Below, in pieces: positions 1 through 64,000 of a stretch of DNA of 64,000 bases. A program made the position numbers and the translations under genes. The stretch is from positions 39,632,377 through 39,696,376 of the forward strand of contig OZ034970.1 in the NCBI GenBank assembly GCA_964030785.1, written 5' to 3'. This DNA comes from Siderastrea siderea (Eukaryota > Cnidaria > Anthozoa > Scleractinia > Rhizangiidae). Position 1 is the stretch's first letter; each line of letters opens with the position of its first letter. The notes beneath the pieces are model-generated. The model saw only the letters and a program-made list of their open reading frames with translations. It was not told the DNA's origin and searched no databases.

Positions 1-514
1 AGTGTGCCAGGTTGAGAATGGGCACACAGGTGCTGTATATTCCTAGTCATTGTCAAATGTCTATAGATTATCCAGTCATATCTTGTATTTTGGGCTTGGT
101 TTTTAGGAAATCAGAGTAGGCTTGGAAAAAACATTCTGAATTATGCAGAATCTTTAGATGTACAAAGTAGCACAAGGACACAAATTGTTCTCTTCACTTC
201 AATTTACAAGCAATTTCAGAACAGTGGTTGCTCTGCAGCAAGGGTTGAGTCCCCTTGTTTGCTGCTAGAGGCAGTCCAATGTCAAGCAAGTGGCAAATAA
301 TCAACTGGCCATCTGGAGGAAATGGTTCTTGCTTTATCCCCTTCTTTTTTTCTGTAAGCAACTCACCCTGTACATGTACATCCAGTTTTCACTTGGCCAA
401 CACAACACCCAACACCACTTCCCTTTTCACTCAGATCAAAGGTAAACAAAATCACAGGATATGCACTACTACCACTTACAGGTCACATCAAATTTACTTT
501 AGCAGACTTTATGC
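1..514. other. Intergenic stretch, nothing recognised
   Basis: No convincing coding exon, RNA gene or repeat end is visible. A short open frame on the plus strand has biased, low-complexity composition and no domain. The minus-strand SAP gene further right could have later exons here, but I could not identify any. Confidence 0.4.
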
Positions 515-518
515 TTAA

Positions 519-1569
519 CCCATTAACGTCCGTGCCGGCCTGAGCCGGCCTTGATTTTGCGCGTGTTCGCTTTTGGCCCCAGCCTCCCCTAGAAAGGCTT
601 TTTTGGTCCCCTTTTGTCCTAGTTGTCTTTGGGAATGTTCAACCAATCAGAATCCACCTACTGCGCATATATTTGAAGGCTTGAGGGGGTCCTAGAAGGG
701 AAGACTTCTTGTCACTCACCAAGAAGATCACATTTCACTCAAAATGGCTGCCGTGCTCTTCACGCGTGAATTTTCAAGATGGCAATATCTCACTCTCGGA
801 AGGAAGGATTACCTTTTGAAACTTAAAAATCGAAAGAAGAAGCTCTAAGGAACACTCGACAAGTTAAACGATGGAATTTAGAGCTTTTAGAGCGAAGAAA
901 ACATCTTTCGAGGATCAACAGCCATTTTATCAAAGCGAAGGACAATCTTCCATCGCAAGAGATTTTTCCAGCTGCGGACTTTCTGGGAAATGCTCAAGTA
1001 CTTCTACGAGTCTACGGTAGAGTAAATTACACATTTGATTGTAAATTTTTACCGAAATAACTTCTTAATTGAAGGATTCTTTGTATTTCGTAAAATTTTC
1101 GTAAAAGTTTTGAAAAACGTGCACAGTTCGCATCAGTAAATGCTCTTCAAAATAACTTGCACATCGAGCAAAATCACTTACGCGTAGCTTCCCTCGAAGA
1201 AAGAATTGAACGCGTTTGGTTTTCAGAAACAAATAAAGGCGTGTATTAATCTTCGTTCATGAAATTTCGAAAAGTAGTAATCTGACCTAAACACACAAAT
1301 CCTCTGTTGTGGTTTGATTTCACGTGCGAGACAACATGTGGGATCTCTTGCATAAATTTTCAAAATTTTGACTTTAGATTGTATTTTTGGCTAATTCTTA
1401 ATCGACAACTGGTGTATTTTATTCGAAAGTTAGAAATTTTAACTATTCTAGATCAAGTGAGTGTTGTTTTTTCAAGTCTATAAATTGTCATTTCGTACTG
1501 CACATAGGGTTGTTTATTACCAACTGCTAATTTAGCTAAGCGATCAAAAAACACGCGGCCGGTAATGGG
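519..1569. mobile_element. Non-autonomous TTAA-flanked DNA transposon (piggyBac-like or Kolobok-like)
   Basis: The 1051-bp segment is bounded by TTAA at 515-518 and 1570-1573. Its ends begin CCCATTAACG on the left and, read inward on the other strand, CCCATTACCGG on the right: short imperfect inverted repeats starting with CCC. TTAA duplications and CCC ends are typical of piggyBac elements; Kolobok elements also use TTAA. No transposase frame is present, so it is a derivative moved in trans. Its right TTAA is also the left TTAA of the next element. Confidence 0.55.
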
Positions 1570-1588
1570 TTAAGAGGCTCTGACTGTA

Positions 1589-2240
1589 AACCTGCGACGG
1601 CGTTGCGTTACTTTGAAAATTAGGTCAAATTCGTGGGCCAAAAAATCAATGTGGTACATGGATTTACCTATCAAAACTATTATTCGGGACAAAAGTATCG
1701 CTCCATCTTAACTTTTATAGTAAAACTAGCTTGGGTAAATAAAACGAAAACTTTTGAGAGCGTCTTGAAAAGATGGCACTTGAGCTTGTTGATTGACATT
1801 TTGACCTTTTACGCTGCGAGTGCTATCACAAACGTAAGTCAAGAAATGTTAGAATGTGGGTCTAATCTCCCGAAAAATAGTATTTTGGGCATCTTGAATA
1901 TCTGAGGGTTATTTATAAGTCATCACGAAGTTCCAAACGAGTATTTTTAGTAGAGGTTTATTTGAATTACAAAATGTACATTTGACAGTTGGCGAGTTTG
2001 CTCACGGCACATGACACAATATCAGTTTATAAATCAGCACATCGACAAAAACATTGAGAAACCTAGTGGAATAGATTGTAAAAAAATACTTAGAAGTATT
2101 TCTTACCTTAATCCAGCCTAGAGAGATGGTGGTATTACTGCTCAAGCTTAAATGAAACGTGAACGAAACGTTCGCTGCTTCGAAACATTTGCCAGGTTAC
2201 ATATTCACTGGCAGACACAGGCATCCCAAGCTCGCGTAAG
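1589..2240. repeat. Left arm of ~650-bp inverted repeat
   Basis: This arm matches the reverse complement of roughly 7440-8117 with scattered substitutions and small indels. The match starts at AACCTGCGAC here and stops at the mirrored position near 8117. Short open frames inside are not conserved between the arms, so they are not treated as genes. Confidence 0.75.
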
Positions 2241-2249
2241 AGTGTCATT

Positions 2250-3805
2250 GTTGTGCCTCGCATTTTACAGGCTACATATCAAACACTTAGAGAAGCTACG
2301 ATGTGCTGTTCACTTAATACGATTGCAAACTCACGACTCGCTTTCTTATTGTTGCAAGCAGTAATCACTTCTGCATTGGGGTAGCTATAGGCTTCTGCGT
2401 ACGTTTATAAGCCTCACTGAATGGCTATGTACCTAAATACCGTTATTATTAGTATACACTTCTGTTTTTTTTATAAGAACGTCAATTTTTTTAGCTGAGG
2501 CTGAACCGAAACTGAATGTTCTAATTTTTTTTGGCGATATGAGCCTGAAACGTTCTTAACAATGTTCTTAAGATTAATTGTATTGTATTTCAGTAAATCA
2601 TAGTTCTGAATGAAAGAAAGAACAAATAGGTCACGTTCTACCAATTCCCTAAAAATTGTGCATGTTTCAGGTGTTTGCTTTATTAAAATTCTAGCATTTG
2701 AGGATCAAATAGGCTGTAAATTACTCTGACCAAGATATTACACTGTAGTTTATTCTCACATATCTTAGTGTACAAATATGAAGACAACGTAAAGGCGTTC
2801 TTAACAAAATCTTAGCCTGGGTATGTTCTTAGCATGTTCTTAAAATTTTGGCCAATCCCAGCCTCGATGTTCTTACAAAAAAGGTTCTTATATAAAAAAA
2901 GAGTGTATATAATTTAGATAAAAATAAAATTAATGAAAAAATACTGAAAAAGATGTAGCGAATAATACGTTGTGGGAAAAAGAAAGAAATCTGGCAAAGT
3001 CTTTGACCGGCGGGCGGTCGACACGCGCTTCACTTAGCAGGCGACTTTCGCGCTTGATTTTTCACGACTATCCCTGAGCAGAAAGAGAGACTGTTCGTAG
3101 TCTAACTAGGTTCAATTTATATGTGGAAAGCGTCCTGCGTACTGACTAGTGTCAGCAATATCGAAATTGATCTGACCCATGTGGTAATAAAGAAAAAATA
3201 TGGTAGACCAAGAAATTTAAAAAAAAAACTTGGAAAAATAAGAAAAATATAATTTCATGATGCATCTCCTAGTCCAGCAAGCACAAGAGCCTTTGTTTTT
3301 GCTTCCATTAGTTTTGCAACTCAGCACGTGCCTCAACCCGTTTTTTTGGTATTATATGGCCCTTCTGCGCGAGAAGAGGAACTGAATCAGTTTCACAGCT
3401 CGAGTGCCACCACTGCTAGGTGACACCACTGGAACTGGCTTCTGAATCCAAGCGGCCCTGTGCACCGAGCTGATAGAGAAATCAACTTGTTTCTTCAAGT
3501 TGAAGGCACATCACCCCTACACCTTTTTCATCAATACCCGCATCAGTTGAAAGCCAGGCAAAAAGAATGCGGTTTGTTCGCACACGAGCCGCTTCATCAT
3601 ATGATGCTATCAAAAAAGTAAAAATCTTAACCCTATGGCATTTTCTGTTTTTGTGCACTGGATGTTCTTGGGTTTCCTCCAAGAGGCTGCTGATTTCGGT
3701 ACGGCTGTTTCTTATGCAGCTTCGACTGGCATTTCCAATTGTCTCTCATCGAGCCTTCCATGGCACTGCCGATTTGCACACATATATTTCATTTTCAGCA
3801 GTAGT
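2250..3805. other. Interior of composite element, no gene seen
   Basis: AT-rich sequence with repeated words such as 'gttcttaagat' near 2560-2880. Small overlapping frames at 3480-3890 lie on both strands and look like chance frames. Confidence 0.35.
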
Positions 3806-3811
3806 CATATA

Positions 3812-4545
3812 ATGCATAAGTCAATTCCAGCAATGCCCATCGCCCCCCCTCCCCCTCGCCCTCCTCCTTGGGCCAATATCTGGCATTAGAAAAAAAAAGG
3901 CAAATTCCTGGGGGTGGGGAAGACAAATAAGTCCGTCAAATGCCCCTAGGTGGGACCAAAAAAGAAGGCAAATGCCCCACCCCTGGAATCATCCAGAAAG
4001 CAACACTGCTCAAGATTTAATAAATCATAACACCCATCATTATTTTCAATGCTGTTTGGTTGTTTACTGTGCGTCTATCCTCCCGTTATTCATTTGGTTT
4101 AATGCCACTTATCAATAAAAAGCCAAATTGTGTACATGACAGTTGCTTTTGGTTCCGGCTATTTCGTTCAATTACCAGTATTCGTTCATTATTTGATTTT
4201 GACGTGCACAATTCATAAGTGTTTATTTAATAAGCTAAAAAATGCTGTTAAAAATATATTAAGTTATTGAAGAACTGAAAATGCATGATCTTTATTTAAC
4301 AAATGACCAGAAACGAAAAAGATTTTTACGAAAGTGATCATCTTGAATAACTTTTAAGAGCCATTTATTACGTGCGTGACCAAAACCTGACATGGGTGTC
4401 AAATGCCCCAGAGCCGCCCAGTGGGTAGGCAAATGCCCGACCCCGGGCAGTGAAAATTTTTAGATGCCCCACCCCCGAGATTAAAAGTCAGCAAATGCCC
4501 GACTAATGGGTGATGGGTACCGCTGGAATTGACTGATGCATAAAA
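3812..4545. mobile_element. MITE with C/G-rich subterminal repeats
   Basis: Ends are inverted copies of TGCATAAGTCAATTCCAGC (left near 3812) and its near reverse complement (right near 4525-4545). Just inside both ends are C-rich blocks with repeated 'caaatgcccc' and 'gggggtgggg' words. The architecture resembles the element at 44044-44944. No coding capacity is seen. Confidence 0.5.
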
Positions 4546-5420
4546 ATATAGTTTCAATATTTTCTGTTTTAGAGTAAATTGTCGGCGAGAATCTATACAC
4601 CGTAAAATATAAAAATTAATCTTTACCCCGAGCATATGCCCTGATAAAAGGAAGTGCTAAACCGTATTTCACGCAAATAACTCTCCAATTATATCCCCGG
4701 ACATAAGTGCACCAATCTACCTGACAATCTACAATATTTTCGTTTCCTTTCCTTTATTATGAGAAAATGAATTATTTACATTGAATTATTTCAAATCACT
4801 TTGCAACTCTTTGGAAAGTAAACACCAGTGTAGTGGAATAGCTCCCTGGAATGGGACAGGGCAGGTCATGGGCTCCTGGACAGGGTATACTGTAAACCAA
4901 TAAGGGTAATTGTATTGCCCAATATTTTGGTGAGACAAAACTCACCTTTCTGCGTGGTCTTGGGTATCTTTTTGCACAGCTTCTTACAACCACATATTGC
5001 ACTGTTGGCACTAGAACCACATGTTTCTCCAACAAGTTTGGCAAAGCGACATGAAGCCAAATAACAGGTTGCACTCAGACTGAGCCTCTTGAATTTATGT
5101 CAAACCACCAATATAACGCACAGCAAATACGGGATTGTGGAATTTATAATTGAAGGGCTGAGAGCATAACCGTCTTATGTCGAATTTTAGGCCGTTTTTT
5201 CATTTTGCTCAAAACTGCCTGAATTTTTGCATGTGACCTTCCCTTCATTCACAGAACATTGCCCAGATAATTTTTTCACTGATTTTCGCTTCGTTTTCGA
5301 GAAAAACGAGGCCAAAAAGTCAAGTCGGCGTCGTTTGTAAAAGAACAGAAACAAAAGAAACCAGAGTTCTTTGTTTCTGTAAACAATGAAATGAACGCAA
5401 CGAAGCGGTAAGAAAGCTGC
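4546..5420. other. AT-rich spacer, nothing recognised
   Basis: A possible minus-strand frame around 4796-5074 contains several Cys residues, but it has no recognisable domain and no splice signals I would trust. Confidence 0.3.
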
Positions 5421-5850
5421 TTTTCGAGTGATTATCTAATTAAATCACTGATCTTTGCGTATAAACGTTTGTTGAGCAGCTCAGTTTCCTCGCAAATAAG
5501 CGCTTTCCTGTCCTATATGACAGGAAATAAAGTGGTGTCACATGCATATGCCGCGCGATACAAACTTCATATCGCGGCGGAGCGGCGTAAAAAAAAACGA
5601 AGAGAATACCGAGAATCAACAATGATTTAAACATACGTTTCAATCGCCATCGTAACTAAGTTGATTCCTACCATATCTGCCGCTGTCGATCTTGTTTTTA
5701 AAAAAAACCACTGTACAAAATCCACTGAAAATCTTTAGAAGGTGGACGAGTTCCCCAACTTTAGAAGTTTCGCGAATTCTGCAACACGAAGCGTAGCATG
5801 CGGTGTATTTCAAATATATACACTAAAAATCATCTCAACTTTGTCGAATG

Positions 5851-5940
5851 TCGAGCTAGCTCAATCAGGTAATCAGTTAGTCAGCTGGTATACCATCTTG
5901 ACGGCCGCTAGTTCGAATCTGCGAAGTGTTTTTTTTTTAT
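5851..5940 (+). repeat. tRNA-derived SINE head
   Basis: An A-box-like TAGCTCAATCAGG is followed about 45 bp later by a B-box-like GTTCGAATC and then a T run. This is the internal Pol III promoter layout of a tRNA-derived SINE. The arms do not pair like a functional tRNA. A partial related A-box lies near 6103. Confidence 0.5.
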
Positions 5941-6249
5941 GTTTTTATCAAATTCTCTTCTTTTGTTCATTTATTATTATTGTTTTTAAACTTGTTTGAA
6001 GGACAAACTACTGTTCAGAATCCACTGGAAAACATAAGAAGTTGCGCGAGTTCTACGACACGAGACATAGCATGCAGTACATCTTAAAAAATTACCATAT
6101 TCGCGCAAGCTCAGTCGGTGGATGACACAAATACACGAGGTGACGTGTTCTGAAAAAAGTGTCTGGTTTGACTTCTGTGGACCGTTTTAATATTTTAATA
6201 TAATTTTTGGTCCTCTTCTTTTGAATATTTAAATACAACACCGCTAAAA

Positions 6250-6450
6250 TTAACCGGTAATTTGCGACCAGATTGTTGTCCCTTCGTTCTTCTCATCGTT
6301 CGCCCCTCAAAATACCCAATGTTTAGACATCCACTTCTGGCCATCGGACTTTTCCTACTTTGGAACTCTCTGCCGGTATTTATTGAACTATCCTAATCAT
6401 AAACCAATTTTCAAAAGAAACCTTATCTGTTAAATGATTATTATTAGCTT
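6250..6450 (+). mobile_element. Possible LINE ORF2 3' relic
   Basis: One plus-strand frame reads LLWNSLPV followed by stops and an AT-rich tail. This resembles the C-terminal motif that ends many metazoan LINE reverse-transcriptase ORFs. Very short, so low confidence. Confidence 0.25.
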
Positions 6451-6852
6451 TATGTATTGTGTTTATTTGTTATTTAAAGGAGGATCCTGCGCCAACCGCA
6501 GGATATTTTACGTGAAAGAAACGAGGTGTCACCTTTGAATGACGAATCGTTCCTCTCTGACCAGCTAAACTAAAGAGAGCTGGCACACTTACTTGTTGAC
6601 TTAAGAACAAATATAAAACAAATGAGGATGCCTTCCATGTGGGATACTCTGTACGACAGGTCATTGCGCATGCGTACACGCAATGGAATAAACTGAACGA
6701 AGCGACAAGAAAGCTGCTTTTGGAGTAAGGTAAGGAGTGATTATCTAATTAAATCACTGCTCTTTGCGTAAAGTTTGGTCATTGAGTAGCTCGGTTTTCC
6801 TCCCAAATAAGCGCTCTCCTGTCCTAAAAGACGGAAAGTACAGCGGTGTCGC

Positions 6853-6926
6853 TAGCCTGCGCGCAGACGTGGCCAATTTCCTTTGCTTCGAAGCAAAGGA
6901 AATAGAAGACGTCTGCGCGCAGGCTA
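6853..6926. mobile_element. 74-bp palindromic MITE with 9-bp target duplication
   Basis: The ends are TAGCCTGCGCGCAGACGT and its reverse complement around a small loop. Direct repeats CGGTGTCGC flank it at 6844-6852 and 6927-6935. The related block near 5520-5560 lacks it, which shows the empty site. A 9-bp duplication fits Mutator-like elements; family assignment is inference. Confidence 0.75.
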
Positions 6927-7439
6927 CGGTGTCGCATGCTGCGCAATACAAACTTCACAAGCTTTTCGCGGCGATGCAGCTCAACTAAGTTGAATCCTAT
7001 CATGTTTGCCGCTGTCGATCTTGTTGAAGAACAAAGAACTGTTCAAAATCCAGATTTTGCACGAATTCCACAACAGGTCACAACACGCGTGACTGAAGTG
7101 CATTTCAACTACCGTAATTGCTGGAATTAGCGCCCAGCTTCAAATAAGCGCCCCCACCCTCCCACAAGAAAGTACGAATTAAGGTACTACATGTCGTATG
7201 ATATACGTATACGGTACTTTTAATGAAGTCACAGCGCTTTTCTTCTCAATTCCTCGAGGGAAATATCCATGTGAGTGCATAAGCGCTTCACGTAATGGAA
7301 ACATGCATGTCTAGATGTGATAGGACCAAATGGCTCTTTGATTTACGATGAATAATGAGAAGTGCAAGAAAACAAAGCACCAAAATTAAAACAAACAAAA
7401 AGAGTCGGGAAAATGTAGCAACTAAGACGCAAGCTATCG

Positions 7440-8117
7440 TGCGAGCTTGGGATGCCTGTGCCTGTTGGTTAATATGTAACCAGGCAAATGTTTTGAAGCA
7501 GCCGGAGCGTTTCGTTCACGTTTCCTTTCGTTCACGTTTCCTTTCGTTCAAGCTGGTGATATCACCATCTCTTATCAAGATAGGCTAGATTAAGGTAAGA
7601 TATACTTCCGAGTATTTATTTAACAATCTATTCCACTAGGTTTCTCGATGTTTTTGTCGATGTGCTGATTTATAAACAGATATTGTATCGCGTGCCGTGA
7701 GCAAACTTGCCAACTGTCAAATGTACATTTTGTAATTCAAATAAACCTCTGCTAAAAATACTCGTTTGGAGCTTAGTAATGACTTATAAATAGCCCTCAG
7801 ATATTCAAGATGCCCAAAAGACTATTTTTTGGGAGCCGTAGACCCACATTCGAACATTTCTAGACTGATGTTTGTGATACAGGCACTCGCAGCGTAAAAG
7901 GTCAAAATGTCAATCAACAAGCTCAAGTGCCATCTTTTCAAGACGCTCTCAAAATTTTTCGTTTTATTTACCCAAGCTAGTTTTACGATAAAAGCTAAAA
8001 CAGAGTGATACTTTTGTCCTCAATAATAGTTTTGATAGGTAAATCCATGTACCACGTTGACTTTTTGGCCCACGAATTTGACCTAAATTTCAAAGTAACG
8101 CAACGCTGTCGCAGGTT
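7440..8117. repeat. Right arm of ~650-bp inverted repeat
   Basis: Reverse complement of 1589-2240. The match ends abruptly at 'caggtt' (8117), just before the 17-bp end motif expected by symmetry. That motif is instead found at 10617-10633, which suggests an insertion or rearrangement separated it from this arm. Confidence 0.75.
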
Positions 8118-8466
8118 ATAATTTTTAAAATTTTATAAAAAATTTGGGTTCAAGTTACCTTCTGTTCTGACAGTGCTGAATAACTGTTGAAAGATTGTAT
8201 TGTAACACTGTGGGTTAGATTTTCCTGCTACGGATATTATGTTGGCTTGCTAGGTTTCGACAAAAGTGGGATTTCAGGGTCGATTTCGGGTGCTTTTGGT
8301 GGGCAAACACAAAACACCCTCTCGACAAAAGAATAAAAATCCAAACAACTTCTAAGCTGCAGTTTTGAAACAAGTTAGCAAAACCCTTTATTGTGACAAA
8401 GTTTGAGAAACTCGAATTTTTCTATCTTGCATATGTATAGGCGATCGTTACAGCAAGCCGCTCTTA
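8118..8466. other. Spacer between the two inverted-repeat systems
   Basis: AT-rich, no coding signal or repeat partner recognised. Confidence 0.3.
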
Positions 8467-8860
8467 ATTATGCAAAAATCAGGTTTAAAATTAAACAAAT
8501 TGAATGCGCTTGTTTGTAAACAACTTGCAACACCAGAAAACAATTTTAATTTTAAATGATAGCAATACTCTTCTACTTTCTATCAATGGGAATTGCATGG
8601 AGTTTTGCTTTATTTTTGTGGTTTTGTGGTTCTTTGAAACAAAGGCATTTTGCGCACTTCCGAAAAAGGCAAAAATTAGTAAACTTCAGAGGCCTAAGAT
8701 AGGTCTTGGTATGTCTAATATCGAATTGAAATAAACACTGTGATAAAGTTTGGCCCTACTTCTATTATGATGTGAAATAAAAAATCTGGGCAATTCAGGC
8801 TCGCACTGACAAAAACAAAAATTCGCGAACCAGTGTTGCCAAAATTTGCATAATTTGGAT
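8467..8860. repeat. Left arm of second inverted repeat
   Basis: Matches the reverse complement of about 10071-10463, with shared words such as 'gaattgcccaga' and 'tttggcaacactggttcgcg'. The 1.2-kb loop between the arms (8861-10070) has no gene. Small frames inside the arms are mirrored shadows. Confidence 0.7.
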
Positions 8861-10070
8861 AATAGGAAAAAGAACTGTAATGGAAGGACAACTTGAAATA
8901 TGACAAATCGTTTACCGTAACTATTTTCAGATGGTCTTTCTACTAGATTATGCATTCGCTGGTATCTTCATTTATCTTTCTGAAGAATTACGAACAAATT
9001 TGGAAAATTGTTGGTGAAACTTTAAAAAGAGTGCAGTGGGTTATCATATTTTGTCAGATGTCTTTACTCTGCAGCACCAGTGGCCTTTCTTTGTTATTTG
9101 CAGTTTCTTTGGGAAAATACTAATGTTCTCGAAAATCCAAACGGTTTCTTTTATTAATCATTAAAGTTGACGTATGCGTATAAATTGAGAGCTAAAATGG
9201 CTGTTTAAGGTAAGGAACATAAAGTACCACTCAAAATAATCAAGTCACGCAACCGATCACTCCACGTTCATGCAGACGTGAAAATATTCTTCAATGAAAA
9301 TCTTTTCCTTCAAAACTGTGAAAGAGTTCTCAGCGATCTTGCAAAGTAAAACCAAAAAAACTGTGTATTGATATCTCTTAGATGTACAGCCGCATTAAGA
9401 ACTCATAAATACCGATCCCGTCCGTGGTTTGCGTTTAATTTTCAACATATTTATACAAGTGCAATAATATTGATAGAAACAGCACATGTTTTGACAAATA
9501 CGTATAAATCATAATAATAATGTTGCACTTTTGCTTCCTGGCCAAAATAGTGTCATTTCAAAAAGTCGCCCAAAATCTTAGTAGCCATTTGAAAAGAGCG
9601 ATCGAGTCACATACACAACAACATACTACGTCGCAGTTTTCTTCTCTCGAAGAGAAAGGTGTCATATGTATACGAAACTAATTTTAGACTTGCCTGTCGG
9701 AATTTTCTTCCCATTAGAATATCAACTGCACATGACAGTATGCCCCAAACACAGGGATGCGTACGGTATTCGCTGGAGAACTAGCCATGCATAAAACAGC
9801 GGCCAATGTAGGTGACCGCATTCAAAAACTGCCATAAGTAGGTTGACAAATTGACAAAAATATTCACGTGACACGGGTCATGCAATAACTTGTGTAGAAC
9901 TTTTAAAACTTCTTCTCCTTCTCTTTAGTTTTACATAGAAATAGTACAAGCCCAAAACAATGCAAGAATAGATTGAAGAAATGTTTTAGTCCATTCTTTG
10001 TATATCGTCAGTGAATAAAATCCTCTAAATTAAGCTCACCCAAACTACTACTTTTCATTTCATTCATTTC

Positions 10071-10463
10071 ATTATGCACATTTTGGCAACACTGGTTCGC
10101 GAATTTTTGTTTTTGTCAGCGCGAGCCTGAATTGCCCAGATTTTTTCTTTCATATCATAATAGAAGTAGGGCCAAACTTTATCAGTTTCACAGTGTCTAT
10201 TTCAATTTGATATTAGACATACCTAAGACCCATTTTAAGCCTCTGTAGTTTACCAATTTTTGCCTTTTTCCGAAGTGCGCAAAATGCCTTTGTTTCAAAG
10301 AACCACCAAACCATATAAATAAAGCAAAACTCCCTGCAATTCCCATTGATAGAAAGTATAAGGGTATTACTATCATTTAAAATTAAAATTGTTTTCTGGC
10401 GTTGCAAATGGTTTTAAAGCAAGCGGTTTCAATTTGTTTAATTTTAAGCCTGATTATTGCGTA
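10071..10463. repeat. Right arm of second inverted repeat
   Basis: Inverted partner of 8467-8860, diverged by substitutions and short indels. Between it and the TTAA at 10634 are about 170 bp without a partner. Confidence 0.7.
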
Positions 10464-10855
10464 ATAAATTAAGCAAAACCGTTTTTCCGAATTTCCCGAA
10501 AACAATAGAATTCCAGAAGGTTTAAGTAATATTTTCGAAGATAGCTCCCCAAAGATGTTCTTCTGGCAAGTTATCAGGATTTTCGATTTTCTGAGCTTGT
10601 CCGCCGATTCTCGATATTTACAGTCAGAGCCTCTTAACAAGTTTGCATCACCTTTCTTTGCAGAGCATATTGGCCAATTAAAAAGTCCTTAGGACTTCTC
10701 ACTGACTGTAAGAAAAATTGCTGGCTGCCAGAAGTCCCAGCTTATTTTAAAAAGGGCTGTATTAATTTTTATACATTCTGTTTAAAACGTACTGTGCTGA
10801 ATTTGGCTTTTGCTATTTAAGGCTAGTCAAAAAACAAACAAACAAACAAACAAAC

Positions 10856-11695
10856 CTTCTTGAGGCTCACTATCCTCAGGTTCACCTGGCTGCTGTGTTT
10901 GTTGGATCTAAAGACAATAAATACAAATTTGATAACTGGCCGATACATGTTGACAAATGTGTCCTGATAATTTAAAAATATTTTAATTTTAATTCCTAGA
11001 AGTTGGTGTGTCAGAAATCTCATGTAGACATTCATGGATACTGCAATGAGCAGCTCATCTGTATTCATCATCATTCACACCAGTTTAGTTTCGAAAAAAA
11101 GGCTACATGGCATGGTTAGGGAACCGGGGGCCGTTTCTCGAAAGTCCAAATAACTTTTCGGGCCTGGAAAGCTATTTTATGTGTGCAATGCTTACATTAA
11201 AGACTCAAGCCTTGTTAGTTTTGAAAGCTGAGCAATAAAATTCTAAGTTGATAGTATTCATTGGAACATTGACTTATAAATGTATTCTTGTGTAAGTGAC
11301 TTACCGACAAAAAGTAACTATGAAGTCTCGCTACCAGATCCGCCTTAAGGCCTACAAAATAACAAAACACGAGGAATTACCCTTAGATATCGCTTTAGCT
11401 TGGTAATTCTGCACGTGGCCAATGAACGACTGAACGAAAACCTTGCAGTACTGTATCAGCTAATATAACACAAGAAAATGCAAAGCTCGTTTTCAGACAA
11501 GTCTAATGAATCACTCATTACTCTACCTGATGTCTGAAGTCCAAGTGACGACAGCCGTGCCTTTAAGTCGACAACTTTTAGCTTTTTGAGCTCCTCAATC
11601 GAAGGCACTCCATCTTCCTCCATCTTGGATGATGCGGGCCTTCGACGTTGCCGTGAAGGATTATGGGTGGTCGCATTGGAGACTGGATCCGACAT
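10856..11695 (-). CDS. SAP-domain protein, first three exons (partial)
   Basis: Three exons join in phase on the minus strand: 11695-11527 (start codon, phase 1 out), 11351-11305 (phase 0 out) and 10907-10856 (phase 1 out), each with AG acceptors and GT donors. The reading begins MSDPVSN and passes through a basic RRRP stretch. A helix-extended-helix segment then runs across exons 1-2 ([20 protein letters not shown], then [15 protein letters not shown]). That matches the SAP motif, which usually binds AT-rich DNA or joins nuclear RNA complexes. Exon 3 is Gln- and acid-rich ([14 protein letters not shown]). The last donor sits in a GTTTG repeat. Later exons were not found. A longer N-terminus from the ATG at 11716 is possible. 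The exact gene is not recognised. Confidence 0.65.
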
Positions 11696-11791
11696 GTTGT
11701 GGAACGCCTGACGCAAAATGTAGATCTTTGCAAAAACGCTGAGTTGTTTGACGTTGTAAATTGCAATAATATTGTAATAATTTCACAACAG
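11696..11791. promoter_or_regulatory. Bidirectional promoter between SAP gene and ELAC1
   Basis: The two start codons are head to head with about 96 bp between them, so both promoters and 5' UTRs must overlap or be very short. No TATA box is obvious. An acceptor-like 'tttcacaacag' directly precedes the ELAC1 ATG, so ELAC1 could instead have an upstream noncoding exon. Confidence 0.45.
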
Positions 11792-14413
11792 ATGGAGCTT
11801 CACTTCTTAGGCACAGGATCGTGTTATCCTTCACCGTATAGGGGAGCATCATGTACAATTCTGAGGCACGAAACGGGATGTTGGATGTTTGATTGCGGAG
11901 AAGGGAGTCAAACACAACTCATGAAAAGTTCGATTAAACCTGGGAAAATTAGCAAGATTTTCATCACGCATCTTCATGGAGATCATCTCTTTGGCCTGCC
12001 TGGTCTGCTGTGTACAATGGGTGTGAACTGTGGAGAGCACAGGGAGCCTATTGAAATCTATGGGCCAGTTGGACTTAGGAAGTATTTAAGAGTGTCTCTG
12101 GAATTGTCAGAGTCACTGCTTGGGTTTAGTTACTCTGTGCACGAGCTTCAGTGTTCAAGTTCAGGTGAGAGAAAATTGGTTCCCTACCATCATTACCAAT
12201 CTGTTATCTGTAGCCTGACCTTGTTGGTGTCAACTGTTACCAGAATGTAGGAAACAGCATGTCAGAAAACCTATATTTTTCAATTTTCCCAGGGGAGGGG
12301 TAGGGAGGGCGTGCAAGCCTCTACCCATAAGATTGTTGGTCCCCAGTTACTGAGTTTGGTGCATCCTCCCCTAAATGAACTTTCATTGCACTGGTTACAG
12401 ATCTTGTCCAGTGTAGTTTTGCCCAAATTTGTCCCAAATGGATACATTGTGTCTGTGACATAAAAAGGGCTAATGTTTGAAGAAAAGTAGTTTTTGAGAC
12501 CAAAGACATTTTTGTGACAGTTGTTAGTAATAAACAGTATCTGTTTAATTAAGACTGAAATTTGGTGATTTGGTCCCCTTACAGATTTGCTTTTAAGCAG
12601 TGCTGTGGAATGGAGACACTCTTCGTCTGCTTCAGAAAATCTGCATCCAAATGAAACTCCAGGAAGAACTATTTGTGAAAATGTCAGTGGTTTATGGCAA
12701 GTTTGTCAAGAAGGAAATTTAACTGTGTTTGCTGCACCACTCAAGCACCGTGTTACATGTTTTGGTTATGTTATTCAAGAGCAACAACTTCCAGGAAAAC
12801 TTGATCCCACTCTTTTAAAACAGAAGGGTGTTCCTCCAGGCCCTCTTTATTCAAAAATTAAGAATGGTGAAACTATAAATGCTCCTGATGGCAGCTTGAT
12901 CATGCCTAGTGATGTGCTGGGACCATCACGGCCTGGTCGTAAAGCTGTCATTCTTGGTGATACATGCGACTCTTCAAGGATTGTTGAAATTGCTTCTGAT
13001 GCAGATGTTGTTGTTCATGAAGCTACTCTTGAAGATGAACTGAAGGAAACATGCATCGATCATGGACATTCCACTCCAGGTAGCTCAAGTTTGTATATAT
13101 ATATATATGTAAAAGATAATATATAAAAAGATAATATTTCATTTGCCATTTTTAAATGTCTGTGTTGTATGGTATCCTAATTAATGCTTTTTTAAAAATT
13201 TTTTTAATGCAATAAACTTACTTAGCATTAAATCACCACATTCCATTACAAAAACACATACTAAACTATAATTAACTACACGGTACACTAATGCTTAGTA
13301 CATCAGTTCGTTGTTTTTCTATGAGATCAGTGAGGTCAAAGTTCTGAGTTGTCTTGGGCTTCTTTTTCAAAGCAAGTCTTGGTGCACAGCCTTTCATATG
13401 AAAATGACTTTTCATTCACATGCAAATAGAACTCATTTTTGTATGAATGGTTGTGCTTTTTGCTTTGCTTTGGAAAAAGAAGAAAATAGCATGTTCCTGA
13501 GTTTCATGGCTGTTGATTTCTTGGTTTAATAATTTTTTTGTGGCTAGCAAAAACTAGGAGTCAAGAGAAGCAAAACTAGTAATATGGCTGTAATGTCAGG
13601 AAGACAGGTGGCCGGGAACCCAGGAGAAAAGGGGCAGGAAATATCAGGAAGCAGGAGTCTAAGAGGGTGCAGGATTCCTAAGGTGATGGAAAGCAATTAA
13701 AAAGCACAGAAGGGAGGGAGACTACAAAATGGGGTGGGATCTGGGATTAAAGGTATAGGAAGAGGGAAGTTTGGGCCCCATGTCCTCCCTCCCCACCCCC
13801 CCCCCCCTCCCCCCACTGTGACAGGGTGGATAGCATGTGAGGAATGCTCTCCTTAGACTTTGGACTAGGGCCCAAATCAGTCCATGTGCTCTGCTGGTAG
13901 AGTGAATCCACAGCTTTAAAGTTACACAGTGTTTCTGTTTTGCAGCACAACACCAGTCATGATTTGCATGGAGTTGAGATTGCTTGAAAGCAGTTTATAT
14001 TACTTTTGCTCTTCTAGCCCAGATTTGTGAATCAGTTGCAAGGAATTGGCTGTATGGATGAGAATAATATTTCCTGCTTTCACAAGACACACACAGGAAT
14101 TTGGCTGGTGTATGCAAAAGTTCACAGATACTCTTGAAATCATAACCTTTTAAATTTAATTGCTCAAATGGTTTGTTTCACAGAAATGGCTGGTCATTTT
14201 GCTGGAAAAATCAAGGCCAAGAAACTGGTTCTTACTCATTTTAGCCAAAGATATAAGGGAGTTAATGCCAGTACAACAACAACAACAACAAGCAAAGCTG
14301 ATAACTGTGACCCGTGTGTAGGAAGGCTTGTCAAGCAAGCAGAAAAAATCTTTACATCAGGCAGCGTGTTTGCTGCTGAAGACTTCATGGTCCTGCAACT
14401 TCCTTTAAAATAA
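11792..14413 (+). CDS. ELAC1: tRNase Z short form (zinc phosphodiesterase ELAC1)
   Basis: Exons 11792-12164, 12585-13079 and 14184-14413 join in phase (1 and 1) to a 365-aa protein, close to the usual ~363 aa. tRNase Z enzymes are metallo-beta-lactamase-fold endonucleases that cut the 3' trailer from pre-tRNAs; the short ELAC1 form is also linked to repair of cleaved tRNAs. Visible motifs in order: N-terminal [15 protein letters not shown], the metal-binding [41 protein letters not shown] and C-terminal LTHFSQRY. An upstream in-frame ATG (11663) would add 43 residues unlike the family, so the canonical start is chosen. An ACA run gives six threonines in exon 3. No damage seen. Confidence 0.95.
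13560..13830. repeat. Purine-rich, C-run low-complexity sequence in ELAC1 intron 2
   Basis: Repeated 'caggaag/gcagg' words are followed by a long C tract at 13793-13815. A simple-sequence tract with no coding signal. Confidence 0.6.
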
Positions 14414-14957
14414 TACAGCTGTTTGGGATTTTTGTATGTAACAACAATATAAAAAATTAAGGTTGTCACCTGAGGGGAGAAAGTCACTTACTAGATTTAA
14501 TTTTAATACAAATTGCTCAAATAAGAACTGATTCAAGGAGCATTTTATTAAGATTTTTGCCAATGCAATAGGGCACAAGTGAGAGATTCTTGAGGAGCTC
14601 TGAGGGAGAACAAGCCATGACTTTTTCATATTCTAAATTTAAGTCAATGAGAGTTTTTTTAACTCCTGGGTGTCAGATCAGTCTTGGTTATTAAATTTCT
14701 AGCTTTCTGGTTGGTTCAGTGCACACAGGTTATCAGAAAATAACCCTGCGTTTTACCTTATAAGGAAATATTGATTGCCATGCCAAGTTAAAGTGTTGCA
14801 ATGGTCAAAAGTTTTTTTCCTGAGAAGCAAAATGGATTTTAAACTATAGCTAAAAAAAATCCGCAATGGTCAGCGAAGTTAACAATATTATTCGCTGAAG
14901 TTAAGGTAAATATCTACCTCTCTTCACCAACACTGAGGTGAATAATTTTATTGTTTT

Positions 14958-15134
14958 AGTACATATCAAACCAGTCGATAGCCAACACCAAACAGTTGGC
15001 TTTTTCTGAGAAATGAGGAAAAACTTGCGAGGAAATCCACAACAATGCTGGGAGTTGAATAGCAGGCACTATCCTGAGTGCGAGTAGCCAATCAGAGTGC
15101 TCGAAAAACGCTATCCACTGGTTTGGTATATACT
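14958..15134. mobile_element. Short MITE with CCAAACCAG-type ends
   Basis: Left end 'catatcaaaccagtcgatag' is mirrored by right end 'ctatccactggtttggtata'. The interior includes 'ccaatcagagtgctcg', typical of short AT-flanked MITEs. No coding capacity. Confidence 0.6.
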
Positions 15135-15663
15135 ATTATTTTTTTCTCAGCGCGTGAGCGGGCAAGATGAACCAAATCCTGCAATCTGATTGGTTCCGGG
15201 AGCGGGCGGAATTTTCCGATCTTGACCGCGGTCAACGGAACGTCAATAACGAAAAATTTGTAATGGGTTTTTAAAACCTTTAAAATCTTTAAAACGTTCT
15301 CCGAAACTTAGAATTCTGAAATTTTTTGTACATTGTCGTTAAAAACTTTCTTTCCAAAATTTCTTGTTAAAATACCGAAGGTTGTACAATGTAAATCGCC
15401 TCTTCCCTTTCGACAAACATTTGAGTAAATCGAGCAGGAGTTAGCTACATGTATCGAAATTTGGGAAAATAAAGGGGTTTCTTTTAGTTATATTGCTTCC
15501 TGTGATTTCTGAGTTTTAACAGAGTAAAAAAGCGTATTTTGCTGCTCTGGTGTCACAAACGGCTTCGTTTCATGGTTCATTTTACGCGCGCTTGCAAAAC
15601 GTTGCTTTCCGAAAACAATAAGATACGTTTAACTTTTGAAAAACAACAAGAAAAAAATAAAAA

Positions 15664-15808
15664 TATTATTTGCCGGCCTTGGTCGGTCCGTATTGAGAAA
15701 AACTGTGCCCTCGGTCTTGAGCACGGCCCTCGGCCTGCGGCCTTGGGCCATACTCAAGACCTCTGGCACAGTTTTTCTCAATACGGACCTCCCGGCCGGC
15801 AAATAATA
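15664..15808. mobile_element. Hairpin MITE, TATTTGCCGGCC ends
   Basis: Two arms of about 65 bp are near-perfect reverse complements, from TATTATTTGCCGGCC to GGCCGGCAAATAATA, with a short GC-rich loop. An AT microsatellite follows. The apparent reading frames here are products of the palindrome. Confidence 0.75.
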
Positions 15809-16040
15809 TATATATATATATAGATTTATAATAAAGTTTCGATATAACGCGCACTCTGATTGGTTGAAACAGCGTGCTTTATCAAAGTACAGATGCACGG
15901 ATTAGCCCGTGACGCCATTCTGTGCGCGCTGGTAAACTGAAAACCTTTCTTGCGCGCGCTTGCAAGCTATGAAAAAAACTTGATTTCTTGCAATTAAAAG
16001 CCAGTTTCTTTACAAATATGAGCAAAGCTATATTATAAAA

Positions 16041-16226
16041 CAAATGAAAAAGCCAAAACCGTGCTTTGTTCTGTGATAAAGCACTCAAGGAAGTGACGAG
16101 AGCACTCAAGAAGTAGGGAGAAGCACTCGCCTGTGGCTCGTGTTCACCCTACACTTCTTTCGTGCTCTCGTCACTTCCTTGCGCGCTTTGTCACAGAACA
16201 AAGCACGGTTTTGGCTTTTTTATTTG
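16041..16226. repeat. Long hairpin with ~85-bp arms
   Basis: 'caaatgaaaaagccaaaacc' on the left is mirrored by 'ggttttggcttttttatttg' on the right. Conserved words 'gtgctttgttctgtgat' and 'gtgacgagagcact' lie in both arms around a ~35-bp loop. Probably the folded end of a MITE. Confidence 0.7.
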
Positions 16227-16399
16227 TTAATTAGCCAAGCCTAAAAGCGGAGCCCCCCTTTTTGTTTTGTCTGTTTTTTGCTTTTGTTTTTTGTTTTGTT
16301 TTTTTGTTTTGTTTTTGCTGGCAGTTATTAATTTGTGAAAATACTCTCATCCAAGTCGTTTTATTAAAAAAAAACGAAGAAAAAAAAAAAAGAAAAAAA

Positions 16400-16475
16400 T
16401 TCTTGCTCCCACTGAATGTCGAACCCGGCTCATCGGCATGAGATGCCGGTAACTAGTCCACTAGGCCATGGGCGT
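16400..16475 (-). repeat. tRNA-like SINE head (Glu-like, degenerate)
   Basis: On the minus strand there is an A-box-like TGGCCTAGTGGACTAG, an anticodon-like hairpin with loop ATCTCAT (CTC at the anticodon position) and a B-box-like GGTTCGACA. Poly-T and poly-A-rich tracts surround it. The T and acceptor stems pair poorly, so it is read as a tRNA-derived SINE or pseudo-tRNA. Confidence 0.5.
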
Positions 16476-16969
16476 TTGACATTGTTTACGAAGTTAATTT
16501 TAATACTTATTTCTTTCTTCGTGACAAGCTGCCTATCAGCATGAAAATGCTGGTGTTTTTCCTGGCAAAATGTGTTCGAAACACCGTAAAAACCATGGTT
16601 GTGGACAGAAAAAACCAAAAAGCACTAGCTCTGCTATATTTGGCGTCGAAACCACTGCGAAAAGCTGCGAACTCAAGCGGTGTGCCGACCGAGTTTGAAC
16701 AGAACCGACGAGGCAAATTTGAACTTTTTGCCTGAACTTTATTGCCGAATTTCTTTCGCCTAGATTGAACTTTTCCCCTTCCACCAAAAAGACAACTACT
16801 GAGTGTTCTTTTGAACTTTTTTTTTCCACTGACAAATTTGTTTTTGACTTTTGTTGTCTTTGCTTGTTTTGCTACAACGCGGGTCAACATGCGATTTCGC
16901 GCCGAAAACACACGGGATTCAGCACAGGATTCTATCCAGTGTAGGAAGTGTATTGGTAGCCCTGTGGTA

Positions 16970-17010
16970 CGGATGTACGGACGGACGGACGTACGGATGT
17001 ACGGACAGAT
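16970..17010. repeat. Short GTACGGAC minisatellite
   Basis: Imperfect repeats of 'gtacggatgtacggac' and 'ggac'. Confidence 0.7.
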
Positions 17011-17109
17011 GGTCACGTGACTACTACGTCACTACCAAAATTTTTTGGCTTGATAGATTACCAAATTTCCTTAGCAATGGGGCTCCGCTGACGCGCTAGC
17101 GTGCTGGCT

Positions 17110-17188
17110 CCGCTATTATGGACTCTCTCTCTTACGGACACCAAATCTTCATCCCGATGGTGTCCGTTATAACGAGAGTTGACTGTAT
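17110..17188. mobile_element. End fragment of Tc1/pogo-like MITE
   Basis: The sequence 'ggtgtccgttataacgagag' followed by TTGACTG-TA is an element end next to TA. It is the inverted version of the end at 17616. Only about 80 bp remain. Confidence 0.5.
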
Positions 17189-17615
17189 ATGCTTGTGGCA
17201 TTTACAGCAGTGAAGTCTGGAAAACTTACTTAATTAACTTCAATTAAAATTTCTTTTGTTGCAACACACGAAACTAATTTGGCAACTGAGGTTTACTTTA
17301 AATGATTTTCAAGTTCTTTTATGAATTAAAGCACTCTCATTCCCTGGCTCAACTCAAAGGAAAATAAACTTATAAGAAAAATTATTTAACTTTTCTTCAA
17401 ACGACTGCATGGGAGGCTAGCAAAGAATAGGCTAAGAACACTTTATTGTTATTGAAGATAGCATACATTCAGTATAAATTGATAAGTTTTACTTTTACTA
17501 TTTATTAATATCTAACTTGAAATGAAATTTTCATCACAGTCATTAATATGTAATTTATAAGTTGTCCACAATTCACAAGTACATTATTTCAGTTATAAAT
17601 TCATTTATTACAATA

Positions 17616-17790
17616 CAGTCAACTCTCATTATAACGGACACCATTGGGACCAAGATTTAGTGTCCATAGTAGAGAGAGTCTGTAATAGCAGGGGTTATTT
17701 TCAGTAATTCTTCTTCCTTGGGGCTTCAGCTGCCTTTCCATAATAGTGGGTGTCCGTAATAGCAAGGTGTCTGCAAGGCAGACATAATTT
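17616..17790. mobile_element. Fragment of Tc1/pogo-like MITE
   Basis: TA followed by CAGTCAACTCTCATTATAAC and a 'ggacaccattgggacc' segment. The terminal bases face the fragment at 17110-17188, so the two are separate copies flanking unique DNA rather than two ends of one element. The right end is missing. Confidence 0.5.
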
Positions 17791-17889
17791 TACTAGTAAT
17801 AAACTGAACAGTAAAAAGGGTACATTGATTGTTTCTGTCAGATAGTGATTACAAAAATACATAAATCATTTGTGGCATCATTCTGTGTC

Positions 17890-19071
17890 TTACTGAGGTG
17901 CTGGAAATGGATGCACGTACAATCCACCAAAGGCATTTCCATCAAAATAATAAACTGGGTACTGGTTATTTGGTTGTCCATTAGGTCCTGCCCCACCAGC
18001 AGCTGCCCAGTCTCTTCTGAATCTCTCGATTTGTTGCTGTCTTTGGTCTCCAGCCACCAGGTTGTAAATACCATTGCCTATAAGACCTCCCAGCACCCCT
18101 CCTGCAGCCACGCCGGCAGCTCCACTCCAGGGTCCAAGTATAAAGCCTGCAGCACCCAAGCATCCTCCCACGCCAGCCCCTATCTGAGCACCTGGACTTT
18201 GAAGGGCAAGTGACACCCATGTGTAGATGACTCCAAAGGCAAAGAGAATAATCTCTATGACTTCTCTGAGAACGTGCACGAGGCCAACCCCCAACTGCGT
18301 AACACTGTTTGAATTTTCCAGGAGAAGACGGAGGATGTGAAAAACCGGAGGCAGGGCAAGTGCCAAGTTGTTGTCATCAGGGTTAAGTACGGTGCTGGTT
18401 ATAACCAAGAAGTTTCTGACGTTCAGTATCGCTTCTTCTACCATCGGGGGTTTTCCCTTCAGGGTATGGAATTTTTTCGCATCGTGATAAGCCCCTTCTA
18501 GCAGGCTGATCAGCGAAGTGTAACCGGCAAAACGGCCCGCTTCCGGTTTCTCTGCGCTGGTGGGGATGTTGACATTTTTCTTCGCCAAGGCGTCAGAAAT
18601 CGAGTGTGTCAACACTTGCTGATGATGTGAGCAGAGGTACAAATCTCGCTTACCACATTTCGCTGCTTCTGGGTTTCTGAGGTTGCACAACGGATGGCGA
18701 CACACAACGTCGGTTGAGGTGAAGTTTGGATCAAACTGAATAAGGACGATTTCCTCGTGCGCACCGAGATGTCCGGCTCTCCGCAAGGTCACTTTCGTAT
18801 CAAAGTTGGCACCAAAGAGCTTTCTTGCATCTTGAAAGGTTGTTTTGGTTATTTTTGGCGGCGAAGATTCAACCTTGAGGTGCTTGAGAAGCTCGCAACA
18901 CCATTCTTTAACTGTTGTTGATACGGCTTCTCCGCTCACTCCGCTTGCGTGGCGTTCCAAATGTAATCTCAAATAATACTTCTCCACTCTGTTTCCTATC
19001 TGCTTGAGTAAAGTTGCCACTTGGCTGAATTTTACTTTTGTTATTTCAATGTCTGTTGTCTCTTTTTCCAT
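17890..19071 (-). CDS. Zinc-knuckle / glycine-zipper membrane protein, copy A
   Basis: Intronless 393-aa protein, function unknown. The start at MEKETTDIE is chosen over an ATG 14 codons upstream (19113) because it gives exactly the length of the paralogue at 21076-22257. Order: helical N-terminus; IQFDPNFTSTDVVCRHPLC and RDLYLCSHH, a likely Cys/His zinc knuckle near residue 120-150; LEGAYH; AILNVRNFLVITST; LALPPV; a hydrophobic segment (IILFAFGVIYTWVSLAL); then a glycine zipper (GAGVGGCLGAAG, GVLGGLIGNG) and a short Gly/Pro/Asn-rich tail. The zipper suggests close packing or oligomerisation of membrane helices; that is inference. One of three tandem same-strand relatives. Confidence 0.8.
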   Translation of the reverse strand: MEKETTDIEITKVKFSQVATLLKQIGNRVEKYYLRLHLERHASGVSGEAVSTTVKEWCCELLKHLKVESSPPKITKTTFQDARKLFGANFDTKVTLRRAGHLGAHEEIVLIQFDPNFTSTDVVCRHPLCNLRNPEAAKCGKRDLYLCSHHQQVLTHSISDALAKKNVNIPTSAEKPEAGRFAGYTSLISLLEGAYHDAKKFHTLKGKPPMVEEAILNVRNFLVITSTVLNPDDNNLALALPPVFHILRLLLENSNSVTQLGVGLVHVLREVIEIILFAFGVIYTWVSLALQSPGAQIGAGVGGCLGAAGFILGPWSGAAGVAAGGVLGGLIGNGIYNLVAGDQRQQQIERFRRDWAAAGGAGPNGQPNNQYPVYYFDGNAFGGLYVHPFPAPQ

Positions 19072-19792
19072 TCTTGAGTACTGTTTGATTCTTGAGCCAC
19101 TTCTCACGCACAAGATTATAAAATACTGAATACAAATGTGCTGAGTTGTGCTTTGCTTAGAATTTTATTCGAAGCGTGAGGGAAATAACCCTATTGACAG
19201 TACGTTAGGGGAAATTATCACTCTTGTTTTTTAAAAAAGTTGATCACACAATCAAATCTCCTTGTCAGCTCTCCATGACTCGACATATTTAAGACAATAC
19301 ATCATGATCAAATAGGTTTTATTTTCATTGTCGAACTGATTTTTCAGTTTCACTTTCAATCACGTGTATTGAACATCATGGTTGTATTTTTGTTTAGCTG
19401 AATAAAAGAACTCGACTTTCCTCTGTTTCCTGAATGGCTTTTTTGTCAAGATCTACAAACACCGTCTTATTCAGGAATCAAAAAGATGCGACTTATTGAT
19501 ATCGTTTGGCTGATTTTTCAGTTTCTTTTCGTTTTCACCTCGCGTCTCGTATTAAACTAGCCAATGAACTTGACAGTGACTGAAATAGTGTTAGTTTCAT
19601 CTCTCAGTTCCCACCTTAGTTGCAGCTTTTTGTGCTTTTGTCATCGCCATTTTGAGAAAACGTTGAAATATAATGGGATCTGAGATGTACCGACTTATTT
19701 GAGCGGGAAAACCCCTTGAGCCCTGCAGGATGAGAAAACCCCTTGTTCCAAATCGCAAAGACACCTGGGAAAGAACAAGTAGACAAGCAACC

Positions 19793-20238
19793 GTGATTCC
19801 ACATAACCTGCGAATGCAGCCGCCTCTCCCCACTCCGGCCGCCTGCCGTGTTCGGAGGGGAGAGAAGTCTGCGATTTACACACAGAAATTCCATACTGAT
19901 GACATAAATCTGTCCGGATATCAAGTCATGAGCGCTGATTGGTCCGCCAGGACATTTCGCATAATTAATAGTAAATACAGTGAAACCTCGATTTAACGAA
20001 GTGGGAAGGGACTGGGGAAATTGGTTCGTTATATCGAGGGTTCGTTATATCGAGGTTCTTTTCCATATATTACGCTATTACTGGGCTGAAAAATATCGTT
20101 CGTTATACCGAGGACTTCGTTACATAGAGGTTCGTTAAATCGAGGTTCCACTGTATAGGCAAAATGTGAAAATTCTCGAACGCGGCAAGCGGCCGGAGCG
20201 CGGAGCGGCGGCTGTATTCGCAGCCTAGATTCCACAGT
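19793..20238. mobile_element. DNA transposon with ~60-bp inverted ends, split by a Tigger MITE
   Basis: The left end 'tgcgaatgcagccgcctctc' and following 'ccactccggccgcctgccg' are mirrored on the right by 'cggcaagcggccggagcgcg' and 'gcggctgtattcgcag'. No transposase is present. The younger TA-flanked element at 19978-20153 lies inside, giving a relative age order. Confidence 0.6.
19978..20153. mobile_element. pogo/Tigger-type MITE
   Basis: 176-bp element flanked by TA (19976-19977, 20154-20155). Ends are CAGTGAAACCTCGATTTAAC and its near-perfect reverse complement. CAGTGgAACCTCG ends with TA duplication are characteristic of Tigger/pogo. Internal copies of 'ttcgttatatcgagg' may be binding-site repeats. 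Confidence 0.85.
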
Positions 20239-20239
20239 G

Positions 20240-21060
20240 CTACTCGGTTTTTCAAAAATTTGAATTTCGGCTCTAGGGTAAGAAAGAACTATCGCCGGCT
20301 TTTCAGGTCATAATATAGTGTTTGCAGAAGTTTGTATACGGGGGTAGCAATTTCTTGCGCATAACGGTCAAATGGGACCCAAACGACTCTGACTCTGTAT
20401 GGAGAATTTGAAGACTGGGCCTTTATTTTTGCACGTTTAGGTTCAAAGCTTGAAGCTTGTGGGGTAGTGCCTAACTACGATTCGTTACAAAAAAATATAT
20501 ACATACAACGTATTTAATACAAAGCTAAGAACATAAACTATCATCTATAACCTGAACTGAGTTTTGAGTTATTTCCGCGCCTCTCTATTTAGCAATTACA
20601 CTCCACAATGTATGGTAAATGACCTAGAGCCCACTGACAGTAGTCTAGAAATTGTCAATACTCATGCCGATTTTTATTTGTTACCTCTTTGGGGTAAAAA
20701 TACATTTGAACCAGGCATGACGAGATTATAGCAGCCATCAGTTAAGTGTTCCTTCCGCCTTTCCGAGAAACAGTGGTCCTGACTTAAAAGAAAGTCAACA
20801 GCTGTAAATATTTTAAAATAAAGAAAAATGAAAGATCAAAGCGAAATCATGGTACACTCAGCAGTTTATATATTAATTTACAATTTAGGCGTGGGAGGTA
20901 ATTAAATCTATGTTGAAAATATTTTAGACAAAACCGTATCAGCCTATGTAAGTCGTGACGCCATGTATCGTTAATAGATTGTCGACCCTGAGTAGCAGTT
21001 TGAAAAACATCAGTACCCAAAGACTGTTCAGTAAAACTAATTATATAACAGTGAATAGTG
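20240..21060. other. Spacer, nothing recognised
   Basis: AT-rich sequence downstream of the gene at 21076; likely contains its 3' UTR. No repeat ends or exons seen. Confidence 0.4.
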
Positions 21061-21075
21061 AGGAGTATACAACTG

Positions 21076-22257
21076 CTATTCCCTCCAAGCTCTTGCTAGC
21101 GTGATATACATCGTTAAGCCACCCCAGGCATCTCCAGAAACACTGTATGCCACTTGTGGTTCTCTGTCTGCACCTGGGTGTCCTCCCTCCCCACCAGCTG
21201 CCAACCATTCCTGCCTGGCTCTTGCGATGTTCTGTTGGTCTCTGTTTTCTTTAATCAGCATGTAAGCACCGCTTCCAATTAGGCCACCGAGTACCACTCC
21301 GGTAGCTGCACAGGCAATTCCACTCAATGGCCCTAGAACAAAACCGGCTGCCCCAACACACCCTCCTATGCCAGCTCCTATCTTGGCTCCTGGGTTTGTA
21401 AGCGAGATCCATGTGAACATGACCCCAAACGCGAAGAGAATCATGTCTATCATTCCTCTTAGCAGCAAAAGCAGATTTTGCATTTGCTCATTATCGCCTA
21501 TAGCTTCTAAAATACGCTGAAAGGTGCTTAAAACGGGAGGCAGGGCAAGTGCCGTGTTGCAACAATCAGGGTTGAGCAGGGTGCTGGTTATGATCAAGAA
21601 GTTTCTCACATTCAAGATCGCTTCGTCGACAATTTGGCAAGATTTCTTTGTGGTAGGGACCTGTCTTCTTTCGTGGTAAGTTCCCTCAAGTAGGCTGATG
21701 ATTGCAGTGTAGCCTTCACAACGACTCGACTCTGAGGCGAACTCTGTTCTAGGAAGCTGTATTTTTTCTTTCTCCAAGGCTTGTAAAATATGGCTCTTTA
21801 AATGCTCTTGATGGCTCGGGCAGAGGTACAGATCTCGTTTAACACCCTTGTGTCGTTTCGGTGCTTTCGGATTTTTGTTCTTGCAGCAAGGATGTCGGCA
21901 GACGACATCATTTGTCTTGAAATTGGGATCAAACTGAAGAAGGACGATTTCTTCCGGGGTATCTTCCATGAAACGCCAAAACTTGGGCTTTCGCAACTTC
22001 ACTTTAGCTTCTACTTTGACAGCAGTTTTGGCTTTCAAAAGCTTTTCTGCATCTTGGAAGTCGGCTTTGGTTACTTTCGGCAGGGCGGAAGGACATTTGA
22101 GGTGCCTCTCGAGGTCGTGTTTCCAGCTGGCAACTGTAGAATATGCTGATGGTACCAGCTTATCCTTGGCGAGTTTTTCCTCACCTGCACGTTGTAGAAG
22201 CAACCCTAAAGCTTTTTGTTTCATGAGTTCGTCCTCATCTGCTGAAAAATTGTACAT
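21076..22257 (-). CDS. Zinc-knuckle / glycine-zipper membrane protein, copy B
   Basis: Intronless 393-aa paralogue of the gene at 17890-19071, function unknown. Residues 1-100 are mostly helical and charged. The zinc-knuckle candidates are C120, C124/C125, C146 and H149 in DVVCRHPCC and RDLYLCPSHQ. Conserved blocks are IVLLQFDPNF (104-113), GYTAIISLLEGTYH (182-195), DEAILNVRNFLIITSTLLNPD (211-231) and LALPPV (237-242). A hydrophobic helix spans about 269-286. A glycine-zipper segment (GAGIGGCVGAAGF, GVVLGGLIGSGAY) spans about 290-332, with a short soluble tail. No signal peptide is seen, so tail-anchored or internal-membrane topology is possible. Conservation with copy A through all blocks argues that both are real genes. 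Confidence 0.8.
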   Translation of the reverse strand: MYNFSADEDELMKQKALGLLLQRAGEEKLAKDKLVPSAYSTVASWKHDLERHLKCPSALPKVTKADFQDAEKLLKAKTAVKVEAKVKLRKPKFWRFMEDTPEEIVLLQFDPNFKTNDVVCRHPCCKNKNPKAPKRHKGVKRDLYLCPSHQEHLKSHILQALEKEKIQLPRTEFASESSRCEGYTAIISLLEGTYHERRQVPTTKKSCQIVDEAILNVRNFLIITSTLLNPDCCNTALALPPVLSTFQRILEAIGDNEQMQNLLLLLRGMIDMILFAFGVMFTWISLTNPGAKIGAGIGGCVGAAGFVLGPLSGIACAATGVVLGGLIGSGAYMLIKENRDQQNIARARQEWLAAGGEGGHPGADREPQVAYSVSGDAWGGLTMYITLARAWRE

Positions 22258-34216: not shown

Positions 34217-34810
34217 TGTTCTTCCTTTAAAAATACTTAGTTAATATCTTCACTATGGTGTTAGTCATCATTTCTTAATTTTCTTTTCTGTTTACCGAAT
34301 TGTCAAGTATTTTAAAGACGCAGTTGATTTGTTTCCCGTGTATGGTCATGTAATATTCATAACCAATAACAGCTTTTCTTTCTAATTTCCTGGAAAAAGT
34401 TAATTGCTTCGCTTGTGTGTTTTAACAGAAGGCTTAGTTAACGGCTCTCACAATACCCATTTTTGAACAGGTAAAATGTGTTAAAAGAGAATTTAGCCTC
34501 TTCGTATATTCTCAAGTGGGACGCCTAGAGGCTAATAAAATCCCGCACGGAAGCAATAAATGTCCTAAGATTTTCCTTTTGTCGAAGTTTTAAATTTGTT
34601 TTAACCGCACATAATGGCGAGTTTTGCAAAATTTATTTTTATAGAATTAAAACTGTAATATCATATGTATGCAGCCGACGTTTTTCAAGAGTGCTATATC
34701 GCCAAGGTCGACAAAAACTGAAATCATACTGTGTTCTTTGACAGAAGTCTTTTCACTGAGGTAACAGTTGAATACACATTCCCCGCCTGCTTTCACAAGA
34801 ACTTCTCTAG

Positions 34811-35956
34811 CTATTCACTAGCGTTCACAACTGCGATTTCTCGTGATTCTTCTTCCCGTCTCTCAAAGGATTCCCTGTTCCGTGGAAGCACGGATGTGGA
34901 GTTAGTCTTGTTTGAGGAGGTTTTTTTCAAATACTGCCATTCTTGACACTTCAAACACCGCCAGCACCTGAGCAAAACCTTTCGAAATTCTCTCTTGAAT
35001 TCTTTATGTCGCCATGCGTATAAAGCGGGATTGACGACTGAATTACTGTACAATAAAATCCGAATCCAAAACCGCGCAAGTCTACTTTGCACCGTTTCTG
35101 GTGCAGCGAAGTGATAGAGGATTAGAATAATGCGAGGATACACCAAAACCACAAACGCTCCAATGACAAATGCGATCGTACCTGCTGTTTTTCTCTCTTT
35201 TGTCTGGCTATAAGCCTGTCTGTTTCTTTGTGGACTCTCCTTTTCGTCTAAGTAGCGAACGAGTCTTGAATCTAGGGTGGTCGTAAAAGATAGGCGTACG
35301 ACTTTGCTGGCCAGCGTGCTAGACTTTCGCTGTCTTCTTATTGACTTCCGTGCAATCTTGAAAATGCGCTTGTAAGTCACCGCAATCACGAGAGTTGCAA
35401 TCAGAACAAACGCTACAAAGAAGATAAGAAATGGTTTGTCGCTAACGCCAGGAAATTTTGGGATACTGGTCACAGCGACGGAGAAAATCCAGATCAGTAA
35501 AATTACTAGACATACTCGCCCTTTCGCAAACTTCACCGACGAGAGATAAAACATCGGGTGCGACAAAGCGATGTAACGGTCGATGCTCATAACAGCAAGG
35601 CTAGAAATAGAAGCGATAATGTTTACTCGCCCAATAAAACCAGCGATTTGAACGACGGCGTTTGGGACAGTTGAACCATGATACAACGCCATATGTTGGG
35701 ACGCGCGCATCGGAACTAAAATCACGCTCACAAGGAAGTCCGCTAATGCCAGCGAAGCTAAGAGGAAGTTAGAAACGACCTGTAGTGATTTAGTCCGGCA
35801 TATTACGATGATTGTCAGAGAATTTCCAAACGCGCCAAGCAGACATAAAATCATCTCGACACACGATGCTAGAAGTACTCCAATAGAACCTTCTTGTGTT
35901 GATTGGGGTTCCTTTCCAGTGGAGTTCATATAATAAGTACTGGCCATTTTTGTCAC
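34811..35956 (-). CDS. Class A (rhodopsin-like) G-protein-coupled receptor
   Basis: Intronless 381-aa seven-helix receptor on the cell surface, ligand unknown. Visible: N-glycosylation site NST (11-13); TM1 with GNS (N45); TM2 with LALADF (D73); TM3 ending IDRYIAL (DRY 126-128); TM4 with an IWIF tryptophan; a long TM5 followed by a basic third loop (RKSIRRQRK); TM6 reading FVVLVYP; and TM7 NSVVNPALY (NPxxY 309-313) followed by a basic helix 8 and a Cys-containing tail. The TM3/loop-2 cysteine pair is not seen and TM6 has no CWxP. That recalls melanocortin/adenosine-type or orphan cnidarian receptors (inference). The start could also be the ATG three codons later. Confidence 0.9.
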   Translation of the reverse strand: MTKMASTYYMNSTGKEPQSTQEGSIGVLLASCVEMILCLLGAFGNSLTIIVICRTKSLQVVSNFLLASLALADFLVSVILVPMRASQHMALYHGSTVPNAVVQIAGFIGRVNIIASISSLAVMSIDRYIALSHPMFYLSSVKFAKGRVCLVILLIWIFSVAVTSIPKFPGVSDKPFLIFFVAFVLIATLVIAVTYKRIFKIARKSIRRQRKSSTLASKVVRLSFTTTLDSRLVRYLDEKESPQRNRQAYSQTKERKTAGTIAFVIGAFVVLVYPRIILILYHFAAPETVQSRLARFWIRILLYSNSVVNPALYAWRHKEFKREFRKVLLRCWRCLKCQEWQYLKKTSSNKTNSTSVLPRNRESFERREEESREIAVVNASE

Positions 35957-37245
35957 AGATCAACTCCTTTCCACGATGTCGTCCCGCTTCAATGGACGGA
36001 AATGAAGGGCATTATTTGTACTTTGCATGAGTCGTTGAGGAATGATAGTTTATCCACTCAAGACTTCAAGTAGTGCTTTTGCTTTGTCTTCGTACAACAC
36101 CACTGTATCAATCATTCAACACGTTTCCAGGAGTCATAAAGATGCGCAAAGTGGGGACTCGAACGTCGCATCACTGTAGCCAATATTTGTAGAGTCTCGT
36201 GATCATCTTGTAATTTATGGAAAGAAGCCTATATTCCGAAACTAGACAATTATTCAAACTAGTGTGAAAGTGTCGAGGTTTTATGTTAATCAGGTCCTTA
36301 CTTCTTTTCGGAATCTGGAGTAGGGGGACAAATGATTTCTCAGTGTTAGATGTAATTCTGCTACTGCCAGCGATGAAAATCAGCTTTCGAACCAGTCATC
36401 GGAGTTACTTTCTCTTAAGGAAGGAAACTTGAATGAGTTTCGAAAGCTTTCATCGCTGATGAGTAATTATTATTATTATATAACTATGAATTCCCAGCAA
36501 AAGTCTTCATGATGCCTAAAATTAGTTCTCATTTCACTTTTCAGTTTCCTTAGTTGATGTTGCCTTCATATCACTTTGCTGTGATTTCCAGTCAACAACA
36601 CCTGTTTTTGTGAAAACCACGAGCGACTATTACGGTTATCCGTCTGCTCATAACAAACGTGGTGCCCCGGCTGAATTTTGATTCCAACGAAACTTGGTCT
36701 GGTACTCGGCATTAACCACCTCGTTTATTACTCGTTTATTACTCGTGAACTGCCGGCCATCGGAGGTTAGCTAGCTTACGTGGGCGGCACTGAAAGAGAA
36801 AGAAACTGAAGAAATTCCAGCGATTGGAGAGAAGTATTAAAACGCGAAGCGTTTGCTGACGTGCAGCTTACTGGTAAAAGGTGGTTTCCTGAATCCAACT
36901 GATTATTAAGCCTCAACATCAACGGCCATGTTCTCCTGACTGTTTTTCATACAGTTCTCATCGAACACTAGTTGGGAGAATTTAATTGAACAACTAGATA
37001 TTTAACCTTTATTCTTATGACCTGTATGTTTCATCGTGTAGTGATATTGTAAGGAGAAGTTAGATGCTTATTAGGGCCTAAAGGTTTAAACTGGAGCCAG
37101 ATTGCTCATTTTCAGTTTTTTGATCCGGTTTCTGTAGCACGTCTAGATGGGATTCTAGTCCATGTACCCCAGGTTAACCCTCCCTATGGATTTTATAAGA
37201 AGTCCCTAATGTTCTTCTGGTACTCAGGATAGCCTAAAGAGACAT
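35957..37245. other. Spacer upstream of GPCR
   Basis: An inverted pair near 36368-36463 ('cagcgatgaaaatcagcttt' against 'aaagctttcatcgctgatg') is the only structure noted; otherwise nothing recognised. Confidence 0.4.
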
Positions 37246-37249
37246 CAGT

Positions 37250-37604
37250 GTTGGAGTTAGGTTTCTTGTCTACAGAAACAACACGACGCGATCCACGCCT
37301 TGAAACAACGATCCTTCGACTCGATCCAAGCCTTGAAACAACGATCCTCCGATCTTTAGCCCCTTGACTTCCTAGAAAAGATAGATATAGAAAACTTTAT
37401 AAATTGAAACTTTATTTAAGTGTCAAACCTAACTCTTAGTAGTTTCCAAACCTAACTCTTAGTAGTTTCTAGTTTTAACTCTATGCTAATTTGTTTTGTA
37501 TTTTTTGATTGTATTTTAGAAAGTTAGGTGTCCTCTATTAGCAGTGGGGAATCACCTCTGCTAGATTTTTGCTTGACACGGTAATAAAGTCATTATTATT
37601 ATAA
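37250..37604 (+). mobile_element. 3' end of a truncated non-LTR retrotransposon
   Basis: The sequence ends 'ggtaataaagtcattattat' with an ATT microsatellite tail, as in CR1/L2-like LINE 3' ends. Upstream are short tandem duplications ('ccttgaaacaacgatcct' twice, 'cctaactcttagtagttt' twice). No open frame remains. Confidence 0.45.
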
Positions 37605-38141
37605 CCTTATAGCTTGGGAAAACCCATGCATACTAATGTGGGGACACAAATAAAATACAAATAATTAACAACTTGTATTAACAATAAAATCTATGATTCG
37701 AAAACAAAAAAGTCGATGTCCATGCCTTTTATTTCCTCTAGACCTCAGCCAAACGGACTCCACCGACCATCATCACACCCCTCTGTAACAGACCCAGTGG
37801 AATCTTTATCTTCACTGGGTTTTTGGAAAAAACGTCACTGGGTTGGCCAATTTCCCACTGGGTCGGCTTATTTTCCGGTGGGTTTTTTTTCATAAGCTTA
37901 TTCGATACAAAAATGGCCAGTTGTCGAAAATGAGAGGTTTCTATTGTTTTTCCATTATCCCCTTCCCCGCAAGTGGCTTCTTTATAGCGGCTAAATTGAA
38001 GGAACTGTCTTGGTCCAGGGAGGAATTAAAGAGGATTATCGCACAAAAAGTGTAACCTAAGTTAGCAAAGTTACAGCAAGAATCAATGTGGGATCACTAA
38101 CCTTTTTGAGACATGCAAAGGTCAGAGAACGGCCATCAAAC

Positions 38142-41100
38142 TCATCGTAAACAAGCAATGATGTCTTGATAACTGTTCCCTCTGCCTCTTCTTTGCCTAC
38201 GATCTTGATATACCACGGTCTCTTGTGCCTCATGATCACTTTCTGAAGGTTCAGCAACTTCTGTACATGTTTCTGTGCCCGCCGTGGATCTTTCCTCGCA
38301 CACGTCTTCATGTGATTCATCTGATTGCAATGCTCGCTTGATGGAATCTTCAAATTGCTCTGCTATCTCCAGAATTTCGCCGTATGTTTCTGTTGTCATC
38401 AAGAATTTAGTTTCCGTCACTGTGACAGCCTCCTCCAAGAACAAGGTCACTACCCCGTCGTTTCCATCACGCAGCACATGCGCATATCTCATGGAAGCAT
38501 TCTTCCAGTTGAGATCTAGGGAATAGCAAATGTTGACATCATCTCGTGCAGTTTCAACAAGAAAGTCCCCGCGGACTCTGGATCGAGGGCCAAGACTTCT
38601 TAGAGATACATTATGGGTTACTCTCAACAAATTGAAAGGCAACCCGTCAGTTCCACGAAAGGCTACTACCTCTCCCACTTCGAAAGCGTTACTGTTGACA
38701 TAACTAGAAACATCATCCTGATCATGCACGGCGGCTACAGCGACAGCATCTTCTTGTGGAGTCGTTGAGGGTGTGAATATGGAATCCCGTATGGGTGTCG
38801 CATTTAAGGGGCGCCTGGTTGCATGCTGGCCAATAATTGTCGGTGGTGTTCCATACTTCCTCTTCTGGAAATCTCTTAAAGTTTTCATGGGTCTGGACTT
38901 GGTAACCATGTGAATACCCCTAAGCTTCGCCTTTTGGTCATCAGTCAAGTCTCCTTTACATCCAAGCATGCTCACATACCCCCGACAAAACGCCATCCTC
39001 CCAATGTACAACTGCTTTCTTAACAAAGCTGGGTCAATGTCCTTACCATTTTCCAAGTTGGTCTTAACTTTCCTTAAGTCTTCAGTAGTAAAGCAATGTT
39101 CATGTCTCTGTTGGAACATCGCCCACATTGCGTCCGAAGAGGTCTCGTTGTCGTCAGAGCCTACAGCAGCATACGTGTAAGTGGAGGACACCTCATCTCT
39201 TGTTCTCCTGACACTGACGTTTTGACACATGGTGTTATCTGAAGTGACAGCAGGGATGACGAAGTGAAAAGCCTCAGTGGCGACACGTTTGGAAAACTGT
39301 AGAACAGTTGGGTTATTTCCTGGGTTCTTCTCAGTCACATGGCCATAGAATCCCTCAATCATGCGCGTGCCAAGAGTCTTAACTTTGATTTCGTTCAGAA
39401 GATTCTCCTTTCCGGTGTACTTGAAATAGTCTGACAGATACTGTACACCATTCACAAGAGTTACGTAAAATCCTTCTGCTGTACGTGAAGCCATCGATCC
39501 ATTGGTTATATCAAGTGAAACAGCACCGGTGTAAGTTCGTATGTCTGTGATAATACTTTTTAACTTGTCAGCTGCCGTGATGATATCTGGAAGTGAATCG
39601 ACCAATGTCTTGTTCCTTACAGAGGAAGCGTGAAGTGGATCAGATGAACGAGCTCTTTCTGACACTAATCCCATTGATTCAGCAATATCGTGCCATGTAG
39701 ACTGAAACTGGACAAGGCCTTTTAAAGAAGATGCCATTCGGATAGCACCTTGGAATTCTGACGGGTGCTCTGCTACGTACAAACATGCGCCCCGCGCCGC
39801 TACACCAGCGGGAAAACACAGTTTGGCGGAGTTGCTAGGTCCATCAGTTTGATCAGGATCATTGAGGTGCCCTAGAATCACAGCAGCCGACTGCTCTGAA
39901 AAATTGATCTTGAAAATACAATGCTTTAGGTGGTCAGAGAAGTAGATCTCTCCATCCATTTCACAGAGCCCGAAAGGAAATGCAACACTATGTGCAGCAC
40001 CAAGCTTGAAAGCTTCTTTCACGCCACTGTCTTCGATTATGACAACCTTTACTTCTCCACTCAGTTCGTCAGTGTATAAGCAGTCTGTTACAACAATTAC
40101 ATTATCCGCAAAGTAGAGGCAATCTATTGGGTGGCTTAATTCGGGACTCTCGATAGTGCGGCATATTGTAATTGAAGTGTAATCATCAGAGAGAGCACAG
40201 AGATAAATCTTGCCTGCAACAGGATTGGTCACCAACACTTGTTCTTTATTTGGAAGACCGCTGCGAATACTAAATGGCTGAAATTGCTGACTCTGGCCAA
40301 GTACTTTTAAGGTGCTTACAGACGTCTTGTATGATGGATGGCGAACAATTCGTGCAACGTTTTTCACGATCCTTATTGAGCACAGCTTTGAGTCACAAAC
40401 AAGTAAATCCTGTTCGCCGTTAGTCAAAGCCAAGCCAGAAATAGAAACCCATTTTCCTTTCTCTGAGGGAACACTCTCTGGTGCGAAAGGGACATCGTCA
40501 TCTGGAACTCCTTGATCATTCACCTGTGCACTTCCTTTCGATATCGGGATCAACTTTCGTGGCAATGGTGTCTGTCTGTAACACGATAGGGACTGATTGG
40601 AATCGTCAGTGTAGTATACAACACCTGCCTTTGATATCACCAGAAACAATGGAGAGGAGATGCCCGAGTGATCTTCGGCAAACCAAGGCCTACGAAGTTC
40701 TGGAATGTCAGTCCTTACCAGTTTCTCAACTTCTCCACAAGCATTGATCACTGACTCACTAACTCTTTGCAAGCTCTGCTCATCAGAGTGTTTGTCTAAC
40801 TGGGATATGGCTTTGTGTGATACCCCTTTCAACATTCTTTCCACAACATCATCTTTTGCCGAGGATAGAAGCAAAGATAAATCTGTTGAGTCATATGAGT
40901 GACGACCATCAAAATGCGTACCCCTCTCCAAAGAAGCTTGAGCATTTTTAACCTGGTGGCCGATGTCATAGATGTGGTAGAAAGGGAATTGCAGAGGGCC
41001 GTCACCATCTCGAAATGATTCAACTGAGGTCGATATCTCCTTCCCAAACTTCTCGTATGCGGACTCTTGGTCAGATATTGAAAGAAGTATGCGTGCTCGC

Positions 41101-41645
41101 GTGCATGTGTTGTCCTCCCCTGTTCTAATTCTCCCAATGCAGGATTCACAGGGTCGCTCGTCGCAGTTCCAGGTATCATAAATTCCAACGTGAATATGAC
41201 ATATCGCTTTATTTAAAAAGCAATCCTTGCAAAAGGCATTGCAAACAGGAGCCAGCCCGCTTCTTTTTGCCGATTCCAAACAAGCCGTACAGGCTGAGAC
41301 GTATTTCAAAACTTCTGTGACACGACTCTTCACATCGTTGTAGTCCCCAGACTTCTCCAAATGGTATATTGCGATGGGAAACGCTACCATGTCATCCAAG
41401 AGATGTAGCAAGAAGACTTCCCCTTGCTTGACCCAACTTAAGTGGCCATCTTTGAACATCTGAATTAAATTCTCCAGCATTTTCTTATACCCATCTTTCG
41501 AAATGTTCTCTGCATCTTCAACTGTTATTGCAGGTGAAATTCCAAATAAACTCTCTTGGTATAAGCAGGCACCAGGCGAGATTGCTTTCTGGTCAAGTAC
41601 AACTGTAGTAAAGACAACCACGGACTGATCGCAACGAAGAACCAT
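38142..41645 (-). CDS. Transposon ORF2: DDE transposase-like protein with inserted beta-propeller, copy 1
   Basis: 1167 aa from the first ATG; the frame is open for 27 further codons from the frameshift site. It should cut and join the element ends in the nucleus. Residues 17-37 (LDQKAISPG...LFGI) look like the first RNase H strand with catalytic D18. Residues 119-169 hold a Cys/His cluster (CxxC, CxxxCxxC, CxxxxCxxC). Residues 225-234 (IYDIGHQVKN) match the DxxHxxKN box with D227. Residues 331-650 carry repeated strands such as GEIYFSDHLKHCIFKI and FPAGVAARGACLYVAEH, resembling NHL propeller blades. Residues 762-783 (MIEGFYGHV...NNPTVLQF) resemble the ENFFG...NPT box with E764. The C-terminal third is unrecognised and ends acidic. 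The motif roles are inference from P/THAP9-type transposases. Confidence 0.75.
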   Translation of the reverse strand: MVLRCDQSVVVFTTVVLDQKAISPGACLYQESLFGISPAITVEDAENISKDGYKKMLENLIQMFKDGHLSWVKQGEVFLLHLLDDMVAFPIAIYHLEKSGDYNDVKSRVTEVLKYVSACTACLESAKRSGLAPVCNAFCKDCFLNKAICHIHVGIYDTWNCDERPCESCIGRIRTGEDNTCTRARILLSISDQESAYEKFGKEISTSVESFRDGDGPLQFPFYHIYDIGHQVKNAQASLERGTHFDGRHSYDSTDLSLLLSSAKDDVVERMLKGVSHKAISQLDKHSDEQSLQRVSESVINACGEVEKLVRTDIPELRRPWFAEDHSGISSPLFLVISKAGVVYYTDDSNQSLSCYRQTPLPRKLIPISKGSAQVNDQGVPDDDVPFAPESVPSEKGKWVSISGLALTNGEQDLLVCDSKLCSIRIVKNVARIVRHPSYKTSVSTLKVLGQSQQFQPFSIRSGLPNKEQVLVTNPVAGKIYLCALSDDYTSITICRTIESPELSHPIDCLYFADNVIVVTDCLYTDELSGEVKVVIIEDSGVKEAFKLGAAHSVAFPFGLCEMDGEIYFSDHLKHCIFKINFSEQSAAVILGHLNDPDQTDGPSNSAKLCFPAGVAARGACLYVAEHPSEFQGAIRMASSLKGLVQFQSTWHDIAESMGLVSERARSSDPLHASSVRNKTLVDSLPDIITAADKLKSIITDIRTYTGAVSLDITNGSMASRTAEGFYVTLVNGVQYLSDYFKYTGKENLLNEIKVKTLGTRMIEGFYGHVTEKNPGNNPTVLQFSKRVATEAFHFVIPAVTSDNTMCQNVSVRRTRDEVSSTYTYAAVGSDDNETSSDAMWAMFQQRHEHCFTTEDLRKVKTNLENGKDIDPALLRKQLYIGRMAFCRGYVSMLGCKGDLTDDQKAKLRGIHMVTKSRPMKTLRDFQKRKYGTPPTIIGQHATRRPLNATPIRDSIFTPSTTPQEDAVAVAAVHDQDDVSSYVNSNAFEVGEVVAFRGTDGLPFNLLRVTHNVSLRSLGPRSRVRGDFLVETARDDVNICYSLDLNWKNASMRYAHVLRDGNDGVVTLFLEEAVTVTETKFLMTTETYGEILEIAEQFEDSIKRALQSDESHEDVCEERSTAGTETCTEVAEPSESDHEAQETVVYQDRRQRRGRGNSYQDIIACLR

Positions 41646-41689
41646 CTTTGATATTCTTTGAAAAATTTCAAGTGCAATTTCAATGAAAT

Positions 41690-42343
41690 TTACAATGACC
41701 CCACTGAAAATGAGGGGAACACAGGCTTTTTTGTACCTCGCAAGGCGGCACTGGCAGCACTAGAGACGGTTTCAACTTGCAATGTTACTGTACAATCTTG
41801 GCGACTCTTCAGAAAAAAGACAAACGATTCCCATGTCGCTGAATTCAAAGTGACTTTGCATTCGCTGTGATTGTAGTAAAGCTGTGCATTCGTTCGAGAA
41901 GTCGAGCAAGCATTTAACACTTTCGTCTTAAATAAATCAAATGCATTAACTGACTTCAATGAAAACATAAATGGAATGAAGCTGTCACTACTGTCTTTTC
42001 TCACAAGAGCAGTATAAACTGGCTCATTTTTCTCATCACCTTTGGAAGCGTGGCGATCCTTCCTTCCAGACTTGCGCCGGTAGGTTTTACGCGTTTTACT
42101 TCTGCTGAATTTCGTCTTCTTATTTTCCACCTCCCGTACATATTTGCTTCGCTTTCCATGTCGACTTCCCGTGCGAAAATCATCAATATCAGAGTCCGAA
42201 GAGGACGAATCGCTTTCGGTTCCACTGCTGGAAGAAGTGCCAGTAGATTCGCCATGTTGTTCGATCGGCACCAGTCCTACGACCGAGTTGAGTGTCACGT
42301 GGTTCAAATCAGGGCGGAAAAGGCGGGAGAACGCTTTTCCCAC
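41690..42343 (-). CDS. Transposon ORF1: Ser-rich/basic N-terminal protein, copy 1
   Basis: 217 aa. Residues 34-55 are a Ser/Asp-rich acidic stretch, followed by a strongly basic region (KTKFSRSKTRKTYRRKSGRK) that could be a nuclear signal or DNA contact. The C-terminal half (FKTKVLNAC, LYYNHSECKVTLNSATWESF, CTVTLQV) has the strand-helix spacing of a PB1/ubiquitin-like fold; that is a guess. The stop at 41690 lies inside the upstream-open part of ORF2. The in-phase AAAAAAG at 41726-41732 precedes it, so ORF1 may be the N-terminus of an ORF1-ORF2 protein. A TATATTT sits just upstream of the start. Confidence 0.75.
   Translation of the reverse strand: MGKAFSRLFRPDLNHVTLNSVVGLVPIEQHGESTGTSSSSGTESDSSSSDSDIDDFRTGSRHGKRSKYVREVENKKTKFSRSKTRKTYRRKSGRKDRHASKGDEKNEPVYTALVRKDSSDSFIPFMFSLKSVNAFDLFKTKVLNACSTSRTNAQLYYNHSECKVTLNSATWESFVFFLKSRQDCTVTLQVETVSSAASAALRGTKKPVFPSFSVGSL
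41726..41732 (-). promoter_or_regulatory. Candidate -1 frameshift slippery site, copy 1
   Basis: In ORF1 phase the codons read ACA AAA AAG, giving the heptamer A AAA AAG. After a one-base backward slip, the next codons are GCC TGT GTT in the ORF2 frame. That frame has no stop before the ORF2 ATG and extends upstream to a TAG near 41760. The overlap of the two frames is about 70 nt. A downstream stimulatory structure was not worked out. Confidence 0.55.
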
Positions 42344-42628
42344 CCTGGTTCAAATATATCCCGCAGTTTTTACTCCTCCCAGATTTATTTTGTTTGTTGG
42401 TTTTTTTTAATATAAACGGGCTATTGTTGTATTTAAATTATTTTTATTTTTTGTTTGTTTGCAAAAATACGCTGGGTATGTAAGGTACAATCACTGGGGA
42501 AGCATAAAAACGGCTGGGTAAAAAAAAAATATTCGCTGGGTAGTGGGGAGACTAAATTTCCACTGGGTAGGGGAAAAAAATCCACTGGGTCGGGTTCCAC
42601 TGGGTCTGTTACAGAGGGGTGTATCATC

Positions 42629-44040
42629 TAACATTGCTGAAATACGGTACAACTTTGTTGTATAAATGTTAGATGGCTAACAAACTTTGTTCAACACCAT
42701 TCAATATTATTCCGTATTCTTCAGAATCATTTGACATCACTCAGTAGGGTGGTCAAACGCCTATAATTTCCTGAATTCATCAATGTGTAAATGTGGTGAA
42801 CGGAAATGTTGAATCCAAAGGCGTTACATTCAGTTAATGGTAAGCGGGTGTACGTTCGTATGGTAATTTCTCAAGTAATGAATTTTTTAATTCCAGTTTA
42901 TGTGTAAGTAAATAATCAGTGAAAGTTCAAAACTACATGTAGTGACTTTGTAAACTTTGTAGAGAAAACAAATCAGATAAATCGGTAAGTTATGTGAGTT
43001 TGAAAAATCTGGTATCCATCGTTTCCCTACCAGCAAATTGCATGCCGCATTCTACATTCCTCTATTTTCCACGTTTTGGTCATAAAAGGTCAGTTTTGAA
43101 AATTAATGTGTAATAAAGCAATTAGTTTGACCTGGTGCATCCTGCAATTGGCTTTGATTGGTTGTACGTAGCTCCGACCATGCTATGCGATATAGTTACA
43201 GCCCGCGATTTCACTGCTTTGTGCAAACCCCGGTTTCATAATTCTCCGGCCGTAAGATTCGCCCGCCATGATTCTCCCATAATCACAATGCCGAAGGAAA
43301 TTAGCAGGTCTTTTGCTTATGAAAGATTGTTTATATCTCAGGAAGTTATTATTTCCTCTATTAACTCATTTCGTGTGCAAATTACCATGGGCAAGTCATG
43401 GAACGGCGAAGCGTTTGCTGGGTGACATAATATAGAAGGGGAATCGTAGCCGGCGATCCACCCCTTATGATTCGCCCCTGGTAAGGAAATGACTATGAAA
43501 ATCTGCGTGTAAAGTGAGTTTGTGGAGGAAACACTAACTTCATGAAATATGATCAATAAAACCGAAAGATCTGCAAATTTCCCCTCAGTGTTTTGTGACT
43601 GTTATGGGTGAACCTTGACGGGCAAATAATAGTTGGCGAATCATTCTTGAAAAACTCCTGAATCATGCTTGAAAAGCCAGAGTCTGCCCTAGAAATCGAA
43701 TTTTCGCGCATCCCTGTTAACCGGCTAGGCATTGAAAACACCTACCGCCTCGGTTAATGGCACGGCATTGATTTGTTGCCTTTTGGGGATTTCTGTTTTA
43801 GTAGTTAAAACAAATTGTGCAACTGCCAAGTAAGACGCTAACCCTATATCCCCTAAAATTCCTGTACCATTTTTGTGACATGCCAGTCAAATAAATCTAT
43901 ACCACTGATTAGACTGCTGGAGCCTTCTCTCTTCAGGTGGCTATTGTTCACTACTGCACGTCTAGTGAAAAAACCGAGGAGCAAATGAAAGTAAAACAAA
44001 AACAGCGGTAATAAACATTATAAACTTACGCATTTTTATA
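42629..44040. other. Spacer between transposons, nothing recognised
   Basis: Short frames on both strands at 43135-43741 lack domains. 'cggccgtaagattcgcc' and 'gaatcgtagccggcg' hint at a degraded inverted repeat. Confidence 0.35.
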
Positions 44041-44043
44041 TAA

Positions 44044-44944
44044 TGCATGGTTCAATTTTACCTGTTACCATCCCCCCCCGGGCAACCCCCGGGATAAGTC
44101 CAGCCCTTCGGGCCCGGGGGTGGGGAATTGTTTGAAACGGTTTTGTCCCGGGGGTAGGGGGCGGGGCAAATCTAAAATAACTCGTTTTTCTTGTGATGCA
44201 CGTCATTAGCTTATCACTTCTCAGTTACCAAATGGCGCCGGACCGCGTAGAGAAGACTGCCTTTTTCCAGGGAAAATCTCTAGAATTTGTAGCAGACTGG
44301 TTGGAGAAGAAAAATCTCTGGAAATTAAAATCTGTATTCAAAGGCACGTTTATTATAAATTGTTAAACGAAGGTTCGTTTGATGCGTACTCGAATGGGTT
44401 CATCAAAAACATAGAAATATTTCTTCAGCGTATTTGTATGAAACAGATGCACGGCTTCAGTTATATTAAACAGAGAACTCAGTCCAGTAATCTTGTGAAA
44501 CAAGCCAAGAAAAACTCCTTTAAAATGCTGTCATCAATTTGCTCTCCGGACCTCTTTTGTGCATGTGCTATATTTAGAATAAAACACGCGGTGAAGAACA
44601 TTCTTTACTCGCCAGCCGAATGCCAGTGCGGTTAGACTTTTTTCTTCAGTTTTCTTTTTCAATGTAGCGTCCATGTTTTTTAATACTATGTAATATCCTT
44701 CGTTCAGTAAACTCTAGAAAAGCGTTTAAGTTCTTGTCAAAACGTCTGGTTGTGCTATTGAACGGAAAACAATTTTGAACACAAAACAACGTATTTGTGG
44801 TCGATGAGGAGTCCCGGGGGTCGGGAATTGTCTCTTTCTGCGTGCCCGGGGGTGGGGAATAGACCGCCAAGTAAGAAAAAAATTGCAAATCCCCGGGGGT
44901 GTGCCCGGGGGGGGGGATGGTAACAGGTAGAATTGAACCCTGCA
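44044..44944. mobile_element. 901-bp element with C/G-rich subterminal repeats and a coding relic
   Basis: Ends are TGCAtGGTTCAATTTTACC and an inverted near copy (GGTTCAATTCTACC), both followed by CTGTTACCATCCCCCC. Repeated 'cccgggggtgggg' words lie inside both ends. Between them a 46-codon frame starts at 44232 (MAPDRVEKTAFFQGKSLEF) and overlaps a second frame to 44635. This looks like the decayed remains of the parent element's protein. Flanking TGCAT on both sides may be the target duplication. Confidence 0.65.
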
Positions 44945-47550
44945 TAAACTTGACGTTTCGTATGCAAGTCAACATACATTTTCAAAAGTGACCGTTACAA
45001 TTTGACAAACCTTTTATACAATAGTTAAATCAAAGAAACATTGTTAATCCAAGAACTGAAGCCAGCTTTTAATGTCAACGTCAGCAGTGAGAAGCTGATA
45101 CTTTATTAATTACCTGTAGCTTTTTATAGATTCACCTGTTAAGGGCCCATTAAAGTATCTCGTTGCTATGATACGCAGTTGCCATGCACGTGCAATTTTA
45201 CTTCCGGTCGTCCGCAAATTTTTCGCGCGCTTTCTGGCCTCCCGGCGCCGGCCCGTCGCCGGTTCAAGTTAGGCTCACAGTCGCCGATAATTTTTTTTAT
45301 TTCGTTGCGACAAACACAAAAGAAACTTTTTTGTTTACTTGTTAAATTGATTTTAATTTTCTGCTTTACGTTTACAACATGTGAGTTGTGCCTTTATTTC
45401 TTAAACTGGGTGTTTCAGTTGAAAATGAGCTCGAAGCTATCCACGTACGCACGTAAACAGAAAGCGCGGCGATGGCTGCAAGTCGCTGGGGAAATGCAGA
45501 TCGCGAAAAGCCGACAGATAACACGCAGTTCTTACAAGGTGTTCTCTGATTGGCTCGATGAAACAATGGGGACTAGAGACTAAATATGGCGGATAGTGGA
45601 ATCGGCGGTGTTTTGCTTCATGACCGTTCTAGAAGTGAACGAAGTGGATAGGAAAGGTATGTTTCAATTTCACTTCGGTTTCACTGGTTAGGCCGTCTGC
45701 ACCTGATATTTAGAGCTGTATAAATTATAGTCGATGTTTGTTTGGAGTTAGGTTTAACATGCTCTGACAAAATCCATCACTGAAAACCTCTGGGAGTAGT
45801 AGATGTTTATGATTCGACGTCGTGCATTTGAGTATTCTATCTTTCTCCAGAAATGCCAAGCGATAAGACGAAGATGAATACCCTAAAAATCATTTCTCGT
45901 TTTCCGTTTTCTAAAATATCCCGCGCAGTCAGAAAGTCTACCGTATATTTCCACGAAAATTTTCAGTCAAACCTCCTATAGTGAGAGTACACAATCTCTG
46001 TCTGGAAAAATTAAGCGATAACAATAACAACAATTTATTATTTTTTACTCCTCATTTTTTCTTATTTTCCCGGCATGGCAACAACATGACAATCTAAAAA
46101 AGTCGCTACCTTACCTATGAGTCTGTAGTAAGCTTACGTTTTACGTACAATTTGGAACAAAACAATGAGTCAAAACACAACTTTATTACTTTCAGCTTCC
46201 TTTAAGTTATCAGATTTATATCTGAAGTGATAATCCGATTACATTTTAACTTGACATGTCTGTTTCAATCAGATGTCACTTTTTAAATACTAACCTGCGA
46301 TCAGGCGTTTTTTTTTTTACAAAATTTCCGCAAGAAAGACTGAATTTCCCATAAACACTTTAATTTATGTATGTTTGCTTTCTAACAATTAACAGCTACC
46401 AAAACCTTGATAAATGATAAAAAGGTGAAATACTTTTGTAGGTAGTATATAGTTCTGGTCATTCCAGGATTCGATCCCAATCACAGCTAATTAAATCGGA
46501 ACAGATGTAAATGTATATCAAGAATCTGCACACATTACAATTGACATACAGTGTAACCCGTACATGTGTAACTATTTGCCTATATGCCAAAATACAAGAA
46601 AAAATTAATTATGAACAACAAGCAAGCTACTTGAATCGCTACCTAGTCAGCAGTAATACTTCTACTGCTTTCTAACAGTACACACAATACCCACACTTTC
46701 ACAAAATATCAATGTATGTAGCAGTTGACTTATGTTGCCTAAGACCTTTTGTTTACATGTGTAATCAAAACCGGCATATTTTCATGCACAAAATAGTTGT
46801 AGACTGATATGTTGATGATTGTCCTCTTTAAAGTCATGCTGCAAAAGTATCTTAACTTAAACATAAACAGAACCTTAACTTGACTGTGCTGTAGTATCAT
46901 CACATATAATCATTAACCAGTAACAGATAAAGTATAGAACTACAAGAAAATCATTGCCAGATTTTTGAGTGTATCAAAGGACATAGTCAGCAGAATAATG
47001 GCTTTGTGTAAGTTAGAGATGTTTAGCACGACCATGCTGATATCCTGTTTTATTTCTTTAGTATTTTGTGAGAATAAAAGTTTTTTTTTTACTATAAAAA
47101 CAGCCCCCTTAGTTGAGACAGACACCCCATTAATACGAATACTTTGTACGGTCCCCCTCACTGCTCAGTATCCATATTACTGGTAACAGGGCTCGAGCAT
47201 ACACAACCTACAAGAACAAATAATGCTCAAAAAGAAAACACGTCCACGTCTGTGACGTGGATGTGGCCTCAGATCAGTAGCACAGTACATATGTACAAAT
47301 GCATAACATGCTAACATGAAATTATTCAAAAGAACTTCAAAATCCATTTGAAATCATTTATATGCATAGAAAATGAACCTTATGACTAGACGAAAAAATT
47401 TAAAAATTCAATAAAAATCCATGTTTTTTTGGCAAATCTGTTAAGTTCAAAATGTTATTGTTTGTGTGAAGGGACAACCTTGTAGCTGTAAACATGGAAC
47501 AGATATGGGAGTTTATATATGCTTAACATCAATAAATTGTACACCTGAAC
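44945..47550. other. Mostly empty spacer; one weak plus-strand ORF
   Basis: A frame at 45179-45583 includes a plausible internal start at 45425 (MSSKLSTYARKQKARRWL), basic and helical. It stops shortly before ATGGCGGAT at 45585, another short frame. A donor-like AAAG|GTATGT follows at 45657. It may mark the 5' end of an unrecognised plus-strand transcript. The rest is AT-rich with no exons seen. Confidence 0.25.
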
Positions 47551-47557
47551 CATGTTA

Positions 47558-50500
47558 CTAATCATTAATATCGCTGACAATAGCAAATCTGTGGAACCTG
47601 TCCCTTGAAATTTTTTGGCCACACTTTAAATGCGATTGTAGTGAATTTTTCTGGGCTTTTACGATGGCCTGGTTTTGGTAAAAGTCCATTAGAAAATTAA
47701 ACAGAAAGTGCAAACCAAAGTTTTGCGCACAGGTGCTCCTTAGCCGCCGTTGATTTTTCCTGGCATTTTCTGATTCCTGCGTACTCGTGGCAACACAGTT
47801 TGCATGCTGGCAAAGGTCAATATTATGAAACAAGCACAAAGGAGACTTGTGTGGTTTGCTTGATGTATGGAAGCGGTCTTGAACCACAAACCTCCTTGTA
47901 GTTCCTGTGTACGGATGCATGTAGGGGGAATCAACTTGACCAGTACTTGTTTTTGTTTCGCCAGTTCTGTACTCTGCTGGTACAATTTCTGGAAAATTGT
48001 GGTCCTTTTAATAAAAAGAATATATAAATTTGTCATGATAGAAAAAATCAAAGAGAGTGCTTGTTATAATGATGGATATTCTACTACTCTATATTTATTT
48101 AGTATGTCTACCTCAAATAAATCATGCTTTATGCTCCCAGTTACTTAAACTCCAGATGTGCAACTGTTTACGGGCTGTGCATTTGCTATTTACTCAATGT
48201 CTGGTATACTAAAACAAGTTTTCACTCAGAGTTGGTTAATAGCACTGAGTAATAAAAATTTTCTTACCCTCAGTGTAGGGGTAGATCTAGGAGGGGTGGG
48301 TTGCAGTGGTTATTTTGAAAAGACTTTTTGGTGGTCAGTTAGAGTCAAACAGACTAACACACAGTGACATAAAAATGCGTAAACCGATTTGCTGTTGTTT
48401 TAACTAAAATTGAGAACACCCTGCACTCCTCCTTTAGAAATTCTTTATCCACCCCTGTCACAGCTTCACATCTCAGTAGATTTCCATCACATGACTATTC
48501 TCCCCCACTTACGGTAGATAAATAATATTATTGTTAATGCATTTTAAAAATCACGTTTTTCTTTTATCTTCCAACTTACAGCAAGCAAGACTGATCAAAA
48601 TTTCCTTACCCGTTTGTAATGGTCGTTGCATACTCTGGACGCTGAAAACAACCAGAAAATTCTCCCCACAGTGTGTTTGCCTTTTCAGGGTCTCTGCACT
48701 CCAAATGTCTCACAAAACCGCATGGAGAGTCATTTATGAGCAGAATTGGTTGGTACTTGACAGACAGGTAGAGATCTGCTGCATCACGAACAGACTCAGC
48801 TAGTATTAATGTCTTGGATGCCACAGTGCACTGGTGGAAGAAGTGACATTGAAAATATACATTATAAAGATTAGTTACTGAACTGTTGCCTAGTAACCTT
48901 TGATCGTGAGGGCAATACATGCCTGGTGGGGGAGGGGGGGTACTCTGGATTTCAAGTGTTGGGAATAATCAAAGGATTTTTTTTTTGAGTTTGAAATTTT
49001 CAATTCCGGGATTTTTTTGGGAAGGAAAATTTGTCAAGTATTTTTTTGGGTGGCTTGACTTAATTAGGGATATTTTTGGGTAATGAAAACAATCTGAAGA
49101 TTGGTGGTAGTGCCCATGTATCCCAGCTGCGTAGTTCTCAAATAAAGTACAACCAAACTTGTTTTGCGGTAGTTTAATGATGGTGTTGCATTACATTGCA
49201 TCTGTTTCATAATGCCATTTATATAATAGTCTGCAAAGTGTCCTGGGGTGTATCCAACAATGCTTCAATTTATTCAATTGATTTCTCATCCATTACGTTT
49301 ATTGCCCGGCTTTATCGTCACTGCAATTCCCTTTTGCTGTAGTGAATTCTTTTGCTTGTGACTTGTGGATTTAAAATGTGAGGTTCACTCGGCATGGGAT
49401 TTTGTGGGGGTTAATTTTTGGTCCTGCCATTTTTGGGGGAGTTTTCAGTGGAAGCCGTAGGGATTTTTTTGGGTTTTGATTTTTGCCCCCATTCCATCAT
49501 CCCTGACACTTGAAATCTGGAGTACCCCCTGGGAATACATGTAGGAGTAAATGGAGTCCAATTTGGTATGTAATCATGTGAGAGGTTACAAAATGAGATG
49601 TCTGTTTAGCAACAATCCAATGTGTCTAATCACGGATATGATTGCTCACAATGGGAAAGTAGTTACCAGCTAATCATAATCATAATTAAAATACTGATGA
49701 AAAATAGCGGTATAACTATGTTATACTTTACACAAAAAAGCTCATTTTTTTTTCTGAGATTCAAAAAAAGCACAGACTCATTACATTGCAATGGCAACTG
49801 TCCTTGATAATTATTACTGTGTGCGTATTAAGTGACGCTTACTGTCCAATAACTTCAGGCACACTGTCTACTAATTAAAATGCTCAAATCAAGGCTGCTG
49901 AATCCAAACAATTGAATACTGCTATAGTTTTGACTGAGTATCATTGATTTTAATTTGTAGTTGATACAACATCCCTGATGATGACCTTGAAGGTGCTTGT
50001 TTTTTAAATCACTTTTTAATTTCTTGTACCCTCGTGCATGTTTTTACTTCATGTTAACTTTTAGCACAAATCATGAAATTAATAAGAATAATGGCATGCA
50101 ACTACAGGTAGCTGATTAGAATTATATTACAATAGTACAAAGATATGAATTTTATTATTTAGTTTTTTTGTTGAGTTTGCACAATGCTTTACAAATGAGA
50201 GCAGAAAGTAAAATATATATTTTTTTAATTTTGCATCGTCAAGGTGCCATTCAGCATTCTTTTATATAGACAAAACAAATTACTTAGATTTTGAAGATTT
50301 CCTAAGATTTCCAAGGCAGCAGTTAGTTCACTGGACAATTGAAAGGCAAAAACATGTTAGCAAATGGGACATCATTGATATCCTTATTACTGAGTATATG
50401 GAAAAAATGTCTCCAGGGTCCTGGGTGTAGTTTTGTATTAATTCTACAAGTGGCCAATTTTGTAGCAAAGCACTCACGTCTGTATCGTAATAGCTTAATA

Positions 50501-53500
50501 TATAAAAACCCTCAGATGGATACATCACATCCTAATACATTATGGGTTATTCATGTAAAGGGCTGTATACAGCTCTTACAAGATGGTGCACAATAGGGCA
50601 ATGAAACAATAAGCAAGAGCCTAACCAATGACGCTAGCCCTAAGAACAATGCATGGGCCTTTATAAATTACCCACTTTGTCAAGTCATGTGTTGTCCTCT
50701 AGAGAAATCAGGGTCTTTGCCTAGGAACAGATTATTGATTCATTTTCATGTGAACTGGATTGGATTTGAAAAAAAAACCCAAGGCAATAAGGTCACTTGT
50801 TGAACTTTTGTTCTTGTTTAATACAGTAAAGGTAAAATGTTATCGTTATAATGTTGTAAACAGTTGTTTTACTCTTTTACACAGCTTACCCCATGCCTGC
50901 AGACCATATGGTAAAACCCGCCGGTTTTGCCAACTTTCTTATTATAGCCATGGCAAGGACAAAAGCCATATAAGATTCCTTTGTACAGAGTCAGCAAGTC
51001 CGATTTCATCTTTGCCTAAAAATGAAATGAACATTCTTGTACACTTTTTTGGTTTGAGGGGGGGGGGGGCAATACTGGCATTTCACATCTTGTACCAGGT
51101 GTCTTCCATCTTTATGGTGATTCCCAACTGGTTTTTTTTTAACTGTGTTTTCCCTATTCCTGCCGCCATTGGAGACATGAACGTTGTTGCTCGTTCTCCA
51201 CTAAATTCGGACTCCGTTAAAAGATGGAATTTGCCTTCAAAATGATACCCCGTTCTGAAAAAAAGGCCAATTTTTCTGCGCCGCCCTAGATTCGTTTTAG
51301 CTTGCAATACCCCGTTTTTCGTGCGTTTAAATGTTATATTCCGTTCTGCGAAACTTCTGGAATGTGGATACCTGGCCGTTCCCGATCTAGGCGGATCATG
51401 CGCGTATAGACATTTGGAAGAGTACACCCCCACCCCGTGGATACGTGTACTGAGGAGCAGGGTAAAAGAACTTTGGAATTCACTAATTTGGGCTTTACAA
51501 AAAAAATAAGGGAGGGCTTAAGGGGGGGGGGGGGGGTATTATTATTTTGTATGGAAAGTGTTGGTTTTACAGAAGAGATTCGTCAATAATTATATTGCAT
51601 GTCATCTTATTTATCTATTTATAATGTGATATTTACCTGCGACCTTCCAGAATAAGGGATTTTGCAGTCCTTACAAAAGTTCTTCAGTTGCTCTGCATTG
51701 TAGTGTTCTAAACAGTTTATGTGGATCTTGCCGGTTTTGATGAGATCATGGAGTGCTGCTTGATCACCTGTTAACCGGTAATAGGTAAAATTTTGTTGTT
51801 TTATAGGAGGACTGATTTCACCATGCTTTTCGAAAATACTAGCTGCTATATGAACTGGGAAATGAACATTTCAGCTAAGACATTTGTTAAATTCTCTTCC
51901 TCTGTCTTAAAGTTTGATATACAGGTAAAGTAGAAAGTAGTAGTTTAATTACAGCAGGACTGTGCTCATACTGTAGCCACTAGCGAATAGCTACGACTTT
52001 CTGACGGTCCCTCAAATCGTAATTGGGTTATATTAATAAAATTTAACCATCACATAGAAAATTGTGGTAAGGAGAAGAGAGTATTTTTCTTTTGTTCTAA
52101 ACAGTTTACTGGGACGAAAGCTGACCGGTACCCCAAAGCCCTCACTTCTCAATTACTCACTAACCATCGGTTTCCCTCGCAGACAGATAAACGCTTTTCT
52201 TCTGTGCCTCAGTATTTAACACCTGTTCTGCTCGAAGTGCAGGCGCAATAACTGGTGGTGAAGTTTCAGCATTAAAGTCTGGCTCAGTGAGGACTCTTGT
52301 GTAGGTGATTTTCTCTAACCAATAAAGCTTTAGATCGTTAAGCATGTCCTCCAGTGTTTTTGTCGTTGTTTGTTACACCCCTCTGTAACAGACCCAGTGG
52401 AATCTTTATCTTCACTGGGTTTTTGGAAAAAACGTCACTGGGTTGGCCAATTTCCCACTGGGTCGGCTTATTTTCCGGTGGGTTTTTTTTCATAAGCTTA
52501 TTCGATACAAAAATGGCCAGTTGTCGAAAATGAGAGGTTTCTATTGTTTTTCCATTATCCCCTTCCCCGCAAGTGGCTTCTTTATAGCGGCTAAATTGAA
52601 GGAACTGTCTTGGTCCAGGGAGGAATTAAAGAGGATTATCGCACAAAAAGTGTAACCTAAGTTAGCAAAGTTACAGCAAGAATCAATGTGGGATCACTAA
52701 CCTTTTTGAGACATGCAAAGGTCAGAGAACGGCCATCAAACTCATCGTAAACAAGCAATGATGTCTTGATAACTGTTCCCTCTGCCTCTTCTTTGCCTAC
52801 GATCTTGATATACCACGGTCTCTTGTGCCTCATGATCACTTTCTGAAGGTTCAGCAACTTCTGTACATGTTTCTGTGCCCGCCGTGGATCTTTCCTCGCA
52901 CACGTCTTCATGTGATTCATCTGATTGCAATGCTCGCTTGATGGAATCTTCAAATTGCTCTGCTATCTCCAGAATTTCGCCGTATGTTTCTGTTGTCATC
53001 AAGAATTTAGTTTCCGTCACTGTGACAGCCTCCTCCAAGAACAAGGTCACTACCCCGTCGTTTCCATCACGCAGCACATGCGCATATCTCATGGAAGCAT
53101 TCTTCCAGTTGAGATCTAGGGAATAGCAAATGTTGACATCATCTCGTGCAGTTTCAACAAGAAAGTCCCCGCGGACTCTGGATCGAGGGCCAAGACTTCT
53201 TAGAGATACATTATGGGTTACTCTCAACAAATTGAAAGGCAACCCGTCAGTTCCACGAAAGGCTACTACCTCTCCCACTTCGAAAGCGTTACTGTTGACA
53301 TAACTAGAAACATCATCCTGATCATGCACGGCGGCTACAGCGACAGCATCTTCTTGTGGAGTCGTTGAGGGTGTGAATATGGAATCCCGTATGGGTGTCG
53401 CATTTAAGGGGCGCCTGGTTGCATGCTGGCCAATAATTGTCGGTGGTGTTCCATACTTCCTCTTCTGGAAATCTCTTAAAGTTTTCATGGGTCTGGACTT

Positions 53501-56500
53501 GGTAACCATGTGAATACCCCTAAGCTTCGCCTTTTGGTCATCAGTCAAGTCTCCTTTACATCCAAGCATGCTCACATACCCCCGACAAAACGCCATCCTC
53601 CCAATGTACAACTGCTTTCTTAACAAAGCTGGGTCAATGTCCTTACCATTTTCCAAGTTGGTCTTAACTTTCCTTAAGTCTTCAGTAGTAAAGCAATGTT
53701 CATGTCTCTGTTGGAACATCGCCCACATTGCGTCCGAAGAGGTCTCGTTGTCGTCAGAGCCTACAGCAGCATACGTGTAAGTGGAGGACACCTCATCTCT
53801 TGTTCTCCTGACACTGACGTTTTGACACATGGTGTTATCTGAAGTGACAGCAGGGATGACGAAGTGAAAAGCCTCAGTGGCGACACGTTTGGAAAACTGT
53901 AGAACAGTTGGGTTATTTCCTGGGTTCTTCTCAGTCACATGGCCATAGAATCCCTCAATCATGCGCGTGCCAAGAGTCTTAACTTTGATTTCGTTCAGAA
54001 GATTCTCCTTTCCGGTGTACTTGAAATAGTCTGACAGATACTGTACACCATTCACAAGAGTTACGTAAAATCCTTCTGCTGTACGTGAAGCCATCGATCC
54101 ATTGGTTATATCAAGTGAAACAGCACCGGTGTAAGTTCGTATGTCTGTGATAATACTTTTTAACTTGTCAGCTGCCGTGATGATATCTGGAAGTGAATCG
54201 ACCAATGTCTTGTTCCTTACAGAGGAAGCGTGAAGTGGATCAGATGAACGAGCTCTTTCTGACACTAATCCCATTGATTCAGCAATATCGTGCCATGTAG
54301 ACTGAAACTGGACAAGGCCTTTTAAAGAAGATGCCATTCGGATAGCACCTTGGAATTCTGACGGGTGCTCTGCTACGTACAAACATGCGCCCCGCGCCGC
54401 TACACCAGCGGGAAAACACAGTTTGGCGGAGTTGCTAGGTCCATCAGTTTGATCAGGATCATTGAGGTGCCCTAGAATCACAGCAGCCGACTGCTCTGAA
54501 AAATTGATCTTGAAAATACAATGCTTTAGGTGGTCAGAGAAGTAGATCTCTCCATCCATTTCACAGAGCCCGAAAGGAAATGCAACACTATGTGCAGCAC
54601 CAAGCTTGAAAGCTTCTTTCACGCCACTGTCTTCGATTATGACAACCTTTACTTCTCCACTCAGTTCGTCAGTGTATAAGCAGTCTGTTACAACAATTAC
54701 ATTATCCGCAAAGTAGAGGCAATCTATTGGGTGGCTTAATTCGGGACTCTCGATAGTGCGGCATATTGTAATTGAAGTGTAATCATCAGAGAGAGCACAG
54801 AGATAAATCTTGCCTGCAACAGGATTGGTCACCAACACTTGTTCTTTATTTGGAAGACCGCTGCGAATACTAAATGGCTGAAATTGCTGACTCTGGCCAA
54901 GTACTTTTAAGGTGCTTACAGACGTCTTGTATGATGGATGGCGAACAATTCGTGCAACGTTTTTCACGATCCTTATTGAGCACAGCTTTGAGTCACAAAC
55001 AAGTAAATCCTGTTCGCCGTTAGTCAAAGCCAAGCCAGAAATAGAAACCCATTTTCCTTTCTCTGAGGGAACACTCTCTGGTGCGAAAGGGACATCGTCA
55101 TCTGGAACTCCTTGATCATTCACCTGTGCACTTCCTTTCGATATCGGGATCAACTTTCGTGGCAATGGTGTCTGTCTGTAACACGATAGGGACTGATTGG
55201 AATCGTCAGTGTAGTATACAACACCTGCCTTTGATATCACCAGAAACAATGGAGAGGAGATGCCCGAGTGATCTTCGGCAAACCAAGGCCTACGAAGTTC
55301 TGGAATGTCAGTCCTTACCAGTTTCTCAACTTCTCCACAAGCATTGATCACTGACTCACTAACTCTTTGCAAGCTCTGCTCATCAGAGTGTTTGTCTAAC
55401 TGGGATATGGCTTTGTGTGATACCCCTTTCAACATTCTTTCCACAACATCATCTTTTGCCGAGGATAGAAGCAAAGATAAATCTGTTGAGTCATATGAGT
55501 GACGACCATCAAAATGCGTACCCCTCTCCAAAGAAGCTTGAGCATTTTTAACCTGGTGGCCGATGTCATAGATGTGGTAGAAAGGGAATTGCAGAGGGCC
55601 GTCACCATCTCGAAATGATTCAACTGAGGTCGATATCTCCTTCCCAAACTTCTCGTATGCGGACTCTTGGTCAGATATTGAAAGAAGTATGCGTGCTCGC
55701 GTGCATGTGTTGTCCTCCCCTGTTCTAATTCTCCCAATGCAGGATTCACAGGGTCGCTCGTCGCAGTTCCAGGTATCATAAATTCCAACGTGAATATGAC
55801 ATATCGCTTTATTTAAAAAGCAATCCTTGCAAAAGGCATTGCAAACAGGAGCCAGCCCGCTTCTTTTTGCCGATTCCAAACAAGCCGTACAGGCTGAGAC
55901 GTATTTCAAAACTTCTGTGACACGACTCTTCACATCGTTGTAGTCCCCAGACTTCTCCAAATGGTATATTGCGATGGGAAACGCTACCATGTCATCCAAG
56001 AGATGTAGCAAGAAGACTTCCCCTTGCTTGACCCAACTTAAGTGGCCATCTTTGAACATCTGAATTAAATTCTCCAGCATTTTCTTATACCCATCTTTCG
56101 AAATGTTCTCTGCATCTTCAACTGTTATTGCAGGTGAAATTCCAAATAAACTCTCTTGGTATAAGCAGGCACCAGGCGAGATTGCTTTCTGGTCAAGTAC
56201 AACTGTAGTAAAGACAACCACGGACTGATCGCAACGAAGAACCATCTTTGATATTCTTTGAAAAATTTCAAGTGCAATTTCAATGAAATTTACAATGACC
56301 CCACTGAAAATGAGGGGAACACAGGCTTTTTTGTACCTCGCAAGGCGGCACTGGCAGCACTAGAGACGGTTTCAACTTGCAATGTTACTGTACAATCTTG
56401 GCGACTCTTCAGAAAAAAGACAAACGATTCCCATGTCGCTGAATTCAAAGTGACTTTGCATTCGCTGTGATTGTAGTAAAGCTGTGCATTCGTTCGAGAA

Positions 56501-57882
56501 GTCGAGCAAGCATTTAACACTTTCGTCTTAAATAAATCAAATGCATTAACTGACTTCAATGAAAACATAAATGGAATGAAGCTGTCACTACTGTCTTTTC
56601 TCACAAGAGCAGTATAAACTGGCTCATTTTTCTCATCACCTTTGGAAGCGTGGCGATCCTTCCTTCCAGACTTGCGCCGGTAGGTTTTACGCGTTTTACT
56701 TCTGCTGAATTTCGTCTTCTTATTTTCCACCTCCCGTACATATTTGCTTCGCTTTCCATGTCGACTTCCCGTGCGAAAATCATCAATATCAGAGTCCGAA
56801 GAGGACGAATCGCTTTCGGTTCCACTGCTGGAAGAAGTGCCAGTAGATTCGCCATGTTGTTCGATCGGCACCAGTCCTACGACCGAGTTGAGTGTCACGT
56901 GGTTCAAATCAGGGCGGAAAAGGCGGGAGAACGCTTTTCCCACCCTGGTTCAAATATATCCCGCAGTTTTTACTCCTCCCAGATTTATTTTGTTTGTTGG
57001 TTTTTTTTAATATAAACGGGCTATTGTTGTATTTAAATTATTTTTATTTTTTGTTTGTTTGCAAAAATACGCTGGGTATGTAAGGTACAATCACTGGGGA
57101 AGCATAAAAACGGCTGGGTAAAAAAAAAATATTCGCTGGGTAGTGGGGAGACTAAATTTCCACTGGGTAGGGGAAAAAAATCCACTGGGTCGGGTTCCAC
57201 TGGGTCTGTTACAGAGGGGTGTTTTGTTCCCTTAAATTTTCTTCTCTTTGTTCGGGGAATTTAACCTAACGTTGGTAAAGAGAGCATTCAGTTCTATGTT
57301 CAGTTGAACTAAAAACATTGCACCAAAAAAGGAATGCTAATAACATCAACAGTCCAGTAGTTCAATTAATGCCACGATTTACTGAGTGCAGATTAACTTA
57401 CATGCTTGTTACTGCAACAGTTCTTTTCGTTGCCGTCGCCAAGGTAAATTTCTCCCGCGATCCCGCAAATTCCACAGATAACGGAATCCAGGTCTCTTGG
57501 AGTTAATGCCTCAAACGCATAGAAGCCATTGTAAAGAAGCTCCTTAATCCACCTCAACTCTCCTTCTGATAAATAGGACTGTAAATTGACCGGTAAGAAC
57601 ACAAGTAAACTGGTAAGTCTAAATTAATAAATCTAAATATCGTTAGCTACCTTGAATAAAGGGAAGTTGTTATGTACAGTGAAACAATTGAAGTTAGTTG
57701 CTTCTTGCATTGTTTAATTTGACAGAAACGTCAAAAATCTTGCGTCACCTGTGACTTTGAAGCCAAGAACGAGACCTTTGAATCGATCACATTTGATATT
57801 GGGCTGCCGCGCTTGAAGTGCTCCCTCCATTCTTCTAGGATGTCGAATGACACCAACACTTTGTCACTCATGTTAAAGAGAC
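47558..57882 (-). CDS. Multi-exon HMGXB3-like gene, partial at 5' end
   Basis: Six exons join in phase: 57882-57749, 57578-57402, 52348-52165, 51767-51637, 48830-48610 and 47966-47558 (stop). That gives about 418 aa, with the N-terminus missing upstream. Key blocks: CGICGIAGEIYLGDGNEKNCC (Cys-rich), INCLEHYNAEQLKNFCKDC, ESVRDAADLYLSV, NDSPCGFVRHLECRDPEKAN, TLWGEFSGCFQRPE, and a His/Cys-rich C-terminus with LCLFHNIDLCQHANC and FLFNFLMDFYQNQAIV. These recall the C-terminal part of HMGXB3 and related cnidarian proteins, recognised from memory and so uncertain. Function unknown; the motifs suggest zinc binding. Transposon copy 2 occupies the 52349-57401 intron. The last acceptor (CAG before AACTGG) was chosen because it restores phase. 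Confidence 0.6.
48914..49543. mobile_element. G-rich MITE in the HMGXB3-like gene
   Basis: Left 'tactctggatttcaagtgtt' is mirrored by right 'cacttgaaatctggagta', with ACATG(C/T)... outer ends. Interior repeats of 'gggatttttttggg' words lie near both ends. Intronic. Structurally like the other C/G-rich elements at 3812 and 44044, but with different ends. Confidence 0.6.
51050..51545. repeat. G-run-bounded repetitive segment, possible MITE
   Basis: Long G runs at 51056-51070 and 51522-51537 enclose repeated 'taccccgttctg', 'taccccgttttt' and 'attccgttctg' words. Terminal inverted repeats were not resolved. Confidence 0.35.
52742..56245 (-). CDS. Transposon ORF2: DDE transposase-like protein, copy 2
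   Basis: 1167-aa protein identical to the copy 1 product (38142-41645): D18, D227 and E764 candidates, Cys cluster 119-169, propeller-like 331-650. No disabling change, so both copies are potential sources of transposase. Being in an intron, it could be expressed from its own left-facing promoter or read through from the host gene. Confidence 0.75.
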   Translation of the reverse strand: MVLRCDQSVVVFTTVVLDQKAISPGACLYQESLFGISPAITVEDAENISKDGYKKMLENLIQMFKDGHLSWVKQGEVFLLHLLDDMVAFPIAIYHLEKSGDYNDVKSRVTEVLKYVSACTACLESAKRSGLAPVCNAFCKDCFLNKAICHIHVGIYDTWNCDERPCESCIGRIRTGEDNTCTRARILLSISDQESAYEKFGKEISTSVESFRDGDGPLQFPFYHIYDIGHQVKNAQASLERGTHFDGRHSYDSTDLSLLLSSAKDDVVERMLKGVSHKAISQLDKHSDEQSLQRVSESVINACGEVEKLVRTDIPELRRPWFAEDHSGISSPLFLVISKAGVVYYTDDSNQSLSCYRQTPLPRKLIPISKGSAQVNDQGVPDDDVPFAPESVPSEKGKWVSISGLALTNGEQDLLVCDSKLCSIRIVKNVARIVRHPSYKTSVSTLKVLGQSQQFQPFSIRSGLPNKEQVLVTNPVAGKIYLCALSDDYTSITICRTIESPELSHPIDCLYFADNVIVVTDCLYTDELSGEVKVVIIEDSGVKEAFKLGAAHSVAFPFGLCEMDGEIYFSDHLKHCIFKINFSEQSAAVILGHLNDPDQTDGPSNSAKLCFPAGVAARGACLYVAEHPSEFQGAIRMASSLKGLVQFQSTWHDIAESMGLVSERARSSDPLHASSVRNKTLVDSLPDIITAADKLKSIITDIRTYTGAVSLDITNGSMASRTAEGFYVTLVNGVQYLSDYFKYTGKENLLNEIKVKTLGTRMIEGFYGHVTEKNPGNNPTVLQFSKRVATEAFHFVIPAVTSDNTMCQNVSVRRTRDEVSSTYTYAAVGSDDNETSSDAMWAMFQQRHEHCFTTEDLRKVKTNLENGKDIDPALLRKQLYIGRMAFCRGYVSMLGCKGDLTDDQKAKLRGIHMVTKSRPMKTLRDFQKRKYGTPPTIIGQHATRRPLNATPIRDSIFTPSTTPQEDAVAVAAVHDQDDVSSYVNSNAFEVGEVVAFRGTDGLPFNLLRVTHNVSLRSLGPRSRVRGDFLVETARDDVNICYSLDLNWKNASMRYAHVLRDGNDGVVTLFLEEAVTVTETKFLMTTETYGEILEIAEQFEDSIKRALQSDESHEDVCEERSTAGTETCTEVAEPSESDHEAQETVVYQDRRQRRGRGNSYQDIIACLR
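56290..56943 (-). CDS. Transposon ORF1: Ser-rich/basic protein, copy 2
   Basis: 217-aa protein identical to copy 1 ORF1. The overlap with the ORF2 frame and the in-phase AAAAAAG are preserved. If the split were merely a mutation, it arose before both insertions and the source was still mobilised. Confidence 0.75.
   Translation of the reverse strand: MGKAFSRLFRPDLNHVTLNSVVGLVPIEQHGESTGTSSSSGTESDSSSSDSDIDDFRTGSRHGKRSKYVREVENKKTKFSRSKTRKTYRRKSGRKDRHASKGDEKNEPVYTALVRKDSSDSFIPFMFSLKSVNAFDLFKTKVLNACSTSRTNAQLYYNHSECKVTLNSATWESFVFFLKSRQDCTVTLQVETVSSAASAALRGTKKPVFPSFSVGSL
56326..56332 (-). promoter_or_regulatory. Candidate -1 frameshift slippery site, copy 2
   Basis: A AAA AAG in ORF1 phase, identical to 41726-41732. 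Confidence 0.55.
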
Positions 57883-59168
57883 CTGAAGTAAGATAAATAA
57901 TACGAAAGTTATTTACTCTTGTAAGTAGAATTACTTCGAAATTGATAAGCGTTTTCTAAAAGGCTTAGAGCTGAGTGCATTCATTTTGTTGGGCTCGAGG
58001 ATGTAAACTATATACCCTGCGCAGCGTAGACGTCCTATGGTAGTTCTACTTCTTGGTTGCCATCTAGCGTTCATCGTTCGATGCTTTCTTTATTGATCAA
58101 TTTTCTTGTCTCTAGAGGATTATGCAACACGGCCATGGAAGCTGAAACATGCCTAACGAACATGAACGAATGAAGCCAATTCCTAACCCTAAAATTTTTT
58201 TCCCCGTCAAATAAATCCTGTTATCATTTGGAGCATTTCGTCACAAAAAGTTTTTGAGTTGGTTTAATCCCTGATTTTCTGTGCGCTTTTGAAGTACGGA
58301 AAATCGGCCGAAAAAAAATACCATTTTGGTTCAGGGTCGAGCAGTGAGGGCATGGGACTAGTCACCTTGTGACGTCAAATCAAGAACCCGCAGTCTCGCG
58401 CTGTCTCTATCGGAGCTATATTTCTCTTGAGCTCTCGAAGATGTACAGAAAACTGTCGACTGTTCGTATTGCTCCGAGACATAGTAACCAAAGAAATGAA
58501 TCACAAGACGTATCACTACAAAAATACAGCATTTTTTGACGACGAGCAACCAGAGGCGAAGGGACGAAGTGAGTGGATTTTGTAAAGCAATAGCGAGCAA
58601 AGCGGCAGCCTTCCAAGCACTCGATACTACGCTCGAAGCATTGTAAGCAAAGATTTGTTGTCGCAGAAGAATGTATGAATGAATGAACAACTTTAGTATC
58701 CGATCAAACGATAGCTTTTTGTGTACATCCAATGATTCAACGGCCGACTGATTAACCACAGAATACCCGCGATACGCGGTACGCAGAAAATTATTACCTT
58801 TGCGAATTATTCAAGTTGGCTACACGGAAAGGGCTAAATAGTTACATGAAAGCGGTGTCCAAAACAGCGAAGGGTTTAAAATTAAAGACCGTATTTATAG
58901 AAAGTCCTCCTTCAGCAGAACCGAACGTGCTTTCTCCACAATAACAAGCCATTGCCATTATTCCTTATTCTAGTCTATGAACGTAGATTGCAAGAACAGG
59001 AGGGCATTTTGCGTGCGCATGCGTCGATGTGGGCTAGTGAGCACAAAGGAAACGTTCTACCACGGATTGGATTGTTTACATAATCGTCCACTGTTTGTGG
59101 CCGAATTTCTCGCTCAGAGTGAAATGAATTTTAGGTTTTATTCGCGGGATACATTCTTAAGAGACCTT
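57883..59168. other. Upstream region of HMGXB3-like gene, no exon identified
   Basis: The first exon recognised (57882) needs one base from an earlier exon, so the start codon should be in or beyond this stretch. A minus-strand frame at 58358-58759 has no domain and no phase-matched donor I could confirm. Confidence 0.3.
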
Positions 59169-60849
59169 GCCTATTTTGTGTGACAACAAAAGACAGTTCA
59201 CCTATTACAAAAGACAGTTCACCTATTACTGTTCCAATTATTACCAGTCTTATTAATAGCTCCTTCTCTTCAAATATTTTTCCTCAACCTTGGAAAATAG
59301 CTGAAGTTGTTCCTATCCATAAATCAGGTGACAGTGAAGACCCCGCTAACACCCGTCCTGTATCTCTACTACCAATTGTATCTAAAGTTTGTGAGAGATC
59401 CGCACACTCTCAGTTCACGACCTTCCTGAATTCAAATGATATAGTTCATAACCTCCAAAGTGGAAATAGAAAATTCCATTCTACTGAATCTGCTTTACTA
59501 CATTATACTGATGAACTACTTAAGAATATGGATGATAAGAAGATATCCGTTATCGTTTTGTTGGACATGTCGAAGGCTTTCGACAGTATTCGCCATGACC
59601 TGATGATGTGTAAACTTCATAAATTAGGTGTGTCCGATACTGCATGTGCCTGGTTTAAGAGTTATTTATCACAACGCAAGCAAGTCGTAAAGATAGAGAA
59701 CACCTTGTCTGAGACCTTGCCCTTAACAGTAGGAGTACCGCAAGGGTCCATTCTTGGACCTGTGCTGTTTACCCTATACGTAAACGATCTTCTTCGTGTT
59801 CCAAAACACTGCAGAGCTTTAGGTTATGTGGATGACACTAAAATTTTTTTGGCGCTTCCTTCATGTCAACTCTCCGACGCTGTGACTGCTGTTAATCAAG
59901 ACCTTAGAGATATTTCGAGATGGTGTTGTGCTAATTCCTTATTGATCAATCCAGACAAGACAAAGTTGTTACTTGTTGGAGTCCCACAGCTCACGAGAAA
60001 CATAACAGCCGTACCACCTGTAATGCTGCTTGGAAAGGAGGTGAAGCCTGTTACTGTCGCAAAGGATTTGGGAGTATATATCGACAGCCACCTTAATTAC
60101 AATGAACACATTACAAAAACTGTCTCGACTTGCATGTATATGCTAAGTCGAGTTAATAGGATAAAACACCTTCTGGACAGTAAAACTCTTATTTTTTTAA
60201 TAAATGCCTTTGTTTTTAGTAAATTATATTATTGTTCTACTGTCTGGAGCAACACGACAAAAGAGAATATAAGAAAGCTCCAATTAGTTCAAAATTTTGC
60301 ATGTAGGATTGTTTTAGGTTTGAAAAAGTATGACCATATTACTGAAGGCCTCAAATCTTTGAATTGGATAAGTGTAAAAGATAAATTGCTTTTAAACGAT
60401 TTAGTAATGGTTCATAAATGTCTACATGGGCAAATGCCAAATTACCTAAGTGATAAATTTATAAAACGCTCAAAAATACATGATAGAAATACTAGGAAAA
60501 AAGATGAATTGAATTTACCAAAATGTAGATTAAAAATAGGTCAGCGGTCGTTTGCTTTTCGAGGCGCCAAGTCATATAATGACCTCCCAGACGATATTAA
60601 GAAAACTAGGGACACAAAGCATTTCAAGAAGAATTTATATAACTATTTATTAAAACTTTAGAGATTTCCCCGTTATTAGCTTTTATTATTTCGAAATTTT
60701 TAATTCTTACAATAGTATTTTATATTTTTTAGAGAAGATTAGTATTTTCTATAATATATTTTTTGTCATTAGTTTATTATTATTTGTGTATTTATAGCGG
60801 AAGAGCCCCTTTGGGAGCTATAATAAAGTATGTATGTATGTATGTATGT
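59169..60849 (+). mobile_element. 5'-truncated LINE (CR1/L2/jockey-like)
   Basis: Carries the C-terminal part of a reverse-transcriptase ORF, a short AT-rich 3' UTR, the 3' terminal sequence 'gagcccctttgggagctata' and a TATG microsatellite tail (60826-60849) in place of poly-A. The 5' end begins abruptly with a tandem 'aaaagacagttcacctatta' duplication, typical of truncated target-primed insertions. No endonuclease domain. Confidence 0.85.
59180..60661 (+). CDS. LINE reverse transcriptase, N-terminally truncated
   Basis: 493 aa. Visible RT blocks: WKIAEVVPIHKSGD (38-51), NTRPVSLLP, VIVLLDMSKAFDSI (124-137, catalytic D129), VGVPQGSILGPVLFTLYVNDL (184-204), GYVDDTKIF (215-223; catalytic box YVDD instead of the usual YADD/FADD), NPDKTKLLLVG, and a C-terminal LYYCSTVWSN...RGAKSYNDLPDDIK motif common to metazoan LINEs. 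The start codon is simply the first in-frame ATG; true N-terminal parts are lost. The long intact frame suggests recent insertion. Confidence 0.9.
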   Translation: MTTKDSSPITKDSSPITVPIITSLINSSFSSNIFPQPWKIAEVVPIHKSGDSEDPANTRPVSLLPIVSKVCERSAHSQFTTFLNSNDIVHNLQSGNRKFHSTESALLHYTDELLKNMDDKKISVIVLLDMSKAFDSIRHDLMMCKLHKLGVSDTACAWFKSYLSQRKQVVKIENTLSETLPLTVGVPQGSILGPVLFTLYVNDLLRVPKHCRALGYVDDTKIFLALPSCQLSDAVTAVNQDLRDISRWCCANSLLINPDKTKLLLVGVPQLTRNITAVPPVMLLGKEVKPVTVAKDLGVYIDSHLNYNEHITKTVSTCMYMLSRVNRIKHLLDSKTLIFLINAFVFSKLYYCSTVWSNTTKENIRKLQLVQNFACRIVLGLKKYDHITEGLKSLNWISVKDKLLLNDLVMVHKCLHGQMPNYLSDKFIKRSKIHDRNTRKKDELNLPKCRLKIGQRSFAFRGAKSYNDLPDDIKKTRDTKHFKKNLYNYLLKL

Positions 60850-60859
60850 AACAGTAGGC

Positions 60860-61840
60860 GTATTTTGTTGCGGTGTGCTGTTCATCAGCTCCGATATTTA
60901 CTGTGGGTAACGTTACACGAGGACAATATGGCGACTGAATGTTGTGAGGGGCCTGAATATCTGCCCTTGGTTTAAACGGCAAGAGGAGCTAAAAGGACAA
61001 AGCACTGCAGCTAGTAAGTACCTAGATGTAATACATTATTTTTTATTGCTTAATGTTATAATCAAGAATCCTTCTTTTTGGTAAGCGGTGATATTTTGTT
61101 TTGGTTTTGTTTTGAAACTGCGATTTCACCGTTCTCCCGATTTAAAAATCTCAAAATCTAGCTATGATCTCCAAAGTGCACGCTTAATAATTGCAGCATG
61201 GAGTTCCTTTACAATTGTTGGATGCTGCGAATGTAGTGTTAAAAAATGGTCTATTGTGGTAATTTTTAGGTTTCTTCATCGTACATTCTCTCTGGTTAGA
61301 TTTATCGGGGAAACTCTCCTTTGCATTTTTCTTTATAACATTGAGCATTCCTCACGACAAATTAGACTACGATAATGCCACCATTTCTAAATCAAAAGAG
61401 AAAGAAATGACTACGATCAGTCTTAATTCTGAAGCTTTTTTCTTTGCTTGTCCTGGCGCACTATTTGTTTACATTTTATTGTGTTAATTAGTACATTATT
61501 TGCCTCCCTAAAAAAATCTAGCCTAGATCACCAGTCCAAAAATATCATGAAATGAACAAGCGAGAAATACGTAATTCAGAAATGTTCTCATAGCTGCTTA
61601 AAAAAATGGCTTAAGAACTAAAACCTAACCATTTTGTATTTGTTTGTTTTTGTTTTTTTCCTTATTTTTTATTTTATGGTAATTTCTTTAAGATTTACAC
61701 TATATGTCCACTCATAATGACTGTTTTACTGCTTTGTCAGCTAAATGTGTTTCTTAAGAACAGAAATGTTTGTTCCGAGAATTCCTGTATGCCAATCACG
61801 AGGAAGCATGTGACCAAGATACCTCACAAATCCACTTATA
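60860..61840. other. Spacer, possible 5' exon
   Basis: Around 60930 ATGGCGACTGAATG starts a 15-codon frame, and a donor-like GTAAGT lies at 61014. This could be a noncoding first exon of a plus-strand gene, but no following exon was identified. Confidence 0.2.
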
Positions 61841-61845
61841 TCATC

Positions 61846-64000
61846 ATACTGTCAAACTGCAATTACACCACCATGTATGTTGTGTTTGTGGCTTTCAAAT
61901 AAGCTAAGCTTCCTCTGTGTGTAGTCAAAGCAAAGAAGCATTGAATTGTCAGGGGGAACTATTAAAATGACACAGATCTGTTCTGGGATCTGACAAGTTT
62001 CTTGCAATTTGATTTCTAGACATGCAAGGGAGAACAAGCCAAGATCATCCATGATTGTCAAGGAGAAATGGTCACTCCTTGTGGCTAGAGCCTCTTTGAT
62101 GTCAAGATTAAGTTGGCCTGGTGGTAAGTTGATTTGGCTGTAAAGGGTATTCCCATATTTAATGATGTGGTCGTTTATGGCCTTTTACTGGATGACCACA
62201 CCTCTTGCAGTGGGGTGTTTTAATCACTGTTACAACTTCTGTGGCCATTTGGGTTTGTTGTTGTTGTTGCTGTTGCTGTTGCTGCTGCCGTTTCTTTTGA
62301 GATGGGGGTGCAATAGGTGCCAAAGAAGATATGCGTCTATAGTCTATTGATAGTGACAATATTAGCTTCCACATTACTTGTTTCACATTCAGGTATATTT
62401 ATATTAGAATCTTCCAATGTGCCATTTGAAGCAACTTCACCTTCTGGTACATCTGATTCACTTTCTTTATTTTGCTGACTGTGGCACTGTGATTGCCAGG
62501 CTCTTTGCTTTGTGTTGTAGTAATTTTTGACATATTGGACAGTATTGAATTTCTCTGAGACAAGTAAGGTGGAATGAGTGAGAGCACCCTTCAAACAAAA
62601 CCCATTCAGTATCATTGATAACAGTACAATCTCGAATGTCACGTATTCTTTCTGGATCTGGCTTTGGTTCACTGCAATATCCCAAAGGAGGTACTTTGGG
62701 TTTAGCAGGGTGTGGGACGAAGATTGTTGGCAAAGCCACCCTTAAGGTTTTTCCCTTGCCTTTAAATTCTGCTTTACCCTGATTCTGGGCTATTTTGATG
62801 AATATGTGTGAAAGTACGTCTGCACACTTGATTTTCAGATAACTGAGTTGTTTTTGCCTGAAAGTGAAGCTATATGGGGGTGTAAAATATGCCTTAAATT
62901 TACACTGAGCTGCTTTTGCTTGAAATGAAGCTTTTGCATTTTGCTGTAACTGTTCAACTGTGTCACTGTCATTAGTCTTTGATCTAATGATACTGTGGCA
63001 TTTTCAACAGGATATTCATCAAACATTAACAGAAACAAACGGAGCATGAAGTATAAGGCAGGGTTATGAATTCCCCAGTATGTGCACATTGCTATCCACA
63101 CAAGAGGAGCTTTGTCATATTCGTATCATTGCATTGAAATATTCCAAAAAGTTATGAAGCTTGAAAGTTGTGCTGTAAATTGTTAAAACAAATGGTAATT
63201 GTCAAGCAGGTTCAGCAAAGTCATGTATTTTGTGTCCTTTCATACTTTGAATTTTTCTTTAACAGTGTCCCTGATGAACAGCCAGCCGCTATAAACTATC
63301 TGAAGAACAAGGCTTATTCTCCAAGGCGTGGGAGATTTTCGTAACTTGCTTCGTGGAAAGAGCTTGGTGTAAATATTTCGAAAGAAACCCATGAACTCTT
63401 TGAATACAGTTTCTCTGCCATTCAAAGAGATGGGTAATGGCCCTATACACGGTATGACAGACAAGATGGCTGGCTGACTTACGCTGGTGCTTACATTATC
63501 TTCTCTAACTTGGGCCTCCTGAGAATGTACTGACGTGAAGGGTGTGGCATATTCATGATCAGTCGGAGTAGATATTACGCACTGAGCAGTATCGGAGGTG
63601 CAGTAGTAACTTTGCAGTGTTTCATAGATAATCTGTCGACTGTATAACTGTGCTGGCCAGTCTCCAGGCTGAAATATCAGAAATCGCTAAAGGTACTCGG
63701 CCAGATTTGTACTCAAAACAATATCAAATGCAGCAGAAAAGTCATCCTTACTTTTCAGCCTGAGCTCAATAAAATCAACGAAGTATACGTCTGTCATCTG
63801 CCTCATTGTTCTTATTGAGTCACTTTCACAGTATTCGTGCACCGCAAGTCTGTGTCTTTCGAGTTTGCTGACTACCCTAAAACGTCCCTTTAATCGGGCA
63901 AATTTTCCGACAAGCTGTACATGAATTAAAATGAGAATAATAACAATATATGTTATATGTTCTATATATTTTTCCACCGGCTGTAACATCGATCGCAAAG
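61846..64000 (-). pseudogene. Decayed multidomain zinc-finger gene, continues beyond window
   Basis: From the right edge leftward, minus-strand pieces follow one another. A TDVYFVDFIELRLKSKDDFSAAF block ends in an in-frame TAG near 63687, and the same frame continues as RFLIFQPGDWPAQLY. Next comes a PCIGPLPISLNGRE...FPRSKL block (to 63240), then an APLVWIAMCTYWGIHNPALYF block (to 62835). A RING-like piece (GCSHSFHLTCL, YCPICQKLL; to 62467), a KTPHCKRCGHPVKGH knuckle after a Gln-rich tract (62280) and a C-terminal LSLFESHKHNIHGG piece (61852) follow, the last perhaps peptidase-like. Stops and frame changes separate the pieces. I believe this is a multicopy anthozoan family but cannot name it. 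Some breaks may be introns. Confidence 0.55.
62254..62292 (-). repeat. CAG/CAA trinucleotide tract (poly-Gln)
   Basis: About ten Gln codons (CAG and CAA mixed) in the minus-strand frame of the decayed gene. Confidence 0.8.

Follow-up and report, generated by a model that had tools for sequence, protein, structure and literature searches.

We identified a DNA transposon family in Siderastrea siderea that is mobile via inverted ends with 6-bp staggered insertion, and whose main protein carries an NHL beta-propeller that is real, long-conserved and in an unusual place. Two copies of the element are present in the stretch of 64,000 nucleotides that was analyzed (the window). We consider it likely that the main protein (ORF2) represents most of a cut-and-paste DNA transposase, with D18, D192 and E764 as the triad and the propeller inside the insertion domain. 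The chances are about even that the family represents an undescribed DDE superfamily, in which a complete NHL propeller would interrupt the RNase H fold at the beta5-alpha4 gap and replace the helical or GTP-binding domains found there in other transposases.

The ends, duplications and copies of the element in the window are as follows.

37769..37774, no strand: TSD ATCATC on the low-coordinate side of copy 1, identical to 42623-42628
37775-42622: element copy 1, TIR-bounded, 4848 bp
37775..37802, + strand: 28-bp TIR of copy 1 (ACACCCCTCTGTAACAGACCCAGTGGAA), with exact matches in the window and sites with up to two mismatches in the genome
42595..42622, - strand: 28-bp TIR at the opposite end of copy 1, a perfect inverted match
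42623..42628, no strand: TSD ATCATC on the high-coordinate side of copy 1
52369-52374 and 57223-57228: TSD TTTGTT of copy 2
52375..57222, - strand: element copy 2, 4848 bp, no differences from copy 1
52742-56245: ORF2 of copy 2
56290-56943: ORF1 of copy 2

The 28-bp TIR has four exact matches in the window compared to none in 100 shuffles, and the termini of the element read ACAC..GTGT. Copies 1 and 2 are identical over all 4848 positions (0/4848 differences), and because their flanks are unlike and each copy has its own TSD, they represent two insertions and not a segmental duplication. The base identity of the copies suggests recent movement of the element, which makes the idea testable in cells. 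The initial annotation had set the feature at 38142..42343; it was right about the ORFs in this span and too narrow about the extent, as the span covers part of one deletion copy (element 37775-42622).

The window contains several other features. An inverted-repeat element at 44043-44945 with 37-nt arms (95% complementary, 829 nt apart, CCCGGG-rich) looks like a short non-autonomous transposon. A reverse transcriptase ORF (PF00078, E 1.5e-30) is located at 59180-60661 (+), a rhodopsin-type 7-transmembrane receptor frame (PF00001, E 3.5e-37) at 34811-35956 (-) and a metallo-beta-lactamase-fold ORF (PF00753, E 1.1e-11) at 11663-12250 (+). The ORFs at 17890-19113 (-) and 21076-22257 (-), 407 and 393 aa long, had no Pfam hit at an E-value threshold of 0.001.

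The 831-Mb assembly (402 contigs) was searched for further members of the family. A protein search returned at least 47 matches at several levels of divergence, and the TIR with at most two mismatches was found at 25 genomic sites compared to 0 for the reversed control. Eighteen of these 25 TIR-like sites were used as nine pairs, the remaining seven single sites being left uncounted; no second end was found near the single TIR site L064. Perfect 6-bp TSDs (ATCATC, TTTGTT, CCTGGG, AAAGAT, AATTGA, TCAGAA and TTAAGA) flank seven of the nine TIR-paired copies, the two others being L058 and the diverged L061. The family thus displays both the TIRs bounding dispersed copies and the fixed-length TSDs by which cut-and-paste DNA transposons are recognized. 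One of the nine copies (28.6 kb, on C2) was read only near both ends; it sits in a 2291-aa open frame, which is no evidence since all six frames are open there for kilobases.

Copies of 8756, 8765, 7744, 6632, 4848 (twice) and 2613 bp have common ends and differ in their internal deletions. The 8756- and 8765-bp copies are 98.7% identical, and relative to the 8765-bp copy the window copies miss 3911 bp, L058 1010 bp, L059 2094 bp and L060 6146 bp, with repeats of 0-6 bp at the four deletion junctions examined. The 3911-bp deletion in the window copies takes part of exon 1, the stretch that separates exon 1 from the ORF2 exon, and the segment corresponding to residues 1-103 of P0001, which like P0003 is a longer family protein annotated elsewhere. 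The genome search turned up no full-length copy that is intact, since ORF2 is split into several frames in both 8.7-kb copies (L056 and L057).

The coding features of copy 1 and the motifs of its ORF2 are listed below.

38142..41645, - strand: ORF2, 1167 aa, transposase-like, an uninterrupted frame spanning the first acidic box through the C-terminus
39285..39362, - strand: Glu box (MIEGFYGHVTEKNPGNNPTVLQFSKR, residues 762-787), in which 39354-39356 encode the candidate catalytic residue E764
39711..40706, - strand: NHL beta-propeller, residues 314-645
40944..40967, - strand: DIGHQVKN, residues 227-234, proposed [C/D]xxH motif after beta5
41070..41072, - strand: D192 ('SISDQES'), proposed second catalytic Asp
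41103..41291, - strand: Cys/His cluster, residues 119-181, between D18 and D192
41592..41594, - strand: D18, candidate first catalytic Asp
41690..42343, - strand: ORF1, 217 aa, exon 1 remnant (acidic Ser-rich, then basic region)

The three acidic boxes that the initial annotation had read in order on ORF2 lie, as it described, on a single uninterrupted ORF (41645-38142, -) beside ORF1. ORF2 is without the N-terminal segment that is present in P0001 and P0003, and ORF1 goes out of frame past the deletion junction 41737/41738, in the same way in both copies. No N-terminal THAP domain was detected in the frames scanned, a scan made without resolved middle exons. The Cys/His cluster consists of C119, C122, C135, C139, C142, C149, H152, C161, C166, C169 and C181, and each of these ten Cys and one His is conserved in at least 16 of 20-25 alignment rows; judged from this pattern, the cluster probably forms a zinc-binding insert between D1 and D2.

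The repeated NHL-like blades noticed earlier in front of the Glu box are borne out, the NHL repeat sequence being supported by sequence profiles and the propeller fold by the structure model; for P0003 the Pfam NHL match is slightly under the cut-off (18.6 vs 20 bits). Structure prediction with four sequences gave a mean pLDDT of 34.4. Prediction with 53 sequences, namely the window ORF plus 52 family proteins (of the 58, P0023, P0046 and P0055-P0058 were discarded on visual inspection because they looked chimeric or overlapped weakly), gave a mean pLDDT of 50.0 with only the propeller confident. In the latter model the ten-residue blocks around D18, D192, D227 and E764 have mean pLDDT values of 30 to 37, and the RNase H fold is resolved in neither model, confidence in that part being low. 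As a measure of selection, comparison of the window copy with paralogue L009 gave dN 0.20/dS 1.53 for the propeller and 0.23/1.82 for the next region, and the propeller values were 0.18/1.62 (83 codons) for L014 and 0.22/1.75 for L022, with dS near saturation. Eighteen of the 58 family proteins align unbroken from D227 to at least residue 340, and 6 of the 58 across residues 340-640.

Profile searches did not link ORF2 to a known transposase family. With E values of up to 10 allowed, neither the window ORF nor P0001-P0003 matched a transposase family in Pfam, and none occurs among the families listed for the 53 members (25 of 28). The RNase H domains of the P superfamily (PF21787 and PF21789) and its GTP-binding insertion domain (PF21788) were likewise absent from the searches with ORF2 and P0001-P0003 and from the 25 of 28 families listed; PF21787 and PF21789 have 45 and 56 matches in the genome, none of which is at the listed places of the element. 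NCBIfam gave no match, and viral contigs yielded 11 pattern matches and no relative. No transposases occur among the VIA-align rows, which is uninformative because these rows cover model residues 447-777 only.

Conservation of the acidic boxes was assessed in a family alignment in which some rows are visibly misaligned: D18 is kept in 11 of 14 rows, D192 in 21 of 25 and D227 in 25 of 28, while position 227 is D or C in 25 of 28 and position 230 is H in 24 of 29. Across the 22 genomic loci covering position 764, several of which overlap one copy or are near-identical, E is found at 19, D at two and a gap at one; the loci with less than 90% identity (n=10) have 7 E, 2 D and 1 gap. The boxes at D18, D227 and E764 are thus not chance occurrences, and the conserved D, D, E of a DDE transposase is present in the alignment rows and genomic loci.

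The initial annotation had taken D227 as the second catalytic Asp, an assignment that we propose to revise. ORF2 contains one well-conserved DxxH after D192, at D227, and the D192-D227 spacing is 35 residues in all 15 proteins that match the two-motif pattern among the 58 family proteins, compared to 36 for D303-D339 in Drosophila P transposase. In P transposases, the insertion-domain boundary is marked by a [C/D](2)H motif that immediately follows beta5, and D339 of DmTNP lies outside the triad, though its mutation reduces excision (PMC8230255). On the basis of the DxxH match and the 35-residue spacing, we propose D192 as the second Asp and place D227-H230 directly behind beta5; D227 probably does not have the catalytic role first given to it. 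A triad of D18, D227 and E764, with D192 structural and the propeller right after the second catalytic Asp, is unlikely: D227 is conserved at least as well as D192, but its DxxH corresponds to the post-beta5 signature of P transposases, in which the equivalent Asp is not part of the triad, and a spacing of 35 residues suits that between the second Asp and [C/D]xxH. With D192 as second Asp, the position of the propeller would coincide more closely with the canonical insertion slot. What stands of the arrangement first described is a transposon protein with D/D/E boxes and a propeller ahead of the Glu box; what changes is the identity of the second Asp.

ORF2 could instead be a RAG2-like accessory protein, with the catalytic transposase supplied by another element. 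RAG2 itself serves a DDE enzyme as a propeller accessory, and no RNase H domain was detected in ORF2 by Pfam, PDB profiles or models. We regard this explanation as improbable, as the acidic boxes of ORF2 are conserved and as the 8765-bp copy L057 contains no forward frame of at least 120 aa besides exon 1 (387 aa) and ORF2 pieces, the one other frame of this length being antisense (153 aa). Far less probable still, and already disfavoured, is a host TRIM-NHL-like gene captured by the transposon that is not a transposase. ORF2 has an NHL domain as in TRIM-NHL proteins, its Cys cluster gives weak RING-type matches (TRIM39, E 0.15; TRIM2, E 0.41), and one of the 53 members has a Prok-RING_1 match (0.015). 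The cluster, however, lies between two acidic boxes and not N-terminally as in TRIM-NHL proteins, no B-box family occurs among the Pfam families listed (25 of 28), and each of the six TIR-paired copies read with lengths between 4.8 and 8.8 kb contains ORF2 sequence.

We therefore return to ORF2 as most of a transposase. D18, D192 and E764 would be the three catalytic acids of an RNase H-like domain and carry out cut-and-paste DDE chemistry; D227-H230 would follow directly after beta5, and the ~530 residues between D227-H230 and E764 would constitute the insertion domain, with the propeller as its middle. An RNase H fold split by the propeller is, on these motifs, a likely candidate. From the beta5-alpha4 slot the propeller would keep the transposon end or the target DNA next to the active site, or dock a partner protein, roles that are the most likely ones by analogy with the RAG2 propeller and with the P, Hermes and Tn5 insertion domains. 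The propeller is slightly acidic (29 K/R, 38 D/E), so DNA binding is not evident, and as the charge balance by itself does not point to DNA, a protein partner would be a reasonable alternative. The N-terminally shortened window copies were probably mobilised by protein from a fuller copy rather than by their own. Insertion domains help set how DDE transposases grip transposon ends and cut DNA; if the proposed arrangement is true, the insertion slot tolerates an unrelated fold.

Kinship with P elements was examined with hhalign, using P exons from the genome itself, and was not significant. The whole family scored 22.0 (100 column shuffles: mean 15.3, max 22.2; reversed: 22.1), the D1-D2 region was at chance (12.2, shuffle mean 13.3), and the Glu region alone gave P = 0.004 with Glu box on Glu box. 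The family was also at chance against the P-like L073, though L073 did match the P exons (P = 0.0059). L073 itself (G000:C3:37619200-37619600), a weak P-type RNase H match within a 1349-aa open frame, may be a long P-like protein and another unusual transposase.

Among known systems, the P/THAP9 superfamily (DmTNP) shares the order D, D, [C/D]xxH, insertion domain and Glu box with the element, and by eye the P exons of the same genome have a similar Glu box (E, aromatic, N-P-T) and a similar second-Asp segment. The TIRs are also comparable in length (28 bp vs 31 bp). The differences are an NHL propeller where P has a GTP-binding domain (PF21788), a Cys-rich insert between D1 and D2 only in the element described here, a D1-D2 distance of 174, far above the 73 in P, and the absence of TNP Pfam domains from the families listed and of a significant profile match. 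The TSD is 6 bp, whereas that of the P superfamily is 8 bp (PMC7776569). Assignment of the element to P remains a candidate, as motif and spacing fit and profiles are not significant. IS3EU and GingerRoot have the 6-bp TSD in common with the element, IS3EU ending in TA..TA and GingerRoot mostly so (PMC10045372). IS3EU is excluded by its termini (ACAC..GTGT here vs TA..TA), and no integrase-type Pfam match was found for ORF2 or among the 25 of 28 families listed. The internal-deletion series resembles the deletion derivatives to which P and Ac/Ds transposons give rise.

The NHL propellers of SOQ1, NHLRC2, TRIM71/Lin41 and Brat are alike in sequence profile and fold, whereas the propeller described here is embedded between the acidic boxes of a transposon protein. 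Among the titles listed from the open-licence literature, none describes a propeller inside a transposase. RAG1-RAG2/ProtoRAG, with a TSD of 5 bp, is a DDE enzyme working with a beta-propeller. RAG2 is a separate Kelch protein, whereas the propeller here lies within ORF2, and the element would, if our reading is true, be a one-protein parallel to RAG1 and the RAG2 propeller.
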